From positions 1,643,527 through 1,707,526 of the forward strand of contig NZ_AP024678.1 of assembly GCF_025999095.1 (NCBI RefSeq): a stretch of DNA of 64,000 nucleotides, written 5' to 3'. The position numbers and the translations under genes were made by a program. Under the pieces are notes generated by a model. It was not told the origin of the DNA. It searched no databases and saw nothing but the letters and a program-made list of their open reading frames with translations. Within the stretch, counting starts at the first letter, position 1. Every line of letters begins with the position of its first letter. Source of the stretch: Thermosynechococcus sp. GTDB lineage: Bacteria; Cyanobacteriota; Cyanobacteriia; Thermosynechococcales; Thermosynechococcaceae. This document shows, in pieces, positions 1-64,000 of this stretch.

Positions 1-2
1 AT

Positions 3-1733
3 GCTGGACTTGATGATGAAATGACCATTGCCAATCCCCAAGTCCATAGCATGGGCATGAGTGCCGTTGGCTCAGAGGCCGCAGTGATGACCGATGCTGG
101 CACTGAGACCTTTGCGGTTCTACCGGATGAATTTGATCTCAACCAGCAAAGTCTTGAGGAGTTGGCTGATTTTAGCCTCGATCTCAGCCAAAGCACGGCC
201 AGCCATGCCGAAGCGCCTGCCTCGAAAGAAAAACAACATCTCTCAACCTTTACTGAGCAAGCGTCGGTTGCCAGTGTCGCTGCTTCACCCTCTACGGCTT
301 CACCTGTAGTTGAGGGCAAAGCAACGTCCACCCCAGCCGCAGCCGCAGGCTCCTTAGAGCAACAAACCATTACCGCAGCGCTGTTAACAGGTGTTCTTTC
401 GGCCTTAGCCGCTGGCGCTGTCAGTGTGGGTTTTCGTACCCCGCTGCCTGTTCCTTTGATCAGTACTGCTGCTACCGGTCTGATTGCCGGTGGGGCAGCC
501 TATGGCTTAGGACGGCGCACTGTCAGTCGCATCAAACACTTCTGTACAGATTTGCAGGCCCAGTGTAACGCCGTGATTGCCGGTGACATGACAGCCCGAA
601 TGCCAGTGGGCAGTGATGATGAGCTGGGACTTCTCGCCCAAAGCTTTAACCAGATGACGGACACCATCCAGCAAATTACCGCGGATGCTCAGAGAAAAGC
701 TGAGGAAATCGAGCGGCAGCGGGATGACCTGCAACGCCAAGTGATCCGACTCCTCGATGATGTGGAGGGGGCTGCCCGCGGGGACCTGACCGTACAAGCG
801 GAAGTGACAGCGGACGTACTCGGAGCAGTGGCTGACTCCTTTAACCTGACAATTCACAACCTGCGGACGATTGTGCAACAGGTGAAAATTGCCGCCCAGC
901 AGGTGAGTCGTGGTGCCGCAGAAAACGAAACCTTCGCCCGTAGTCTCTCAGCAGATGCCCTGCGGCAAGCGGAGGAGCTAGCCGTCACCCTGAACTCGGT
1001 ACAGATGATGACCAATGCGATTCAGCGGGTGGCCGAAAGTGCCCAAGAAGCCAATGAGGTGGCCCGCAATGCCTCAGAAACAGCCCTCCGTGGTGGTGAG
1101 GCAGTGGAACGCACGGTGGCAGGTATTTTGCAGATTCGGGAAACAGTAGCGGAAACCACCCGCAAGGTGAAGCGCCTAGCGGAATCTTCCCAAGAGATTG
1201 CCAAGATTGTGGGTGTGATCTCGTCGATCGCCAACCGCACAAACCTGTTGGCGCTAAACGCCAGTATTGAGGCCGCACGGGCCGGGGAAGCAGGTCGGGG
1301 GTTTGCGGTGGTGGCCGATGAGGTGCGGCAACTGGCAGACCGAGCAGCCAAAGCCTCCAAGGAAATTGAGCAGATTGTCTTGCAAATTCAAAGCGAAACT
1401 GGCGCGGTGATGACCGCTATGGAAGAAGGGACGCAGCAGGTGATTGAGGGGACGAAGCGGGCAGAGCAAGCCAAGCACGCCCTTGAGGACATCATCCAGG
1501 TGTCGTCGCAAATTGATACCCTGGTGCGCTCGATTACCAACGCCACAGTGGAACAAACCGAATCGGCACGAGCGATGGCTCAGGTGATGCAATCCATTGA
1601 GCTGACAGCGCAGGCCACTTCTCAGGAGGCACAGCGGGTGTCCGACTCATTGCAAGGTCTAGTGAGTGTGGCACGCAACTTGCAGGCATCGGTGGAACGA
1701 TTCCGCGTTGAAAATACTGAAGATCAAGCCTAA
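3..1733 (+). CDS. Methyl-accepting chemotaxis protein, PilJ type (5' end probably outside window)
   Basis: Membrane chemoreceptor that would control the CheA kinase encoded next. Counted from the ATG at 21, two hydrophobic stretches lie at about residues 115-165, followed by a HAMP region (about 168-220), a second HAMP-like segment (about 240-290), and a long coiled signalling domain. The conserved hairpin tip is visible ([19 protein letters not shown], about residues 403-421). The frame stays open to base 3 and reads AGLDDE before the ATG at 21. That ATG has no Shine-Dalgarno sequence, so the true start is probably upstream of the window. The N-terminal part is acidic and low in complexity, as often seen in cyanobacterial PilJ proteins. 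Family assignment is firm; ligand and exact start are unknown. Confidence 0.88.
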
Positions 1734-1751
1734 GCAATCCGGGAGGGGGCT

Positions 1752-4700
1752 ATGCAAAGCGATCAACAAAAGCGCATTCTCGGCTACTTCATTGAGGAAG
1801 CGCAGGAACACCTGACCACCATTGAAGATAGTTTGATGAATCTCCAGCAGGTAGTCAATGACCCTGAGGCGATGAGTGAAATGTTTCGGGCAGCCCACTC
1901 CGTCAAAGGGGGAGCGGCCATGCTCGGACTCCACAGTATTCAGCACACCGCCCACAAGCTGGAGGACTACTTCAAAATCCTACGGGAGCATCCCGTCACC
2001 GTGGATGAAACCCTAGAGCAACTGTTTTTGCAAGCCTTTGATGCCCTGCGGGAACTCCTCGATGAATTGCAAGGCCCCTTTGGTTTGACGGAGGAGACAG
2101 CAACCGCAACCCTGAACCGGGTGGAGCCAGTCTTTAGTCAACTGCAAGCTCACTTGAGCCACTTGACCCAAGGAGGAGAGGCGCCGCCTCCTGTAACTGC
2201 TGCTTCTTCCCCCGTGGCCGAACCCATTGCGCCAGCGGTACAACCCGTTGCTGATTCAAGCTACCGCCTAGTCTTTCAAACGGAGGTCCCCGATCGCCTG
2301 CGGGCAATGTTGCAGCTCTTTAAGCAGACCGATTCGCCCCAAGTGCGGCAAGCATTGGCGGAGGCCTGTTCTAATTTGGGTCAATTGGGGGAAACCTTTG
2401 CCCTGCCCCAGTGGGTTGAATTGCTGGCGATCGCTCAACAGGCGGTGAGTAACACGGCTCAGCCCCTCACGGCTTTGGCACCAGTGGTGATCAAAGAGAT
2501 TATGGCAGCTCGCGACTTGGTGCTCAATGGTCAAGGCAGTGCGATTCGTCCCAGTGACAGTTTAGTGGCGCTTCAACCCCCTGTGATTGAGGAAACTGCG
2601 GCGGTTGTTCCCGAAGGGCCAGAGCCTTCGGTCTTGGCATCAGCCCCCGTGACCGAATCACCGGCACCCCTTGAAATGGCCTCTGAGGTTGCTCCGCCAG
2701 AGGTGGCTGCCCCTGAAGAAGTTGAGATTTCCGAGCCAATGAGTGGCGGCCATGGTGTCACTGTTTTTGAGGAGGAAAGTAGCACTGATTTCCAAGAATT
2801 GAGTGACATTTTTAGTGATCCAACGGCGCTGCCGACGGAGTGGCTAGAGGAGACCCTTGAGGAGAATTTGGCCAATTTAGGACCGGGCGATGAAGCGGCC
2901 TTTGATGAGGAGATTTCCGACTTTTTGAACATGATGGCTTCTGAGGAGTTGCCTGAGGCAGAATCCAGCCTTGAGGCCATCCTCGATGAAATTCAGGAAC
3001 TTTCTGATGAGCAGCTCTCTGCAGAAGGAGGGGAGGCATCCCTTGATGATCTCATGTCGCCAGCGATCGCCGAAAGCATAGCTGAAGCCCTTGAGGCGCC
3101 CCTGACACCTGACCGTCCTACCGAGGAGAGGGCAGCCGCAGAGCCCGCCGAACTCGATCTGAGTGCATTCCTTGAACAATTCACCGAGGAAGCCCCCTCA
3201 GGGATGGCAGCTTTTGATGAGGCAGTGGCTTCCCTAGAAGAGTTTTGGGGTGAGGTGGAAACCCCCGCGGCTCCCGATCTGCTTCCCCTAGAAGAGGATT
3301 CTGAAATCCCTGCCTTGAGTGATGTTGCTGAGGATGTGGCTGAGTTCCTCGAAGAGGTACCGGGTCTCAATGATGTCCTAGAAAACTTGGTTGTGGATAA
3401 TGGGGCGGAAGAAGCCCTTTCAGAATTTATTACCCCAGCAAGCACTGACGATCCTTGGGCGGAAACGCCATCCTCCTTGGAGGCGCCAGCGATCGCCGAG
3501 CCAAGTATGCCGGAAGTCACAGCGGCAAATATGACTGAACCCGAAGCACTCGTGGAGGAGGTCCTAGCCTCTGCCGAGACGGAGGGTATCGCCGAGCTAG
3601 AATCCCTCTTGGAGGCGTCTGTACCCTCTGCTGAGGCGGCGAGCATTGCTGAGCCAGAAGCAGTGGTGAATGACGCCACCGCCCCTGCCACCCCCGAAAG
3701 CGTCCTGGAGGAATTAGAGGGGTTAATTGAGCAAAGTACAACCCCTACAACCCCACCCGAGGCTGCCCCATTCCACGAATTGGATCAGCTTTTGGAGACG
3801 GCGGCAGCACCGACATCGGCCTTTGAGGATCTAGAGCAACTCCTGGGGCAAGCCACCCCTGGGGCACCCACACCACCGCCACCAACAGCAACGCCTTCCA
3901 CGGCTGAGGATAGTTTTGCCGATCTAGAGAAATTAATTCCCCAACCCGCAGGGAGGAGTGAAAAGGCAGCCACCCCGCGGCGAACGGCAGCAGGGGCAAA
4001 AGGCGGCTCCTTGGTGGAACAAACCATGCGTGTACCGGTGCGCCACCTCGATACCCTGAGTAACCTCGTTGGGGAGTTGGTGGTCAACCGCAATAGCCTC
4101 GAAGACACCCAAGAACGTCTGCGGCAGTTCCTCGATAACTTGCTCTACCAAGTCCAACAACTGGGGGAGGTCAGCCAACAAATGCAGGACCTCTACGAGC
4201 GATCGCTCCTAGAGAGTTCACTGTTGGGCGCGACAACTGCACGGGCAGCCAATGGCCAAGGAGAACAGAGCACCCACGCCACAGGTGTCGAGTTTGATGC
4301 CTTGGAAATGGATCGCTTTACCGGCTTCCACACCCTTTCTCAGGAGGTGATCGAGCGGATTGTGCGGGTGCGGGAGGCCGCCGACGATATCCAGTACGTA
4401 ATTGATGAAGTGGAGCAGGTGGCCCGGCAGTTTCGTCAAGTCACGACCCAAGTCCAAGAGGGCTTGAGCCGCTCCCGAATGGTCCCCTTCCGTGAAATGT
4501 CTTCCCGCTTACCGGGAGCTGTGCGCCGCGTTGCCAGTACCATCGGCAAACAAGTAGAACTCAAGATTGAGGGAGAAGATACCCTCATTGACAAGGGGAT
4601 CCTTGAAAAACTCTTTGACCCAATGACCCACCTGATCAATAACGCTGTCTATCACGGTATTGAAATGCCCGAAGAGCGGCGGCGATTGGGCAAACCTGAA

Positions 4701-5951
4701 AAAGGCCTGATTCGCGTACGGGCCTTCTATCAAGGTAGTCAAGCGATTATCTCCGTCAGTGACGATGGGGCGGGAATTGACCCAGAACGGGTAAAACGCA
4801 AGGCGATCGAGAAGGGTCTCCTGAAGGAGGCCGATGCCCCCAACCTTTCCCGCCAAGAGGTCTATGCCTTCCTCTTCCAATCGGGATTTAGCACCAAAGA
4901 TCAAGCGGATGCCCTGGCGGGTCGCGGTGTGGGTATGGATGTGGTGCGCAAAAATCTGGAGGACATTCGCGGCACCATTAACATTGACTCCACGGTAGGC
5001 AAAGGCACGACATTTACCATCCGCTTGCCCCTGACCCTGAGCATTACCAAAGCCCTCTGTTGCATTGATAACCACTGCCGCATTGCCTTCCCCATTGACG
5101 GCGTGGAAGATATGCTGGATATTCCCCAAGAGCGCATCCAAACCCGAGAGGATGGTCAGCGCGTCCTCTCGTGGCGCGATCGCCAGCTGCCGGTGCGTAA
5201 ACTCGGGGATTTGCTGAAGTACAGCCGCCAGATCAGCCGTAGCAATGTCTATGGCGGTAGTACCCAAGATGATGGCATGGTCTCGATTGTCGTGCTGCGC
5301 AGTGGCGACGATCTCGTAGCCATGGAGGTGGATCAGGTCATTGGTGAACAGGAAATCGTGATCAAGCAGTTGTCGGGGCCGGTACCGAAGCCGGTGGGGG
5401 TTGCTGGGGTCACTGTCCAAGGGGATGGCCGCGCGATGGCGATCGCTGACGTGCTGGAAATTATTGACCTGTCCCTAGGACGCATGGATCGCGAGTGGCG
5501 CGGGTTTGGCCACACCATGGAGGTTGCCGAGCCAGAGGAAGCCTCGGAGCCCCTAGTGCTGATCATCGACGACTCAATTACGGTGCGGGAGTTGCTCTCA
5601 ATGACCTTTACGCGGGCAGGCTACCGCGTCGAGCAGGCCCGCGATGGTCAAGATGCCTGGGAAAAACTGCGCTCTGGCTTGCCCTGTGACCTGGTGTTCT
5701 GTGACATTGAGATGCCCCGCATGGATGGTCTGGAGTTGCTCTCGCGGATTCAAAAGGATCCTAAGCTCAACCATCTGCCGATCGCCATGCTCACCTCCCG
5801 GGGCGCCGATCGCCACCGCAGAATGGCCGCCCAACTGGGGGCACGGGCCTACTTTACCAAGCCCTACCTGGAGGAGCAATTACTGGATGCGGCGGCGCGC
5901 CTCCTCAAGGGTGAAGTTCTGGTGCAACAGGAGCCGACACCTACCCCATGA
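1752..5951 (+). CDS. Hybrid CheA-type histidine kinase with C-terminal receiver (PilL-like)
   Basis: Kinase of a type IV pilus/phototaxis-like chemosensory pathway. The order is: N-terminal Hpt domain with phospho-acceptor His49 (AAHSVKGG); an unusually long acidic Ala/Glu/Pro-rich linker (about residues 280-730); P3 dimerisation helices; HATPase domain with N box (HLINNAVYHG) and G boxes (DDGAGID, GRGVGMDVV); CheW-like domain; and a receiver domain with DDS at its start, acceptor Asp in FCDIEMPRMDG and Lys in FTKPY. The start lies 18 bases after the receptor stop, behind a GGGAGGGGG ribosome site. It is far longer than E. coli CheA because of the linker and receiver. The next gene overlaps it by ATGA, so they are probably cotranscribed. 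Confidence 0.95.
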   Translation: MQSDQQKRILGYFIEEAQEHLTTIEDSLMNLQQVVNDPEAMSEMFRAAHSVKGGAAMLGLHSIQHTAHKLEDYFKILREHPVTVDETLEQLFLQAFDALRELLDELQGPFGLTEETATATLNRVEPVFSQLQAHLSHLTQGGEAPPPVTAASSPVAEPIAPAVQPVADSSYRLVFQTEVPDRLRAMLQLFKQTDSPQVRQALAEACSNLGQLGETFALPQWVELLAIAQQAVSNTAQPLTALAPVVIKEIMAARDLVLNGQGSAIRPSDSLVALQPPVIEETAAVVPEGPEPSVLASAPVTESPAPLEMASEVAPPEVAAPEEVEISEPMSGGHGVTVFEEESSTDFQELSDIFSDPTALPTEWLEETLEENLANLGPGDEAAFDEEISDFLNMMASEELPEAESSLEAILDEIQELSDEQLSAEGGEASLDDLMSPAIAESIAEALEAPLTPDRPTEERAAAEPAELDLSAFLEQFTEEAPSGMAAFDEAVASLEEFWGEVETPAAPDLLPLEEDSEIPALSDVAEDVAEFLEEVPGLNDVLENLVVDNGAEEALSEFITPASTDDPWAETPSSLEAPAIAEPSMPEVTAANMTEPEALVEEVLASAETEGIAELESLLEASVPSAEAASIAEPEAVVNDATAPATPESVLEELEGLIEQSTTPTTPPEAAPFHELDQLLETAAAPTSAFEDLEQLLGQATPGAPTPPPPTATPSTAEDSFADLEKLIPQPAGRSEKAATPRRTAAGAKGGSLVEQTMRVPVRHLDTLSNLVGELVVNRNSLEDTQERLRQFLDNLLYQVQQLGEVSQQMQDLYERSLLESSLLGATTARAANGQGEQSTHATGVEFDALEMDRFTGFHTLSQEVIERIVRVREAADDIQYVIDEVEQVARQFRQVTTQVQEGLSRSRMVPFREMSSRLPGAVRRVASTIGKQVELKIEGEDTLIDKGILEKLFDPMTHLINNAVYHGIEMPEERRRLGKPEKGLIRVRAFYQGSQAIISVSDDGAGIDPERVKRKAIEKGLLKEADAPNLSRQEVYAFLFQSGFSTKDQADALAGRGVGMDVVRKNLEDIRGTINIDSTVGKGTTFTIRLPLTLSITKALCCIDNHCRIAFPIDGVEDMLDIPQERIQTREDGQRVLSWRDRQLPVRKLGDLLKYSRQISRSNVYGGSTQDDGMVSIVVLRSGDDLVAMEVDQVIGEQEIVIKQLSGPVPKPVGVAGVTVQGDGRAMAIADVLEIIDLSLGRMDREWRGFGHTMEVAEPEEASEPLVLIIDDSITVRELLSMTFTRAGYRVEQARDGQDAWEKLRSGLPCDLVFCDIEMPRMDGLELLSRIQKDPKLNHLPIAMLTSRGADRHRRMAAQLGARAYFTKPYLEEQLLDAAARLLKGEVLVQQEPTPTP

Positions 5952-8617
5952 GTGAGCGATCGCCGGCCCTAGCAGACTTTCTTGCCCAACTCCCCTTTCA
6001 ACTCGACGCCTTTCAAGAAGCAGCGATCGCTGCCCTAGAGGCGGGTCGCTCTGTGGTGGTTTGTGCCCCTACGGGGTCAGGCAAAACCCTCATTGGTGAG
6101 TATGCAATTCACCGTGCCCTGACACGGCAGCAACGGGTGTTTTACACCACCCCCCTGAAGGCCCTCTCAAACCAGAAGTGGCGGGACTTTCAGCAGCAGT
6201 TTGGCGCGGAGCAGGTGGGCCTCTTAACCGGGGATGTCTCAATTAACCGCGATGCCCCGATTCTCGTGATGACGACGGAAATTTTCCGCAATATGCTCTA
6301 TGGTACCCCCATTGGCGAAGTGGGCACCTCCCTTGCAGGCGTTGAAGTGGTGGTGCTGGATGAATGCCATTACATGAACGATCGCCAGCGGGGCACCGTC
6401 TGGGAAGAATCCATTATCTACTGTCCCAAGGACATTCAACTGGTGGCCCTCTCCGCCACAATCGCCAACGGCGAACAACTCACCGACTGGATCCAATCCG
6501 TCCATGGGGAGGCCGAACTCATCTACTCCGACTGGCGACCCATTCCACTGCACTTTTACTTTTGCAATGGCAAGGGACTCTTTCCCCTCCTGGATGGTCA
6601 ACGTAAACGCCTCAACCCGAAGCTCCACGGCCAGAGCGAACTGCGGCGCCGCGGCGGCAAGCGGGACTTCTTGAGCATTCGCTACGTGGTTAGTCAACTG
6701 CAACAGCGGGACATGCTACCGGCGATTTACTTTATCTTTAGTCGCCGTGGCTGTGACCAAGCGGTTCAAGAGGTCTTGGGCATGAATCTGCTCACCCAGG
6801 CGGAACAGCAGGCACTGGCGGAACGGGTCGAGGCCTTTTGGGTCCAGCATCAGGACATTGTGGCCCCGGAAATGATTGTCCCCCTCTACCAAGGGATTGC
6901 CGCTCACCATGCCGGGGTGCTCCCCGTGGTGAAGACCCTTGTGGAAACGCTCTTTCAGGAGGGCCTGATCAAACTGGTTTTTGCCACAGAAACGCTGGCT
7001 GCGGGGATCAACATGCCGGCGCGCACCACTGTGATTTCGACTCTCTCGAAGCGCACCGACAGCGGTCATCGCCTCTTGACAGCCTCGGAGTTCCTGCAAA
7101 TGGCAGGACGAGCCGGCCGCCGGGGCATGGATACGGTGGGTCATGTAGTTACCTTGCAAACCCCCTTTGAGGGTGCCCATGAAGCAGCATTTTTGGCCAC
7201 CGCCGCTCCGGATCCCCTGATGAGCCAATTTACCCCCAGCTATGGTATGGTCTTGAACCTGCTGCAACGCCACACCCTTGAAGAAGCGCGGGAACTGGTG
7301 GAGCGCAGTTTTGGCCAATATTTGGCCACATTGCAACTGACCCCGCAGCGGCAGGCGATCGCCCAACTGGAAACGGAACTGCAAACCGTGCAACAACGCC
7401 TTGCAGGAATTGATCGCCAGCAACTAGCGCAGTATCAAAAGCTGCGGGAACGACTACGGCAGGATCAACGCCTCCTGAAAATCCTCGAACAGCAGGCGGA
7501 GCAGGAACGGGCCCAAGCACTTCTTCCTTTTATGATGGCCGTGCCAGCGGGGACCTGGCTCCATATCAAATCCCCCCTGCGGGAGCATCCCCCCTTAGCC
7601 GCCGTCCTCTGTCAACCCGTTGCCGGTGCAGGCCAGTTGCCCCACTGGTTGTGCCTTGCTGCCGATGGTCGTTTGCGGGTAGTTGGCATTGATGACATTT
7701 TGGGGGTCTATCCCGATCGCCCCCCCTGTGATCGTCTGCCGCCGCTCCCAGAGGCGATGAAACTGCGCCTAGGGGAAAGCTATCCCTGCCATGGGGCGGA
7801 TCACTACCTTGGTCCCCTCCCTGACCTTCCACCCGTCTTAGCTGCGCCGGAAGTGGCTGCCCAAGCTGCTAAAATCGCTGACCTAGAGGCCAAACTCAGC
7901 CAATTGCAAGGGCGTCTGCCGCAAAATATCCATTCGCTGCTGCGCTTAGTTCGTCGCGAAGAACGGCTACAAACGGAACTGCGCGATCGCCAGCAGAAAC
8001 TCCATCAACAGTCCCAACGCCACTGGGAGCAATTTCTGGCCCTCATTGCTGCACTGCAAGACTTTGGTGGCCTCAACGACCTCACCCCCACTCCCCTTGG
8101 GGAAATGGCCGCTGCCCTGCGGGGAGAGAACGAACTCTGGTTGGCCTTGGCCTTAGCCTCTGGCGAACTAGATGACTTGCCCCCCCACCTCTTGGCGGCA
8201 GCGGTTGCGGCTCTAGTGACTGAAACGCCCCGCTCCGACAGTTGGTGCAACTACCCCATTCCCAGTGAAGTGGAAGAACGCCTTGCCGCCCTTAGCCCCA
8301 TTCGCCGGCGGCTCTTTCAGGTGCAGCGCCGCCACGGCATTATCTTTCCCCTGTGGTACGAGTGGGATCTCATTGGCTTGGTGGAGCAGTGGGCCTTGGG
8401 CACGCCCTGGAATGAATTGTGCGCTCAAACCAATTTGGATGCCGGCGACATTGTGCGATTGCTGCGGCGCACCCTCGATTTTCTTGCCCAAATTCCCCAT
8501 GCCCCCCACACCAGTCCCCAACTGCGCCAAAGTGCCCAGCAGGCACGCTATCTCTTGGATCGCTTCCCTGTGAATGACCTGCTGGAAGGGGTGGAGCTAG
8601 AGGCGGCAACCGTCTAG
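5948..8617 (+). CDS. Ski2-like DEAD/DEAH-box RNA helicase with DSHCT domain
   Basis: Superfamily 2 ATP-dependent helicase of the Ski2/Mtr4 type, probably acting on RNA. Walker A is APTGSGKT (about residues 40-47), motif II is DECH in VVLDECHYMND, motif III is ALSATIAN, and motif VI is QMAGRAGRRGMD. A coiled segment follows at about 465-520. The C-terminal 150 residues resemble the DSHCT domain of exosome-linked helicases. At 889 residues the length fits the cyanobacterial members. Its ATG overlaps the stop of the CheA gene, so it is the last gene of the first chemosensory operon; whether that link is functional cannot be told from sequence. Confidence 0.92.
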   Translation: MSERSPALADFLAQLPFQLDAFQEAAIAALEAGRSVVVCAPTGSGKTLIGEYAIHRALTRQQRVFYTTPLKALSNQKWRDFQQQFGAEQVGLLTGDVSINRDAPILVMTTEIFRNMLYGTPIGEVGTSLAGVEVVVLDECHYMNDRQRGTVWEESIIYCPKDIQLVALSATIANGEQLTDWIQSVHGEAELIYSDWRPIPLHFYFCNGKGLFPLLDGQRKRLNPKLHGQSELRRRGGKRDFLSIRYVVSQLQQRDMLPAIYFIFSRRGCDQAVQEVLGMNLLTQAEQQALAERVEAFWVQHQDIVAPEMIVPLYQGIAAHHAGVLPVVKTLVETLFQEGLIKLVFATETLAAGINMPARTTVISTLSKRTDSGHRLLTASEFLQMAGRAGRRGMDTVGHVVTLQTPFEGAHEAAFLATAAPDPLMSQFTPSYGMVLNLLQRHTLEEARELVERSFGQYLATLQLTPQRQAIAQLETELQTVQQRLAGIDRQQLAQYQKLRERLRQDQRLLKILEQQAEQERAQALLPFMMAVPAGTWLHIKSPLREHPPLAAVLCQPVAGAGQLPHWLCLAADGRLRVVGIDDILGVYPDRPPCDRLPPLPEAMKLRLGESYPCHGADHYLGPLPDLPPVLAAPEVAAQAAKIADLEAKLSQLQGRLPQNIHSLLRLVRREERLQTELRDRQQKLHQQSQRHWEQFLALIAALQDFGGLNDLTPTPLGEMAAALRGENELWLALALASGELDDLPPHLLAAAVAALVTETPRSDSWCNYPIPSEVEERLAALSPIRRRLFQVQRRHGIIFPLWYEWDLIGLVEQWALGTPWNELCAQTNLDAGDIVRLLRRTLDFLAQIPHAPHTSPQLRQSAQQARYLLDRFPVNDLLEGVELEAATV

Positions 8618-8646
8618 TTTGCGTCATCATGGGTTCTCCAAGGAGT

Positions 8647-8718
8647 GGCTCAGGCGGGATTCGAACCTGCGACCTTGGGCTTATGAGTCCCCTGCTCTAA
8701 CCACTGAGCTACTGAGCC
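8647..8718 (-). tRNA. tRNA with anticodon CAT (Met elongator or lysidine-modified Ile2)
   Basis: On the minus strand a 72-base cloverleaf folds: acceptor GGCTCAG/CTGAGCC, D arm GCTC/GAGC, T arm GCAGG-TTCGAAT-CCCGC. The anticodon loop is CTCATAA, giving anticodon CAT. CCA is not encoded. The anticodon stem GGGGA/GCCCA has only its three inner-middle G-C pairs canonical (positions 27-43 and 31-39 do not pair). Sequence alone does not separate elongator tRNA-Met from tRNA-Ile read through lysidine; the initiator is unlikely because the stem lacks the three G-C pairs next to the loop. Confidence 0.93.
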
Positions 8719-8841
8719 GCAATTTTTGCACAATCTCTATTCTATAGCGTGAATATAGCAAAACTCAAGACCCTAAGCCGCGGATTCAGGGCCGAGTTAA
8801 CTTTACAATAGACAATGGATGGGTTAGAGGAAAGATAGGCA

Positions 8842-9216
8842 TTGAGCAAAGCAGAGCGCGTTGCCCTTGACAATAAGCTGTCGCAGCGGTTTATTCATCT
8901 CGATCCGGCAGGGTATTTCATTATCTACATTGACCCTGAGCAAGAACTGATCTGGATGAAACACTATCCCAATGCCATTAATGAGAAGGGCTTAGCAGTG
9001 GACCCCGACACCGGGGAACCCATTCCCACCAAAGGGAAAGTCACGCGGGAACCCGATTTGGTACTGAGCGGTCGAACGGCTAAGGAGTTATGTATTGAAC
9101 TCTTTGAAAAAGGTCGTCAACTGGTGACGATGTTTGACCATGCGGCCTATCTCGGTCGTGAATTGATGCGGGCACAGTTTTGTTTGGATGAAGGACTTGA
9201 GTATATCCAAGATTAG
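8842..9216 (+). CDS. Conserved cyanobacterial protein, probable DUF4346 family
   Basis: A 124-residue soluble protein of unknown function, starting at TTG 8842 with an AGAGGAAAG ribosome site just upstream. It has no signal peptide or membrane segment. It resembles the small DUF4346 proteins of cyanobacteria: a hydrophobic strand region (GYFIIYID), then a loop rich in acidic residues and proline, then a helical C-terminus. The family name is from memory and not certain. The next gene starts inside its last 29 bases in another frame, which suggests translational coupling with a cytochrome c. Confidence 0.75.
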   Translation: MSKAERVALDNKLSQRFIHLDPAGYFIIYIDPEQELIWMKHYPNAINEKGLAVDPDTGEPIPTKGKVTREPDLVLSGRTAKELCIELFEKGRQLVTMFDHAAYLGRELMRAQFCLDEGLEYIQD

Positions 9217-9706
9217 ACAACCCTGGCGCTGGGGGGTAGGGGCAGTCCTGTTGCTGCTCTGTGCCCTAGTGGGTACTGCCCTAGCAGCGATCGCCACCCC
9301 CGGTGGGAGCGGCACTGTCGATGTTTTGCCCTTAAATGCCCAGTTGGGGGCGCAAATTTATCTGCAGCGCTGTGGCAGTTGCCATCTCGCGGTGCCCCCG
9401 GAAACACTGCCCACTCAGGCATGGCAGGTGCTGATTCAAGATACCAATCACTACGGCGCGACCCTCGAACCCATCCCCCGCCCAGAGTTAGTGCCGCTGT
9501 GGAACTATTTGCGCACCTATTCGCGACCGCTTCCTGAGGATGCCCAAATCCCCTTTCGCGTGGGGCGATCGCCCTTCTTTCGCATCCTCCATCCCCGTGT
9601 TGAAGTGCCGCAGCCAGTCACCCTCAATGGCTGTGCCCAGTGTCATCCCCAGGCCACCCTCTTTAACTTTCGTGAGCTCAGTCCGCAGTGGCTGGATTCC
9701 CCCTAG
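9188..9706 (+). CDS. Diheme cytochrome c-like protein
   Basis: Exported electron-transfer protein with two c-type heme sites: CGSCH (about residues 58-62) and CAQCH (about 147-151). A basic start followed by a hydrophobic stretch (about residues 15-34) forms a signal peptide or membrane anchor, so the hemes would face the lumen or periplasm. The ATG at 9188 overlaps the preceding gene; no later ATG would keep the signal sequence. The redox partner is unknown. Two CxxCH motifs in an exported 172-residue protein make the class secure. Confidence 0.85.
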   Translation: MKDLSISKIRQPWRWGVGAVLLLLCALVGTALAAIATPGGSGTVDVLPLNAQLGAQIYLQRCGSCHLAVPPETLPTQAWQVLIQDTNHYGATLEPIPRPELVPLWNYLRTYSRPLPEDAQIPFRVGRSPFFRILHPRVEVPQPVTLNGCAQCHPQATLFNFRELSPQWLDSP

Positions 9707-9739
9707 AATGGTTAGGGATGGCGAATTCTCCACCGCCCC

Positions 9740-10528
9740 ATGGGTTTTAGCTCCTCCAATTCCTCTTTTTCGCCGCTGCAACGGCTGAGGGTGCGCCGTC
9801 GCTGGCTACAGCAGGAGTGGTGGACGGTTGTGGCCCTCCTTCTCTGGGGAATTTTGTTTCTCCAATATGGGTTGCAGAAGCGACTGGGGTTACTGATTCA
9901 TCCCAACTACTTTGGACTGGCGATCGCCAGTGGTTTTCTTTTAGTGGCTCTGAGTGGTTGGCAAGGGTGGCGGTTGTGGCGGGGCCGAGGGACACCTGGG
10001 CAACATGTTGCCCTCTTACCGGCCCGTTGGACACTCCCTATCCTCATTTTCGCAGCAGTGGCGGGCTTGCTGATTACGCCCCGTCCTTTCAATAGTGCGA
10101 CGGCCATTCATCGCGGTCTCGAGGATGGCTTGACAGTGACCCGCAATAGTCCAGTGGCTTTTCGCCTCAATCAACGGCCACAGGAGCGCACACTCATTGA
10201 CTGGATTCGCACCCTTGACGTCTATCCCGAACCCGATGCCTATAGCGGGCTACCCGCTCGCATTGAGGGATTTGCTGTCCATAGTCCCCAACTGCCACAG
10301 ACCTATCTCACCCTCAGCCGCTTTGTGATTACCTGTTGTGCAGCGGATGCCTATCCGGTGGGACTGCCGGTGAAATTGGGGCGATCGCGCCAAGCCTATC
10401 CCCAAGATCAGTGGTTTCGAGTTGAAGGTCGCATGACCACAGAAACCCTCAACGACCGCCGCCAATTGGTACTAGTTGCTGAGACGATAACGCCGATTCC
10501 TGAACCTGAAAATCCCTTTATGTACTGA
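9740..10528 (+). CDS. TIGR03943-type membrane protein (putative permease subunit)
   Basis: A 262-residue protein with three to four N-terminal membrane segments (about residues 25-50, 55-75, 95-115), then a soluble domain with a conserved paired cysteine (FVITCCAADAYPVG). This is the layout of the YcgQ/TIGR03943 family, which normally sits beside a DUF318/UPF0718 permease. Here the next gene is not that permease; a DUF318-type permease lies about 54 kb away at the window end. Substrate unknown. The ATG follows the cytochrome gene by 33 bases on the same strand, so cotranscription is likely. Confidence 0.8.
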   Translation: MGFSSSNSSFSPLQRLRVRRRWLQQEWWTVVALLLWGILFLQYGLQKRLGLLIHPNYFGLAIASGFLLVALSGWQGWRLWRGRGTPGQHVALLPARWTLPILIFAAVAGLLITPRPFNSATAIHRGLEDGLTVTRNSPVAFRLNQRPQERTLIDWIRTLDVYPEPDAYSGLPARIEGFAVHSPQLPQTYLTLSRFVITCCAADAYPVGLPVKLGRSRQAYPQDQWFRVEGRMTTETLNDRRQLVLVAETITPIPEPENPFMY

Positions 10529-10532
10529 GGCA

Positions 10533-11240
10533 ATGCTTTTTCACCTGATTCACACTCCCTACTGGATTGTCTTGGGTATGGGCATCCTACTTTTTTTGAC
10601 GGTGATCTTTGGGGATGTGGGGAATGACGAGGTCGAGCTAGAGGGAGATGCCAATCCCTGGGAAGTGGCAGTCGATGTAGAGGAGGGCATCTCATTTCTG
10701 GCGATTCTCCATTGGTTGGGGGTGGGGAGAGCGCCCCTCGTCCTTTTACTCGCCTTAGACTTTAGCGTTTTGGGCCTGCTGGGCTGGTTTTTTAATGTCC
10801 TCTTTTACACTCTGACTGGTAGCTGGCCGGGGGTGGTGTATTCTGGCGTGATTGCGATCGCCGCACTCCTGTTGGCACTGACAATTGGGGGTCTGAGTTC
10901 GCGGCCTTTGGGACAGATTTTTGCGCAGTTTAGTGAAGATACCAGTCGCGATCGCCTACTGGGGTGCAGTGGTCACGTCAGTTCTGCCCATATTCCCCGC
11001 AGGGGTACGGGTATTGGTCAAGTAAGTGTTTTGGATGCCAATCGCAATCGGCTGCTTGTGCCAGCAGTGCTGCCGCCTTGGGCAACGGTCACCCCCCAGC
11101 ATGGTCAGGACGTTTTAATTATCGATCGCCAAGAGAATGAGTACATCGTTGTAACCAAAGACAGCTTGGATGAAGCCACATGGTTACGCCAGCAAGGACA
11201 ATCTCAGATCACCCAGATCAAGGACAGCGAAGAATCCTAG
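10533..11240 (+). CDS. YqiJ/DUF1449-like membrane protein with OB-fold C-terminus
   Basis: A 235-residue protein with three membrane segments (about residues 5-25, 65-90, 100-130) followed by a soluble domain of about 100 residues with a beta-rich OB-fold character (LLGCSGHVSSAHIP, GQVSVLDANRNRLLVPA). This matches the NfeD-like/YqiJ group that often partners flotillin-type proteins; no flotillin gene is seen here. It begins 4 bases after the preceding gene. Function is not known beyond a likely role in membrane organisation. Confidence 0.75.
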   Translation: MLFHLIHTPYWIVLGMGILLFLTVIFGDVGNDEVELEGDANPWEVAVDVEEGISFLAILHWLGVGRAPLVLLLALDFSVLGLLGWFFNVLFYTLTGSWPGVVYSGVIAIAALLLALTIGGLSSRPLGQIFAQFSEDTSRDRLLGCSGHVSSAHIPRRGTGIGQVSVLDANRNRLLVPAVLPPWATVTPQHGQDVLIIDRQENEYIVVTKDSLDEATWLRQQGQSQITQIKDSEES

Positions 11241-11252
11241 GGAATTCTTAAT

Positions 11253-11324
11253 GGGCGGTGAGGGACTCGAACCCCCGACAGCCTCGGTGTAAACGAGATA
11301 CTCTACCAACTGAGTTAACCGCCC
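11253..11324 (-). tRNA. tRNA-Val (anticodon TAC)
   Basis: Minus-strand 72-base cloverleaf: acceptor GGGCGGT/ACCGCCC, D arm ACTC/GAGT, anticodon stem TCTCG/CGAGG with loop TTTACAC, T arm GGGGG-TTCGAGT-CCCTC. The anticodon is TAC, reading valine GTA/GTG codons. CCA is not encoded. It is convergent with the preceding membrane protein gene, whose stop is 12 bases away. Confidence 0.96.
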
Positions 11325-11521
11325 CAGTTCCAGAGTATTTATCATAGCAAAGGGATAGCCCATTTCTAAAATATCCGTAGACAAAGGGGCCTAGCCTGTT
11401 CTACAGGAGTTTGCAGCAAGCCGGGGCAATCTCCGAGAAAAGCGCTGTAGGTCAACACGAGTCATCGCTTGCAAAGAAAATCCGCTAGGATCAACCTGTT
11501 GAGATATGCAAGGAATGCCCT

Positions 11522-12070
11522 ATGGGAGCAGCAACGGCAGCCAGTGGTCAACGGCTACGGAATTTTGTGATTGCTGTTGTCGCCATTCTCATTAGTTTTG
11601 CCCTATTGGCTGGTTTACGCAGTGGCAATCAACCCCTCACCCTTGCCGAGCAAGCCAAACACGCCACCCCTTGGGAGGAGGCTCAAGTCAATGGCAAGCC
11701 CACACTTTTGGAGTTTTATGCCAACTGGTGCAGCACCTGTCGTTCAATGGCCAAGGATTTAGGGGAATTAAAGGCGCAATACCGCGATCGCGTGAACTTT
11801 GTCATGCTGAATGTGGACAACCCCAAGTGGCTACCAGAAATTGAGCAATTTAATGTGGATGGCATTCCCCACTTTGTCTTTCTGAATCGGCAATTGGAAC
11901 CCCAAGCGGTGGCGATTGGCCTGCAACCCAAGGAAGTGATGGCCAAAAATCTTGAAGCCCTCAGCAATAACCTCCCCTTGCCCTATGGTCAACTGACGGG
12001 TGAAATGTCGCAACTCCCAGGTCCCCTCGCCCGTCAACGCAGTGATGATCCCCGTAGTCATGGGGGCTAG
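11522..12070 (+). CDS. txlA: Thioredoxin-like thiol-disulfide protein (TxlA/HCF164 type)
   Basis: Membrane-anchored thioredoxin-fold protein. An N-terminal hydrophobic anchor (about residues 12-33) is followed by a thioredoxin domain with redox motif WCSTC (about residues 68-72) and the cis-Pro loop DGIPHFVFL. Relatives in cyanobacteria and chloroplasts reduce disulfides on the lumenal side during cytochrome c/b6f biogenesis. At 182 residues it has the usual length. The short coiled-coil protein starting 4 bases after its stop is probably in the same transcript. The symbol is by family resemblance. Confidence 0.87.
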   Translation: MGAATAASGQRLRNFVIAVVAILISFALLAGLRSGNQPLTLAEQAKHATPWEEAQVNGKPTLLEFYANWCSTCRSMAKDLGELKAQYRDRVNFVMLNVDNPKWLPEIEQFNVDGIPHFVFLNRQLEPQAVAIGLQPKEVMAKNLEALSNNLPLPYGQLTGEMSQLPGPLARQRSDDPRSHGG

Positions 12071-12073
12071 ACG

Positions 12074-12400
12074 GTGGAACCCCAAGATGAGGTGCGCCAA
12101 GTCTATGAAGAGACCCAGGCGCGGATCAACCAACTTTACCGCGAGTATGAGCAGATCAAAGCCACCCAAGCCCGGTTGCAAGAACGTAACCAGGCTGCCT
12201 TAGATCAAGAGCGCGATCGCCTGCAACAGGAACTGCGGCAACTAGAGGCGGAGTTTGGCCTCACCCTGCTTTTTCACCTAGGGGAGGCAGCCCAGGAACG
12301 TTGGCAAGAGATTCTGGCTCAAGAAAACTTTTGGCAATTTGTGCGTTTTGCCGGTTTGGGGTTCATCCTTGGCCTCCTCGTTAAGAGCCTGATCGGCTGA
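12074..12400 (+). CDS. Small coiled-coil protein with C-terminal membrane anchor
   Basis: Not recognised. The 108 residues, starting at GTG 12074, form a charged Gln/Glu/Arg-rich coiled coil (about residues 5-60) and end in a hydrophobic helix (about 86-106, FAGLGFILGLLVKSL) that should anchor it in a membrane. It lies 3 bases after the TxlA-like gene. Its last 20 bases overlap the convergent GNAT gene. Confidence 0.7.
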   Translation: MEPQDEVRQVYEETQARINQLYREYEQIKATQARLQERNQAALDQERDRLQQELRQLEAEFGLTLLFHLGEAAQERWQEILAQENFWQFVRFAGLGFILGLLVKSLIG

Positions 12401-12869
12401 TCCTCAGGGCAGTTTGCCAGAGGCCAGGGCGAGAATCGGGAATGGGCATTGCGCCAACGGTCTTTGCATAAAATGCCTCTGAGGCGACCCAACCAATGAC
12501 GGCATAGCCATAGCCTGCACTGCGCATTTGAGCCAAGGTTAACTGCAAGAGAAGGCGACCAATTCCCCGTCCTCGGTGCGGTTCTGCCACCGCCATGGGT
12601 CCAAACAGTCCTAGGGCGGCGGCATCATAGCAGGCAAAGCCCAGCAGTTCCCCCTCTTGAACCGCAATCAGTCCCCGTGGGGGGCGCTGGGTGAAGGCGA
12701 TCGCCACTTCACTCCGCCAACCGGCACTAAAGCGATCGCCCACCCACTGCACAATCCAATCCACTTCCGATCCCAAGGGCTGCCGATAGTGAATCCCCTG
12801 CTGTTGATGCGCCATCACGGCGGGCCAATCCACCGCCAGATCGTAGAGCCTGACCAGCATATCGGTCAT
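12381..12869 (-). CDS. GNAT-family N-acetyltransferase
   Basis: A 162-residue acetyl-CoA-dependent acetyltransferase. The acetyl-CoA binding loop is clear in motif A (EPHRGRGIGRLLL, about residues 95-107), preceded by the strand LLGFACYDA and followed by the motif B helix near AFYAKTVGA. The substrate cannot be predicted. It is downstream of and on the same strand as the DAHP synthase gene (19-base gap), so the two may be cotranscribed. Confidence 0.85.
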   Translation of the reverse strand: MTDMLVRLYDLAVDWPAVMAHQQQGIHYRQPLGSEVDWIVQWVGDRFSAGWRSEVAIAFTQRPPRGLIAVQEGELLGFACYDAAALGLFGPMAVAEPHRGRGIGRLLLQLTLAQMRSAGYGYAVIGWVASEAFYAKTVGAMPIPDSRPGLWQTALRISRSGS

Positions 12870-12888
12870 TGGCTGTTTCCTGTCTTTT

Positions 12889-13920
12889 CTAGCGGCTCAA
12901 ACTGACAAGGGGGCGTTGGAGCGCCTGCATCAACTCGTCAAACTGATCCGGGGTAAGGGATTGGGCACCATCGGAAAGCGCCTTGGCTGGATTTGGGTGT
13001 ACCTCAATCATCAGAGCATCAGCGCCTGCGGCCACAGCGGCTTTGGCCATGGCGGGCACAAATTCTGCCCAGCCGGTGCCATGACTGGGGTCAATCATAA
13101 TCGGTAGATGGGTAAGCTTGCGCAGCACGGGAACCGCCGCTAAATCCAAGGTATTGCGGGTATATTCGCGGTCAAAGGTACGAATGCCCCGTTCGCAGAG
13201 AATGACATTGGGATTGCCTGCCGCCAGAATGTACTCCGCAGCCATCAACCATTCCTCAATAGTGGCGGACATGCCCCGTTTGAGGAGGATGGGTTTCGGT
13301 TGGGCACCCACCCGCTTCAAGAGAGAAAAATTTTGCATATTGCGGGCACCAATTTGCAGCACATCGGCCACTTCGGCAATTTTGTCTAAATCCGCTGCGT
13401 CCATCACTTCGGTAATAATGCCCAAACCGGTTGCTGCTTTTGCTGCCGCCAACAGCTCAAGGGCACTTTCGCCATGCCCCTGGAAGGCATAGGGGGAGGT
13501 ACGGGGCTTGTAGGCACCGCCGCGCAGGAATTTGGCCCCCGCCGCTTTCACCCGCTGCGCCGTTTCAAGGATCATGGCCTCATTCTCAACCGAGCAAGGC
13601 CCCGCCACAACCACCACATCATGGCCTTCGCCGAAAATAACCTCTCCATTGGGCGTTGGCACCACCACTTCAGTGGGTTCACCGTGGCGATACTCGCGGC
13701 TGGCTCGCTTGAAGGGTTGCTCAACCCGCAAAACCTGTTCAATCCAAGGGCTAATTTCTTGAATGCGCAGCGGATCGAGTTCTGCCGTTTCTCCGACAAG
13801 GCCAATCACCACTTTATGCTTGCCAACAATTTTTTCAGGGGTCAATCCCCAACTTTGCATTTCACTGCTGACCCGCTCAATTTCTTCACTGGGGGTGCCA
13901 CTTCTTAGAACGATAATCAT
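12889..13920 (-). CDS. aroF: 3-deoxy-7-phosphoheptulonate (DAHP) synthase, short KDO8PS-like class
   Basis: First enzyme of the shikimate pathway, joining phosphoenolpyruvate and erythrose-4-phosphate. Conserved motifs are [39 protein letters not shown] and DPSHGTG. An N-terminal ACT-like/ferredoxin-like regulatory extension (about residues 1-75) precedes the barrel, as in the Thermotoga enzyme. The frame is open back to 14007, but that would overlap the divergent amidase; the ATG at 13920 gives MIIVLRSG, matching the family start and length (343 residues). Confidence 0.94.
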
Positions 13921-13989
13921 TGGCTTGCTGATTCCCAATTTTCGGCTTAAGCTTTGATTGTATTTTGCCAAATTGGCTCGATTCTGCCT

Positions 13990-14862
13990 ATGTTGCCTCG
14001 TGGCCAAGGCCTGCGGTTTCTGATTTCCCTAGCGATCGCCACCGTGGTTGTGCTCTTCCTTTGGAGTGCCATGATTGGCTCTATTTCCAAGGGAGATCCA
14101 CCCCTTGATCGCAGCCAAGCCGTATCTATTAATGATCCCCAATTTGATCCCCCAGCGGAATCGTTGTCCCCCTTGCCAGAGTCCTCCCCTGAGACTCCCC
14201 TACTGCCTCTCCAGCCCAGTAACGGCGCTGCCTACGATCGCCTCTTTGCTCAAGTGCGCCAAGTTCATCAACAGTGTGCGGCTGCCCCCCCTTGGTACAG
14301 TGTGCCCGCCGATCCCACCAATTTTGGCGATCGCTACCGTAGCGATTTTCAGGGTCAAGTGCTGGATCATGAACCCCTGATTGTTTTACATGAAACGGTG
14401 GCCTCTGCCCAATCAGCCCTCAACTTTTTCCAAACGCCGCATCAGCGCGATGAAGAACAGGCGAGCTACCATGAATTGATTACCCTCAACGGTTGGCTGC
14501 TGCACTTAGTGCCCTGGTCGAAGCGAGCCTATGGTGCCGGCAATTCCGCCTTTGGCAAAGAAGCGGTGCAGACAAATCCCCGCCTTGCCCCTTCGGTGAA
14601 TAATTTTGCCCTCCACTTTTCCCTAGAAACACCGCCCCAGGGGCGCCACAATGGCTCTAGCCATACTGGCTACACCGATGCTCAATACCGTGCCTTGGCG
14701 TGGCTAGTGGCGCAAACGGGAATTGATCGCCAACGGGTGACAACCCATGCGGCGGTCGATCGCTCCGGGGAACGTATAGATCCGCGTAGCTTTGATTGGG
14801 TTAAATTTAAGCGCTATTGGCAGCTCTATCGCGATCGCCCCTGTGGAGATCCCCCTCGCTAA
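13990..14862 (+). CDS. N-acetylmuramoyl-L-alanine amidase, Amidase_2 type
   Basis: Cell-wall hydrolase with an N-terminal signal anchor (about residues 6-26), a Pro/Ser-rich spacer, and an amidase_2/PGRP-like domain from about residue 110. Zinc-binding positions are suggested by IVLHETVAS and [15 protein letters not shown]. The frame is open from a TTG at 13954, but the ATG at 13990 begins the typical basic-then-hydrophobic export signal and is preferred. Its last 4 bases overlap the convergent reductase gene. Confidence 0.85.
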
Positions 14863-15731
14863 AAGTAGCGATCCAAGAATGTCTCTAGGGATTCAAAGGA
14901 GAGCTGAAAATAGGTTTGGGCACGCTCAATTTCACTGGCCGGGCAAAGACTTTCATAGGCCAACAGCGTCCGCAGCGTCCCAAGACTGGCTTCCAAATCG
15001 CGACTCATGACGCCGAGCAACTGGCGAGCACCATCAATGACACTCAGGGGCAGTGTCATGACAAAGGGGCGTTTATTGAAAAAGCGACCGAGGCGATCAG
15101 CAATCTCTTGGCGGGTTAAAACCTCTGGATGCGCCATGCTAAAAATTGCTGGCTGACTGGCTTGACTGGCAATGAGAATACAACGGGCTAAATCATCGGG
15201 ACTGAGCAGTTGTAGCCGATGCTGCGGATCGCCAAGGATAACGTAAACCCCCGTCTGCTGAAAGCGCGCCGCAAGGGGAAGCAAACTCGACATCAGGGTG
15301 GGACAGCGAAAAATGCCGTAGTTGAGACCACTGCTGATGAGCACCTGCTCGACTTCGTACTTGGCTTTGAGAAAGGGGGACTGCTGGCGATCGCCCGTCA
15401 CCGCCAGAGGAGAAATCAGCGTTAGATAGCGCACCCCCTGTTCCTGAGCCGCCTGAATTACATCCAACGTGGCGCGGTAATCAATCCCTTGAATGGCACG
15501 GCCGAGTAACTGACTACCATGGCAGCAAATGACCACCTCCACTCCCCCCATGGCAGCCTGAATATCGCGGGGCTGTTGTAGATCGCCAATGAAAATCTCA
15601 GCACCCCATTCCTTGAGAAGATCGTATTGGCTCGTTAGGCGCACAAACGCCCGTACAGGTAGCCCCCACGCGATACAGCGGCGCACCACCCGCAAACCTA
15701 GTTGTCCTGTGGCACCCGTGACCAAGTACAT
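14859..15731 (-). CDS. NAD(P)-binding atypical short-chain reductase, Ycf39/HCF244-like
   Basis: Rossmann-fold protein with GATGQLG nucleotide-binding loop at the N-terminus (MYLVTGATGQLG), then NmrA-like features (IFIGDLQQPRDI, LISPLAVTGD) and a C-terminal substrate domain. Cyanobacterial relatives such as Ycf39 act in photosystem II assembly or chlorophyll delivery, but several paralogues exist and this one is not assigned. The ATG at 15731 is preferred to the TTG at 15740. About 290 residues, typical for the family. Confidence 0.83.
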   Translation of the reverse strand: MYLVTGATGQLGLRVVRRCIAWGLPVRAFVRLTSQYDLLKEWGAEIFIGDLQQPRDIQAAMGGVEVVICCHGSQLLGRAIQGIDYRATLDVIQAAQEQGVRYLTLISPLAVTGDRQQSPFLKAKYEVEQVLISSGLNYGIFRCPTLMSSLLPLAARFQQTGVYVILGDPQHRLQLLSPDDLARCILIASQASQPAIFSMAHPEVLTRQEIADRLGRFFNKRPFVMTLPLSVIDGARQLLGVMSRDLEASLGTLRTLLAYESLCPASEIERAQTYFQLSFESLETFLDRYF

Positions 15732-15740
15732 GAAGCACAA

Positions 15741-16266
15741 CCATTAAAGGATTCTTGTCTCAGCGTGCCTTAGGGGGCGCCACAATGCAAGACTCCCGAA
15801 TTTAGAACGTAATAAATTTTATTGTCATTATCTTTTTTAGTTGAGTTATTGTGAGCCGACTGCCTGCTTTTTATATGCATGAAAGTGGCAGCTGGTTACT
15901 TTGCGGTTGTGAAGTATGAATCAAACAGGATGTTGATACACACTGAACAGTAAGAACCTTTACCAAATAGGCATCAGGTACTCCTGTTTTGATAATCTCC
16001 CCTAAAAATAACAAAACCACTACCTTGCCTTTTAGAACTTTTAGTGCGGTTCTGTGGCGCAGTCATACAACTCGCCCTCAGCAGTACTCCAAATAATATA
16101 ATGAGGACTAGTAACCACTAGAATCGAAGTTGGCAAATATTTTCCCTATTTTTTGAGGAAATTTGAGGAAATTTGAGGAAATTTGATCAGTGGCCATAGA
16201 GAACAGCTCGAGAATGGGTTAACTTAAGGAATACCCTTGAGAATTTTCATAACAACTCTGTGCCGC
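15741..16266. other. AT-rich intergenic region without a recognisable gene
   Basis: About 520 bases between the divergent reductase and PmbA-like genes. No frame carries a convincing start, ribosome site and open length in either direction, and no tRNA fold or insertion-sequence end is visible. It is clearly richer in A and T than its neighbours. A short tandem repeat lies near its right end. Confidence 0.6.
16152..16186. repeat. 10-bp tandem repeat (ATTTGAGGAA), about 3.5 copies
   Basis: The unit ATTTGAGGAA is repeated head to tail, the first copy with one mismatch at its 5' base, ending in a partial copy. It lies in the AT-rich gap about 80 bases before the PmbA-like start. No function is evident. 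Confidence 0.85.
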
Positions 16267-17589
16267 ATGACCCTTGACTTTTCTGCTGCTCAGCAGCTTA
16301 GCCATCAGTTGTTTGCTGCCCTGAAACCGACAGAGGCGCTTTTCGTTGAAATTGCAAGTGAATCCAGCCAGTTTATTCGCTTCAATCGGGCACGGGTGCG
16401 TCAAATTGGCACCGTAGAAGATACGGTGGTGACCCTGCGGTTGCAAGTGCAGCAACGGACGGCGAGCACGTCCTTTCTCTATACGGGAACCGCAGATCTG
16501 GCGGCTGCCCTAGACTATTTGGCGCAATTGCGCTCAGAAACGGTTCAGCTCCCTGTGGATCCCTACCTAGTGCCACCAACGGATACGGGCTCTATTCAAG
16601 ACACCTACCTTGGCCGCCTACCTGATCCTGACTCGGTTGTAGAAACCCTCCTCAAGCCCGTGCAAGACCTTGATTTTGTCGGCATTTATAGTGGCGGCAC
16701 CATCGCTCGCGGTAGCTTTAACTCCGCGGGCCAGGCGCACTGGTTTGCCACGGAAACCTTTTGCGTGGATTATTCCCTCTTTACAGACACGGGCAAGGCA
16801 GTCAAAAATAGCTATGCCAGTACCCATTGGGACACTCTCACCTATGAAACCCAAATTGCCGGCGATCGCCAGCAGTTAGCCCAGTTGGCACAGCCGCCGC
16901 GCCAGTTGCCGCCAGGACGCTATCGCACCTACTTTGCGCCCGCTGCTGTCGCGGCACTAGTGGGGATGCTCTCCTGGGGAGCTGTCAGTGAGGCCGCCTA
17001 TCGTCAAGGGGGCAGTGCCCTCGCCAAGTTACGGACAGGGGTTACTCTATCCCCCCTCTTCAGTTTGCAGGAGGACTTTACCAGCGGCACGGTGCCCCGC
17101 TTCAATAGCGATGGCGATATCGCTCCTCCCTACCTGTCTTTAATTGAGCGCGGCCAGTTGCAAACATTGCTCATTAGTCGGCGCACCGCTCAGGAATACA
17201 ACCTTGTGGCCAATGGGGCCAACCGCCAAGAAAGCCTGCGATCGCCCCTGGTGCTCCCCGGCACTCTGCCGGAGGCCGAGGTGCTTGCTGCCCTCGATAC
17301 CGGTCTGTATGTGGGCAACTTGCACTATCTCAACTGGAGCGATCGCCCCAATGGACGAATAACGGGCATGACCCGCTACGCCTGCTTTTGGGTAGAGCAG
17401 GGCAAAATCGTTGCCCCGATTGGCGATCTACGGTTTGACGACAGTCTGTATGACTTTTGGGGCAATAACCTAGAGGCCTTGACGGACACCCCGATTTGGA
17501 TCGCCAATACCGATACCTACGAACGCCGCTCCCTTGGCGGCATTACGGTGCCGGGGATGCTTGTCAAGGCCTTTCAGTTTACCCTCTAG
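16267..17589 (+). CDS. TldD/PmbA family protein (TldE-like)
   Basis: A 440-residue member of the TldD/PmbA (U62) metalloprotease family, which in enterobacteria acts as a TldD-TldE pair to process small peptides. It lacks a clear HExxxH zinc motif, so it is more like the non-catalytic PmbA/TldE partner. Characteristic segments are FDDSLYDFWGNNLEALT and the C-terminal GGITVPGMLVKAFQF. An in-frame TTG lies at 16237, but the ATG at 16267 (MTLDFSAAQQL) fits the family start. No TldD partner is in the window. Confidence 0.83.
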   Translation: MTLDFSAAQQLSHQLFAALKPTEALFVEIASESSQFIRFNRARVRQIGTVEDTVVTLRLQVQQRTASTSFLYTGTADLAAALDYLAQLRSETVQLPVDPYLVPPTDTGSIQDTYLGRLPDPDSVVETLLKPVQDLDFVGIYSGGTIARGSFNSAGQAHWFATETFCVDYSLFTDTGKAVKNSYASTHWDTLTYETQIAGDRQQLAQLAQPPRQLPPGRYRTYFAPAAVAALVGMLSWGAVSEAAYRQGGSALAKLRTGVTLSPLFSLQEDFTSGTVPRFNSDGDIAPPYLSLIERGQLQTLLISRRTAQEYNLVANGANRQESLRSPLVLPGTLPEAEVLAALDTGLYVGNLHYLNWSDRPNGRITGMTRYACFWVEQGKIVAPIGDLRFDDSLYDFWGNNLEALTDTPIWIANTDTYERRSLGGITVPGMLVKAFQFTL

Positions 17590-17590
17590 G

Positions 17591-18307
17591 TTACTCGGCG
17601 GTGGCCAGTTCAGTGCTGCCGCGCTGTTTGCGCCGAGTCAGCGTATTAAAGAGCAATTGGCCAATGGCCTTAATCAGATTGCCCTCCAGTTCTTGGAAGA
17701 TCTTCATGTTCATGCCAAAGGCAGCATTGGCCTCATCCACAATCCGCTCTGCCGTGGCCTCATCCACCGCCAGTTCATCGAGGCGTTGGCGATAGAGTTG
17801 CTTAAAGGCCTTTTCGTCACTAATGGACTCAAACCGATAAAACGCGGTGCCCTCACCGTCTTGCAAATTCATCGCCCGCTCAGCAATCCCCTTGAGAATT
17901 TGGCCGCCCGAAAGATCCCCTAGGTAGCGGGTGTAGGAGTGCGCCACCAAGAGTTCCGGGGCAGTATTGGCCACTTCGTGGATGCGGGCTACATAGGCCT
18001 GCGTAGCTGGCGAGGGGGGAATTTCCTCGCGCCAATTGGAACCAAAGTAATAGGTGAGATCTCGCTCAAGGCTGCTTTTGCGGTTCAGCTCCGGAAAGTA
18101 AATTTTGCCAACAATGGGATGGTCTTTGAGCCGCTCCATCTCCTGTTCCATGGCGCTGTAAACGTGATAGAGGCTGGCAACGAGCTTGCGGTAGGAGCTT
18201 TTTTCTACGGTGCCTTTGAGGAAGCAGCGCACAAAGCCAACATTCTCGGCCATGGTATGGGCTTTTTTGGTGCCTTCGCGCAATTTCGTCGCTAGAGACG
18301 TCGTCAT
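17591..18307 (-). CDS. ho1: Heme oxygenase 1
   Basis: Ferredoxin-dependent enzyme that opens heme to biliverdin, the first step to phycobilins. The heme-ligand region is near the N-terminus (REGTKKAHTMAEN) and the distal helix with conserved glycines is in YTRYLGDLSGGQILKGIA. At 238 residues it matches the cyanobacterial HO1 length. The open frame starts at 18364, but the ATG at 18307 (MTTSLATKLREGT) is the family start and follows AAGGATC. It stands convergent to the PmbA-like gene. Confidence 0.96.
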   Translation of the reverse strand: MTTSLATKLREGTKKAHTMAENVGFVRCFLKGTVEKSSYRKLVASLYHVYSAMEQEMERLKDHPIVGKIYFPELNRKSSLERDLTYYFGSNWREEIPPSPATQAYVARIHEVANTAPELLVAHSYTRYLGDLSGGQILKGIAERAMNLQDGEGTAFYRFESISDEKAFKQLYRQRLDELAVDEATAERIVDEANAAFGMNMKIFQELEGNLIKAIGQLLFNTLTRRKQRGSTELATAE

Positions 18308-18405
18308 CACGAGATCCTTCTTAAAGATTTGCAATGTTTTGCTTCTAAAAGTGACTGTCAGCACAGTCTATTTTTCAGGCTAAGGGCAAACGACACCCTT
18401 TTTCA

Positions 18406-19803
18406 TTAAAAATCATTAAGGCGATCGCGAGCGGCAGCGAGGGCTTGGCGCACCTGATCAAAGCCTGTGCCCCCATAGCTATTGCGGGCAGCCACCACCT
18501 GTCGCGGTGCAATCCGCTCGTAAATATCCGCTCCAAAGGCAGGATGCAAGGCCTGCCATTCCTCAAGGGTGAGGTCTTTGAGCAATTTCCCCTGGGCAAG
18601 ACAGGTTTTCACCACTTGCCCCACCAAATGATAGGCCTCGCGGAAGGGCACCCCTTTGCTCGCCAAGTAGTCGGCCACATCCGTGGCATTGGCAAAATCC
18701 TCCTCGACGGCCATTGCCAAACGCTCGGTTTGAAACACCACTCCCTCGGCCATTAGGATCGTCATTGCCTCTAGGCAGGCCCGCACGGTATCAACGGCAT
18801 CGAAAAGGGCTTCTTTATCTTCCTGCAGATCCTTGTTGTAGGCCAAGGGTAGCCCCTTCATCATCACCAAGAGGGCCTGCAAATGGCCAAAAACTCGCCC
18901 CGTTTTTCCCCGCACCAACTCCGCCACGTCAGGATTTTTCTTTTGGGGCATGATGCTAGAACCGGTGGCACAGCTATCGGTGAGCCGCACAAAGGCAAAT
19001 TCCTCGGAGGCCCAGAGAATGATCTCCTCCGCAAGCCGCGATAGATGCACCATAATCAAGCTAGCGGCACAGAGAAATTCAATGGCAAAATCGCGATCGC
19101 TGACGGCATCGAGGCTGTTGCGATAGGGTTCCCGAAAGCCCAACAATTCCGCTGTGTAGTGGCGATCGATGGGGAACGTCGTGCCCGCCAGTGCCCCAGC
19201 CCCCAAGGGAGAGACGTTCACCCGCTCCCGAATTTGCCGCAGTCGCTCAACGTCCCGCTCTGCCATTTCCACATAGGCCAGCAGATGGTGAGCCAGGCTC
19301 AGGGGTTGTGCCCGTTGCAGGTGGGTGTAGCCAGGGATGAGGGTTTCCACATGGGATTGCGCAAGATCTAGCAGGGTGCGCTGCCACTGCTGCAGTTGTT
19401 GAAGAATTTGGTCAATTTCTGAGCGCAAATAGAGGCGAACATCGGTGCCCACCTGATCGTTGCGCGATCGCGCCGTGTGGAGCTTCTTACCGACATCGCC
19501 AACAAGTTCTGTGAGGCGGCGTTCGACCGCAAAGTGCACATCTTCGGCTTCAATGCCAGGGGTAAACTGGCCGGCTCGGTATTCTTGGCGAATTTGTTCT
19601 AGGCCTTGGATCAGCGTTTCTGCTTCCTCTGGCGCAATAATTCCCGTTTTTGCCAGCATGCGGGCATGGGCCTGAGAGCCGGTGAGATCGTATTCAATGA
19701 GGCGAATGTCAAAACCAATACTGGCATTAAAGCGGGCGATCGCCGGGTGCAGGGCTTGTTCAAAGCGTTGGCTCCAAGGCTGGGGTTGGGCAGTCACAGA
19801 CAA
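18406..19803 (-). CDS. argH: Argininosuccinate lyase
   Basis: Last step of arginine synthesis, splitting argininosuccinate into arginine and fumarate. The fumarase/aspartase signature [12 protein letters not shown] holds the catalytic Ser loop; [13 protein letters not shown] and [12 protein letters not shown]-like segments (here [12 protein letters not shown]) are also present. About 465 residues, usual length. Translation starts at TTG 19803 or GTG 19797; no ATG is available at the N-terminus. Confidence 0.96.
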
Positions 19804-19821
19804 ATCTCAAACGGAGAAGAT

Positions 19822-20019
19822 TCAGAAGTTAAGCAGCTTGCCAAAAATCCAACCAATGGCAAGGCCAATAATCAATGCCCACAGTTGGCCAGAATCCACA
19901 AAGTTATTCCACGCCTTAGCAAAGTCATCCCCCAAGGTATCTTTGAATTTCTGGGCCACAATAATCTGCGGCTCAATCGTCATTTGGCTGGCAACAAAGT
20001 AATTGGGTGCAGGATTCAT
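19822..20019 (-). CDS. Small membrane protein of unknown function
   Basis: Not recognised by function. The 65 residues have an amphipathic N-terminal half and a single C-terminal hydrophobic helix with glycines (LWALIIGLAIGWIFGKLL). An ATG at 20019 or at 19983 could be the start; a longer open frame reaches 20094. It lies 18 bases upstream of argH on the same strand and may be cotranscribed with it. Confidence 0.6.
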   Translation of the reverse strand: MNPAPNYFVASQMTIEPQIIVAQKFKDTLGDDFAKAWNNFVDSGQLWALIIGLAIGWIFGKLLNF

Positions 20020-20145
20020 ACTGAGCACTAGCGACAACTTCACTGAGGTTGATCCTAGCGGAGGTGGGGGCGATCGCCAAGCCCCATCAGACAATCAAAG
20101 CAGACTTCAGTATGCTAGTGTATTAGCGTGATCAGGGTAACGTGA

Positions 20146-21135
20146 TTAGCTTGACCATTCCAAAAGAAAACAGCGATCGCGTCCCTGCTGCTTGGCCTGA
20201 TAAAGCGCAGTATCAGCTACAGCCAGTGCAGATTGCCAATGGCTCTCCCTCAGAGGCAGCGCGACATAACAAAGGCCAGCACTAAGGCTAAGATAGGGAA
20301 GGTTTACTCCTTTTGCTGGCCTAATCTGCAAAGCGCGTACCCCCTCTAGTCCTCGCCGGACAATGGCCAACGCAAGTTCGCCGCTGACCTGTGGCAGCAC
20401 TAGGCTAAACTCTTCCCCCCCATAGCGAGCTAAAACATCTTCGGCACGAAAACTAGCCTTGAGAACCTGGGCCACTCGTTGCAATACGGCATCTCCTGCC
20501 AAATGACCGTAGCAATCGTTATAGGCCTTAAAATAATCCACATCCAAGAGGGCAAAGGTCAAAGAGTAGCCGTAGGTGTGGGCCTGTTGCCAAAGGCGAG
20601 CTGCGGCCGACTCGAAAAACCGGCGATTCCCTAGCGCCGTTAAGCAATCTTGCTCTGCCAATCGCTCCAATTGTTGCTTTTGCCGCTCTAGGGTCTGACG
20701 CTGATCTTGCAATTGCCGCACATAGGCCCGCTGCCGCTCGAGTTCCTCTTCCAGGCGCCGAACCTGTTGCTGGAGGTACTGTATTTCTCCTTGGCAGGAG
20801 GCGGGCGCAAGCCGCACCAGGATCAACGCTTTACCTTCGCAATTCAAGCCAATGCCCTCAATAACCGACCCTGCCCGCTCTCGCTGCCCTAAGTCAAAGG
20901 CACTTGCTAGCATCCGACAGCTCTGTTGGCAGCGATTGAGCCAAGTTTGCACCGCAGTCTGGGGTTGTTGCAGGAGTTGGGCTAGATTCCTTCCCCTTAA
21001 GATCAACCCATGCTCCTGCCAGCACAGAGTGGCCGCTTCGTTAGCCGCCAGTACTTGCCCTCCAGGATCTACTAGAAGAATTGGTTCCGGAAAAGCCCGT
21101 ATATAAGCCAGCAAATCTGCTTTCAAGCCCAACAT
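20146..21135 (-). CDS. Diguanylate cyclase: PAS domain, coiled coil, GGDEF
   Basis: Signalling enzyme that makes cyclic di-GMP. An N-terminal PAS-like domain (about residues 10-115, PILLVDPGGQVLAANEAA) is followed by a Gln/Glu/Arg-rich coiled coil (about 130-165) and a GGDEF domain (about 165-325) with active-site loop RYGGEEF. No EAL domain is seen. No membrane segment, so it is likely cytoplasmic. The input signal is unknown. Confidence 0.92.
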   Translation of the reverse strand: MLGLKADLLAYIRAFPEPILLVDPGGQVLAANEAATLCWQEHGLILRGRNLAQLLQQPQTAVQTWLNRCQQSCRMLASAFDLGQRERAGSVIEGIGLNCEGKALILVRLAPASCQGEIQYLQQQVRRLEEELERQRAYVRQLQDQRQTLERQKQQLERLAEQDCLTALGNRRFFESAAARLWQQAHTYGYSLTFALLDVDYFKAYNDCYGHLAGDAVLQRVAQVLKASFRAEDVLARYGGEEFSLVLPQVSGELALAIVRRGLEGVRALQIRPAKGVNLPYLSLSAGLCYVALPLRESHWQSALAVADTALYQAKQQGRDRCFLLEWSS

Positions 21136-21273
21136 ATAGGAAAGCTCTGTTAAATTTCAGACCCATTCTAACTACTGCTGGCTTATCTAAACTTATCTAA
21201 GTAAGAAAGGAACAATCCAAGCAATAAAATAGTGTTTTGGTCTAGTAACTAATAACTGATATAACTAACAACT

Positions 21274-21516
21274 CTAAAGTTCGGCTCCTAGGGATTTTCT
21301 CTGCTTTGGTGGCAATTGACAACTGTAGTAATCGGGAAACACAACATAAAGGGGCTTGCTTAAGAGAGTAGCAATTTCCTGTTCAATGGCAGCTGAACGG
21401 GTACGCCTGCGGATAACTGCAGAGACACAATGACGCGAAACTCCTAGCTTTTGAGCGATTTTAGAACCATTCCAGCCCCGCTTGCGTAGCTCCGCTTTAA
21501 TGTCTTCAGGATGCAT
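21274..21516 (-). CDS. Ner/Nlp-type helix-turn-helix DNA-binding protein
   Basis: An 80-residue protein whose first 60 residues match the Mu Ner/Nlp fold: MHPEDIKAELRKRGWNGS, then a helix-turn-helix in IAQKLGVSRHCVSAVI. Such proteins act as small phage-type repressors or chromosomal regulators. The tail (about residues 50-80) is not conserved to my knowledge. It is divergent from the XRE-type regulator at 21798, with a perfect palindrome in between. Confidence 0.8.
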   Translation of the reverse strand: MHPEDIKAELRKRGWNGSKIAQKLGVSRHCVSAVIRRRTRSAAIEQEIATLLSKPLYVVFPDYYSCQLPPKQRKSLGAEL

Positions 21517-21581
21517 ACCCGACTCTAAGGATTCTCAGCAATCAATCTAGTTATAGCTGATGCTAGAAGCAAAGACCTGAT

Positions 21582-21597
21582 GTTGTCAAGTGACAAC
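21582..21597. promoter_or_regulatory. Perfect palindrome, candidate operator
   Basis: GTTGTCA-AG-TGACAAC is a perfect 7-2-7 inverted repeat, 66 bases before the start of the Ner-like gene and 200 bases before the XRE-like gene. Its position between two divergent DNA-binding proteins suggests a binding site for one of them. A related half-site (TTGACAACT) occurs at about 21315 inside the Ner-like gene. Confidence 0.5.
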
Positions 21598-21797
21598 TGA
21601 AGCGCTCTAGCACTTTTCTTGAGAAAGCACGGGAGCGGCGAGTTAACATGTAAATCTATACATCTCTTGATAAACCTCTTGACAGGCGTAGAAAGGCTCG
21701 AACCGTGCAAGCCCTGGTAAGGGGCCGCTTCCCTTTGAGGTACGCCCTCGGAGGTAAGCCAGTGGTTTGGGTATTTTGACAATGCACAACAATCCCC

Positions 21798-22187
21798 ATG
21801 CAAACATCACCATCTAGCTCCATTGCTCGGCAAAATCTGGCAAAACTGCTGCGACAGCATCGGGGTGTGCGCAGTCAACGGGCCTTTGCTGCAGAACTTG
21901 GCATTTCCTACACCTGCTTACAGAAGTGGGAAAAAGGGCTTTCGTTTCCTAATGTAGAAAACTTGCATAAACTCGCCGACTACTTTGGCTTTGAGAACAT
22001 GGATGCCTTTTTGGGCTATCTCAATCAAGCAACCTCACTTCCCTTGACAACAGCGGAAGACGACGAAGCCCTAGTAGCAGAAATCATCTCCAAAATTCGC
22101 CACTTACCTTTGCGTAAAGCTACGCGGGTTATTGGCAGTGCCATGCACTTTATCTCCTTAGATACTCCGGAAGAGCCTCAGTTTTAA
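21798..22187 (+). CDS. XRE-family transcriptional regulator
   Basis: A 129-residue protein with an N-terminal helix-turn-helix of the Cro/cI type (about residues 12-70): LAKLLRQHRGVRSQRAFAAELG, then ISYTCLQKWEKG, then FPNVENLHKLADYFG. The C-terminal half (DDEALVAEIISKIRHL) is helical and may dimerise. Its promoter region is shared with the divergent Ner-like gene. Target genes unknown. Confidence 0.88.
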   Translation: MQTSPSSSIARQNLAKLLRQHRGVRSQRAFAAELGISYTCLQKWEKGLSFPNVENLHKLADYFGFENMDAFLGYLNQATSLPLTTAEDDEALVAEIISKIRHLPLRKATRVIGSAMHFISLDTPEEPQF

Positions 22188-22276
22188 GCTCCTTTGGGGA
22201 GTACTGCCTGCCCCACCTGGACGCTTCTGTGGCATTCTGAAAGGGAGAAGTTGCACAATTTGGCCACTTAGATTCT

Positions 22277-23858
<1,582 letters not shown>

Positions 23859-23939
23859 GGTCCGAGCTAAACTTGTGTAGCAGTCAATCCACTTCTTGAC
23901 AAAGGGTACTTAGCCATGGGGAGCGATCGCTGAAACTTT

Positions 23940-23981
23940 GTAGCCTAGAGTACAGTTTGCACCAATCATGTCTTTTAATCT
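23940..23981 (+). promoter_or_regulatory. NtcA-activated promoter of the urt operon
   Basis: A perfect NtcA box GTA-N8-TAC at 23940-23953 is followed after 22 bases by TAATCT (23976-23981), which fits the TAN3T -10 box. This is the exact class II layout of NtcA-activated cyanobacterial promoters, so transcription should begin near 23988. NtcA responds to nitrogen limitation via 2-oxoglutarate. The predicted start site also rules out the upstream in-frame ATG of urtA at 23968. Confidence 0.85.
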
Positions 23982-24018
23982 ATGGGAGATTATTGCTTAT
24001 ACGAGAGAACAAAACCCC

Positions 24019-25332
24019 ATGGCTCAAGAATTTGGACTTGGACGCCGGAAATTTTTAGTCTATGGCTCAGCCGCATTGGGAACGAGCCTTCTGATTAAAG
24101 GGTGTGCTCCAGCTACAGAAACCGGAGGTGGTGGACAACCAACCGCCGCTGGTGGTGACACTATCAAAGTAGGGATTTTGCATTCCTTAAGTGGCACCAT
24201 GGCCATTAGTGAAAAGAGTGTGGTGGATGCTACCCAACTGGCCATTGAGCAAATCAACCAAGCGGGGGGGGTTCTGGGCAAGCAGATTCAACCTATTCTG
24301 GAGGATGGGGCATCTGACTGGCCGACCTTTGCCGAAAAAGCCACGAAATTAATCGATCAAGATAAAGTGGTAGCGGTTTTCGGCTGCTGGACTTCTGCTT
24401 CTCGGAAAGCAGTACTGCCGGTTTTTGAATCCAAGAATCACATGCTTTGGTACCCTGTGCAGTACGAAGGTCAAGAGTGCTCGAAAAACATTTTTTACAC
24501 GGGTGCCGCTCCCAACCAGCAAATCGAACCTGCCGTAGATTGGCTCCTGCAAAACAAGGGTAAGAAATTTTTCTTAGTGGGCTCAGACTACGTCTTTCCC
24601 CGCACGGCCAACACAATTATCAAGGCACAACTGGCGGCTAAAGGTGGTGAAACAGTGGGTGAAGACTATCTGCCCTTGGGTAACACCGAAGTCACGCCCA
24701 TCATTACTCGCATTCGCAATGCCTTGCCGGATGGCGGTGTGATTTTCAACACCCTCAACGGCGATAGCAACGTGGCCTTCTTTAAGCAGTTGCAGGGAGC
24801 AGGTCTGACACCAGATAAATACCCAACGATGTCCGTCAGTATTGCTGAGGAAGAGGTTCAAGCCATTGGCGTTGAGTACCTCAAGGGGCAGTATGCTGCT
24901 TGGAACTACTTTATGACTGTGGATACCCCTGAAAATAAATCGTTTGTCGAGGCCTTCAAAGCGAAGTTTGGCCAAAACCGCGTCACCAATGATCCAATGG
25001 AGGCCGCCTACATTGCCGTTCACCTCTGGAAACAGGCCGTGGAACAGGCAGGCACAGCTGACGATTTGGAAAAAGTGCGCCAAGCTGCCATTGGCCAGAC
25101 GTTTAATGCCCCGGAAGGTCCCGTGAAGATGTTTGCGAACCACCACATTTCCAAAACAGTGCGCATTGGTGAGGTGGGTGAAGATGGTCTCTTTAAGATT
25201 GTTTACTCCACACCCCAACCCGTGGATCCGCTGCCTTGGAACCAGTTTGTGGCGGAAACGAAGGGGCTTGTCTGCGACTGGACGCGCACTGATGTGGATA
25301 ACCCCGGCAAATTTAAGGCTACGGGGGCTTGA
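24019..25332 (+). CDS. urtA: Urea ABC transporter, substrate-binding protein
   Basis: Periplasmic urea-binding component of UrtABCDE. The N-terminus has a twin-arginine-like GRRKFLVYGSA followed by a lipobox-like LLIKGC (Cys about residue 32), so it is exported and probably lipid-anchored. The mature part is a type I amide-family binding protein (VGILHSLSGTMAISE). The frame is open from 23968, but the NtcA promoter places the transcript start after that codon, so the ATG at 24019 is chosen (437 residues). An intact in-frame G8 run lies at 24264-24271. Confidence 0.95.
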   Translation: MAQEFGLGRRKFLVYGSAALGTSLLIKGCAPATETGGGGQPTAAGGDTIKVGILHSLSGTMAISEKSVVDATQLAIEQINQAGGVLGKQIQPILEDGASDWPTFAEKATKLIDQDKVVAVFGCWTSASRKAVLPVFESKNHMLWYPVQYEGQECSKNIFYTGAAPNQQIEPAVDWLLQNKGKKFFLVGSDYVFPRTANTIIKAQLAAKGGETVGEDYLPLGNTEVTPIITRIRNALPDGGVIFNTLNGDSNVAFFKQLQGAGLTPDKYPTMSVSIAEEEVQAIGVEYLKGQYAAWNYFMTVDTPENKSFVEAFKAKFGQNRVTNDPMEAAYIAVHLWKQAVEQAGTADDLEKVRQAAIGQTFNAPEGPVKMFANHHISKTVRIGEVGEDGLFKIVYSTPQPVDPLPWNQFVAETKGLVCDWTRTDVDNPGKFKATGA

Positions 25333-25374
25333 TTCCCTAATTTCCGAAATTTAGTAGTCCTAAAAACAGTTTTT

Positions 25375-25388
25375 GCCCCCTAAGGGGC
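25375..25388 (+). terminator. Hairpin between urtA and urtB (possible attenuator)
   Basis: GCCCC-CTAA-GGGGC forms a tight 5-bp G-C stem, without a good T run after it. It lies between the binding-protein gene and urtB. Such hairpins often lower read-through or stabilise the 3' end so that the binding protein is made in excess. Confidence 0.45.
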
Positions 25389-25443
25389 TTGACAATCACA
25401 GTTAGCTATCTGGGGTGGCTTCTTTCCGACAGGTTTTAGAACC

Positions 25444-26601
25444 ATGACCTTTTTGCTAGAAAGTGTCTTCAATGGCATGAGTATCGGTGCGGTGTTGCTG
25501 TTAACCGCACTGGGGCTGGCGATTGTTTTTGGCATTATGGGTGTGATTAACCTCGCCCACGGCGAACTGATGATGCTGGGAGCCTACACCACTTTCGTGG
25601 TACAAAATGGCTTCCGTCAATTGGGGGAGGGTTGGTTTGATGCCTATCTATTAATAGCAGTGCCCTTAGCCTTTGCCGTGGCAGCGGGGATCGGTGTCGT
25701 TCTTGAGCGGGGAGTCATTCGCTATCTCTATGGTCGCCCCCTTGAAACCCTCTTGGCCACTTGGGGCGTGAGTTTGATCCTGCAACAGTTGGTGCGCAGT
25801 ATAAGTTGGCAGATGACGCTGCAGATCGCCCTCTTTTGTCTGCTCTTCTTTGGTGGCCGCTGGCTCCTCTCTAAACGGGCGATCGCTCCCCGTTGGCAGG
25901 CTTGGGTATCGCCAGTGTTACTGCTGCTCTCTGTCGGGATTGGCCTGACGGCTAGCCTCGTGGCTGGGGGCGCGGTGGGTCTGGCAATGACGAAGCCCTG
26001 GTTTGGTGCTCAGGGGGTGGATGTGACCGCTCCTAGTTGGCTGCGGAGAGGGGTCAATCTTTGGGGAGTGCAGTTTCCCTTTGTGCGCCTCTTTATTATT
26101 GCCCTGACGGTGGTGTGTCTGGCGGCGATTTACTGCTTTCTTCTGCGATCGCAATGGGGCCTACGGATTCGCGCCGTAACTCAAAACCGCAGTATGAGTG
26201 CCTGCTTAGGTATTCCCACCCAAACGGTTGATAGCCTCACCTTTGCCCTTGGCTCTGGTCTAGCGGGAGTAGCAGGCTGTGCCATTAGCCTTTTGGGTTC
26301 TGTGAGCCCCAATACAGGTCAGAACTACATTGTTGAAGCCTTCATGGTTGTTGTCGTGGGGGGAGTCGGTAAAATTGTCGGTTCGATTGTGGCTGCCCTT
26401 GGCATTGGCTTTGTCAACTATGTCATTGGTTCGGGGTTGATGACCCGCTTTCTTGAACCGCAAACAGCACTGTTTGACTTCTTTGAATTTTTTGCCAGTA
26501 CCAGCATGGCACGGGTGATGGTCTTCATCCTGATCATTGCTTTCCTACAACTGCGTCCCGCTGGTCTTTTTCCACAAAAAGGACGGGCAGTCGATGCCTA
26601 A
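25444..26601 (+). CDS. urtB: Urea ABC transporter permease UrtB
   Basis: LivH-type permease of the urea transporter, 385 residues with eight or more hydrophobic segments. Family segments include ALGLAIVFGIMGVINLAHGE near the N-terminus and GLAGVAGCAISLLGSVSPNTGQ followed by VVVGGVGKIVGS near the C-terminus. A hydrophobic insert (about residues 120-200) lengthens the middle. The last 8 bases overlap urtC. It acts as a heterodimer with UrtC. Confidence 0.96.
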   Translation: MTFLLESVFNGMSIGAVLLLTALGLAIVFGIMGVINLAHGELMMLGAYTTFVVQNGFRQLGEGWFDAYLLIAVPLAFAVAAGIGVVLERGVIRYLYGRPLETLLATWGVSLILQQLVRSISWQMTLQIALFCLLFFGGRWLLSKRAIAPRWQAWVSPVLLLLSVGIGLTASLVAGGAVGLAMTKPWFGAQGVDVTAPSWLRRGVNLWGVQFPFVRLFIIALTVVCLAAIYCFLLRSQWGLRIRAVTQNRSMSACLGIPTQTVDSLTFALGSGLAGVAGCAISLLGSVSPNTGQNYIVEAFMVVVVGGVGKIVGSIVAALGIGFVNYVIGSGLMTRFLEPQTALFDFFEFFASTSMARVMVFILIIAFLQLRPAGLFPQKGRAVDA

Positions 26602-27763
26602 GCTATCGCAGTTCTCTTTTCCGAAAGATCGCCTCAGTGGTCGCGAGTTAATCGCGGTGGCTATCCTTGCTTTGATCCTGATTTTCGTGATGCCACCTCT
26701 GTTGCCGGGGTTTCGCTTGGATTTGCTGCACCGCTATCTGGCTCTGGCGATTGTGGCTTTGGGGATTGATCTGATTTGGGGGTTTACGGGGTTGCTTAGC
26801 CTTGGCCATGGCATTTTCTTTGCTTTGGGGGGGTACGCGATCGCCCTGCATTTGAAACTACAGGTACCCGCCACTGCTCCTAGTCCACTGCCGGACTTTA
26901 TGTCCCTCTACGGGGTCACGGAGTTGCCGTGGTTTTGGTATCCCTTCTATTCCTTTGCCTTTGCTGTCGCAGCAGTGGTGCTGATCCCAGCCCTATTGGC
27001 GGCACTCTTGGGGTACCTTGTCTTCCGCAACCGCATCCGAGGGGTCTATTTCTCTATCCTTACTCAGGCAGCCATCATCGTCTTTTTTAACTTCTTTAAT
27101 GGTCAGCAAAAACTTTTTAACGGCACCAATGGCCTAACGGATTTTCAAACCCTGCTGGGGTTCCCTGTGCGCAATGCCCAGACCCAGTATTGGTTCTATG
27201 TCATAACAGTAATTTTCTTGGCCTTGGCCTATCTTCTTTGCCGTTGTCTGACAATGGGACGCTTTGGCCGCCTACTGGTTGCTATTCGCGATGATGAAGT
27301 CCGCGTCCGTTTTTCGGGATACAATCCGACCAGTTATAAGGTACTCGTTTTTGCTATTTCCGCTGCCTTAGCAGGGATCGGTGGCGCCTTCTTTACCCTG
27401 CGCACAGGCATCATTTCACCACGGGCGATGGACATTGCCTTCTCGATTGAGATGGTGATCTGGGTGGCGGTTGGCGGCCGTGCCACCCTCATTGGAGCCG
27501 TGCTGGGGGCACTCTTGGTCAACTTTGCCCGCAGTCTGTTGAGTGAGCAGTTTGCCGATATTTGGCTCTTTTTCCAAGGGGCACTGTTTTTAATTGTGGT
27601 GTTGGCACTACCTACGGGAATTGTTGGCTGGCTGCGCACCGAAGCCCCCAACCTGATTACGAAACTCTTGGGGCGACCACAACCCGTGGCAACATATCCA
27701 GAGTTGGAGTTTGATCCTGAGGTGCAATATGAGCGTCAAGTTCTCGAACAGGAGGGCAAATAA
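26594..27763 (+). CDS. urtC: Urea ABC transporter permease UrtC
   Basis: LivM-type permease, 389 residues, with membrane segments through most of its length (IDLIWGFTGLLSLGHGIFFA; GIGGAFFTLRTGIISP; WVAVGGRATLIGAVLGA). The frame is open from 26537 within urtB, but the ATG at 26594 (MPKLSQFSFPKD) is the likely start and overlaps the urtB stop by 8 bases, suggesting coupled translation. Confidence 0.95.
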   Translation: MPKLSQFSFPKDRLSGRELIAVAILALILIFVMPPLLPGFRLDLLHRYLALAIVALGIDLIWGFTGLLSLGHGIFFALGGYAIALHLKLQVPATAPSPLPDFMSLYGVTELPWFWYPFYSFAFAVAAVVLIPALLAALLGYLVFRNRIRGVYFSILTQAAIIVFFNFFNGQQKLFNGTNGLTDFQTLLGFPVRNAQTQYWFYVITVIFLALAYLLCRCLTMGRFGRLLVAIRDDEVRVRFSGYNPTSYKVLVFAISAALAGIGGAFFTLRTGIISPRAMDIAFSIEMVIWVAVGGRATLIGAVLGALLVNFARSLLSEQFADIWLFFQGALFLIVVLALPTGIVGWLRTEAPNLITKLLGRPQPVATYPELEFDPEVQYERQVLEQEGK

Positions 27764-27768
27764 TTGCT

Positions 27769-28536
27769 GTGACACCTATTCTTGAAATTGAGGATCTCAC
27801 CGTTAGCTTTGATGGTTTCAATGCCCTAAATCATCTCTCGTTTCGGATGGAGGCGGGGGAACTACGGGTGATTATTGGCCCCAATGGTGCTGGTAAAACC
27901 ACGTTTCTCGATGTGATTACGGGCAAAGTCAAGCCGACACAGGGGCGAGTGCTCTTTAAGGGGCGCAATCTGCGTCGCTATAGCGAAGATCAAATAGCCC
28001 GTATGGGCATTGGTCGCAAGTTTCAAACTCCCCGCGTTTATCTCAACCTAACAGTGCAGGAAAATTTGGAGTTGGCAGTAGCCCGCCATAAGGGCGTCTT
28101 GGCAACGCTGTTTCAGCCACTGTCCCGCGAGGAGCGCGATCGCTTGCACACCTTGATTGAGACCATTGGTCTGCGGCCAAAGGCTAACTTTCCGGCAGGA
28201 CTCCTCTCCCATGGTGAAAAGCAGTGGCTAGAAATTGGCATGCTGGTAGCACAATCCCCCGATTTGCTATTGGTGGATGAACCGGTAGCGGGTCTCACGG
28301 ATGAGGAGACCCACCTAACGGGAGAGCTTCTAATAGCCCTGGCCGAAAGCCACTCCATTATTGTCATTGAGCACGATATGGAGTTTGTCCGCCAAATTGC
28401 CCGCACGGTTACGGTTCTCCATGAGGGCTCGGTACTTTGCGAAGGTTCTATTGAAACCGTACAAAATGATCCCCGCGTGATTGAAGTCTATTTAGGTGCT
28501 CCCCTCGAAGAATCTGACTTGGCACAACAACCATGA
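27769..28536 (+). CDS. urtD: Urea ABC transporter ATP-binding protein UrtD
   Basis: LivG-type ATPase, 255 residues. Walker A GPNGAGKTT (about residues 38-46), signature LSHGEKQWLEIG, Walker B LLLVDEPVAG and switch His in IVIEHDMEFV. It starts at GTG 27769, five bases after the urtC stop. The next gene overlaps by ATGA. Confidence 0.96.
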   Translation: MTPILEIEDLTVSFDGFNALNHLSFRMEAGELRVIIGPNGAGKTTFLDVITGKVKPTQGRVLFKGRNLRRYSEDQIARMGIGRKFQTPRVYLNLTVQENLELAVARHKGVLATLFQPLSREERDRLHTLIETIGLRPKANFPAGLLSHGEKQWLEIGMLVAQSPDLLLVDEPVAGLTDEETHLTGELLIALAESHSIIVIEHDMEFVRQIARTVTVLHEGSVLCEGSIETVQNDPRVIEVYLGAPLEESDLAQQP

Positions 28537-29285
28537 CCCGCGTTGATCATTACCCCCTAGCGAGGACAGCAGTGGATGCCGATTGGATGCTGCGCATTCG
28601 TGGCCTCAATGTCTATTACGGCGAAAGCCATATCCTGCGGGATATTGACCTGAGTGTGCCCGTTGGCAAAATGGTGTGCCTCATTGGCCGTAATGGCGTC
28701 GGCAAAACCACACTCCTGAAAACCATCATTGGCCTGATCAAGCCCCGCAGTGGCCAACTGGACTGTCAAGGAGAATCTCTCCTGCCGTTGCGTCCGGATC
28801 AGCGAGCCAAGCTGGGAATTGGCTATGTACCTCAAGGACGGGAAATTATTCCCCGGTTGACGGTGAAGGAGAACCTACTCCTTGGTTTGGAGGCGCGTCC
28901 CCGTCAGCCGGCAAAACAGGAGATTTCAGAGGAAATTTTTGAACTCTTTCCTATCCTGAAGAAAATGCTCCACCGCATGGGAGGAGATCTCAGCGGTGGG
29001 CAGCAGCAACAGTTGGCGATCGCCCGCGCCCTAATGGGAGAACCCAAACTGCTTCTACTGGATGAACCCACCGAAGGAATTCAACCCTCGATCATCCTTG
29101 AGATTGAAGCGGCAGTTCGTCGCATTATTGCCGCCCGAGGCATTTCTGTCCTCCTAGTGGAACAGCACCTCCACTTTGTCCGCGAGGCGGACTGGTACTA
29201 TGCAATGCAAAAGGGGGGCATTGTTGCCTCTGGCCCCACCAGCAATCTCAGTCAACAGGTGATTCAGCGGTTTCTCGCGGTCTAG
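28533..29285 (+). CDS. urtE: Urea ABC transporter ATP-binding protein UrtE
   Basis: LivF-type ATPase, 250 residues. Walker A GRNGVGKTT (about residues 52-60), signature LSGGQQQQLAIARAL, Walker B LLLLDEPTEG and HFVREAD near the end. ATG overlaps the urtD stop. Last gene of the NtcA-controlled operon; no urease genes are in the window. Confidence 0.96.
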   Translation: MTRVDHYPLARTAVDADWMLRIRGLNVYYGESHILRDIDLSVPVGKMVCLIGRNGVGKTTLLKTIIGLIKPRSGQLDCQGESLLPLRPDQRAKLGIGYVPQGREIIPRLTVKENLLLGLEARPRQPAKQEISEEIFELFPILKKMLHRMGGDLSGGQQQQLAIARALMGEPKLLLLDEPTEGIQPSIILEIEAAVRRIIAARGISVLLVEQHLHFVREADWYYAMQKGGIVASGPTSNLSQQVIQRFLAV

Positions 29286-29288
29286 CCT

Positions 29289-30620
29289 CTAGATCGGGCG
29301 ATCGCCCCCCTCCAAGGAGCTGGGTTGCTCCACCAGCGTTACCCGTCGGGGTTGTGCCAGTTGCCGTAGCACGGGTTGCAGATGCCCCAGTGTGTCGTTG
29401 AGGCGATCGAGAAGCAGTTGCAGATTCCCTGTATCGGCGAGGGCTTGCAGGGCTTGGTTGAGGGTTTCTAACAGTTGTAACCGCTGCTGCAGGGTGCGAT
29501 CGCTGGCGGCCAGGAGTCCAGCAATGTATTCGCTCTGTTGCCGCAGTTCTTGAGCAATGGCGGTCTGTTCCTGACTGACCTGCGCCAGGAGTTCCCCTTG
29601 GCTGTGCTGAAGCTGGGTCACAAGGCGCTCAAACTGCTCAATGGACTGTTGCTGCCGCGCCTCGAGCGTGGCCACAAATTGCTGCCGATCCCTGATCACA
29701 CTAAGGGCCAGTTGATTTAAGTTGTCCAAGAGTTTTTGCAGCTTTTCTTCTGTGGGCAACGCCGTGCAAATGGTTTCCTGAATCACTTGTTGGAGAGTGG
29801 CGCCATCCACCCCTGCGTTCGTAACGGGGAGGCGGGGCAGCAGTTGATCGTTAATGTAGGTGTCAATTTGCAGCAGCAATTTATTCTCCCAGCGTTCAAC
29901 CATCACCATTGGGATCATCGCCAGCACACTGAGGACTAAGGCTACGAGGGTAGTATCAAAGGCCACCGCTAGCCCCGTCGTCACCCCACCAATTCCCTCC
30001 TTGATCTGGTTCACGTCCTGAGCTGTCTCCAAAAAGCTGGAAAAGCCACTGACCGCTTGACTAATCCCCACCACCGTGCCAATAAAGCCCAACAGGGGAA
30101 TTGCCCACAGTAGAACCCGGGGAATCGTATAGGAGGCATCGGTAGCTGCTGCGGCACTGCTACTGTCTTCTGCGGCGGCTTCAACAGCAATCTCTCGCTG
30201 GCCACTACTGAGAAATGCCCCTAAAACACGAGCACAGCGATTGGGAAGAAGCGTCCGCCGTTGGGCAAGAGTTTGCTGCAATTGCAAAATATCCCGCATC
30301 GCAGTGAAGGGATAGTTGGCGGGGATCCAGATTTGACGCAGGCTGGGGGTCTGTTGAAACAGAGCGATCGCCTTCAAAATTGTAAACACCAAAACCGTCC
30401 ACGCAAAAAAGACAGCCACGGGTTGCGTCCAGCCGCGATTGAGGAGCAGTTGGCCAAGGTAGGTGCCCTGAAGGGGCAAAAAGAAAATGTAGAGGAGGAC
30501 CGTGGCAACGGCAGCGATCGCCAGCGCTAACCACAGCGGAACCGTGAGATCACGGCGGGGTACTGGTACTGGGGTCAGGGAAGGGACAGTTGTTGTCGAA
30601 ATGGGAGAAGCAGCTGTCAT
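29289..30620 (-). CDS. MotA/TolQ/ExbB-type proton channel family protein
   Basis: A 443-residue inner-membrane protein: Ala/Pro-rich N-terminus, membrane helices at about residues 25-45, 60-80, 165-190 and 210-235, with the MotA/ExbB core (PRVLLWAIPLLGFIGTVVGIS; GIGGVTTGLAVAFDTTLVAL). A long C-terminal coiled coil rich in Gln and Leu (about 290-420) follows. The frame stays open to 31130, overlapping the next gene, but the ATG at 30620 begins the recognisable protein. The ExbD/TolR partner is not in the window. Such channels energise outer-membrane transport or envelope work. Confidence 0.86.
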   Translation of the reverse strand: MTAASPISTTTVPSLTPVPVPRRDLTVPLWLALAIAAVATVLLYIFFLPLQGTYLGQLLLNRGWTQPVAVFFAWTVLVFTILKAIALFQQTPSLRQIWIPANYPFTAMRDILQLQQTLAQRRTLLPNRCARVLGAFLSSGQREIAVEAAAEDSSSAAAATDASYTIPRVLLWAIPLLGFIGTVVGISQAVSGFSSFLETAQDVNQIKEGIGGVTTGLAVAFDTTLVALVLSVLAMIPMVMVERWENKLLLQIDTYINDQLLPRLPVTNAGVDGATLQQVIQETICTALPTEEKLQKLLDNLNQLALSVIRDRQQFVATLEARQQQSIEQFERLVTQLQHSQGELLAQVSQEQTAIAQELRQQSEYIAGLLAASDRTLQQRLQLLETLNQALQALADTGNLQLLLDRLNDTLGHLQPVLRQLAQPRRVTLVEQPSSLEGGDRPI

Positions 30621-30667
30621 GACAATATTCAGGGCGCAAACATTTTTCAATCTATCGTGAAGGAGCC

Positions 30668-31609
30668 TCAGATTTTTGGAACAGCTGCGGCTCCCTGCTG
30701 CCACCGCCAAAAACCTGCCAAGAGACTGCCAATTAGGGAATGAACCACCCCCGAAATCGCGCAGGGTACTGCGGTGAGGGGATTTGCAAAGGCTTGCCGC
30801 GCCAACGCCACCCCGAGCCCAGAGTTTTGCATGCCCACCTCGATGGCGATTGTCCGACAGGTGCGCTCTGAATAGCCCACAGCTCGAGCAAGATAGTAGC
30901 CACCAAGAAAGCCCAAACTGTGGAGGGACACAATGGCTGCCAACAGTTGCAAACCATGACTGAGAATCGCCTTGGCACTTGCGGCAAACACACCACCACA
31001 GATGACACAAATACCCAAAACTGAAATCAAGGGAGAAATAGGGAGCATTTTTTTCACCAAGGTGGGGGCTTTGGTATTCAAAGCTAAGCCAACAAGAATG
31101 GGCAGCAATACCACTTGAACTGTGCCCCAAAATAGTTGCAGGGCGTTTACTTCAACGTATTGACCCGCCAGGAGCTTGGTTAGTAGGGGTGTTAATATAA
31201 TCGCTGCCAGCGTTGAGCAAAGGGTCATGACCACTGACAGCGCCACATGGGCGCGGGCAATAAACGTCACCACATTGGAGGCCGTTCCACCAGGGCAGCA
31301 AGCGACTAAAATTAGTCCTACAGCAAAGGGCGTGGGCAATTGATATAACTGTGCAACCAGCCATCCCGCCGTCGGCATAATCACGTACTGGCCAACAAAT
31401 CCGAGGGCAACCGTGCGAGGCATTAACCCCACGGCCTGGAACTCCTGCCAACTTAGGGTGATCCCCATCCCTAGCATGACAATCATCAGGATCCAGACAA
31501 TGAGATCGCTGTTGACCCACAAAAATAGGGGTGGATATACCAGCGCCACAATTGCCGTGAGCATTACCCAAAGCGGGAATAGGTTGGTCAACCATTCGAG
31601 GCGAGACAT
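30668..31609 (-). CDS. Bile acid:sodium symporter (BASS) family transporter
   Basis: A 313-residue transporter with about nine to ten membrane helices. BASS-type motifs include ILVACCPGGTASNVVTFIA (sodium-site region) and EVGMQNSGLGVALA. Relatives in cyanobacteria and plastids carry organic anions such as pyruvate, others bicarbonate; the substrate here is not assignable. The ATG at 31609 (MSRLEWLTNLFPL) is preferred to the in-frame start at 31666. Confidence 0.92.
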   Translation of the reverse strand: MSRLEWLTNLFPLWVMLTAIVALVYPPLFLWVNSDLIVWILMIVMLGMGITLSWQEFQAVGLMPRTVALGFVGQYVIMPTAGWLVAQLYQLPTPFAVGLILVACCPGGTASNVVTFIARAHVALSVVMTLCSTLAAIILTPLLTKLLAGQYVEVNALQLFWGTVQVVLLPILVGLALNTKAPTLVKKMLPISPLISVLGICVICGGVFAASAKAILSHGLQLLAAIVSLHSLGFLGGYYLARAVGYSERTCRTIAIEVGMQNSGLGVALARQAFANPLTAVPCAISGVVHSLIGSLLAGFWRWQQGAAAVPKI

Positions 31610-32058
31610 TAGGAAAAACCTATAAAACCTATTAGAGTGTCTAAAGATCCTAATAAGGAACGTCAAGGAAACGTTAAGTAGAATACATTTTTCGGGAAGA
31701 CATGAGCTTTACAATAGCAGATAAAGCAAAGATACTCGAAAATATAGAGATTGGGGGAATGATTGGAAAAATGGGAGTAGCCACAGCTTTTTCCTTTTCA
31801 TGATACTATCCGACTACAGAACAAGTGAACGTGTGTGAAAACGGTTGCATTGTCTTTTGTTTGTTCAATTCTGATAACAAGGTCAATAAAACAGTTTTCT
31901 TTGTACAGCAAGCCTAAAGATTTAGCATTGGGTACTCTAGTATATTACTTCTAACCCTAACGATATCAAAAAATTTATAGACTTTTAGCGCAGCAGTTGT
32001 CTAGTACTGATTCAGCGATCTATTAGCGATCTATTAGGTTGTCAAAGGAACAATTGCT
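31610..32058. other. Intergenic region upstream of the second chemosensory operon
   Basis: About 450 bases, rich in A and T, between divergent genes. It must hold promoters for the BASS gene and the chemosensory operon, but I see no site strong enough to name. No open frame with start and ribosome site is convincing. Near the right end AGCGATCTATT occurs twice in tandem (32014-32035). Confidence 0.6.
32014..32035. repeat. 11-bp perfect tandem duplication (AGCGATCTATT x2)
   Basis: Two perfect head-to-tail copies, 24 bases before the ATG of the first chemosensory gene and thus probably in the leader of that operon. It could reflect replication slippage; no function is evident. Confidence 0.85.
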
Positions 32059-33204
32059 ATGACAGCAAGCACACCTACGTCAAGTTCAGTAGCACAAGTG
32101 GGCGACAAAGCATTGGCATTTCCAGCGCGGGTAATTCAGAAGGTGATTGGCGATCGCCTCTCCGGTCACTTAATATTTACCGATCCGCGGGACCCCTCCA
32201 TCGGCTGGAACCTGTATGTGGGCAATGGTCAACTGCATTACGCCAATAGCACTGTTGGCCATCAGGAACGCTTCAACTACCTGTGTCAACGCTATTGCCC
32301 TCAACTCAGCACCACACTTGCAACCGATGAAACGGAGTATCAGTATCTCTGTCGTCTTTGGCAACAGGGGCAATTGACCCTTCCCCAACTGCGTAAGCTA
32401 CTCTTTCTCTTTAGTCAAGAAGCGCTGGTTCATATCTTTGCCATGCCCCAAGCCGCGTTGCAGATGGAGCGGGTGGCGGGTCTTGATCACTTGGTTCTCT
32501 GTGTGCCGATCAAGGAAACTCTGAGTCAACGGCGGCAAGCCATTACCCAAGCAGTACAGGTGCGCACCTATTTGAACTCGCCGCTGCAACGACTGGTGCT
32601 AACCACAACCGAGGGAGTTCCCGCTGATCTGTGGCCAATGGACTATGGCCGCAATATTGCCGCTGCCTTGCCTCAACTCTTGGAGCAGACACCCGTACTC
32701 TATGAAGTGGCGACTCAGTTGCGCATGGAGGCGATCGCCACTGCTCAGTTACTGCAACCCGCCTTAGTCAATGGTTTGATTGCCCAGCATCCCTACACTA
32801 TCCCCACCAGTGATACTCGCCCCATCGTGGCTTGTATTGACGATAGCCGCACCATTCAGCGCAATGTCCGCCTCATTTTGGAAACCTGTGGTTACCGGGT
32901 GCTAGGCTTGATGCAACCAACCCATGCCCTAAGTGCCCTCAATGATACCAAGCCTGACTTAGTCTTGATGGATATCTCGATGCCAGACATGGATGGCTAT
33001 GAGCTATGCCGTCAACTGCGGCAAACAGAAGCCCTTAAGGATGTGCCAGTAGTCATGCTCACAGGGCGCGACGGGCTAGTGGATCGGATTCGAGCACGGA
33101 TGGCAGGGGCGACCGAGTATTTAACGAAACCCTTTACGCCACAGGAGTTACTATCGTTAGCGGAGCGATTCACTCAGACTGCGGCAATGGAGAGTCATTC
33201 ATGA
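32059..33204 (+). CDS. PatA-like response regulator: PATAN (DUF4388) domain plus receiver
   Basis: First gene of the second chemosensory operon (PixG/PilG position). The N-terminal 150 residues resemble the PATAN/DUF4388 domain (GDRLSGHLIFTDPRDPSIGW); the C-terminal receiver (about residues 255-375) has the DDS acidic pair, acceptor Asp in LVLMDISMPDMDG, Thr in VMLTGRDG and Lys in LTKPF. In cyanobacteria such proteins regulate pilus motors and phototaxis, interacting through PATAN. The ATG of the next gene overlaps its stop. Confidence 0.92.
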   Translation: MTASTPTSSSVAQVGDKALAFPARVIQKVIGDRLSGHLIFTDPRDPSIGWNLYVGNGQLHYANSTVGHQERFNYLCQRYCPQLSTTLATDETEYQYLCRLWQQGQLTLPQLRKLLFLFSQEALVHIFAMPQAALQMERVAGLDHLVLCVPIKETLSQRRQAITQAVQVRTYLNSPLQRLVLTTTEGVPADLWPMDYGRNIAAALPQLLEQTPVLYEVATQLRMEAIATAQLLQPALVNGLIAQHPYTIPTSDTRPIVACIDDSRTIQRNVRLILETCGYRVLGLMQPTHALSALNDTKPDLVLMDISMPDMDGYELCRQLRQTEALKDVPVVMLTGRDGLVDRIRARMAGATEYLTKPFTPQELLSLAERFTQTAAMESHS

Positions 33205-33578
33205 AGCAGGTGCTAGTCGTTGAGGATTCCCGCACAGAGCAAACCATGATTGTCTCAATTTTAGAGAAATTGGGACACCAGGCCCATGTGGCGGAAACAG
33301 CGGAAAAAGCCATGGAATGGTTGGCTACGCATCAGCCACCGGATTTGATTGTGCTCGATATTGTGATGCCAGGAGCCAATGGCTTTGAACTCTGCCGCGA
33401 AGTACGGGCAAATTCCCTCCTCAAGACGGTGCCGATTATCTTCTGCTCCTCTAAGGATCAGGACTTTGATCGTTTTTGGGCGTTGCGTCAGGGGGGAAAT
33501 GCCTACATCACGAAACCCTTTGAACCGCAAGATTTAATTGAAACCATTAACGAGTACTTACCTCCCTTGCCTCAATGA
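33201..33578 (+). CDS. CheY-like single-domain response regulator (PilH/PixH type)
   Basis: A 125-residue receiver with no output domain. Acidic pocket VVEDSRTEQ, phospho-acceptor Asp in LIVLDIVMPGANG, Ser in IIFCSSKDQD and Lys in YITKPFEPQ. It overlaps both neighbours by ATGA. In this operon type the second regulator is usually a phosphate sink or antagonist of the PatA-like one. Confidence 0.94.
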   Translation: MKQVLVVEDSRTEQTMIVSILEKLGHQAHVAETAEKAMEWLATHQPPDLIVLDIVMPGANGFELCREVRANSLLKTVPIIFCSSKDQDFDRFWALRQGGNAYITKPFEPQDLIETINEYLPPLPQ

Positions 33579-34072
33579 TGTCTGTGAGTGCCCCAGTCCT
33601 TCAGGAATACTTTCATGTGGAACTGCCCCAAGGGGTGAATGTAGCGATTCCCCTTGGCCAAACGGCGCAGGTTTTAAGCGTTGAGCCACGGGATATTTGT
33701 CTGGTGCCGGGGGTTTCGGCCGCTCTTTTGGGCATTAGTAACCACCGGGGGCGGTTATTGTGGATGCTTGACCTATTGAAGTTGCTGGGGGTGCAGTATG
33801 CTTGGGGGCGATCGCCCCACCAACGTTGGACGGCAGTGGTCATGCAAGATACTGATGGCTCGTCACCGCGTCAACTGGCGTGTTTGGTGAGTCAACTGCG
33901 GGGCATTATTCATGTGTCGCCAGAGCAGCAGCAGCCGGTGCCCCAGCGACTTCAAGGGCAGCTGCAGCAGTATTTGCAGGGTTTTGTGCGGTTGGATCGC
34001 CTGCCAATCTTACTATTGAATGTTGAAGCCGTTTTTCAAGCTGTTGCCCATTCAGCTGCGCCAGACCTATGA
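33575..34072 (+). CDS. CheW-like scaffold protein (PilI/PixI type)
   Basis: A 165-residue CheW-domain protein that would couple receptor to kinase. The domain runs over almost the whole length: [23 protein letters not shown], then [20 protein letters not shown] and [18 protein letters not shown] overlaps on both sides show tight translational coupling within the operon. Confidence 0.9.
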
Positions 34073-35628
34073 CCTCCCTTGCTAATTCCACCCCGCCGAC
34101 CTCATCCCTGAGCGATCGCTACTTCAATGCCATCCTCACTCAGGATATCCCGACCCTGCGCGCCCTCCTTGAGGAAGAACCCACTGATCATTTGGTACAG
34201 TTGACCCTAGCCACTGCCCTTGAACAGGCGGGTGATGTTGCTGCCGCCAAAGACCTTTATCGGGCGATCGCCGAAGCAGATCAGGGAATTTTTGGTCAAA
34301 GTGCCCGCCATGCCTTGGCACTACTGCAGACAAGCCCTGCGCCTCCCCCGCTCCCCCCACTGCCCAGTGCCCCTGTTGCCGCTACCCCCATTCCCCTAGG
34401 ACGGGGTCAAATCAAACAGTTGCGGCAGGGGCTGCACACCTTAGAAACATGGCTAGTGCAACTCCAGCAACAGGAGTGGCATAGCCCCTTGCCTGAGTTT
34501 AACGATCCTCAACTCGCCGCCATTGGCCAAGGCATTGCCGTCTTGGTCGCTCAGCTCCAGCAGCAGCAGGATGAGATTCAAGCCCTCGAAGCCCAACGTC
34601 AAGGGGAACTACAGCGGCAGCGCCAAGAACGGATGAAAATGCAGGAGGCAGTGATTAACCTATTGCTGGATATTGAAGGAGCCCAGCGGGGAGATCTCAC
34701 CGTACGCGCCAAGGTGGATGCAGGGGAAATGGGTTCCATTGCCGATGCTTTCAATGCCACAGTGCGTAGTTTGCGTCAAATTGTCGTCCAAGTCCAAGCT
34801 GCCGCCAACCAAGTCCAAACCGCTGCCCAAATCACCCAGGGGGCGATCGCCGGATTGGTTGCCGGGGCAACCCAGCAAGCCGCCGACATTGATCGCAGTG
34901 TGGAAGCGGTCGAAACAATGGCCGCCTCAGTGCAAGCAGTAGCCAAGTCTGCCCAAGAAGCAGCAGCGATCGCCGCAGAGGGGTTGACGGCAGCACAATT
35001 GGGGGATACAACTATGGACACCACCGTGGAGAGTATGGAGAATATCCGCCTCAGCGTGGCCGAGACCGCCAAGAAAATGAAACGCCTCGCTGAATCCTCC
35101 CAAGAAATCTCCAAAATCATCAACATCATCTCCAACATCTCTGAGAAAACCAACCTTTTGGCCTTTAATGCTTCGATTGAAGCTGCCCGCGCTGGGGAGC
35201 ACGGCCAAGGCTTCCGGGTGGTGGCCGATGAGGTGCGCCGCCTGGCCGAGCGAGTCACAGATTCAGCACGGGATATTGAGCAGCTAGTGACGGGGATTCA
35301 GCAGGAGACGGCTGAGGTGCTTCAGGAAATGGAAGTCAGTACGGCACAAGTGGTCAAGGGCACCCAGTTGGTGAGTCAAACCAAAGCAACATTACAGGGA
35401 CTCGCTCGCCTCAACCAACAAATTGATTCACGACTGCAAATGATTTCTGAGCGCACCGCCTTGCAAACATCCACTGCGGCAGACGTGATGGAGACGATGC
35501 AGGGAGTTGCCCAGATGGCACAAACAACAACGTCAGCCGCTGCTGCTGTGGTCGATGCCATGGACAGTCTAGTCGCCGTTGCCGCAGAACTGCAGGCCTC
35601 GGTATCGCGGTTCCGTGTGGATCCTTAG
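34069..35628 (+). CDS. Soluble methyl-accepting chemotaxis-like receptor (PilJ/PixJ type)
   Basis: A 519-residue receptor with no membrane segment. The N-terminal region looks like a tetratricopeptide-type helical unit ([23 protein letters not shown], about residues 40-90), then a Pro-rich spacer, a helical segment with HAMP character (about 200-240), and the signalling domain with hairpin tip [19 protein letters not shown] (about 362-380). No GAF or chromophore-binding domain is present, unlike PixJ photoreceptors. It likely senses a cytoplasmic cue or a partner protein. Confidence 0.9.
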
Positions 35629-35641
35629 AGATGGATAACCT

Positions 35642-38251
35642 ATGACCCTCGATGCCGCCGACCTGGATGCAATTACCCAAGAAGCACGCCATTGCTTCCT
35701 CTACGAGGATGCCCCGGAGTATCTACTGCTCCTCGAACAATGGGCAGAGCAAGTGGCCACCGATCCCGAGCGGCACTGTACGGCTGAGGATTACAACAGG
35801 CTGATGCGGGCAGCGCATTCCCTCAAAGGGGGGGCTGGGATTGCCCAACTCAGTGAGCTACAGGCCTTGAGCCATCGCCTAGAGGATGTTCTGGAAGCCC
35901 TCAAAGAGGGCCGCCTGGGCGATCGCCCCCGTGCCCATCATCTTCTGGTTCAAGGCATTGAGCAGGCCCAAGAACTCTTGGCCGCCGCCAAACAGAATCA
36001 TTCCTTAACACCAACGCCCCACTATCAAGCCCTTCTTGCAGCCCTCACGGAACTCCTCGGCGCCGTCTCAGCCACACCCTCGCCCTCCACTGCCGCTCCC
36101 CCCGATCTACGTACCGCCTTGACACAAACCCTTGAGGAGTCCCTGCAGATCCTAGAGGCGAGTGCCACGGATGCAGAGCGGGAGACGGCCTTGGCTCACC
36201 TGATTGCCACGGCCCACACCCTAGGGAAACAGTACGCCCTGCCTTGGTTGCAGCAACTGGCCGCCGAATTACCGAAGTTGGCAGCGGATTTGCCCCTTGG
36301 GGAATTAGTGCCCGCCATTGTCGCTGAGTGTCGTCAATTGCAGCAGGCAGAACTGGTCAAGTTACTGCCGCCTGAAGCGACCCCTACCCCGCCTGCGGCC
36401 ACAACTCCCCCCCAAGACAGCTATCTGCGCATTCCCGTTAGTCGGCTGGATCGCCTCGGTAACACTGTCAGCGAATTGCTCATTGGCCAAGAACGCCTCA
36501 CCCTCTATCAACAGCAGTTCTTGCGGGCCAATCGCGAACTTAAGCACCGCCTTGAGCAATTTCGCCCCATTCGCGATCAGGTACAGACTTTTTACGATCG
36601 CTTGGCCACCCCCCTGGGCGGTCGCGGTCGGCCAACGAATGGCCACAATGACTTTAACGGCCACAATGACTTTGATGCCCTGCAATTTGACCGCTACACA
36701 GAACTGCACACCGCCCTCCAGGATTTTCAAGAATTGCTGGTGCGGATTCAGGAGACAGGCGCCGATATTGATCTGCTCAACCGCGATCTCCAAGAAGCCC
36801 TTGATCTCAACCGCCAGCACTTAAATAGTCTCTACGCTGAACTGACGAATTCCCGCTTGCTGCCCTTTCGCCAACTGGCAGCAAAGTTTGTGACCGCTGT
36901 GCAAGCCTTAGGCGATCGCCACCATAAACCGGTTCAACTGGTGATCGAGGGGGGCGATACCCTTGTAGATCAAGTGATTTTGCAGCAACTCAAGGCCCCC
37001 CTGACCCATCTGGTGCGCAACGCCTTTGACCACGGTCTTGAGCCGCCCGAACAGCGGCAACAACTGGGCAAGTCCCCGCGGGGAACCATTTGGCTACGGG
37101 CGCAACTGCGGGGGAATGCCGTGGAAATTCAGGTGGCCGATGATGGTCGGGGAATTGATCTGCAACGGGTGAGTCAAAAAGCGGTGGAACTGCAGCTTTG
37201 CTCTGCCGAAAAAGTTCCTCACCTGAGCCGCGAGCAGATTTTGGAATTTCTCTTTGTACCGGGGTTTTCAACCGCCAAGCAGGTGAGTGATCTCTCTGGT
37301 CGGGGGGTAGGACTGGATGTGGTGCGTGAGCAAGTGCGGCGATTGCGGGGGCGTCTGCAGATTACCACTGAACCCCAGCAGGGAACGACCTTCAGCCTCA
37401 CCCTCCCCTTGACCCTGAGTCTGCTGCCCATGGTACTGTGTCAAGTCGGGGAGCTAACCTTGGCCATCCCAGATTTGAGTATCCGCGAAGTCATTGCCCT
37501 CAAGGAATACACAGATATTCGCCACCCCAGCCCCACCATTGATTGGCAAGGACAATCCATTCCCCTGTGCCCACTGCATCAATTGCTGCCCTATCAGCGT
37601 CCCCTGAGTGCGCCAACGCAGCCCCTTGGTGTGGGTGTGGTTGTGGATGTGGCTGGTCAGGCGGTGGCCTTGGCGGTGAACTATCTCATTGCCGAGCGGG
37701 AGTTAGTGGTCAAGCCCTTTGATCAAACGGTACCCGTGCCCCCCTACGTCATGGGTTGCACGGTTCTGGGAAGCGGGGAAGTGGTGCCGGTTCTGGCTCC
37801 CGATAATTTTACGGTGCTGCTGAGGCCAAGGGCGGTACCGGCCTCGCCGATCATGGCAAGGCCCCAGCAGCGCACCATTCCCCAAGTGCTCATTGTCGAT
37901 GACTCCATTACCGTGCGACGGCTCCTGGATCGTGTGCTGCGGCAGGCGGGCTACGATGTGGTGCAATGCCGCGATGGCAAGGAAGCCTTGGATTTCCTCC
38001 TTGGTCAAGGGGATCAAGTCTCCCTTGTGATCACAGATGTCGAGATGCCCCGCCTCGATGGCTATGGCTTGCTAGAGGCAATTCGTCTTTCGGCGCGTTT
38101 ACGCCATTTACCCGTTGCAATATTAACCTCCCGGGGGGGGGGATACCCACCGCCAAAAAGCCTTTCAACTGGGTGCCAATGGCTACATTACCAAGCCCTT
38201 TCAACCCCAAGGGTTGCTGCAAACGGTAACCCAACTGCTCGCTGGTCGTGA
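35642..38251 (+). CDS. CheA-type hybrid histidine kinase, receiver domain frameshifted at a G10 run
   Basis: Kinase of the second chemosensory operon. Hpt His59 (RAAHSLKGGAG), HATPase N box HLVRNAFDHG, G boxes VADDGRGID and SGRGVGLDVV, CheW-like domain, then a receiver with acceptor Asp in LVITDVEMPRLDG. After ILTSRGG the reading frame leaves the family pattern at a run of ten G (38133-38142) and ends in unrelated residues at 38251. With nine G the frame would continue as DTHRQKAFQLGANGYITKPF, restoring the conserved receiver Lys, and stop at 38279 (878 residues). The kinase core is intact either way. It could be a sequencing error, a real mutation, or a slippage site. Confidence 0.9.
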   Translation: MTLDAADLDAITQEARHCFLYEDAPEYLLLLEQWAEQVATDPERHCTAEDYNRLMRAAHSLKGGAGIAQLSELQALSHRLEDVLEALKEGRLGDRPRAHHLLVQGIEQAQELLAAAKQNHSLTPTPHYQALLAALTELLGAVSATPSPSTAAPPDLRTALTQTLEESLQILEASATDAERETALAHLIATAHTLGKQYALPWLQQLAAELPKLAADLPLGELVPAIVAECRQLQQAELVKLLPPEATPTPPAATTPPQDSYLRIPVSRLDRLGNTVSELLIGQERLTLYQQQFLRANRELKHRLEQFRPIRDQVQTFYDRLATPLGGRGRPTNGHNDFNGHNDFDALQFDRYTELHTALQDFQELLVRIQETGADIDLLNRDLQEALDLNRQHLNSLYAELTNSRLLPFRQLAAKFVTAVQALGDRHHKPVQLVIEGGDTLVDQVILQQLKAPLTHLVRNAFDHGLEPPEQRQQLGKSPRGTIWLRAQLRGNAVEIQVADDGRGIDLQRVSQKAVELQLCSAEKVPHLSREQILEFLFVPGFSTAKQVSDLSGRGVGLDVVREQVRRLRGRLQITTEPQQGTTFSLTLPLTLSLLPMVLCQVGELTLAIPDLSIREVIALKEYTDIRHPSPTIDWQGQSIPLCPLHQLLPYQRPLSAPTQPLGVGVVVDVAGQAVALAVNYLIAERELVVKPFDQTVPVPPYVMGCTVLGSGEVVPVLAPDNFTVLLRPRAVPASPIMARPQQRTIPQVLIVDDSITVRRLLDRVLRQAGYDVVQCRDGKEALDFLLGQGDQVSLVITDVEMPRLDGYGLLEAIRLSARLRHLPVAILTSRGGGYPPPKSLSTGCQWLHYQALSTPRVAANGNPTARWS
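38133..38142 (+). other. Run of ten G causing a frameshift
   Basis: Ten consecutive G within the receiver-coding part of the second CheA gene. Nine would keep the receiver in frame. The 46-codon continuation (38142-38279) lies in the shifted frame and encodes the missing half of the receiver including ITKPF. Confidence 0.9.
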
Positions 38252-38386
38252 TGCTGCTGTGGCGACTTTCAGCCACTAAAGCTATCAGAGTGCATTGCCG
38301 CGAAAATTTTTATGAAACATGGCGATCGCCAGATTGCGTGGACATCCTTGCTAGGATCGGGGTGACTTGCGCTGGAGAGAGCAACC

Positions 38387-41300
38387 ATGCCTGCCCAGGT
38401 GGAAGAAAAATCAATTGTGCCGACGGTCATTGTGGGAGTGGGTGGCACAGGCATCGAGGTGCTATCGCGGGTGCGGCGACTGGTGGAGGAAACCTACGGC
38501 AGCCTGAAACAGTTTCCTGTGATTAGCTTCCTTGCCATTGATACCGATCGCGACTACAAAGTAAGCAACCCCCTCGCCGCTGGCTCTCCCCTCAAGGACA
38601 ACGAAAAGCACTGGGCCAGTGTCAGTGGCAAAAATGTGCAGCAAATCATTCAAAACCTCGACAACTACCCCTGGATTGCCTCTTGGTTTCCCAAGGAACT
38701 GGAGCGCAACATTACTGCCCTAGAGGCAGGGGCAGGTCAAATCCGTGCCTGTGGTCGTTTTGCCTTCTTTTGCAACTACCATGCGATTCAACAAAAGTTC
38801 CAAGCGGCCAGCGATCGCGTCAAAGGTCACGAAAGTTTTATGCAAAGCCGCTACGGCCTCAGGGTCAACAATAGTAGCCTCAATGTCTTTGTTACAGGTT
38901 CCCTCTCTGGGGGTACGGGTAGCGGGATGCTCATTGACCTCGGCTATTGTGTCCGTCACTGGCTGAAGGGGCAGTCGAGTCCCCTGGTGACCGCAATTGT
39001 CCCTATGCCCAATGCCTTTGCTGCCATTAGTGTGGGCGATCGCGTCCTTGCCAATGGCTATGCCACCCTCATGGAACTCAGTTACTTTTCCGACTACCGC
39101 ACTGAGTACCTTGCCCAATTTAGCAGTAGCCTGGCTGATGAAGTGCGTTACAACTGCCCTCCCTTTGACTTTACCTACCTCGTGGGCACCAAAAATGGCG
39201 AGAGCGAATTCAAGCTCGATGAGATCCGCGAGATGATTGCTCAAAATATCTTTTTGGATCTCACCTCGGACTTTGCTCCCCACAAACGCTCTATTCGGGA
39301 CAACATTAAGGCGGCTTGGGCGTCTCAGGATGCCGGCGGGCGTGGCTACCCCAAAAATTTCATGGCCTTTGGCCTCGCTAGTATTGAAATTCCCATTGCC
39401 CAAATTCGCGCCTCCTTGACCTATCGCCTCTGTCAAGACTTTATTCACTGGTGGCTGAATGAATCGGTGCAATTGCCGCCACAACTGTTGGAGGTGACCC
39501 AAAGCCTCCTGAAGCCCATGAACTTGCTGGATATGGATTTGGTGCTGGCCTTGGCGGCAGCCGGCGATCGCCCCTATATGCAGGAAATCTCCCGCTGGGT
39601 CAACGATCTGCGCAATCAAATTAGCCGTGAAAACCTCCTTGAATGTACCCAACAGGGGTTAGGGGGTGTGATTGGTGCGGAAAGAGGCAAAATTTTGCAA
39701 TTTGTGCCCTGGCTAACTGAACAGGTGGACAATTACCGAGCCGCCCACTTGCGCGAACTAAGCCCCGATGAGCGCCTCCACGGTGACTTTTTCCAGCGCA
39801 TGTACGACAACCGCAATCAAATCATCCAGCAGGCTCGCCAAAGTCTTGAGGAGGAATTCTATCGCATTGTCGAAGATCGCAACCGCGGGCCGAAGTTTGC
39901 CCAGGCCTTTCTGCGGCAAATTCGCCAGATTTTTCTTAGTCAAAGGGAAAAGTACGACCGCGAGATCCAGAACACTTGGCAGCCCAACATCACCAATCGT
40001 CAGCGGCAATACGAAAATGCCCTCCAGGACATTAACCACTTCAGTACCCTGTTTGGCATCTCCAAGCAAGCAACAATGGAGGAATTTTGCCAGCAGGCCC
40101 TAGAAGGAATTGAGGGGAGTTTCAATGCCATTATTCAAGCCAAAGCGCGGGTGCTTGCCAAGGAGGTGATGGCCAAACTGGAGGAGTGGCTACAAGGGAT
40201 GGAGGCACGCCTTGCCAAGCTGCACCAGCGGCTCCTCAGCTTACGCGATGGCTTCAAGGCAATGGCCGACAGCCAAGCCGACAGTGCCGATGCCCTGCGC
40301 ATTAACGGTGTGAAGCTCTATGATCGCCAAGAACTCAACGGCCTCTATCAAGACCTCGTCGAGCGCTATGCCGGTGCCAATACAGGGGTAGAGTCCACAT
40401 TTACCATTGGCCTCAATCAACTCTGTACCACAACAGCGACAACGGTGTTGCAGGAGGCGAGTCCCCTGTGGAAGGAAACCCGCGCTGCCAATGAGGTGAT
40501 GCGTCTATTGGATGTGGCGCAACTGGCGGATGCCCAAGAAAGTGACCTGGCTGAGATTATCCAGGAAACGGTACGGCGCACCGTGCAAAATGCTCCGGAA
40601 GAAAGCCGCCTTGTGCGGGATCTCACCGCCGGCGATCGCCTGTTGCAGTTCTATCGCAACGACGAAGCCGAAATCCTCAGTGTCCTGCGCCTCGCCTACC
40701 AAAAGTCTAAGCCCCTGCTACTCCTCTCCCAGGCGGTGATGAGTGGGCGCGATGCCGGCTTTACCCCCTCGGTAAATACGAATATTGCCATTGTGGGGGG
40801 TGAAAATACCGCCGATTTGGCTGCCAAAAAACTCATTCCCCTCCTCAAGAACCTCGTCAAACCCAATGGCCAGAGCATTACCAGTGATGACATTAAGCCC
40901 TTGGGGGAGCGCGAGCGGCACCGCATTGTTTTTGTCCAAGAGATGGGGGGCTTTTCATTGCGCTGTATTGAGGGCATGCCTGAACTGCGCCAGTCCTATC
41001 AAGATTGGCGCGGCCAAATGATTACCGCCAAGCGTGCCCGCCTGCGGGGAGAAAACCGCGACCTGCCGATTCCCGTACATTTGCAAAAGGATCCCCCCTT
41101 CTGGGATGTGTTTCCGGAAAACCCGCGAATTCTCAACCTCGTGGTCACTGCCCGCGCCCTCGGTGTCCTGAAACAGGCGGAAAATCGTGCCACCCGCGAA
41201 GCCACAATCCGCTACACCCGCCATACGGCTATTGGCCTTGAAGATGTGGACATTGCCGCCAACTGGGAGGAGGTGACTCAAGTCCTAGAGGTGCTGGCCT

Positions 41301-41698
41301 GTCGCCCCGACTTAGAGGAAATCCAGCACCAAGTCACCACCATCCTCAAAGGAGCGGAAACGCCCCCGCAAAAGCAAGCCCTCTACGAGCATTTACTTCA
41401 TTACCTGAAGCAGCGCGAGGAGGAACTTCAGAAAGCGGGAGGACGCGACAGCCTTGAATACAAGCGGGAAGCGGCGATTCTGCAAGAGGTGATCCAAACC
41501 TATCAATTGGCTCAACGAACGTCAGCTCCTAGTCCGATGCCAACACCGCTGCCCCAACCCGAACCAACACCTGAAACCACTGCTTCAGCAAGTTCCTCGG
41601 GGTTAGAGCAACTGCAACAACTGATGGCCATGTATCAGCAGGGTCTGCTCTCAGAGGCGGAGTTCCAAGCTGCGAAGAAAAAACTGCTGGGGCTTTAG
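38387..41698 (+). CDS. Large tubulin/FtsZ-like GTPase-fold protein with C-terminal SHOCT domain
   Basis: A 1103-residue protein whose N-terminal third has the tubulin/FtsZ nucleotide fold: IVGVGGTGIEVLSRV (residues 15-29), FLAIDTDRDYK (about 48-58) and the tubulin signature SGGTGSGM (about 173-180). The centre (about 430-800) is long, helical and Gln/Glu-rich. A Pro-rich spacer leads to a SHOCT-like tail (LEQLQQLMAMYQQGLLSEAE). The size and layout resemble the Tubulin_2/FtsZl-2 group, proposed from genome comparison to act in membrane remodelling; no function is proven. It starts 108 bases after the chemosensory operon, on the same strand, behind GGAGAGAGC. It is not FtsZ itself, which is about 400 residues. 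Confidence 0.85.
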   Translation: MPAQVEEKSIVPTVIVGVGGTGIEVLSRVRRLVEETYGSLKQFPVISFLAIDTDRDYKVSNPLAAGSPLKDNEKHWASVSGKNVQQIIQNLDNYPWIASWFPKELERNITALEAGAGQIRACGRFAFFCNYHAIQQKFQAASDRVKGHESFMQSRYGLRVNNSSLNVFVTGSLSGGTGSGMLIDLGYCVRHWLKGQSSPLVTAIVPMPNAFAAISVGDRVLANGYATLMELSYFSDYRTEYLAQFSSSLADEVRYNCPPFDFTYLVGTKNGESEFKLDEIREMIAQNIFLDLTSDFAPHKRSIRDNIKAAWASQDAGGRGYPKNFMAFGLASIEIPIAQIRASLTYRLCQDFIHWWLNESVQLPPQLLEVTQSLLKPMNLLDMDLVLALAAAGDRPYMQEISRWVNDLRNQISRENLLECTQQGLGGVIGAERGKILQFVPWLTEQVDNYRAAHLRELSPDERLHGDFFQRMYDNRNQIIQQARQSLEEEFYRIVEDRNRGPKFAQAFLRQIRQIFLSQREKYDREIQNTWQPNITNRQRQYENALQDINHFSTLFGISKQATMEEFCQQALEGIEGSFNAIIQAKARVLAKEVMAKLEEWLQGMEARLAKLHQRLLSLRDGFKAMADSQADSADALRINGVKLYDRQELNGLYQDLVERYAGANTGVESTFTIGLNQLCTTTATTVLQEASPLWKETRAANEVMRLLDVAQLADAQESDLAEIIQETVRRTVQNAPEESRLVRDLTAGDRLLQFYRNDEAEILSVLRLAYQKSKPLLLLSQAVMSGRDAGFTPSVNTNIAIVGGENTADLAAKKLIPLLKNLVKPNGQSITSDDIKPLGERERHRIVFVQEMGGFSLRCIEGMPELRQSYQDWRGQMITAKRARLRGENRDLPIPVHLQKDPPFWDVFPENPRILNLVVTARALGVLKQAENRATREATIRYTRHTAIGLEDVDIAANWEEVTQVLEVLACRPDLEEIQHQVTTILKGAETPPQKQALYEHLLHYLKQREEELQKAGGRDSLEYKREAAILQEVIQTYQLAQRTSAPSPMPTPLPQPEPTPETTASASSSGLEQLQQLMAMYQQGLLSEAEFQAAKKKLLGL

Positions 41699-41774
41699 AG
41701 GAGATCTCTGTAATTTCACGAAGAACTGTGGGAACACTTTAGGATAAAGACGAGTCCAAAATTGGAGCATTTCT

Positions 41775-42248
41775 ATGTCTCCCTATCGTTCCAGCCTCCC
41801 TTGGTTCTATCGCTCGCTCCTTACCTGCAAAGGCCTGACCCTCATTGAACTGCTCGTCGTTGTCATTATTATCGCTATCTTGGGAGCGATCGCCCTCCCC
41901 TCGATGTTGAATCAGGCCATTAAAGCCCGTGAGTCCCAAGCCAAATCCAATATCGGTGCAGTTAACCGTGCCCAACAGGCCTACCGCTTAGCAAATCCAA
42001 CCTTCACCGACGACCTAGCAAGTTTACAAATCGGCTTTAGTGATACACCCGACTATGAGTATCAAATCAGCCATGCCGACAGTGACTATGCTCAATTCCA
42101 AGCCACCCCTGAGCGAGCAGAATTAAAGGCATTTACAGGTTGCACCTACGCTACGTATACAACATTGACCACAACCCAAATTTTAGAAGCTGCTCCCTCT
42201 GGTTCAAGCACAGCATCACCACCGGCCTGTCCCGATCCCACTCCCTGA
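41775..42248 (+). CDS. Type IV pilin-like protein
   Basis: A 157-residue prepilin. The class III signal is cut after Gly in CKG-LTLIELL; Glu at mature position 5 is present, but mature residue 1 is Leu instead of the usual Phe. A single hydrophobic helix (LLVVVIIIAILGAIALPSML) and a conserved RAQQAYRLANPTF motif follow, then a C-terminal globular part with two cysteines and a Ser/Pro-rich end. It closely resembles the pilin at 44680 through the first 75 mature residues. Its 3' end overlaps the convergent smtB gene by 33 bases. Confidence 0.9.
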   Translation: MSPYRSSLPWFYRSLLTCKGLTLIELLVVVIIIAILGAIALPSMLNQAIKARESQAKSNIGAVNRAQQAYRLANPTFTDDLASLQIGFSDTPDYEYQISHADSDYAQFQATPERAELKAFTGCTYATYTTLTTTQILEAAPSGSSTASPPACPDPTP

Positions 42249-42599
42249 AGTGTCTGATTCTTCTTCATCTAAATGTTCTGCCGCTGCCTTGTAAAGGGTG
42301 AGGACATGGTGATCTAGTAACTGATAAAAGATATGACGTCCTTGGCGGCGAAAACGCACCAGTCGCAGCGCCTTCAGCATCCGCAATTGGTGGGAGACAG
42401 CGGATTCGCTCATTTCTAGAGCCACGGCGATATCCCTGACACAAAACTCCCCCTGGGCCAGCAGGTCCACAATTCGCAATCGATTCGTGTCGGCCAGTAG
42501 ACCAAAAAACTGCGCCATCCGCTGGGCTTTTTCCGTAGAGAGCAAGCGATCGCTCACCTGCGCTAAAGCCTCTGGATGATGAGGATCAAGAGTATTCAT
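42216..42599 (-). CDS. smtB: Zinc-responsive ArsR/SmtB-family repressor
   Basis: A 127-residue winged-helix metal sensor that represses smtA until zinc binds. DNA-recognition helix is in ALEMSESAVSHQLRMLKAL. The C-terminal alpha5 zinc motif DxHx10HxxE is intact (DHHVLTLYKAAAEHLDE), and a cysteine sits in the alpha3 region (GEFCVRDIA). The frame is open to 42641, but the ATG at 42599 (MNTLDPHHPEAL) keeps the operator outside the coding region. Divergent to smtA across an smt-type operator. Confidence 0.93.
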   Translation of the reverse strand: MNTLDPHHPEALAQVSDRLLSTEKAQRMAQFFGLLADTNRLRIVDLLAQGEFCVRDIAVALEMSESAVSHQLRMLKALRLVRFRRQGRHIFYQLLDHHVLTLYKAAAEHLDEEESDTSGSGIGTGRW

Positions 42600-42634
42600 A
42601 TCTTCATCATAGGCGCTGGTTGGGCAATAACCAA

Positions 42635-42664
42635 TTGACATATGAACAGTTGTTCAGATATATT
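42635..42664 (+). promoter_or_regulatory. smtA promoter with SmtB operator
   Basis: TTGACA (42635-42640) and TATATT (42659-42664) are spaced by 18 bases. Within the spacer lies TGAACA-GT-TGTTCA (42643-42656), a perfect 6-2-6 core of the 12-2-12 element known from the Synechococcus smt operator. SmtB bound here would block RNA polymerase directly; zinc would release it. Confidence 0.88.
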
Positions 42665-42717
42665 GAAGTAGAGGTGGAAAACAACCTCACTAATCTTGGC
42701 CATTTGGAGGAAAAGCC

Positions 42718-42891
42718 ATGACGACCGTTACCCAAATGAAATGCGCCTGTCCCCACTGCCTGTGCATTGTCTCCCTCAGCGATGCAATCATGGTTGACGG
42801 CAAACCCTACTGCTCTGAAGTCTGTGCCAATGGCACCTGCAAAGAGAGTAACGGCTGTGGTCACACAGGTTGTGGCTGTGGCTCTGCTTAG
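42718..42891 (+). CDS. smtA: Bacterial metallothionein SmtA
   Basis: A 57-residue zinc-binding protein that sequesters excess Zn/Cd. Cysteines are at 9, 11, 14, 16, 32, 36, 41, 47, 52 and 54, with His13 and His49. This matches the Synechococcus SmtA ligand spacing, except that the usual His40 is replaced by Thr40-Cys41, giving ten cysteines. The C-terminus GCGHTGCGC is typical. The ATG at 42718 has a GGAGGAAAA ribosome site. Divergent from smtB and controlled by the operator between them. Confidence 0.96.
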   Translation: MTTVTQMKCACPHCLCIVSLSDAIMVDGKPYCSEVCANGTCKESNGCGHTGCGCGSA

Positions 42892-42999
42892 AAGTTACAA
42901 TCTGTAACAGTGGATAATGACGAGGCGATCGCCCCATCCACGCTATACAATCAAGAGGTGGAGATTGTCCTCGTCATTTCTTATTAGTTGCGATCCAGT

Positions 43000-43080
43000 G
43001 TGGCAGACCTCCCATCTATTTCCTTGATTACAGCCACCTATAACGCTGCCGACCACCTGTCAGACCTGATATGGACTTGA
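43000..43080 (+). pseudogene. Remnant of a family 2 glycosyltransferase N-terminus
   Basis: Twenty-six codons from a GTG read VADLPSISLITATYNAADHL and six more residues, then stop. SISLITATYNAADHL is the unmistakable first strand and nucleotide-sugar loop of GT-A (family 2) glycosyltransferases, normally 250 residues or more. Nothing downstream in any frame continues the domain before the next gene at 43084, so this is a deletion remnant. Confidence 0.72.
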
Positions 43081-43083
43081 TGA

Positions 43084-43503
43084 TTAAGGTTGTTGCAATC
43101 GCAGCATTTCGGCCTGGATACGTTGGCTAAAGGCGCCATCTTGCTGTGCTCGCAGTGTAATCGCATTGAATTGCTCTAGGGACATATTATATTTTCTCAG
43201 CACCTGCATTGCCTCCCGCCCATAGTTGGCACAAATGGTCTCCAATCCCCTGGGCATATTTTGGGGATTCATGCCAAAGCAAGAGTTGCGGGGCACTTGA
43301 CCTTGGAAAGCTGCCTGAGCTTGGCGATAGTATTTTTGGCGAATCGGTTCAATTTCGAGAACTACACGGGCATAGGTCGTGATCTCCCACGGAGCAATCA
43401 CATCTGTGCGCGGGGAAGTCTGAGCCAAGGAATAAGGTGAAGGCACAGGCACCGGCAGCAGACCGGCACTACACAGAGCAAGGGGCAACCACTTCCAGGA
43501 CAT
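43084..43503 (-). CDS. Exported DUF4168-like protein
   Basis: A 139-residue protein with an N-terminal signal peptide (MSWKWLPLALCSAGLLPVP, likely cut after SLAQ). The mature part is helical: YARVVLEIEPIRQKYYRQAQ, then LRKYNMSLEQFNAITLRAQQD, resembling the DUF4168 domain of cyanobacterial exported proteins. Two cysteines (NSCFGM, ETICANYG) may pair. The ATG at 43503 is chosen for the signal peptide; the open frame extends to 43623. Function unknown. Confidence 0.75.
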   Translation of the reverse strand: MSWKWLPLALCSAGLLPVPVPSPYSLAQTSPRTDVIAPWEITTYARVVLEIEPIRQKYYRQAQAAFQGQVPRNSCFGMNPQNMPRGLETICANYGREAMQVLRKYNMSLEQFNAITLRAQQDGAFSQRIQAEMLRLQQP

Positions 43504-43771
43504 TGACCACCACACACAACGCGTCCGACTACACTCTACTTGGAATCCCGCGAACTGCTTCAAGTTCCCCAACGCCGGCAAGCAGCAGCCATTAAAAACC
43601 GTTTTGGCCAAGATTGAAGGCACAGTAGGTAAATTTACTAGACTTTACAGAAAAGTTACATTCTTTGAAGTTTGCTCATCCAGCCCCTCCAGCAATCAAC
43701 CACTGCGGTATCCTAAATCTCGGTATTTCTCTCCAGACTGCCCTTATTGTCGTAGCTTAGGGGCTTCCTGA

Positions 43772-44071
<300 letters not shown>

Positions 44072-44112
44072 TTCCCTATTTCTGTGAAGCTGGTCTTAAA
44101 TACTTGACTGGG

Positions 44113-44146
44113 CTTGAGGCAGCATTCGAATGTCTCAAGTCTTTTA
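44113..44146 (+). terminator. Probable terminator after psaC
   Basis: CTTGAG pairs with CTCAAG around an inner CATTCGAATG hairpin, followed by TCTTTTATTT. It is 40 bases after the psaC stop. The stem is interrupted, so termination efficiency is uncertain. Confidence 0.5.
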
Positions 44147-44183
44147 TTTGTGCTTTTCTTATATATTGGCTGGGCTTATCCCT

Positions 44184-44213
44184 AAGTGCCACCAGTTGAA
44201 GTGCCACCAGTTG
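44184..44213. repeat. Perfect 15-bp tandem duplication
   Basis: AAGTGCCACCAGTTG occurs twice head to tail, ending 5 bases before the stop of the convergent small membrane protein gene. Looks like a recent duplication. Confidence 0.9.
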
Positions 44214-44218
44214 GCTGC

Positions 44219-44497
44219 TTAGGGTTGGTCCTCATGGCTGAGGCGGTTTTGCAGGTCATCCACCGCTTCATTGATCTGGGCAATTTTGGCCTCCAGCTCC
44301 AGGCGCATTGCCTCCATCAGAGGCTCGTCATTCCCTTGGAGGGGAGCTGACCGCTGATCTTTGATCCGTGGGCTCTTGTCGGTAGCTGCTGCCGCAAGTC
44401 TGTCCTTGAGTAGGAGCGTGACCAGAGAGCCAGTAATGCCACCAAAGAGGGCACCCACCAGAAACCCCCAGCCAAAACCATTGCCACGATTCTCCAT
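44219..44497 (-). CDS. Small YtxH-like membrane protein with coiled-coil tail
   Basis: A 92-residue protein: glycine-rich membrane helix near the N-terminus (WGFLVGALFGGITGSLVTLLL), basic stretch, then a helical acidic tail (EAMRLELEAKIAQINEAVDDL). The layout resembles YtxH/gas-vesicle-type small proteins of unknown role. The ATG at 44497 (MENRGNGFGWG) is preferred to the in-frame start at 44587. Confidence 0.75.
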   Translation of the reverse strand: MENRGNGFGWGFLVGALFGGITGSLVTLLLKDRLAAAATDKSPRIKDQRSAPLQGNDEPLMEAMRLELEAKIAQINEAVDDLQNRLSHEDQP

Positions 44498-44679
44498 AAG
44501 CCTGCATTGCCCAACAAGACAGCTACCCCAACTGTAGCAGACGGCAAATCGCTTCCCCATAGCTAGGGCAACCCTGTCCTGAGGCAAAAAATTTTTTGAG
44601 GGGGGGTGTTAAGTTTGGGGCAATGGCTGGGTATGTTAACCGTAGAGACAAGATTGTTGACCTAAGGAGTCTCAAGACT

Positions 44680-45132
44680 ATGAAAACCGAACTGAAAGCT
44701 AAATTCCTCCAGCACCTGCTGGCCAAGAAAAAAGCCAACGAAGGCTTCACTCTGATTGAACTGCTTGTGGTGGTCATCATCATTGGTATTCTGGCAGCTA
44801 TTGCCCTGCCCTCTATGCTCAACCAAGCATCTAAAGCTCGGCTGTCCAGCGCCAAGAATGCGATTGGTGCCATCAACCGTGCTCAGCAAGCCTACCGTCT
44901 GGAGAACACAGAATTCGCTCCTGATGTAACAACTTTGAAGCTCGGGGTCTCGACACCTGATGGGTATACAACTCCTACGATTAATGCTAATGCTGGTAAC
45001 TGGGCGACTGCTAAGACAACAGCGAATGATCCTCAAGGGACGGGTGTAACGGGTTGTGTAACGGTTGCAAATGGTGTTACAACTTCTACGATCGTAACGG
45101 GCAATTCTAACAGTGCTCCTAAGTGCTCCTAG
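44680..45132 (+). CDS. pilA: Type IV pilin, PilA-type
   Basis: A 150-residue prepilin that builds type IV pili. The leader ends at EG-FTLIELL with mature Phe1 and Glu5, followed by the pilin helix (VVVIIIGILAAIALPSML) and RAQQAYRLENTEF. The C-terminal domain is rich in Thr, Asn and Ser and has two cysteines (VTGCVTV and APKCS) that can form the D-loop disulfide. The ATG at 44680 follows TAAGGAGT; the open frame begins at 44596. Terminator directly downstream. The Thr/Ser-rich surface is a plausible target for glycosylation. Confidence 0.93.
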   Translation: MKTELKAKFLQHLLAKKKANEGFTLIELLVVVIIIGILAAIALPSMLNQASKARLSSAKNAIGAINRAQQAYRLENTEFAPDVTTLKLGVSTPDGYTTPTINANAGNWATAKTTANDPQGTGVTGCVTVANGVTTSTIVTGNSNSAPKCS

Positions 45133-45204
45133 GAGTAAGTTGATTGTCCGCTTAAGCCCTTAAAAATTAGAACAAGGTTGACCCTATTTAGTCATACCAA
45201 AAAG

Positions 45205-45234
45205 AAGCCAAGATGCAGGAGTCTTGGCTTTTTT
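45205..45234 (+). terminator. Rho-independent terminator after the pilin gene
   Basis: AAGCCAAGA pairs perfectly with TCTTGGCTT around an 8-base loop, followed by a T run. It lies about 70 bases after the pilin stop and separates it from the glycosyltransferase gene. Confidence 0.9.
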
Positions 45235-45291
45235 ATTGGAAAATAATTGCTGTAGGTAACCATTTCCTCATAATTAGCCCCCTCGGTTCCG

Positions 45292-48200
45292 ATGCGCCTT
45301 CTCTTTATTGATGGGATTGGTTGGCAGTACACCCTCAATACACCCTACAAAGCTCCCCTAGGAGGGTCACAGTCAGCACTCTGTTATTTAGCAGAGCAGT
45401 TGCAACAGCGGGGGCACGAGGTTTGGCTCTTTAACAACACGCGGCACATTGAATGTATCCGCCACGTTCCCCATCTACCGCTGGCTTGGCTGACGCTGCC
45501 ATTTCTTGAGCAACTAAAACCTGATATAGCCATTATTTTGAATAGTACCCTTGGGGCCAACCAGCTTCGTTTAGTCTTGCCACCTCAGACTCCCTTATTA
45601 TTGTGGGCACACCACGCTGCCGATCAACCTGACGTTGAATCTTTGCGCTCCCCTGAACATCAAGAGGTTTATGAACGGATTGTTTTAATTAGTCAGTGGC
45701 AGCAGGAGCAATATATCCAGGCATTCAAGATCCCTGCTGCGAAAACCGCTGTACTGCGTAATGCCATTGCCCCTTGCTTTGAAAACCTTTTTGATTCTAC
45801 AGAGTCTATTCTCAAGGCAAAGGCACAACCCTGGACGCTGGCCTATACGAGTACCCCCTTTCGCGGCTTGAATTTGCTCCTTGACCTCATGCCCGCCCTA
45901 CAAGTCAGCCATCCCTCCGTTCGTCTCAATGTCTATTCCAGTATGAAGGTCTATCAAGCCAGTGAGTCTGAGGATCAACAGCGGTATGGCAACCTTTACC
46001 AACGCTGCCATGATTTGGCTAATGTCAACTATGTGGGTTCCCTACTGCAGCCTGAACTGGCTCAAGCCCTCAAATCCACAGCCATTTGGGCCTATACCAA
46101 TATATTTCCAGAAACCTCCTGCATTGCCGCCATGGAAGCCATGGCCAGTGGCTGCTACCTGATCACCAGTGAACTGGGTGCCCTTCCTGAAACAACCGCC
46201 GGTTTTGCCGACTTGATTCCCATTCCCCAGGAGAATTATCTGGCCGACTATAGCCGCCTGCTCAATCGGGCAATTCAACGGTTCAATGATCCTCAAGCCC
46301 ATGCCGCCCTTGAGGCGCATCTTCGCGCTCAAGTGGACTACATCAATCACCACTGCACATGGTCAGTTCGTGCCCGCGAATGGGAAGCATTTCTAGAACA
46401 GGTGTTAACAGAGTCCGTGCCGATGCTGGTCAACTGGCAGCACAGACTTTGCGATTACCTTGAGCAGCAACGATATGAGGATCTACTAGCTGCCTGCGAG
46501 ACCTTGAGTAAGCAGTTTCCTGGGGAGCATGGCTGGGTTGCCTATCAGGGCGCCACCTACATTTTCCAGGGCCAAGAGTCAGAGGCGCAACTTCTGTGGT
46601 CAGTGTATCTCAGTAACTTTACTGAAGAAGAGCAAGCAGAGATAACTGCAACATGGGCAGCGATCCTATTGGAGCTCGCAAATTTGCCCCGCAATACCTT
46701 GGAACTGCGATTTGCTCTCACAAGCTACGCCTACGAATTTAGCCCTAACCTCAAGATAGGACTGAAATTACTGAACCTCTCACTTCAGTTAAAATTAGGG
46801 ACACAGGACATCACTCAATTGTTACATCAGCTGACTGCTTTATTGCCCCCTAATGGAGGTTTAGAGGAAATAAACCCTGAGGATGTTGTCAATACAGTGC
46901 AGCACTTGGTGGGTTACAGCAGTGAGCTAGAGGGGTTACCTGAGTTTATCAAAGCGCTAGGCCAATATCCATCCATACAACCATCTCTAGAGAGGGTACT
47001 CTTTGAACTGCTCAACAACGACCCCGCACGCCTAGCTTCTACATTGGCTGAACCTTTCCTCAAAATTGCTAGAGAAAAATGGGGGCTGTATGAATTTCTC
47101 TGCCGTGCCTGTGCTCAAAGTAAGTTACATGAGTTGGCACTTGACTGTGCGAACAGGCTTTTTGACTATTCACTCAATCCTTTGGGCGAAGACTTGAGCC
47201 TGATATCTAAATTGCACGTAATGCAGACGTTCAAGTATAACCTCAATTATTCTGAAGAGGTTATGGCTCTTTGTGAGAGATGGCTCAAGAATGCCGATCG
47301 CTGTAATCAGTTTCTTGCTGAAAATATCAACAATCAACAGAGTGATTTTGGCAGTGTATTTTATGTTATCTCTTCCTACTTTCATCTAACACATCAGTTT
47401 GATGCTCCCGCAATTATCAAACCAATCTATAATAAACGCAACCGAATATTTTATGATAATGCTCACTCGTTTCTGCCTGTCCAGAATAGATATAGGAATT
47501 GCCAGCCAGCTATCAATACTGCCACAAAAACCTCCTCTCCTCAAAAAATGAAGGTAGGATTTATCAGTAGTTGTTTTCATGAACATCCTGCTGGCCATCA
47601 AATGCGTTCCTTTATTCGCCTTTACAATCGCCAGCGGTTTGAATTTTATGCTTACAATCCATGGTCTGCTGCCAGTAAGCAAGATCAACTTTCCTATTGG
47701 TTTCAGGCAAGCTTTGATCACTTCTACCACGGTGAAATGAAAGCCACTGAGATAGCTGAGCAAATTTATGAAGATAAAATTGATCTTCTCATTGACTTAG
47801 ATAGTTGTACGAGCGACATCACGTACCAAGTTCTCACACTTAAACCAGCACCCGTTCAGGCGACATGGATAGGCTTTGATGCCGTTGGCTTGCCAGCAGT
47901 GGATTACTTTATTGTTGACCCCTACATTCTCCCTGAAGGAGCGCAAGCATGGTACACAGAAACGCTGTGGCGACTGCCTGAGTGCTATCTTTCCCTCGAT
48001 GGCTATGAGGTAGCCAATAAAACTGGCATTCGCGATCAATTAGGACTGAGTGCTGATGCAGTGGTCTTTCTGTGTGCCCAGCGCCCTAGCAAAATTCAAC
48101 CGGAAATTCTCAAGCTGCAATTTGCCATTGTTGGGGCCGTCCCCAATGGGGTGTTGGTTGTCAAATACCACCGTGGTAGCCCCATCTTTGAGGAGTGGTG

Positions 48201-48672
48201 CCGTAGTGTTGCTGAAGCTGAGGGGTTTGATTTAGATAAACTCTATTTCTTAACGTCGAACTTACCAGAGATTCACCGTGCCAATCTCTATGACGTGGAT
48301 GTGGTGCTGGATACCTACCCCTATGCGGGTGGAGCAATGAGTCTAGAGGCACTGTGGATGGAGGTGCCAATAGTGACCAAGGTCGGCCAGCAGTTTGTCT
48401 CCCGCCACACCTATACCTTTCTAAAAAATTTGGGCATTGAGGAGGGGATTGCCTTTAGCGATGAGGAGTATGTGAATTGGGGAATTCGCTTTGGAACCGA
48501 ACCCGAACTACGGCAACGGGTCAGTTGGAAGCTGCGGCAAGCTAAGCGCCATGCGCCCCTATGGAATCCCCAGCGGTTTAGTCGCGAGATGGAAAAGGCG
48601 CTGGCGGCAATGGTACATCGTTATCGCACAGGGGAGTTAATCGTGCCGCCAGGACATCAGGTGGGGGCTTAG
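45292..48672 (+). CDS. Double glycosyltransferase: GT4-like N-terminus, helical middle, O-GlcNAc transferase-like C-terminus
   Basis: An 1126-residue cytoplasmic protein with two sugar-transfer modules. Residues 1-370 resemble a GT-B family 4 enzyme (APLGGSQSALCYLAEQLQQRGH; CIAAMEAMASGCYLITSELG). Residues 380-740 are helical with tetratricopeptide-like character. Residues 755-1115 match the catalytic domain of O-GlcNAc transferase/SPINDLY (GT41): KVGFISSCFHEHPAGH, APVQATWIGFDAVGLPAVDY, DVVLDTYPYAGGAMSLEALW. GT41 enzymes modify Ser/Thr of proteins. It lies 159 bases after a Thr/Ser-rich pilin, so pilin or another surface protein may be its substrate; this is inference. Confidence 0.9.
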   Translation: MRLLFIDGIGWQYTLNTPYKAPLGGSQSALCYLAEQLQQRGHEVWLFNNTRHIECIRHVPHLPLAWLTLPFLEQLKPDIAIILNSTLGANQLRLVLPPQTPLLLWAHHAADQPDVESLRSPEHQEVYERIVLISQWQQEQYIQAFKIPAAKTAVLRNAIAPCFENLFDSTESILKAKAQPWTLAYTSTPFRGLNLLLDLMPALQVSHPSVRLNVYSSMKVYQASESEDQQRYGNLYQRCHDLANVNYVGSLLQPELAQALKSTAIWAYTNIFPETSCIAAMEAMASGCYLITSELGALPETTAGFADLIPIPQENYLADYSRLLNRAIQRFNDPQAHAALEAHLRAQVDYINHHCTWSVRAREWEAFLEQVLTESVPMLVNWQHRLCDYLEQQRYEDLLAACETLSKQFPGEHGWVAYQGATYIFQGQESEAQLLWSVYLSNFTEEEQAEITATWAAILLELANLPRNTLELRFALTSYAYEFSPNLKIGLKLLNLSLQLKLGTQDITQLLHQLTALLPPNGGLEEINPEDVVNTVQHLVGYSSELEGLPEFIKALGQYPSIQPSLERVLFELLNNDPARLASTLAEPFLKIAREKWGLYEFLCRACAQSKLHELALDCANRLFDYSLNPLGEDLSLISKLHVMQTFKYNLNYSEEVMALCERWLKNADRCNQFLAENINNQQSDFGSVFYVISSYFHLTHQFDAPAIIKPIYNKRNRIFYDNAHSFLPVQNRYRNCQPAINTATKTSSPQKMKVGFISSCFHEHPAGHQMRSFIRLYNRQRFEFYAYNPWSAASKQDQLSYWFQASFDHFYHGEMKATEIAEQIYEDKIDLLIDLDSCTSDITYQVLTLKPAPVQATWIGFDAVGLPAVDYFIVDPYILPEGAQAWYTETLWRLPECYLSLDGYEVANKTGIRDQLGLSADAVVFLCAQRPSKIQPEILKLQFAIVGAVPNGVLVVKYHRGSPIFEEWCRSVAEAEGFDLDKLYFLTSNLPEIHRANLYDVDVVLDTYPYAGGAMSLEALWMEVPIVTKVGQQFVSRHTYTFLKNLGIEEGIAFSDEEYVNWGIRFGTEPELRQRVSWKLRQAKRHAPLWNPQRFSREMEKALAAMVHRYRTGELIVPPGHQVGA

Positions 48673-48831
48673 CTCAGGTTATGGGGTGTGTTTAATGTTC
48701 TCTATAAAGCTCAATGTCTATAAGTATTTTAGATACCTTGGGAGTCTAAAATTACGAAAACGATACAAAAAGGGACTTGAATGGGCCCATCAAGGCTGAG
48801 CTTTTCCCCTAGTATCTAAATTGGAGCGTGA

Positions 48832-49167
<336 letters not shown>

Positions 49168-49204
49168 GGCGAATTTGTACAATTTATATTGTTTTTATAT
49201 TATT

Positions 49205-49238
49205 GGGGCGATTGTTGTGGGGCATCGCCCCTTTATTT
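49205..49238 (+). terminator. Rho-independent terminator after petF
   Basis: GGGGCGAT pairs with ATCGCCCC across an 11-base loop, followed by TTTATTTT. It starts 38 bases after the ferredoxin stop. Confidence 0.88.
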
Positions 49239-49283
49239 TGGGGCTGGAGTCCTTAAGATGGAAGTAGTAATTGGTGCCCGCTG

Positions 49284-50426
49284 ATGGTTTCTGACTTGCC
49301 CCCCACTGGTGATTTGCTGATTCGTCCCTTGGCCTATCGGGATGTGGAGGTGGTGGAACAGTGGCTGCGCCATCAAGGGGTACATGAGCAACCCTTTGGT
49401 CTACCGTCCTTGGCGGGTGGACCGATGACCTCACCACTGCATTTACTGCAGTGGCTCATGGGGATGAGCAAGCAGCGCATTTATGTTGCGGAGCAGGACA
49501 ACCAAGTGCTAGGCGTTGTGCAGGTGGCTCCCTTTAATGAAAGTCGCACCACATGGCAGATACAGCAATTGTCTGCCCAAGCGTTTACGGAGGTGGGGAC
49601 ACAGCTTTTGCGCCACTGTTTTAGTACCCTTGTCGAAGCCCGTACGTGGATAGTGGAAATCAATATTGACTACCGCGAGGCACTAGACCTGTATCGCCAA
49701 AATGGCTTTCAACCCTTGGCGCATCTCACCTACTGGCAAATTTCAGCGGATCAGTTGGCAGAACTGGCCCAGGGCACGCCTTGCTTGCCTAATCTGCTAA
49801 AGGTCACCAATGCGGATGCACGGTTGCTCCATGAGTTGGATACAATGTCGATGCCGGCACTGGTGCGCCAAGTTTTTAATCGCCACTATCGCGATTTTCA
49901 AACGAGTCTTTTGGATTGGCTACACCACAGTTTGACCAGTTGGTCGCAACAGGTACAAGTGCATCGTGCTTACGTGTTTGAACCGCAGCGGAAGGTAGCG
50001 ATCGCCTCCTACACCCTCCATACGACTCAAAATGGGCACACCCCCCACTGGCTAGACTTAACGGTGCATCCTGCCTATACAAATCTGTATCCGGGAGTAC
50101 TGACCCATATTGCTCGCTTGGTGCAGGCCTATCCACCGGTACCGCTACTGCTGTCTTCGACGGATTACCAAGGGGAGCGAGAAGCTTACCTCGAAAGCTG
50201 GGCTAAGCCTATTCGTCGCAGTTTGATGATGTCGCGCTCGGTGTGGCACAAGGTGCGGGAGGTGCGATCGCCCCTGCCGGAAGGTCTGACCTTATCAGAA
50301 GTCCTCCAAGGGTTGCAAACCCACCGCCGTCCTCAACCCGGTCAGATTCATACCAAAGAGGGGGCACAGGCCTACTACCATAAGCATTCCTCCGAAAACA
50401 CGTCGCCCCCAGAAGCCCAATCTTAA
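49284..50426 (+). CDS. Cyanobacterial GNAT-like acetyltransferase, 380 residues
   Basis: N-terminal half shows a GNAT-like fold (LIRPLAYRDVEVVEQWL; VLGVVQVAPFNESRTTWQIQQL; EALDLYRQNGFQPLAHLTYW). A second, weaker domain follows (about residues 190-330). The canonical acetyl-CoA loop is not obvious, so enzyme activity is uncertain. Proteins of this length and pattern are common in cyanobacteria and uncharacterised. The 3' end overlaps the convergent DUF1822 gene by 4 bases. Confidence 0.75.
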   Translation: MVSDLPPTGDLLIRPLAYRDVEVVEQWLRHQGVHEQPFGLPSLAGGPMTSPLHLLQWLMGMSKQRIYVAEQDNQVLGVVQVAPFNESRTTWQIQQLSAQAFTEVGTQLLRHCFSTLVEARTWIVEINIDYREALDLYRQNGFQPLAHLTYWQISADQLAELAQGTPCLPNLLKVTNADARLLHELDTMSMPALVRQVFNRHYRDFQTSLLDWLHHSLTSWSQQVQVHRAYVFEPQRKVAIASYTLHTTQNGHTPHWLDLTVHPAYTNLYPGVLTHIARLVQAYPPVPLLLSSTDYQGEREAYLESWAKPIRRSLMMSRSVWHKVREVRSPLPEGLTLSEVLQGLQTHRRPQPGQIHTKEGAQAYYHKHSSENTSPPEAQS

Positions 50427-51178
50427 TCTTGGGGGAGGGAAATTTCCGAAGTTGCAGTATAGCCTTGGAGCGCTTGCAGAAGGCGTTGGATTGCGGTTTC
50501 GTTGTCGAGGGCCAGCCGTTCAGGTTCAGGAGCAGCCAGACGCTGGGCGAGCTGCGGTATATTTTCGAGGGGTTGAGCGCAGGTCTTGCCCTTGATGGCC
50601 AGCGGTGTACTTTGGGGCAGCGGATTGAGGAAGCTAATTTGCTCGGGCAAGTAGAAGATGGGTTGCAGTTGCTCTAGGGGAAAGGTGCCGTAGCCTTGGG
50701 CATCCGCTGGATGGTGTTGCCAGTAGTCCAGGAGGGTCTGGCGATCGCAAAAACCGAGCATCTGTGCCAGCCGGCGATCGCGATTCAAGCCAACAGCAAC
50801 CGCCAAATCGGCATTAATCACCCCCAAAAATGTGGGGCAATGAATCCGCAGGGCCTCTCCCTGCTCCACAGGATAGATAGATAACTGCACCCCTTCTAAG
50901 TTGAGATCCGCAATGTCCACAAGGTCAAGCACCTCTGGCCGCTCACACCAAGTCGTACTCAAGGCTAGATCATCAGGCAGGTCCTCAAGCTCATCCCGCT
51001 TGCTGGGAACACCCTCATTTTCCCACCAGTCTATGAACGCATAAAGCGCCACCAAATAGGGCAGAACTTGCCGTTGCCGACTGGGACGACACCCCTGAAG
51101 CACCGCATGGGCGGCATCCAATGACAGGGAACGAATGGGAACAGTCGGTGCCAAAAAGGAAGTCATAGCCGTCGTCAT
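50423..51178 (-). CDS. DUF1822-family protein
   Basis: A 251-residue cyanobacterial protein with no signal or membrane segment. The pattern YLVALYAFIDWWENEGVP followed by DLVDIADLNLEGVQLSIYPV is that of DUF1822. In cyanobacteria DUF1822 genes often sit behind a sigma-70-like gene, as here (29-base gap), which suggests a regulatory partner such as an anti-sigma or co-factor; this is inference. Confidence 0.8.
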   Translation of the reverse strand: MTTAMTSFLAPTVPIRSLSLDAAHAVLQGCRPSRQRQVLPYLVALYAFIDWWENEGVPSKRDELEDLPDDLALSTTWCERPEVLDLVDIADLNLEGVQLSIYPVEQGEALRIHCPTFLGVINADLAVAVGLNRDRRLAQMLGFCDRQTLLDYWQHHPADAQGYGTFPLEQLQPIFYLPEQISFLNPLPQSTPLAIKGKTCAQPLENIPQLAQRLAAPEPERLALDNETAIQRLLQALQGYTATSEISLPQD

Positions 51179-51207
51179 CCAAACGAAGTACGAAAAAGCG
51201 AGGCTGC

Positions 51208-52683
51208 CTAGGGAAGATAGTAAATGTCGTTACGCTCGCACCACTGGGCAAGCTGGGCTTCTATTTGCTCATCAATTTGTTTTGCGGTGCACAGACCACG
51301 GGCATAGTCAGAGTGAATTTCACGGCGGGCTTGCCGTCGTTGGTGGGGGCTGGGAATGGATTGGGTTTCATACCATCGCCTCATCCATTGGGGAATTTGC
51401 GGATCTTGAAAGAATTTACGGTAGAGCCACAGGCGATATTCACGACCGAGGCAGCGAGAAATCGTGGGCTGGCTCACAAAGAGTTCACGGGCAATTTCTG
51501 CTTGAGTACGGCGACGCTCACACCAATCCCTGACCCATGTCGGCGTCTGCGGATCATTGAGAAACTCCACCATACACTCCACCCCTTGGCCATTGCTGGT
51601 TGGCAGTGTGCGGCTATCGGGATAGTTGTCAATCCACTCTTGGTTACTGTCGGTAGAGCAAATGTTGAGGGAGCGGGTGGACTGAACATACCGTCCGAGG
51701 ATCCGTCGCACCTGCTGATGAACATCCCGCGTATATTCAATTGTCCAACCCAAAAGTTGGGCAATGTGCTGCCGCAAACGTGTCGTTGAAGCGCGGATGC
51801 GAGGATCCGTAATCTCCGTTTGCACAACTGTAATCAACTGAGCGCAGGCTTTGGGATCAATCCCCCGCTGTACCTCAGGGGGCGCTGCTTGATAACGATC
51901 TTGAAAGACCTGCAGGGCGCGGTTGTCATAGAAGAGCAGTTCATCCGCCTCACGCTTAAGCAGTTTGCGTTTTTCATCCGCCAGTTTATTGCTGATGACC
52001 GTGCGCACCCAGGCTTCAAAGGTGGGACGACCATGGCCAGTGGCATCAAAGGGCTTGAGGGGGTCAAAGGATTTCATTGCCTCCCAAAGCCAGCCCGTGA
52101 GGTTACTTTGGCATAGTTCGGGATCAGAGCTACCCAGACAGACGGTACGCAGCAGATCGCGGTACTCGTGACGAAACTGGGGGGATAGGAGAACCGTTGC
52201 GCCGAGTTCTTGGCGTAGGCACTGAATAAAAAAGGCAAGGAAACACTCGGCCTCCGTGAGTTTGGGCACTGGATTACAGTTGGCTAGAACAGGGCGACTA
52301 AAGGCAAGCACCAGTTGCTTGAGGGACTGGTTGTACTGAGCACGATTGAGGCGATCGTACTCATCTTGAATCACCGTGGTGGGAATTTGCAGTAACCGTA
52401 GCACCGTTTTTTGCACAGCCTGCTGTTGCAGTTGATCGCGGCTGAGGTGCTGGAGGCAGCGAGGAAACAGACGAAAATAGGCTTCCACTAAGCGTTGGAG
52501 ATATCCCCCCCGCTGGCTGAGATGGGGATCAATGTTGCGCTCGAGGATGGCTCGCAGGGCTTGAGAGAGGGGCTTCATCACAGCGGGCGATCGCTCCCCG
52601 GCCAAATAGCGGGACCGCGCTGCCTGCAATAACTGCGGCAGTTGCGCCACCTCCAGATCAGGACTGCGGGTCGAGGGACTCAT
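51208..52683 (-). CDS. Atypical sigma-70-like regulatory protein
   Basis: A 491-residue protein without a close functional match. FEAWVRTVISNKLADEKRK (about residues 225-243) resembles sigma region 2, and RRRTQAEIARELFVSQPTIS (about 389-408) looks like the region 4 helix-turn-helix. The first 200 residues are helical and Arg/Gln-rich and unlike the primary sigma factor. It is probably a cyanobacteria-specific alternative sigma factor or sigma-derived regulator. Cotranscribed with the DUF1822 gene downstream. Confidence 0.65.
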   Translation of the reverse strand: MSPSTRSPDLEVAQLPQLLQAARSRYLAGERSPAVMKPLSQALRAILERNIDPHLSQRGGYLQRLVEAYFRLFPRCLQHLSRDQLQQQAVQKTVLRLLQIPTTVIQDEYDRLNRAQYNQSLKQLVLAFSRPVLANCNPVPKLTEAECFLAFFIQCLRQELGATVLLSPQFRHEYRDLLRTVCLGSSDPELCQSNLTGWLWEAMKSFDPLKPFDATGHGRPTFEAWVRTVISNKLADEKRKLLKREADELLFYDNRALQVFQDRYQAAPPEVQRGIDPKACAQLITVVQTEITDPRIRASTTRLRQHIAQLLGWTIEYTRDVHQQVRRILGRYVQSTRSLNICSTDSNQEWIDNYPDSRTLPTSNGQGVECMVEFLNDPQTPTWVRDWCERRRTQAEIARELFVSQPTISRCLGREYRLWLYRKFFQDPQIPQWMRRWYETQSIPSPHQRRQARREIHSDYARGLCTAKQIDEQIEAQLAQWCERNDIYYLP

Positions 52684-52762
52684 CCGAAATCGGCAACATG
52701 AAATGGTTACTGAACATAGTAGCGGTTTTTGCCGAGACCCCTGGGGGAATCCTCAGCATCCC

Positions 52763-54319
52763 TTAAAACAACTCTTCTTCACGGGAGAGGGGAGTTTTCA
52801 TCTCCTCAGGAATCACGGTTCCCAGTTGTGCTGGTAGGCGGGCGATCGCCTGCTGCACAAAGGAGCGAATAAATTCATCGCGGCGATTGAGTTGAAACTG
52901 CCGTTGCACCACTTCACCGATGCCCCCATCCCCCCAGTCTTGGTTGTGGCGAAAATACTCAATAAAACTTTTACCCGCAATGCGAGTGAGGTAGGCGGCC
53001 GTAATCCCTTGAACGGCTTTGCCAACGACTAGCCCCCCGACACTTAACTGCAGAGCCGTTCCCACCAGATTCATCGCACCTTTGACAATGCCAAGACTAG
53101 CAAGGGTTTTGCCTAAGGAAAGGGCTAACTCGCGGGCGCGATCGCGATTCAAGTCACAGCCATAGACCTTGCCAATCTCCATCACCATTTGCGCATTCAC
53201 AGCGGCAGCCGCCAGCAGATCTACGCCGGGAATCGGCGTGACACAGACGACACCTGCACCAATCCACTGGTAGCGCTCCACCACCTTATCCGCTTGGCGG
53301 CGCCGTTGCTGATCAATGATTTTGCGGGCTTGCTCCCCTAGGCGCTGAGACTGCAAGAGGATATTGTCTGCCACAAGGTCATCCCCTTCCTGGCGGAGAA
53401 TGGCACTCATCCGCCGAATCAGGGGCCAAATATGGGGTTCGGGTTCTAACCACTCTCCTGTATCGAGCTGGATCGGTTGAGGACAAGCGGCAACGCCTAC
53501 CACATCTTGGGGCGGAATCAACCCCTTAACGCGCTGCCGCAGATGGCGCAGCAGAGCCAGTTGATCAGCCTCGCAGCGCAGGTCAATTTTATTGAGCACC
53601 AACAGCGATCGCTTCCCCATTTCCACCAAGTTGACCAGGGGGGTATATTCCGACTGCCGCAAGTCGTCGTCCAAGACAAAAAGGAGTAGGTCTGCTTCGG
53701 CAGCAAGTTGGCGGGCTAATTGCTCACGGTAGGTACCAGCGACCCCTGCTTCCAAAATGCCGGGGGTGTCGGTAATGAGAATTTCCCGCTCAGTATTCGG
53801 TAACCAAAAACGATAGGTTTGGCCGACGGCAGTCGTACCCATTGTGGGGGCCACTTCCCCCACCATCTCCCCCAGCAACGCATTAACCAGGGAGGTTTTA
53901 CCGGCCGAGCCGGTGCCAAAAACAACAATGCGCAATTCGGGGCGACAAAAGTCCTCCTCTAGCTGCCGTGCCCTTGCCAACAGTGCTTGCCGGGCCACCT
54001 CATCCTCAATTTGCCTCAGTTGCTGCCGTAGGGCTTTGAGGTTTTCAGCGGCAGCCGCCGCCCTATCAAGGGGGGCTTGGGGTACAGCGGGGGCAGACTT
54101 GTGCCTACCCTTGCTTTCAAGGAGATATAGATAGCGAAAGAACGTATAGAGCAGTCCCCCCAACAGGCCAATGAAAATCAACACCAAGAGATTGGCCAAA
54201 AAGGGCGCCGTAAAGGCCACCTGCACATAGAGCCACGTCAGTGCCGAGATCAGCCAGAGGATGAGCACCAGAATGGCGCTGAATCCCAAAAGTGGCCAAA
54301 ACCAACGTCTGGGGGTCAT
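52763..54319 (-). CDS. Membrane-associated GTPase with DUF697-like C-terminus
   Basis: A 518-residue protein. Two N-terminal membrane helices (about residues 8-30 and 38-62), a coiled segment, then an Era-type GTPase domain: G1 FGTGSAGKTSLVNALLG (about 134-150), G3 DTPG, G4 NKID. The C-terminal part (GAGVVCVTPIPGVDLLAAAAVN; ALQLSVGGLVVGKAVQGITAAY) is amphipathic, as in DUF697/YcjF proteins. Likely acts at the membrane surface; exact role unknown. The ATG at 54319 overlaps the stop of the upstream gene, so they are translationally coupled. Confidence 0.88.
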   Translation of the reverse strand: MTPRRWFWPLLGFSAILVLILWLISALTWLYVQVAFTAPFLANLLVLIFIGLLGGLLYTFFRYLYLLESKGRHKSAPAVPQAPLDRAAAAAENLKALRQQLRQIEDEVARQALLARARQLEEDFCRPELRIVVFGTGSAGKTSLVNALLGEMVGEVAPTMGTTAVGQTYRFWLPNTEREILITDTPGILEAGVAGTYREQLARQLAAEADLLLFVLDDDLRQSEYTPLVNLVEMGKRSLLVLNKIDLRCEADQLALLRHLRQRVKGLIPPQDVVGVAACPQPIQLDTGEWLEPEPHIWPLIRRMSAILRQEGDDLVADNILLQSQRLGEQARKIIDQQRRRQADKVVERYQWIGAGVVCVTPIPGVDLLAAAAVNAQMVMEIGKVYGCDLNRDRARELALSLGKTLASLGIVKGAMNLVGTALQLSVGGLVVGKAVQGITAAYLTRIAGKSFIEYFRHNQDWGDGGIGEVVQRQFQLNRRDEFIRSFVQQAIARLPAQLGTVIPEEMKTPLSREEELF

Positions 54320-54699
54320 GGCAAGTATTTCATCAGAGGCTGCACGAAGGGCAATTTCAGCGATTGCCGCCGCCATAGGCGCACCATTAGCCCCAAGTTC
54401 ACCAGAAAGTAGGCCGATCCCCAGAGACTGTTCAGCAATAGCAGCAGGCCATGGTGCAGAGACTGGACTTCACTCACGCTGGCAAGCCCATTCAGCAGAC
54501 CATAGCCCAACAGCCAACTAAGACCAATCACAAGGGCAAGGCGACTCACTTGGCGCGTCTGGCGATCGCTCCCCCGGCGACTTAATTGCCACAGTGCCGG
54601 AATCATGCCAAAAATGGGCAGCAAATAGACAAAGAACCACAATCGCTGCACTGTCGGGTTGGTAAAGGCTTCCCGATCCACGGGGTCGAGCGGTTCCAT
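54316..54699 (-). CDS. Membrane protein of unknown function, upstream of the GTPase
   Basis: A 127-residue protein with three to four hydrophobic segments (about residues 18-38, 55-75, 82-105). Cyanobacterial homologues of similar size are uncharacterised. The stop overlaps the GTPase start as ATGA, so the two products probably work together at the membrane. Confidence 0.78.
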   Translation of the reverse strand: MEPLDPVDREAFTNPTVQRLWFFVYLLPIFGMIPALWQLSRRGSDRQTRQVSRLALVIGLSWLLGYGLLNGLASVSEVQSLHHGLLLLLNSLWGSAYFLVNLGLMVRLWRRQSLKLPFVQPLMKYLP

Positions 54700-54924
54700 C
54701 CAATACTCCGCTATGCCTACTGTTATCTACTCTAAAAAAGATTGAGGCTTAGCTTCCTTGATTCCTAATATATCCTCGATTGCAAAACTTCCCCAGGGAT
54801 GCCGACCCATCTTTAGACATAGAGGATCGCTCCATTGCTAGACTGAAGATTGGCTTGTTTGCGGCAGTGCCCGCGATCGCCAGTGTTGCATTGTGACTCG
54901 ATTGTTATTAGGGAAGCTGCGTTT

Positions 54925-56373
54925 ATGTCAGTGATTCAGGAGCTACACCGTCAACTCGTTCGCAAAGAACGCTCCGCCACTGAAATCACCCAGGCCTATC
55001 TGGATCGCATTGCCCAGGTGGAGCCAAGGCTCCATAGCTTTTTGACGGTAACGCGCGATCGCGCCCTTGCCCAAGCTGCCGAGGTGGATAAACGCCTTGC
55101 TGCCGGTGAAGAGATTGGTTTGCTCACAGGGATTCCCCTGGCCATCAAGGATAACCTTTGCACCTACGGCGTTCGCACCACCTGTGCTTCTAAGATGCTG
55201 GAGCACTTTGTACCCCCCTACGAATCCACCGTAACCGAAAAATTGCAGGCCGCTGGCGCGATTATAGTGGGCAAAACCAACCTTGATGAATTTGCCATGG
55301 GCAGCTCCACGGAAAACTCTGCCTTTGGTTTCACGGCCAACCCCTGGAACCCGCAGCGGGTTTCTGGCGGCTCCTCAGGGGGATCCGCTGCAGCCGTTGC
55401 TGCCGGGGAATGTGCCGCTGCCCTGGGCTCCGATACGGGTGGGTCCATTCGTCAACCCGCCGCGTTCTGCGGAGTAGTGGGCCTCAAGCCCACCTATGGT
55501 TTGGTGTCCCGCTATGGTCTGGTTGCCTATGCCTCCTCCCTCGATCAAGTGGGTCCCTTAGCGCCGACGGTGACTGATGCGGCTATTCTCTTGGGGGCGA
55601 TCGCCGGCCACGATCCCAGGGATGCCACCAGTCTCAGGGTGCCGATTCCCGACTACACCCAAGCCCTCAAACCCGATCTCAAAGGCATGCGCATTGGCCT
55701 TATTCAAGAAACCGTGGATGAAGGCGTGCAACCGGAGGTGAAGTCCGCCCTTGAGACCGCCCTAAAAACCCTAGAGGAATTGGGGGCAACAATTGTTGAA
55801 CTCTCCTGTCCCCGCTTTGCCTACGGCCTGCCCACCTACTACATCATTGCCCCTTCAGAAGCCTCGGCGAACTTAGCCCGCTATGATGGCGTCAACTTTG
55901 GTTTCCGGGCTGAAGGGGCCCGCGATCTGCTGGAGATGTACATGCAAACCCGCGCCCAAGGCTTTGGCCCCGAAGTAAAGCGACGGATCATGATTGGCAC
56001 CTATGCCCTGTCTGCCGGCTACTACGATGCCTACTACCTACGAGCCCAAAAAGTACGCACCCTGATCAAAGAAGACTTTGCCCGTGCCTTTGAACAGGTG
56101 GATGTCTTGGTTTGCCCCACCGCTCCCACCACTGCCTTTAAGGCAGGGGAGAAAACCACCGACCCCCTAAGTATGTACCTGTCAGACTTGATGACTATCC
56201 CTGTAAACCTCGCGGGCTTACCCGGCCTGAGCCTCCCCTGTGGCTTTGATAGGGAAGGACTGCCCATTGGTCTGCAATTGATTGGCAACGTCCTAAAGGA
56301 AGAGACCCTATTTCACGTTGCCTATGCCTATGAACAGGCCACCCCTTGGCATCAGCAGCAGCCGCAGCTCTAG
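54925..56373 (+). CDS. gatA: Asp-tRNA(Asn)/Glu-tRNA(Gln) amidotransferase subunit A
   Basis: Amidase subunit of GatCAB, which makes Gln-tRNA(Gln) by transamidation; cyanobacteria lack glutaminyl-tRNA synthetase. Catalytic Ser-cisSer-Lys triad: Lys in AIKDNLC, the Ser-rich loop [17 protein letters not shown] and [16 protein letters not shown]. At 482 residues it has the normal length. The ATG at 54925 ([12 protein letters not shown]) is the family start; the frame is open from 54850. Confidence 0.97.
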
Positions 56374-56923
56374 GCGCGAATCCACCAGCAGATAGCGCTT
56401 CCCCGATGGAAGTGGCTTTGCTGTGGACCAACGTCATCAAAAACCCGGTGGCGCTTCCAAACAGTCGCCAGTGAGCTAGGCTAGAAGAAAGACATTTCCC
56501 TCAGCCGGGATATAAATTTTATCTGAGAACAACAAATTAGAATTTGTTAGCGGTTGTTGACGCGAGCGATCGCCAGCACTGAATTCTGGAAAACTTTATC
56601 CCTTTCCGGTGGGCGATTTCTGTTAGAAAGGCTACAATCAATAAGGTTTTAGTTAAAATTACTCAAAAGATTCCTGCACAGTCTCAACCGCTCGCTACTG
56701 CCTGCTCCCTGACCCCGTGGGTCACACAGGAACTTCTTCAAGATGATCCAGCGGTAGAGATTCTGAGGATGTGGAATCTAGAGCTTATTCCCCCGTCCAA
56801 CCGCTTTCCTTAGCTGCATTCCATGATTGAAATGTGGCTGACGATCCTAGCGTCACCGAAGGCAACGGTTGCCGACAACACACCGACACCACATATTTAG
56901 GGAGATTTTACGAGGACAACGGC
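56374..56923. other. Long leader region upstream of sigA
   Basis: About 550 bases between gatA and the likely sigA start. A TACAAT (56633-56638) could be a -10 box, without a good -35. An open frame with no ATG, GTG or TTG start runs from about 56590 to a TAG at about 56814, and a 25-codon frame starts at ATG 56823; neither is convincing as a gene. The long leader may carry post-transcriptional control of the sigma factor. Confidence 0.5.
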
Positions 56924-58090
56924 ATGACCCAAGCAAATGTACTTGACGTTTACGACCCCACAACAGCCCCCCTTGAAGATGAGGTGGCTCTGCTCAGTGA
57001 CTATGGGCTTGAGACCGTAGAGATTGAGGAAGAAGAGAGCGAAGACTTTGAGGAGGTCAGCGATGATCTCGACGACAAGCCTACAAAAGGTCGTGCCAGC
57101 CGACGACGGACCCAAGTCAAGAAGAAACATTACACCGAGGACTCGATTCGCCTCTATTTGCAAGAAATTGGCCGCATTCGTCTGTTGCGTGCCGATGAGG
57201 AAATTGAACTGGCTCGTAAAATTGCCGACCTCCTAGAAATGGAGCGGGTGCGCGATCGCCTATGCCAAGAACTGGGCTGTACGCCTGAAGAACTAGAGCG
57301 CAATCCTGAACCCTGGGCCAAAGAACTGGGGATGACGGTGCCGGCATTTCGCCATCGTCTTTTTGTCGGTCGCAAGGCCAAGGAAAAGATGGTGCAGTCC
57401 AACCTGCGACTGGTGGTGTCAATCGCCAAAAAATACATGAACCGGGGGCTATCCTTTCAGGACTTGATTCAAGAGGGCAGCCTAGGGCTCATCCGCGCTG
57501 CTGAGAAATTTGATCACGAAAAGGGCTATAAATTTTCCACCTACGCGACATGGTGGATTCGCCAAGCCATTACCCGCGCCATTGCCGATCAATCCCGCAC
57601 CATTCGTCTGCCTGTGCACCTGTACGAAACCATTTCACGGATTAAGAAAACCACCAAACTCCTCTCCCAGGAAATGGGGCGCAAACCTACCGAAGAGGAA
57701 ATTGCCGATCGCATGGAAATGACCATTGAAAAACTGCGCTTCATTGCCAAATCGGCCCAACTCCCCATCTCCCTAGAAACCCCCATCGGTAAAGAAGAGG
57801 ATTCCCGTCTCGGGGACTTTATTGAATCCGACGGTGAAACGCCTGAAGATCAAGTGTCGAAGCACCTGCTACGCGAAGATTTAGAAACGGTATTGTGCAC
57901 CCTTAGCCCCCGCGAGCGGGATGTGCTAAAACTGCGGTATGGCTTGGACGATGGTCGCATGAAAACCTTAGAGGAAATTGGTCAACTCTTTAACGTAACC
58001 CGTGAGCGCATTCGCCAAATTGAGGCCAAGGCCCTGCGGAAGCTGCGCCATCCCAACCGCAACAGTGTCCTCAAGGAATACATTCGCTAA
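56924..58090 (+). CDS. sigA: Primary (group 1) RNA polymerase sigma factor
   Basis: Main housekeeping sigma-70 factor. Acidic N-terminus, region 1.2 ([16 protein letters not shown]), region 2 ([36 protein letters not shown]), region 3, and region 4 with [16 protein letters not shown] and [19 protein letters not shown]. The 388-residue form starts at ATG 56924 ([12 protein letters not shown]), matching cyanobacterial SigA; a GTG at 56834 would add 30 unrelated residues. Followed by a short exported-protein gene 10 bases after its stop. Confidence 0.95.
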
Positions 58091-58100
58091 GGAGTCGTTT

Positions 58101-58433
58101 ATGTTGCGTCCCCTCATTGCCCTGACCGTTGGTCTGTCTGCCACCCTGGTGGCAATGCCGCAAGCCAGCCGTGCTCAATCCTGCGCTTACGCCAAAGGGT
58201 TCAGTCAAAGTCTGAGCAATACTGCGTTCTTCGATAGCAGCAAGCTACCGATCGCCCTTGGACTGGGTGTGGGTGCGATTACAGCAGGGGCAGTGGGGGT
58301 GACCCTCTGGCAACGGCGGCCGCAAACTGATGCCCGGACCTCTGCTTCTGGTGCTGCCTCTTTAGAACTGCCGGTGGTCTTACCAGAGTCTGACGGTGCA
58401 GAGCGTTGCCAAGATGTAACACCGATTGTGTAG
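58101..58433 (+). CDS. Small exported or membrane protein of unknown function
   Basis: Not recognised. The 110 residues begin with a signal peptide (MLRPLIALTVGLSATLVAMP, likely cut after SRAQS), then one more hydrophobic helix (about residues 50-70, LPIALGLGVGAITAGAVGVTL) and a Ser/Ala/Glu-rich tail. Cysteines at about 27 and 105. It follows sigA with a 10-base gap and GGAG ribosome site, so it should share the sigA transcript, which ends at the terminator just downstream. Confidence 0.75.
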   Translation: MLRPLIALTVGLSATLVAMPQASRAQSCAYAKGFSQSLSNTAFFDSSKLPIALGLGVGAITAGAVGVTLWQRRPQTDARTSASGAASLELPVVLPESDGAERCQDVTPIV

Positions 58434-58799
58434 TCAGGGATTGCAACCAATCAAATGATCGCCCCTGGGCGGGGCAATCAGGAGGCTCCTTAGCTGTTGC
58501 TGCGTGGCACAGTCGGGAGCCTCCTTTTCTTTACCACTACTGGAATTAAAACCATCGGTATCCGCTCAACTGTTGTTCTAACGTGAGAGCATCCCTGGGC
58601 AGGTGCTTAACTATCTGTCGGTGCATTGATTGCTAAAAAAACGGATCAATCAAGTCACTGCATCTAAAGACTGCTATCACGCTTAACTTCTTAATGTTGA
58701 TTTAAACAGCGCTTTATTGCTTCTTTAACGCCAACCAATATTCTTACTTCAGAATAAACAACAGTCCCGTGCTGCGGACTTAGTGGTGGAGGAGTGAAT
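58434..58799. other. Intergenic region after the sigA operon
   Basis: About 365 bases. It holds the terminator at 58481-58528. The remainder is AT-rich leader before the surface-protein gene; no gene or RNA fold is recognised. Confidence 0.55.
58481..58528 (+). terminator. Rho-independent terminator of the sigA operon
   Basis: GGAGGCTCC pairs perfectly with GGAGCCTCC across a 26-base loop, followed by TTTTCTTT. Located 48 bases after the small exported-protein stop. Confidence 0.88.
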
Positions 58800-61391
58800 A
58801 TGCATTCTTGGCGGAGGCTTTTAGGGAGCTGCTTACTTGGCTTAGGTGTGATTTTCGGATTCAGCGATGTAGCCATTAGTCAATCCGCAGCAACTGAGAT
58901 TTTAGGGCCTCGAATTCAGCCCCGTGGAACTATTCGTTTCAACAGTGAAGGGGCTGGCTTTGACAATTTCCTTAGTGCAGAGACATTTATTCCTCTCTTT
59001 CAAAAACCAGGTGCTAGTCTTGGTTTTTTTGAAGGTAAACTCTTCATACCCACATCCAATACAGCCCTAGCTTACAACCTGACCCTGGGCTACCGAGCGT
59101 TGATAGCCAATCAAACATTTTCTGTGGGGGGCTACTTATCCTATGACTTTCGCAACACAGGAAACGCTGGCTTTGACCAGCTGGGGGTAGGTTTAGAGCT
59201 CTTGGGCAATGTTGATGTTCGGATCAACGGTTACATTCCCCTAGGAAATCGGCAAGTTCTCCTTAATCAAGCAGTCGGAGCAGTTGGCACTATTCAAAAT
59301 AACCAGATTCTCCTCAATCGCAATCGCCTTTTCCAAGAAGCGCTTACGGGCTTTGACATGGAAGTGGGTACCCCTTTGGTTCCAATAGGTCAAGATTATC
59401 TGCGGGGCTACGCAGGCTTGTACTACTACAGTGGCGAGAGGATTGCTGACTTTGTTGGCGTCCGTGCACGTTTATCTGTGCGCCCCATTGAATACCTCAG
59501 CTTAAGTGCAACTGTTCAAAATGATGAGCGCTTTGGTACCCAGGCTTGGTTTGGAATTGGATTATCTTTTCCGGGGGTGGCTGGCAATCGTCGCCGTGCT
59601 CCTGAGCGGGGGCAAAACATTGCAGTCCGCCTAGGCGAGTCCCCGGAGCGTATCAGCTTTATTACTGTTGATAACGAAGGGGTGCAGGATCAAGTTGCGG
59701 CAATTAATCCTGCCACCGGTCAGCCCTATCGAGTTTTTGCAGTTGATACTGGGGCGGGTAGTGCTGCTCGGATTAATGATTTACCGCTTGCTCAAAATGA
59801 CATTGTCTTGGTTGGTGTTAATGATAGAGATGGCAATACTGCTGGTCAAGGTGCAATTAATCTTCTAGATGGAGTTCAACTCCTTTCTACAACTGTGGAT
59901 CGGCAACTGCCAAGTCCACTGGGAACGATTACCATTCCAGCACTCACGCCGAGTACCCAAAGGCCTATCATCGCTACCACTATTACTTTAGCTAGGAACA
60001 ATACCATTGATGGTTTCAATATTCAACCGCCCGCTGGCCAACCTGCAATCATTGGTAATAACATCAATCCAGCTCGTATTATTAACAATCAAATTACAAC
60101 AATCAATGCAGCTGGAATTGATATAACAACTGCTCAATCTCCTATTGTGCGTGGTAACACGGTTACAATTACGAGTACAACTGTGCCTGCCTTTAACCGC
60201 CGTGGGATTAGCATAACTGAAAGTACTGACGCTGTGATTGAAAATAACATTGTTAATGGTGCCATTGGCGAGGGAATTGGTCTAGATAATGCCCTTGGGA
60301 ATGTGATAATTCGTGGTAACACCGTGGCCAATATTGGTCAGACACCAACAGATACCAATCTCGAAGCAGGTATCTTCATTCGCAATAATCGAGGTAACGC
60401 CAATATTACGATTGAGGGTAACGTTACTGAAAACAACCTGACGCCCACCAATCGTGTGGATGGCATTGAGTTCAATCTTTGTCGAGGAAATAGCTTCAAC
60501 GTCCTTGACCGCTTCACTGACAATCAGTTTGCGAATTGCACCGCTCCCGCAAGTGCAACGGTTACCGTGCGGAACAATCAGATTCGTAATATTGGCACGG
60601 GTACTGATGGCAGCGATGGTATTGACTTCAATATTGGAGATGGCGCTAACCTCACAGCTATCTTAGAGGGTAACGTTGTAAACAGTATTTCTGATGCAGG
60701 CATAACCTTTGACATTGTAAGCAGTGCTACCCCAATTGCAAGTCCCACCGCAAACATCACAATTCGCAATAATCAGATAAGCAACATTCTCAATGATGAT
60801 GCGATTACTCTAGAGTCAAATAGCGCGGGACAAGTGGTGTTGAACATTGAGAATAATGTTATGAGTGGTATTGGCGGTGGTAATGATGGCATTGACATTG
60901 AGTTCACCACGATTGCTGCTAGTCCAACACCAGCACGGGTGAGAATTGTTGGGAATGACCTGTCTAATGTCAGCGATCGCGGGATAGAGATTGACACCAC
61001 TAACAATGCTGCCTTGCAACTTGAAGTCAGCAATAACCGTATCCAAACAACCGCTGGCGGTGAAGCAATGCGACTGCGGGCTCAGAACACTTCTCGTCTC
61101 AATGCCACTGTCAACAACAACACCCTCACTCAAGGAAACCCTGCTACACGGAGCTTGGAACTGCGGGCTGATAACAATGCAACACTGTGTGCGAACGTAT
61201 TTGGCAATATCCAAACAAGTGGTGCCGGTTTCCGATTATTGCAGGGTGGCACTTCCAGTTTACGTATTGTGAATTCTCTTAATTTAGGCCCGAACAACGG
61301 TGGTGTGACGATTACTACAACAGGGACAGTAACGAATATCACAGCTGCCACATTCAATGCTGCACCCCCTGGCGGTTGTACATTCCCCTAG
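58800..61391 (+). CDS. Surface protein: N-terminal beta-barrel-like domain plus right-handed beta-helix
   Basis: An 863-residue exported protein. Signal peptide (SCLLGLGVIFGFSDVAIS) is followed by about 240 residues of alternating aromatic/glycine strands typical of an outer-membrane barrel, similar to the inverse-autotransporter beta domain (LTLGYRALIANQTFSVGGYL; LGVGLELLGNVDVRINGYIP). Residues from about 390 to 840 are parallel beta-helix repeats (NNTIDGFNIQ, IRGNTVANIG, ITIRNNQISNIL). Four cysteines sit in the helix part. The ATG at 58800 has GGAGGAG at proper distance; the GTG at 58794 does not. It probably exposes the beta-helix at the cell surface; ligand or substrate unknown. Confidence 0.82.
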   Translation: MHSWRRLLGSCLLGLGVIFGFSDVAISQSAATEILGPRIQPRGTIRFNSEGAGFDNFLSAETFIPLFQKPGASLGFFEGKLFIPTSNTALAYNLTLGYRALIANQTFSVGGYLSYDFRNTGNAGFDQLGVGLELLGNVDVRINGYIPLGNRQVLLNQAVGAVGTIQNNQILLNRNRLFQEALTGFDMEVGTPLVPIGQDYLRGYAGLYYYSGERIADFVGVRARLSVRPIEYLSLSATVQNDERFGTQAWFGIGLSFPGVAGNRRRAPERGQNIAVRLGESPERISFITVDNEGVQDQVAAINPATGQPYRVFAVDTGAGSAARINDLPLAQNDIVLVGVNDRDGNTAGQGAINLLDGVQLLSTTVDRQLPSPLGTITIPALTPSTQRPIIATTITLARNNTIDGFNIQPPAGQPAIIGNNINPARIINNQITTINAAGIDITTAQSPIVRGNTVTITSTTVPAFNRRGISITESTDAVIENNIVNGAIGEGIGLDNALGNVIIRGNTVANIGQTPTDTNLEAGIFIRNNRGNANITIEGNVTENNLTPTNRVDGIEFNLCRGNSFNVLDRFTDNQFANCTAPASATVTVRNNQIRNIGTGTDGSDGIDFNIGDGANLTAILEGNVVNSISDAGITFDIVSSATPIASPTANITIRNNQISNILNDDAITLESNSAGQVVLNIENNVMSGIGGGNDGIDIEFTTIAASPTPARVRIVGNDLSNVSDRGIEIDTTNNAALQLEVSNNRIQTTAGGEAMRLRAQNTSRLNATVNNNTLTQGNPATRSLELRADNNATLCANVFGNIQTSGAGFRLLQGGTSSLRIVNSLNLGPNNGGVTITTTGTVTNITAATFNAAPPGGCTFP

Positions 61392-61654
61392 CGCTCGGCG
61401 GGGTCTGGATATTCAGTGAAATTGGGCAAATTCCACTGCCAGCACTGTTCTAGCCAATCGACGAGGGTGTCGCGGGAAGCAGAGAATTGCCGCACCACTG
61501 ACCAGACTTGCAATGCGACTAAAGGGGAGTTGACCTCAACAGTCAAAGGTTGATAGGGGAGACACTCACAGGGCACCTCTAGCTCAGTTAGCCGCTGATA
61601 AATTGGCCAACGCAATTGCCACTGAACTGCAATAACCTTGGGGTTTATAGACAT
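61388..61654 (-). CDS. Small conserved cyanobacterial protein
   Basis: Not recognised by function. The 88 residues have no signal or membrane segment and contain Trp-rich patches (VQWQLRWPIYQRL, LEQCWQWNLPNF). The pattern of a strand-rich start and a short helical end suggests a small domain. Stop overlaps the 3' end of the surface-protein gene by 4 bases, convergent. Confidence 0.65.
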   Translation of the reverse strand: MSINPKVIAVQWQLRWPIYQRLTELEVPCECLPYQPLTVEVNSPLVALQVWSVVRQFSASRDTLVDWLEQCWQWNLPNFTEYPDPAER

Positions 61655-61869
61655 TCAATAAATACTCCTTTATTGAAAATGCAGTGATGGATAGTTTAAA
61701 ATTGACCTATTAAAGTTGCAGCTTTCCTCTGAGTCTTGGGTATAGCTATGCCTACATCAGTTATTCCTCCTCTAGAGCTGTTTTGAGGGCGGATTAACAG
61801 GACTCCCTTTTGTAAAAAGGACTGTAACTGGATTGCTTCACTATTCTGTCCGCAAAGGAGTATCGTTCT

Positions 61870-62400
61870 ATGACGACCAGTGCGTTGCCACGCCAAGCCT
61901 TTGGCGAGATGGGTAACACGGTTGTGTTGCTGGACAAGGCCACCACTACCCCAGTATGTGAGGGGATGAATCGCCTCTTGGCCAGTTTTCAAGCCCTGTA
62001 TTTGCAGTACCAGAAGCATCATTTTGTTGTTGAGGGTGCAGAGTTTTATCCACTGCATCAGTTTTTCCAAGACTGCTATGAACAGGTGCAGGGGCATGTT
62101 CACGATTTGGGAGAGCGCCTGAATGGTCTGGGGGGCGTACCTGTGGCAGGTTTCCAACAGTTGGCGGCTCTTTGTTGCTTTACCCCTGAACCTGAAGGTG
62201 CCTTCAACTGCCGGCAAATGCTCAGTAATGACTTGGCAGCAGAGCAGGCCATCATTCCCATCCTGCGGCAACAGGCAACTCAAGCAGAGAGTTTGGGCGA
62301 TCGCGCCACGGCCTACCTCTACGATCAAATCCTCTTGAAAACGGAGGAGCGGGCTTACCATATTGGTCATTTTCTGGCCAATGACAGCCTCAAGGTGTAG
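61870..62400 (+). CDS. dpsA: DpsA, ferritin-like DNA-protection protein with three-histidine ferroxidase site
   Basis: A 176-residue Dps-family miniferritin that oxidises and stores iron and protects from peroxide or O2. In E. coli Dps numbering, which happens to match, the ferroxidase ligands are His51, His63, Asp78 and Glu82; here Asp78 is His78 (GHVHDLGER), Asp67 is Gln67 and Trp52 is Phe52. This agrees with the published T. elongatus DpsA, described with a three-histidine, zinc-binding ferroxidase centre using O2. ATG with AAAGGAG ribosome site 8 bases upstream. Confidence 0.93.
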
Positions 62401-62442
62401 TTTGCTGCAATCGGAGTTAACGACTCCTAAGAGAGGTTTACC

Positions 62443-62472
62443 GTTGTTCATGGTTGTTTATGGTTGTTCATA
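62443..62472. repeat. 10-bp repeat (TGGTTGTTCA), three near-perfect copies
   Basis: The unit occurs three times in tandem with single changes in the first two copies, between the dpsA stop and its terminator. No function is evident. Confidence 0.75.
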
Positions 62473-62476
62473 GACT

Positions 62477-62497
62477 CCCCCCAATTGGGGGGGTTCT
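62477..62497 (+). terminator. Terminator between dpsA and lipA
   Basis: CCCCCC-AATT-GGGGGG forms a strong hairpin followed by a short T-rich stretch (GTTCTT). It is about 75 bases after the dpsA stop and faces the convergent lipA gene; on the opposite strand no T run follows. Confidence 0.7.
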
Positions 62498-62559
62498 TAA
62501 TGGCGATTTTTCCCACTGCTTAGTCTAGCTTAGTTGCAAATAAATTGCAATAAGTCTCT

Positions 62560-63453
62560 CTAAGATAATTTTGGGGCAGGACGCTGACGTGGGTACTGCT
62601 GCATGAGGGCCCGCACCTGTTCAGCATGGTAGGAACTGCGGGTGAGGGGAGAGGAAACCACCTGCAAAAAGCCCATTGATTCCCCCAAGCAGCGCCATTC
62701 CTCAAATTGCTCTGGTGGAATAAAGGCCTGTACCGCTAGGTGTTTGGGACTGGGCTGCAGATACTGACCAATGGTGAGAATGTCACAACCCACTTGGCGC
62801 AAATCCTGCATGACGGCCACCACTTCCTCGCTAGTTTCCCCCAAGCCCACCATGATCCCCGATTTTGAGTAAATCCAAGGGGCGCGATCGCGCACCCGCT
62901 GCAGCAGTTCCAAACTGCGCTGATAGTTGCCTTGGGGACGTACCCGCCGATAGAGACGGGGCACGGTTTCAGTGTTGTGGTTGAGCACTTCCGGACTGGC
63001 GGCAAGAATTTGATCCAAGGCCTGCCAGTTGCCGCAGAGATCGGGAATCAGGACTTCAATTGTGGTTTGGGGCGATCGCTGCCGCACAGCCGCAATCGTG
63101 GCCACAAACTGAGAGGCACCCCCATCCGCCAAATCATCCCGATTCACGGAGGTAATGACAACGTGATTGAGACGCATCCGCACCACCGCTTCAGCTAGTC
63201 GCTGGGGTTCAGTGGGATCGAGAGGCAGTGGCTTTTTCGCAAAATCAATATCGCAGTAGGGGCAAGCTCGGGTGCAAGCTGGACCCATCATTAAAAATGT
63301 CGCCGTTCCCCCATGGAAACATTCCCCAATATTGGGGCAGGAGGCCTCTTCGCAAACAGTATTGAGGTTGAGGTCCCGCAACAGTTCCTTGACGGCACCC
63401 ACCCGCTGCCACTGGGGTGCTTTGACCCGTAACCACTCTGGCTTTACAACCAC
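62560..63453 (-). CDS. lipA: Lipoyl synthase
   Basis: Radical SAM enzyme inserting sulfur into octanoyl groups on E2 and H proteins. Auxiliary cluster cysteines are in [12 protein letters not shown] and the SAM cluster motif is CTRACPYC (CxxxCxxC); the C-terminal RSSYHAE holds the serine ligand of the auxiliary cluster. The long open frame reaches 63672 and overlaps the permease, but the GTG at 63453 has GGAG upstream, lies 3 bases after the permease stop, and gives the usual 297-residue length. Confidence 0.95.
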
Positions 63454-63455
63454 AG

Positions 63456-64000
63456 CTAACTCCACTGCAAATTCAAAAACAAACAAAGGAAAAACGTCAA
63501 TTGTGCCACCAACAGAAAAATGTACATCAGAGCACGGGGACGAAAAATCGTCAACAATAACCCTATCCCCTTGAGATCCACCATCGGCCCGAGGACCAAA
63601 AAGGCCAGAATTGAGCCGGGTGTAAATGTACTGGCAAAGGCAAGGGCAAAGAAAGCGTCCACCGTGGAGCAAATGGAAATCACGGTGCCCAGGATCATCA
63701 TTGCCACAATCGAGATCACCGGCCCTTGGCCAAGGCTGAGGATGAGTTCCCGCGGAGCAGCCACCTGAATAGTTGTTGCCACTAGGCTGCCGAGAACGAG
63801 AATCCCCCCCAATTCACGAAATTCCTGCACTACATTCTCTAGGACTTGGGGCAGACGTTGCTGCCAAGGAATCATTGCCGTTGGCGGCGAAAGCGTTAGG
63901 GTGTCCATGGCCAGGGGTTGACCGGGGGTTCCCAACAGGTAGGTGCCCGACTGGAGCAGGGCAGGGACAACAGTTGCCTGGGGTTGGCGGCGACGCATCA
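63456..64000 (-). CDS. DUF318/UPF0718-type permease, C-terminal part (cut by window edge)
   Basis: Minus-strand gene entering from beyond the right edge; about 180 residues are visible. Membrane segments include [40 protein letters not shown] and [20 protein letters not shown]; the [12 protein letters not shown] and PMVDLKG motifs are typical of the ArsP_1/DUF318 permeases. The full family is about 300-350 residues, so the ATG at 63998 is probably internal. Members pair with TIGR03943 proteins, one of which lies at 9740. lipA starts 3 bases after its stop. Confidence 0.87.

Follow-up and report, generated by a model that had tools for sequence, protein, structure and literature searches.

Among the described systems closest to the locus analysed here are the tax1, tax2 and tax3 clusters of Synechocystis, which encode TaxAY hybrid kinases, in which CheA carries a C-terminal receiver (CheA-REC), together with a PATAN-type regulator, CheY, CheW and a methyl-accepting chemotaxis protein (MCP; PMC7656254, PMC5812497). 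Within the genus Thermosynechococcus, a spontaneous frameshift in tll1859, which hits a C-terminal signalling domain in a regulator linked to motility, reverses phototaxis in a culture of T. vulcanus (strain WT_N), a case that was verified experimentally and has a phenotype (PMC9090330). The G-tract contingency loci of Campylobacter carry pure G tracts within coding regions (PMC8355987), and the rescue of indels in homopolymers by slippage has been documented for A/T runs (PMC6260861). Homopolymers matter for assembly as well: according to PMC8812927, errors in their length are what most often remains wrong in bacterial assemblies built from long reads only.

Here, we analyse a run of ten G (G10) that breaks the receiver domain of a CheA-REC kinase in a Thermosynechococcus genome. 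Judged by sequence comparison, the break is most likely an artefact and otherwise an ordinary recent mutation, and readings that give it a function are unsupported.

A taxis-like operon ending in a CheA-REC gene

The window, that is, the whole 64,000-nt stretch of DNA analysed, corresponds to G000:C1:1643527-1707526 of the 2,497,893-bp Thermosynechococcus chromosome. The CheA-REC gene is the final gene of a taxis-like operon that also encodes a regulator, a CheY-like protein, a CheW-like protein and an MCP-type protein (Table 1). This gene content matches that of the Synechocystis tax clusters, and the kinase has the Hpt, HATPase, CheW and C-terminal receiver domains of the TaxAY type; in contrast to those clusters, the assembled sequence puts the receiver out of frame, although that domain is whole in congeners. 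The receiver is complete in the window's first CheA (1752-5951), where the Pfam Response_reg match covers positions 1-110 of 111.

Table 1 Features of the taxis-like operon and of the interrupted receiver (positions in the window).
Feature	Position	Strand	Basis and remarks
Response regulator with DUF4388 (PATAN-like) N terminus and receiver	32059..33204	+	Pfam; same operon as CheA-REC
CheY-like stand-alone receiver, intact	33201..33578	+	Pfam
CheW-like protein	33575..34072	+	Pfam
MCP-type signalling protein	34069..35628	+	Pfam
Assembled ORF of the CheA-REC hybrid kinase (869 aa), with Hpt, HATPase_c and CheW domains and a truncated Response_reg	35642..38251	+	ORF and Pfam
Receiver domain, first part, in frame, with phosphoacceptor region ITDVEMPRLDG	37886..38132	+	ORF and Pfam
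G10 run, one base off relative to the nine-base site (GGGGAGGGG) of the closest orthologues	38133..38142	+	Sequence, alignment
End of the receiver, orphaned in the other frame: 45 residues (...GANGYITKPF...), stop TAA at 38277-38279; sequence conserved with the intact congeners	38142..38279	+	Translation

The frame break at the G10 run

Direct reading confirms the ten G reported in the original prediction. The assembled CheA ORF reads LTSRGGGYPPPKS... across the tract and meets a stop 36-37 codons further on, whereas the other frame continues past the tract as DTHRQKAFQLGANGYITKPFQPQGLLQTVTQLLAGRDAAVATFSH, which is, as had been proposed, a normal and complete receiver end. The division between a broken receiver and a whole kinase core also stood: the Response_reg profile is covered only at positions 1-79 of 111, and the Pfam domains Hpt (residues 22-111), HATPase_c (454-591) and CheW (597-722) are intact, so the kinase core is untouched. 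A one-base change in the length of the run flips the reading frame, as it does at contingency loci. The run also has the length of a slippage-site homopolymer (about 9 or more), but it consists of G and not of A or T. The G8 run in urtA (24264-24271), which had been described as in frame for comparison, is so, with a TIGR03407 match over positions 1-361 of 361.

Comparison with congeneric species

CheA-REC orthologues are present in seven of ten congeneric species, and all seven are in frame at the tract site. In the five nearest ones, whose DNA is 88-91% identical across a 531-bp probe, the site reads CGG GGA GGG GA(T/C), that is, GGGG-A-GGGG; these nine bases are in frame and the receivers are whole, which bears out the earlier suggestion that nine G would be the in-frame length. 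The receiver end is likewise in frame at this site in the two more distant species. No G run of such length occurs at the site in any congener orthologue, and the alignment reveals neither a conserved slippery tract nor one maintained among orthologues. Because the five closest species all read GGGG-A-GGGG, there is no old, conserved tract; the uninterrupted G tract is an innovation of the present lineage, in which a synonymous third-position change from GGA to GGG joined two G4 runs and one extra G broke the frame. Over about 26 kb aligned with the congener compared across the window, which we take to be T. vestitus BP-1, the G10 run is the sole uncompensated single-base indel within an ORF.

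The orphaned receiver end has a pN/pS of 0.09-0.43 against the five relatives, and the intact relatives give 0.09-0.41 among themselves. The receiver end is thus undecayed, and any loss of its frame must be recent. An old, fixed pseudogene, which we also considered, is ruled out by this absence of decay.

The remaining three species (G004, G006 and G009) have no close CheA-REC orthologue, their best matches being paralogues of about 38-42% identity, which makes the cluster an accessory element of the genus. A search of genome contigs, from which that of the window was excluded, matched other species only, with Thermosynechococcus sp. M98_K2018_005 as the best match (90%). Plasmid records gave no match, and a search of viral contigs with the left flank of the tract found no independent copy.

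In one congener (G001; 2,659,739 bp), the CheA-REC orthologue is split by two frameshifts away from the tract site, one of them beside a G7 run. A single frameshift splits the gene that corresponds to the window's first CheA; the two split loci lie at G001:C1:2360400-2363500 and G001:C1:2330200-2332500. These breaks may be decay or assembly errors.

Long G/C runs across the genome

Word counts give 96 G/C runs of exactly 8 bases in the genome and 16 of 9, and a single run, the one in cheA, reaches 10. It is the longest, yet it lies on a smoothly falling tail of lengths, and long G tracts are not in excess genome-wide. G8 words are not commoner than expected within the window either (4 observed against 5.78 in shuffles). 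Nothing here suggests that the genome has a family of contingency tracts.

We inspected the reading frame at each of the 17 runs that reach 9 bases or more and at about 70 runs of 8, some of which lie near gene ends or between genes, where the frame cannot be judged. Almost all of the runs fall in frame inside long ORFs. Fifteen of the 17 look in frame, several with a Pfam domain spanning the run; examples of in-frame runs are found in genes for aminotransferase V, VWA, flavoprotein, pantothenate kinase, MlaE, NAD synthase and CHASE2 domains. Three G9 runs that seemed odd at first (L161, L164 and L167) were rejected as breaks, since they lie in whole genes with normal ends. Only two of the roughly 90 inspected runs of 8 or more are clearly out of frame, those in cheA and folD. 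Poly-A runs of at least 9 bases number five in the genome, too few for a test of homopolymer errors at other bases.

folD as a control

A G9 run in folD (G000:C1:810295-810303; L157:1501-1509) throws the final part of the gene out of frame and divides its PF02882 match between two frames. The gene is intact in all ten congeners, where the run is interrupted and mostly reads CCGGGGGGCGT; here, the interrupting base is lost and there is one base too many, which gives nine G. Loss of FolD in a cell without Fhs should be lethal. A PF02882 search of the genome found no second copy, and no FTHFS/Fhs alternative was found in it. We therefore infer that folD is essential in this strain. An organism with a single folD and no Fhs should not survive its loss, so the assembly very probably has +1 errors in long G runs: the same type of indel stands in a gene that, on this argument, cannot be lost.

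Origin of the tenth G

The original prediction offered four explanations, of which two, a sequencing error and a mutation, here a recent one, fit the data best. The other two, a contingency tract and transcriptional slippage, lack support, given that the tract is absent in relatives, that long G runs are not in excess in the genome and that single-copy folD also carries an extra G.

We favour, with a probability of roughly 0.6, a length error of the assembly or sequencing, which placed a tenth G on a real G9 tract. In the living cell, the tract would then consist of nine G and the CheA-REC kinase would be intact. The synonymous GGA-to-GGG change produced an uninterrupted tract, the type of sequence hardest to count, and a homopolymer-length error would then have added the tenth G in the assembled sequence. 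The argument runs through folD: if that gene is essential, its extra base is an error, and the one in cheA probably is too. Both breaks are most simply put down to one cause, a +1 error in the length of long G runs in the assembly. The locus resembles homopolymer errors described for bacterial assemblies (PMC8812927, PMC12007338) in having one extra base in the longest G/C run of the genome, orthologues that are in frame and a matching event in an indispensable gene, and it differs in that the error here is a probable one, deduced from the assembled sequence. Against a length error, the remaining long G runs look correct, so the error rate of the assembly is low, and a frameshift merely a few generations old would look identical.

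Such a frameshift, a real +1 slippage mutation that arose recently in the sequenced culture and is fixed or mixed there, is the next reading to be weighed, and we consider it unlikely. It would truncate the receiver and probably alter the taxis-like output, perhaps as a loss under laboratory culture. Long pure G tracts are prone to mutate, and the cluster looks dispensable, with three congeners lacking a close orthologue. The broken orthologue in G001, with its two frameshifts elsewhere, and the split counterpart of the first CheA point the same way, except that these breaks may themselves be assembly errors. The tll1859 frameshift of T. vulcanus provides a precedent in the same genus and likewise strikes a regulator linked to motility in a C-terminal signalling domain; it lies, however, in another gene. 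Against a recent mutation stands the parallel +1 in single-copy folD, which points to a shared technical cause.

Slippage during transcription of the G10 run, or a ribosomal +1 shift there, could yield some full-length protein, for cheA and folD alike, so that the cell could tolerate the two broken genes together, and PMC6260861 cites ancient frameshifts maintained in this way (Wernegreen et al. 2010). We nevertheless regard it as highly improbable. The documented rescues concern A/T runs, on which slippage by the bacterial RNA polymerase is comparatively modest (PMC6260861), and the slippage literature searched contained nothing on G runs. Ribosomal -1 shifting would lead into the third frame and not into that of the receiver. 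The production of both forms by slippage, as had been proposed, finds no support in a tract that congeners have not conserved.

The least probable reading is the phase-variable contingency tract controlling motility that had been put forward, in which replication slippage between nine and ten G turns the receiver on and off. A pure G10 inside the coding part of a motility-type regulator, its rank as the longest G/C run in this genome and a conserved downstream frame would suit it; the Campylobacter loci are alike in having a pure G tract in a coding region. This reading is countered by the lack of the tract in all congeners (no conserved tract, in contrast to Campylobacter, and a locus known from assembled sequence alone), by run lengths that fall smoothly without excess, by a companion case in a housekeeping enzyme (folD) and by a literature search on homopolymer phase variation of motility in cyanobacteria that found no direct precedent.

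Should the G10 run nonetheless be real and variable in DNA or RNA, which we hold to be very unlikely, the gene would give two CheA forms, with and without a receiver that may serve as phosphate sink or output. Such an on/off tract in a motility regulator would be of recent origin and specific to this lineage, and it would be a rare case of a cyanobacterial chemotaxis kinase under homopolymer control. On the favoured reading, a length error, the locus is a warning: +1 errors are very probably present among the longest G runs of the assembly, in folD too, and frameshifts at such runs in it should not be taken as biology without reads.

The CheA-REC gene shows one further peculiarity in the linker at 36620-36680, where an extra in-frame stretch relative to BP-1 contains the short repeat NGHNDFNGHNDFD.

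Follow-up and report, generated by a model that had tools for sequence, protein, structure and literature searches.

The tubulin-like gene and its surroundings

The window analysed here is a 64,000-nucleotide stretch of a Thermosynechococcus sp. genome (contig NZ_AP024678.1, positions 1,643,527 to 1,707,526 of the forward strand). It carries an open reading frame for a large tubulin-like protein, preceded by a chemosensory operon and followed by a pilin-like gene with Pilin_GH and N_methyl matches, all on the same strand, an arrangement already described in an earlier note on this DNA (Table 1). Farther upstream lie branched-chain amino acid/urea-type ABC transporter genes encoding two permeases and two ATPases (window 25444-29285) and, on the minus strand (29289-31130), a gene whose 613-residue product contains a MotA/TolQ/ExbB domain (residues 315-421) and matches ZorA weakly; the gene of a relative of this protein directly adjoins the tubulin gene in genome G044. 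On the other side, psaC and an ArsR-family regulator are located beside a metallothionein-like open reading frame between two pilin genes (window 42216-44072).

Table 1. Coordinates of the tubulin-like gene, its neighbours and its candidate partners. Positions are those of the window unless prefixed C1, and residues are those of the 1103-residue protein.
Feature	Position	Strand	Basis or remark
Tubulin_2/FtsZl1-family protein, 1103 aa, clade alpha	38387..41698	+	ATG start, open for 1103 codons
Tubulin_2 domain, residues 14-353	38426..39445	+	Pfam PF13809 and PDB fold matches
GVGGTG, T1-type nucleotide loop, residues 17-22	38435..38452	+	Sequence; four glycines invariant in 31 homologues
GGTGSG, T4-type tubulin signature, residues 175-180	38909..38926	+	Invariant or nearly so
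Long helical centre, approximately residues 467-629	39785..40273	+	DSSP on low-confidence model (pLDDT 35)
SHOCT-like tail, residues 1074-1101	41606..41689	+	Pfam SHOCT
Type IV pilin-like gene (Pilin_GH, N_methyl), relevance uncertain	41775..42248	+	Pfam; linkage in seven genomes
Chemosensory operon: PatA-type regulator, CheY, CheW, MCP, hybrid CheA	32059..38251	+	Judged a neighbour, not part of the system
Receptor in the window's genome	C1:2051604-2053208	-	Unlinked to tubulin gene
vWA membrane protein in the window's genome	C1:438743-439603	-	Unlinked to tubulin gene
Linked receptor loci: L072, L040, L075, L034, L131, L046, L050, L038, L051, L047, L041, L042, L049, L077, L078			

The tubulin-like frame matches the Pfam family Tubulin_2 (PF13809) at 377 bits (E=1.1e-112, cut-off 27) over model positions 1-355 of 356, and it is the sole Tubulin_2 gene of a complete 2.50 Mb genome that also carries a normal ftsZ. 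The tubulin/FtsZ-like assignment that the earlier note had made from the loops GVGGTG and GGTGSG is thereby confirmed, the full-length match being the HMM check that it had proposed. Residues G17, G19, G20, G22, S172, G175-G178 and G180 are invariant among 31 cyanobacterial homologues, and D52, N223, Y225 and E230 are invariant or nearly so. The SHOCT tail is likewise real, although at 26.6 bits it falls just below the Pfam cut-off of 27. Pfam Tubulin (PF00091) is matched weakly in 15 of the 31 homologues, and the T1 and T4 loops are shared with FtsZ, from which the protein nonetheless differs, as had been claimed: the comparison with the genome's own FtsZ profile is weak (E=0.0021, 13% probability), there is no FtsZ_C domain, and inspection by eye found no T7/NxD motif, such that no T7 catalytic loop is assigned.

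Structural models were computed from two-row alignments and are of low confidence, with a pLDDT of 35 for the full-length protein and 46.9 for a template-free model of residues 1-430 (approximately 60 over residues 11-200). All 50 PDB matches listed for the 1-430 model are nevertheless tubulin, CetZ or FtsZ structures or tubulin-containing complexes, and we therefore consider membership of the tubulin superfamily to be well supported. The top match is the haloarchaeal CetZ1 (4b46, E=1.1e-4), CetZ2 is also matched, and the alignments to CetZ and tubulins extend over about 290 columns. In contrast to this fold-level likeness, searches of PDB sequences with phmmer and a profile returned no homologue, and CetZ is much shorter, with neither the long helical extension nor the zinc-ribbon receptor and vWA partners described below. 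In the low-confidence model the C-terminal 700 residues are helical.

Relation to described FtsZ-like families

The earlier note had labelled the protein 'FtsZl-2/Tubulin_2', and the first half of that label does not hold. Makarova and Koonin named FtsZl1 in 2010 as a widespread family with a coiled-coil centre, and FtsZl2 as a proteobacterial group lacking the coiled coil and carrying an alpha/beta C-terminal region of about 300 residues (PMC2875224); in a later paper, their FtsZ-like group and Pfam Tubulin_2 are treated as the same (PMC9871819). A Tubulin_2 protein with a helical centre is thus an FtsZl1, and the window protein comes from a cyanobacterium and is modelled, at low confidence, with a helical C-terminal 700 residues. 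A nucleotide domain at the N-terminus and a vWA partner are shared with FtsZl1, the low-confidence model suggests a similar layout of long helical centre and mostly helical C-terminus, and the protein is predicted from its sequence to be a nucleotide-binding member of the tubulin superfamily. The 2010 alignment held a member from Thermosynechococcus elongatus BP-1, and a reviewer remarked on the PilA-like tll1019 next to that gene (PMC2875224); the literature thus already covers both gene and pilin neighbour, and the window gene, judging only from gene order and numbering, would correspond to tll1020. That the group is largely uncharacterised, as the earlier note had stated, agrees with our literature search, which returned no biochemical study of any FtsZl1 protein.

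Phylogenetic reconstruction places the cyanobacterial Tubulin_2 proteins in separate clades alpha, beta, gamma and delta, together with a distant type of about 500 residues. Alpha and beta are sister clades (branch support 99 and 99, joined at 97) with 30-32% identity over their full length. Their C-terminal tails are small and exchangeable, a feature that sets them apart from the FtsZl1 proteins described in 2010: SHOCT in the window protein, a zinc ribbon replacing SHOCT in alpha locus L074, and an acidic helical tail in beta. Gamma, present as a second Tubulin_2 copy in three genomes of the window's genus, has the operon order vWA-type, tubulin, MotA/ZorA-like, OmpA-like, in which the MotA/ZorA-like call comes from sequence inspection and a weak OmpA match; delta tubulin genes have a vWA neighbour.

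We note that in gamma loci L031-L033, L052, L056-L059 and L065-L076 the tubulin gene lies beside ZorA/MotA-like and OmpA/ZorB-like genes, which are likely to form an ion-driven motor pair. The gamma tubulin gene looks interrupted by repeated insertion-like open reading frames in L055 and split into two frames in L031. The viral contigs searched contained one relative, a 1133-residue Tubulin_2 protein with a SHOCT-like tail at 4881-8282 of an IMG/VR contig (L109) that is possibly host sequence.

Motility-related data are available for one cyanobacterial Tubulin_2 protein, Sll0445 of Synechocystis: sll0445-0447 mutants are impaired in phototaxis, and the protein associates with Slr2015 and Slr2018 (PMC9880817). 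Two scans of the genome contigs with the mutant primers gave no Synechocystis match, and the sll0446 mutant primer led, with two mismatches, to a Synechocystis relative (G218). The operon of this relative encodes a 495-residue tubulin-like protein, matched at 20 bits only and located on a very long branch of the tree, and a 1076-residue actin-like protein that matches FtsA weakly, in agreement with the published description of Sll0445 and Sll0446 (PMC9880817). Sll0445 therefore appears, by way of the G218 locus rather than the 6803 sequence, to be a distant paralogue of about 500 residues, and the phototaxis phenotype and pilus association most likely concern that paralogue. Judged by G218, it differs from the 1103-residue window protein in its length (about 495 residues), its actin-like and coiled-coil partners and its very distant branch. 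The sll0445-0447 evidence was accordingly set aside for the window gene because it comes from a protein of a different clade.

The chemosensory operon and the pilin gene

The tubulin gene had been reported to follow the chemosensory operon by 108 bases. This distance fits an unshifted cheA frame, because relative to loci L060 and L129 there is one extra base within a run of G at approximately 38114-38122, in the receiver domain; the actual frame ends at 38251, leaving a gap of 135 bases, and the frameshift (window 38110-38279) truncates the receiver domain, which covers 79 of the 111 positions of its model. The extra base may reflect either a sequencing error or slippage, which are indistinguishable here. 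The gap contains no promoter-like or terminator-like site, which says little in this organism. In a computational study, tll1021, tll1024 and tll1025 are listed as having putative sites for the phosphate regulator SphR (PMC1906773); by their numbering these would be chemosensory genes beside the tubulin gene.

Conservation of the neighbourhood, the check that the earlier note had proposed, was found for the chemosensory genes in a single genus only. Six genomes of that genus (G000, G147, G030, G102, G080 and G140) have the operon immediately before the tubulin gene; in three others (G092, G133 and G058) its MCP is encoded at places unrelated to the tubulin gene. Genome G044 has no close counterpart of the operon and retains the tubulin gene at 94% identity, with a flanking gene (c29) beginning 194 bases away. 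In the alpha and beta loci of other genera, a chemosensory operon never adjoins the tubulin gene. The adjacency looks like a lineage-specific neighbourhood rather than a constraint, and a functional link drawn from it is not supported.

The pilin half of the proposed neighbourhood fared somewhat better, recurring, if weakly, in three genomic settings. A pilin gene follows the tubulin gene in seven genomes of the window's genus; in G133 the tubulin gene is located at another site, where four minor-pilin-like genes are found no more than about 4 kb away; and in G089, which belongs to another family, genes for a pilin and a glycosyltransferase follow at a distance of about 4 kb. The 17 beta and 18 gamma loci contained no pilin motif. 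Given how densely pilin loci occur in these genomes, the Poisson chance of at least two pilin cases among the ten other alpha positions is approximately 0.016, a small, post hoc statistic that uses a 10-kb distance and hand-counted pilin clusters. The pilin link is suggestive and remains weakly alive.

A putative zinc-ribbon receptor and a vWA protein as recurrent gene partners

The partner that recurs in the alpha and beta clades is a membrane protein in which a zinc ribbon at the N-terminus is followed by one hydrophobic membrane helix and then by a periplasmic binding domain that we take to be extracytoplasmic. This domain is either Peripla_BP_6 or PBP_like_2, two unrelated Pfam families that stand behind the same zinc-ribbon-plus-helix module, which is therefore the constant part of the receptor. 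(The binding domain family of the alpha receptor is also used by branched-chain amino acid/urea-type ABC transporters.) In 15 of 34 alpha and beta loci, carrying eight family labels, the receptor and tubulin genes share a strand and are adjacent or one gene apart. The receptor gene precedes the tubulin gene in four alpha loci and follows it in the remaining linked loci.

Across 242 Cyanobacteriia, and among the matches listed, the receptor is present in 39 of the 42 genomes with an alpha or beta tubulin versus 3 of the 200 without; counted by genus, the figures are 16 of 18 versus 2 of 102. The Fisher probability of 7e-38 ignores shared ancestry, and the tubulin-bearing species fall mostly in few genera. 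Binding domains of the periplasmic type abound in these genomes, and a receptor was counted only if its match extended into the zinc ribbon, to model position 9 or lower, a criterion fixed after the first loci had been seen; the tally was made by hand, with the fragmented tubulin of G202 counted as alpha. The exceptions, again among the matches listed, are three genomes with the tubulin and no receptor detected (G017, G106 and G083) and three with the receptor and no alpha or beta tubulin (G168, G235 and G209), of which G168 has both partners and no tubulin gene detected in an assembly that is 90% complete in 80 contigs.

Alpha tubulin genes have an additional partner gene, which encodes a membrane protein whose vWA-like domain was assigned from the sequence and lacks a Pfam match. 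This gene lies between those of the receptor and the tubulin-like protein in two loci of family f20 (L040 and L075) and immediately precedes the tubulin gene in L132. The protein was found in all eight of the f1 genomes tested that have an alpha gene or an alpha receptor, and was not found in two genomes of the same family (G112 and G154), in three beta genomes or in the alpha genome G162.

The alpha and beta clades thus show a conserved association of receptor and tubulin genes, and alpha shows one with the vWA gene. The receptor of the window's genome has cysteines C15, C42 and C45, one membrane helix and slightly more basic residues before the helix. Since the receptor and vWA genes are unlinked to the tubulin gene in the window's genus, we infer the partnership there from relatives. 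The pairing of the receptor with alpha and beta FtsZl1 proteins is new here; the 2010 study did not treat a zinc-ribbon/periplasmic-binding membrane protein as a conserved partner (PMC2875224).

Discussion

We give about an even chance to the reading that the FtsZl1-type protein works with the unlinked receptor and vWA membrane proteins and not with the chemosensory operon next door. In such a system a small ligand would bind the periplasmic-binding domain of the receptor outside the membrane, and its cytoplasmic zinc-ribbon head would recruit or switch the tubulin-like protein on the cytoplasmic face. The latter would respond by nucleotide-dependent assembly or a conformational change, with its long helical centre and small C-terminal tail serving as docking parts, and the assembly may organise a surface function, possibly one that contains pilins. 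We infer the membrane orientation, physical interaction, signalling direction, nucleotide-driven assembly and output of this system. The variety of tails is consistent with docking parts that vary on an unchanging core, and the zinc ribbon at the C-terminus of the alpha protein of L074 counts in favour of coupling to the receptor. A more specific version, in which interchangeable sensor domains on the zinc-ribbon/transmembrane module control FtsZl1 assembly at the inner membrane in a ligand-gated manner, is put forward tentatively.

The setting of the gene invites a different reading, that of the earlier note, in which the protein is a cytoskeletal part of the neighbouring chemosensory/pilus system that places or polarises type IV pili. 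With the operon directly upstream, the pilin directly downstream and the pilin link recurring at the G133 and G089 positions, this has some appeal, but an operon that is absent or unlinked in genomes that keep the tubulin gene and that is nowhere adjacent in the alpha and beta loci of other genera, together with the weakness of the pilin statistic, makes it unlikely in our estimation. A role as the counterpart of Sll0445, acting in phototaxis with pilus proteins and photosystems, appears very improbable: the Tubulin_2 domain common to both and the Synechocystis mutant and association data (PMC9880817) speak for it, but the G218 locus encodes the short, weakly matching type with an actin-like neighbour, and that actin-like protein had no match in the window's genome at E<=0.01 in a search run without a positive control.

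FtsZl1 proteins have also been proposed to act in a membrane-remodelling or vesicle machine, since vWA and membrane proteins recur with their genes (PMC2875224), and the gamma and delta gene orders reported above are in keeping with that proposal. In alpha and beta the recurring partner is instead a protein of the ligand-binding kind, which is nearer to the role in transport or signalling that the reviewer Jekely suggested as an alternative (PMC2875224), and no remodelling protein recurs in the alpha and beta loci; we regard this explanation as rather improbable for them. A further alternative is a scaffold that binds nucleotide but forms no filaments. The invariant nucleotide loops would suit such a scaffold, as would the missing T7/NxD motif; T6-H7 was not found in FtsZl1, and a non-polymerising FtsZl1 was allowed for by the authors (PMC2875224). 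Since filaments are said to form in all characterised members of the superfamily (PMC2875224) and the low-confidence model matches the fold of CetZ and tubulins, we hold a scaffold to be possible, if somewhat doubtful.

The protein is thus of a known kind, and what opens its function to testing is its set of partners. The analysis also carries a warning, as both the chemosensory neighbourhood and the Sll0445 phenotype are tempting shortcuts for assigning a function to this gene. The constant receptor partner offers in their place a testable hypothesis as to what binds outside the cell and whether that binding switches a tubulin-family protein inside, and, if the ligand-gated reading is true, extracellular nutrient sensing would be wired directly to a bacterial tubulin-family polymer.

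Follow-up and report, generated by a model that had tools for sequence, protein, structure and literature searches.

The gene at positions 58800–61391 (plus strand) of the window, by which we mean the whole 64,000-nucleotide stretch of Thermosynechococcus sp. DNA that was analysed, probably encodes a type Ve inverse autotransporter with a beta-helix passenger, a surface-anchored stalk or adhesin that would be exported from its N to its C terminus. This reading builds on the gene itself, a barrel type recognised from predicted structure and family-level sequence, a beta-helix, a pattern of cysteines, sequence conservation, and the duplication of a large block among orthologs. N-to-C export and surface location are suggested by analogy with intimin, as described in excerpts of earlier work (PMC3467248, PMC13078405).

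Gene and domain order

The open reading frame is intact and undivided and comprises 863 codons from an ATG at 58800 or 865 codons from a GTG at 58794. The ATG was already given as the start in an initial annotation, whose coordinates are right because a GGAGGAG lies five bases ahead of that codon; residue numbers throughout are counted from the GTG, two codons further upstream. The gene is present as a single copy in its own genome (2.5 Mb, one contig), and the ortholog of a congener (G021) is an 865-aa frame with 86% identity to the window protein. Judged from sequence comparison, a chance origin of the layout is excluded because dN/dS is low within the genus and because other cyanobacteria have proteins built in this way too. 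The features of the locus, all on the plus strand, are as follows.

58035–58430 (+): small protein with a predicted signal peptide, between the sigma-factor gene and the window gene
58788–58794 (+): Shine-Dalgarno-like GGAGGAG, 5 nt 5' of the ATG (read by eye from the sequence)
58800–61391 (+): whole gene, 863 aa (ATG) or 865 aa (GTG) (open reading frame and G021 ortholog)
58800–58883 (+): predicted signal peptide with Arg-Arg and a hydrophobic stretch, residues 3 to ~30 (sequence; helix 6–20 of the model)
58923–59573 (+): predicted 12-stranded intimin-type beta-barrel, residues 44–260 (models, Foldseek, VIA-align; strands and loops assigned from DSSP)
59574–59666 (+): putative periplasmic helical plug (272–281) and a linker across the lumen, in which R279 and R286 are conserved (invariant columns, model, structural alignment)
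59667–59993 (+): predicted strand at the outer end of the linker (292–302) and N-terminal start of the beta-helix (model; V292 invariant)
59994–61187 (+): predicted right-handed parallel beta-helix passenger, residues 401–798 (Pfam PF13229, fold match)
60075–61100 (+): stretch matching a 342-aa (1026-bp) block, single copy here, approximate borders (ortholog comparison)
60480–60539 (+): Cys563 and Cys582 (CX18C) in a helix loop, candidate disulfide (cysteine pattern)
61134–61388 (+): C-terminal cap with Cys799 and Cys862 (codons 61188–61190 and 61377–61379), candidate disulfide (cysteine pattern, cap alignment)

The AlphaFold2 model of the window protein (17 aligned sequences; mean pLDDT 80.5, pTM 0.69) comprises a helix at residues 6–20, 14 DSSP strands between residues 44 and 260, a second helix (272–281), and a strand (292–302) that is followed by a long series of short strands up to residue ~840. 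A separate model of the barrel alone (mean pLDDT 79.6) agrees with the full model. Pfam recognises Beta_helix (PF13229) at residues 401–543 (E 1.8e-9) and otherwise yields a weak match to NosD below the cut-off, whereas the NCBIfam scan gave no match and a PDB search with the single sequence returned chance matches only; no ligand domain was recognised. Only about 14 residues separate the signal from the first strand, according to the model and Pfam, which leaves the protein without a periplasmic N-terminal domain. Pfam and the model thus place a signal, an N-terminal barrel, a linker, and a C-terminal passenger in inverted order.

The initial annotation had proposed a signal peptide (seen here as a hydrophobic N terminus) followed by a barrel and a beta-helix, without LysM; this order is borne out by the model and by Pfam, which found no LysM. 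Two of the checks it suggested also gave positive results: structure prediction produced a barrel closest to those of intimin and invasin, and relatives with the same order were found in other cyanobacteria, so that the likeness to an inverse autotransporter stands.

A predicted intimin-type barrel with a putative plug and linker

Foldseek searches of the PDB with the full model and with the barrel model returned the same top three structures, namely invasin (4e1t) and intimin (4e1s and 5g26), at E-values of 5e-9 to 3e-7 for the full model (next best 2e-4) and 4.5e-10 to 2.5e-8 for the barrel model (next best 5e-5). For VIA-align, the barrel was folded alone because the full model had listed beta-helix chains only. 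The same three chains aligned with the barrel model at Z 21.3–21.6 over 208–210 residues (2.8–3.0 Å), spanning model residues 16/17 to 261, the latter corresponding to protein residue 285, whereas the other 47 matches listed had Z-scores of at most 18.4 and ended at or before model residue 243. The alignment with intimin reaches chain residue 439, which lies inside the pore linker. In our reading, the 14 DSSP strands of the model would represent 12 membrane strands plus a hairpin (154–183) in extracellular loop 4; this stretch carries large insertions among the relatives.

At the sequence level, support for the barrel type comes from the family. For the window barrel itself, no match to Pfam IAT_beta (PF11924) reaches E ≤ 1, a threshold passed by 13 of the 18 aligned barrels (best E 4.3e-10); of the 17 full-length aligned proteins, 7 match at E ≤ 0.1. 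Matches above the curated cut-off occur in 3 of 28 genomes of the family, and two of them (G003:C196 and G005:C245) coincide with frames that are 33–35% identical to the window protein. When a profile of the 18 barrels (A2) was searched against solved chains at E ≤ 10, the single match was the barrel of invasin (E 0.012). Together, predicted structure and family-level sequence give good support to an inverse-autotransporter build of the protein.

The type Ve proteins intimin and invasin (4e1s, 5g26, 4e1t), which are the best structural match to the window protein among all solved chains, share with it an N-terminal signal and a C-terminal passenger and, if the model is correct, also a 12-stranded barrel, a periplasmic helical plug, and a pore linker with a conserved arginine. 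By contrast, their passenger consists of Ig-like domains with a lectin-like tip instead of a single beta-helix, and the window protein differs further by the absence of LysM or any other periplasmic domain and by a barrel below Pfam detection. A small periplasmic N-terminal domain, in some cases LysM, has been reported for homologs of intimin and invasin (excerpts of PMC3467248) but is not within the type Ve definition in the excerpts of PMC6555100, where an Ig-like or lectin-like passenger is typical of the type but not defining. The annotated inverse autotransporter adhesin YeeJ of Escherichia coli K-12 (NP_416485.5; IAT_beta at 125–400) likewise has its barrel first and a long passenger next, although this passenger is formed by Ig-like Big_1/Invasin_D3 repeats; the alignment of its single sequence with A2 by hhalign is colinear across the strands but weak and not significant (probability 0.5%, E 0.12).

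Excerpts of a recent mutagenesis study of intimin (PMC13078405) describe how a helical turn plugs the periplasmic mouth, how the linker (434–444), in which R434 is completely conserved, crosses the pore, and how loops 4 and 5 pair with a short strand (446–449) at its end. The helical plug and the linker through the barrel lumen are present in the window protein in the predicted model only (helix 272–281 and the alignment to intimin residue 439), where the helix directly follows the last strand; R279 and R286 are invariant, and a strand begins at the invariant V292. Because residue 285 lies opposite intimin residue 439, R279 would fall beside R434, and residues 292–293 would lie opposite 446–447, as calculated from the ends of the aligned ranges rather than from a residue alignment. 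A further invariant residue of the family, Gln129, aligns with an arginine of invasin in the A2–invasin alignment; it may, as a guess, occupy the position of R288 in the barrel of intimin, which is also called completely conserved (PMC13078405, excerpts). Such a replacement would count against the type Ve reading, as do the missing IAT_beta match of the window barrel, the non-significant alignment with YeeJ, and the absence of an N-terminal periplasmic domain.

Passenger, cap and occurrence of the gene

The best VIA-align matches of the helix region (Z 25–30) are the alginate epimerases AlgE6 and AlgE4 (Z 30), RbmB, a lyase of biofilm polysaccharide (Z 29), and phage tailspikes. Because the best fold matches are epimerase A-modules, RbmB, and tailspikes, the passenger is predicted to be a right-handed parallel beta-helix, in line with the Pfam Beta_helix match, which is found in 16 of the 17 aligned proteins including the window protein. 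The passenger differs from these proteins in that it shares 10–17% identity with them, is anchored by a barrel, and lacks recognised catalytic residues.

The length of the passenger varies within the genus. Five orthologs, that of the window included, comprise 865, 865, 892, 1234, and 1576 residues, and the length steps of 342 residues stem from tandem copies with a start-to-start spacing of 1026 bp, as determined by a repeat search. The block is present in three copies in G022, in two copies in G025, and once, without duplication, in the window gene; Tandem Repeats Finder, whose longest period is 500, found nothing. The block copies are 94–97% identical in both protein and DNA over the compared stretches, whereas orthologs of different species are 84–90% identical in the helix. 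Pairwise dN/dS ratios against four orthologs of the genus are 0.08–0.12 for the barrel, 0.08–0.24 for the helix, and 0.12–0.62 for the C-terminal cap; on these ratios, barrel and helix are both under purifying selection. The situation, with one, two, or three blocks in different genomes of the genus, may resemble that of the periscope proteins, a class that includes inverse autotransporters and in which stalk length is altered by near-identical tandem blocks (excerpts of PMC9704523). Their repeats, however, comprise ~50–165 residues (Ig-like, grasp, and helical bundles among them; same excerpts), whereas the block found here consists of 342 residues of beta-helix.

The passenger contains four cysteines (563, 582, 799, and 862); a fifth (C13) lies within the predicted signal peptide. 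The initial annotation was right about the four cysteines in the helix but had considered them unusual, whereas they are largely a conserved feature of the family. A C-terminal pair, with one cysteine within the last 10 residues and the other 45–115 residues from the end, is present in 28 of 32 complete relatives and absent from four (L029, L083, L085, and L095). These 32 remained after frames cut by the end of a locus, frames of at most 600 aa, and frames identical to another over their last 150 residues had been dropped; they are not independent of each other, so that the pattern is a statement of conservation rather than the outcome of 32 trials. The window protein has the pair but is not among the 32 (its locus copy is cut). 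The remainder of the 32 passengers contains 26 cysteines in 17,395 residues, a frequency at which a chance pair is expected in ~0.15% of proteins. The number of mid-passenger cysteines is even in all 32.

The surroundings of both C-terminal cysteines follow a common pattern in the alignment of the caps. A profile (A3) built from 18 of the 28 collected caps matched four places in 146 cyanobacterial genomes, all of them in genomes with already known barrel-helix frames; it added no new member and was not found on any other protein in these genomes. Its best match among solved structures (E 0.22) is not meaningful. The four passenger cysteines can be understood as the pairs 563/582 and 799/862, which are candidate disulfides, and the second of these may close a cystine cap at the tip. 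In intimin and invasin, a disulfide is located near the C terminus in the lectin-like tip.

Within the family, 11 of 29 genomes matched in a search with the whole protein (E 0.001). Among 386 sampled cyanobacterial genomes, the barrel profile matched 34 (1e-5), of which one half (17) encodes a long frame of ~700–1900 aa; the other 17 all belong to family f19 (genomes of 1.7–2.9 Mb) and encode short frames (at most 435 aa among those listed), often several per genome. When 16 of the long proteins were scanned, 13 passed the cut-off of Beta_helix, 8 that of IAT_beta, and 5 both, with IAT_beta always N-terminal in proteins where both domains matched; one further relative (L039) stems from a planctomycete assembly. 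The barrel-only relatives of f19 (L067–L079) occur in several copies per genome, some of them side by side, and two Scytonematopsis loci (L028 and L030) each contain two nearby barrel-first paralogs.

Excerpts of earlier work describe the cyanobacterial members of the intimin/invasin family as barrel only (Tsai et al. 2010, PMC3008723) and list 5 Prochlorales, 9 Synechococcus, Acaryochloris, and Microcoleus (Simm et al. 2015, PMC4365693). They belong to the same barrel superfamily and phylum, and the short frames of f19 fit this description, but the proteins of the 17 other genomes combine the barrel with a long passenger. A limited literature search of titles and abstract openings found no inverse autotransporter with a beta-helix, and the long cyanobacterial kind appears to be new relative to the descriptions in these excerpts.

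In the window, a sigma-70 gene (sigA-like) is followed by the small gene, the window gene, and a gene for a ferritin-like (Dps-type) protein. The small protein is also present in G020 and G028 and belongs to no Pfam family. Ten further genomes of the genus were compared, and five of them (G021–G025) carry the gene in full or near full length. The ortholog in G024 (L026 = G024:C57, a MAG) is split near residue 533 into two overlapping frames (2695–4398 and 4362–5372; 568 and 337 aa), which may represent a frameshift but is more likely a sequencing error because the coverage is 3x. In G028 (L100, G028:C1:620000-623500), only the first ~53 codons (~1336–1494) are left between the sigma-factor and ferritin-like genes, and in G020 (L101) the site holds an unrelated 403-aa frame (1316–2527, minus strand), which by eye looks like a PQQ-type sugar dehydrogenase. 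The two neighbouring genes stand apart in G019 and G026, and G027 lacks a sigma-factor match at the threshold used. Because it is full, a remnant, or replaced among these genomes, the gene is, on sequence grounds, an accessory one that has been acquired or lost at a constant position, which is common for surface proteins.

Function and export of the passenger

The fold matches leave room for a different function, in which the same export route delivers a surface-held enzyme (lyase, epimerase, or hydrolase) that remodels the polysaccharides of its own or neighbouring cells. Among solved beta-helices, those closest to the passenger are for the most part enzymes acting on sugars and tailspikes of phages, which supports such an enzyme and counts against a stalk or adhesin, but the composition of the passenger makes it unlikely. 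Residues 301–865 (565 residues) include no lysine, histidine, or tryptophan and a single tyrosine. The active site of alginate-epimerase-like enzymes comprises a Tyr/His/Asp/Lys set, for which this stretch has neither histidine nor lysine; YGFDPH, which we take to be the alginate epimerase motif, is absent from the window passenger. Ten polar columns after residue 300 are conserved in at least 14 of the 17 aligned proteins (six Asn, two Ser, one His, and one Tyr), and of the four that are not asparagine (H316, Y339, S365, and S385) the window protein retains S365 alone, a pattern more in keeping with a structural asparagine ladder than with a catalytic centre. Block duplication within the helix core is likewise easier to reconcile with a rod than with an active site. 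A polysaccharide enzyme of a known type is therefore less likely, since the passenger is without Lys, His, and Trp, although a mechanism based on Asp, Glu, and Arg alone may be conceivable. Of the two functions considered in the initial annotation, the adhesin is favoured and the polysaccharide-acting enzyme is less likely: tandem blocks, the small number of conserved polar columns other than asparagine, and the missing Lys, His, and Trp argue for a stalk or adhesin, whose adhesive role would still be an interpretation.

A barrel that acts as a pore or channel, with a beta-helix that remains in the periplasm and, for example, binds polysaccharides or gates the channel, is quite improbable. The next-best barrel matches include oligosaccharide porins (KdgM, NanC, and VhGalP; Z 16–18), and the weakly matching NosD profile is a periplasmic one; however, intimin and invasin are the sole matches among those listed whose alignment extends across plug and linker, and in the model the last strand is immediately followed by a helix, as it is in intimin. 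Without a pore linker, the beta-helix would stay inside, because the last strand of an even-stranded barrel ends in the periplasm; the case against a pore therefore rests on the position of the linker, which is a prediction. Beta-helical passengers are typical of type Va (excerpts of PMC6604945), but a classical type Va or a two-partner type Vb product whose order was misjudged is very improbable: in the window protein, as in those complete relatives that were examined, the barrel is at the N-terminal end, the model lacks the type Va layout of a C-terminal barrel and an N-terminal passenger, type Va barrels score lower in VIA-align, and no TPS or Autotransporter domain is among the Pfam matches listed.

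The scarcity of certain residues extends beyond the 565-residue stretch (window positions 59694–61388) that lacks Lys, His, and Trp. The longest run without these residues comprises 613 residues in the window protein but at most 134 in the others among the 30 Met-started frames of at least 250 aa in the window. The condition is nearly genus-wide, with 0, 0, 1, 0, and 0 lysines in the passengers of five genomes and no lysine and one histidine in the 1276-residue passenger of G022; protease resistance, heat, and packing are candidate reasons.

For an inverse autotransporter with a beta-helical stalk, the helical plug would shut the periplasmic mouth of the barrel while the linker rises through the pore. 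The passenger would exit as a hairpin with its N-terminal end leading and coil rung by rung into a right-handed beta-helix outside the cell, and its folding would pull out the remainder until the cystine-closed C-terminal cap (C799–C862) terminates the rod. The rod would stay attached and serve as a stalk or adhesin toward other cells, matrix, or sugar polymers, and its length would be altered in evolution by the addition of 342-residue helix blocks. On balance, it seems rather likely that this cyanobacterial type Ve system exports one continuous, cystine-capped beta-helix from N to C and changes its length in steps of 342 residues, as a barrel-first, beta-helical "periscope".

Excerpts of reviews associate beta-helical passengers with type Va and small globular repeats with type Ve (PMC6604945, PMC6555100), a pairing that is broken by a conserved group of cyanobacterial proteins in which a beta-helix passenger follows an intimin-type barrel. 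If this is true, one and the same fold would be exported from C to N in one class and from N to C here, and the opposite directions would therefore allow a direct test of whether vectorial folding of a beta-helix can act as a pulling force from either end. A heat-stable version from a hot-spring genus would be practical for such a test of folding force and for surface display.
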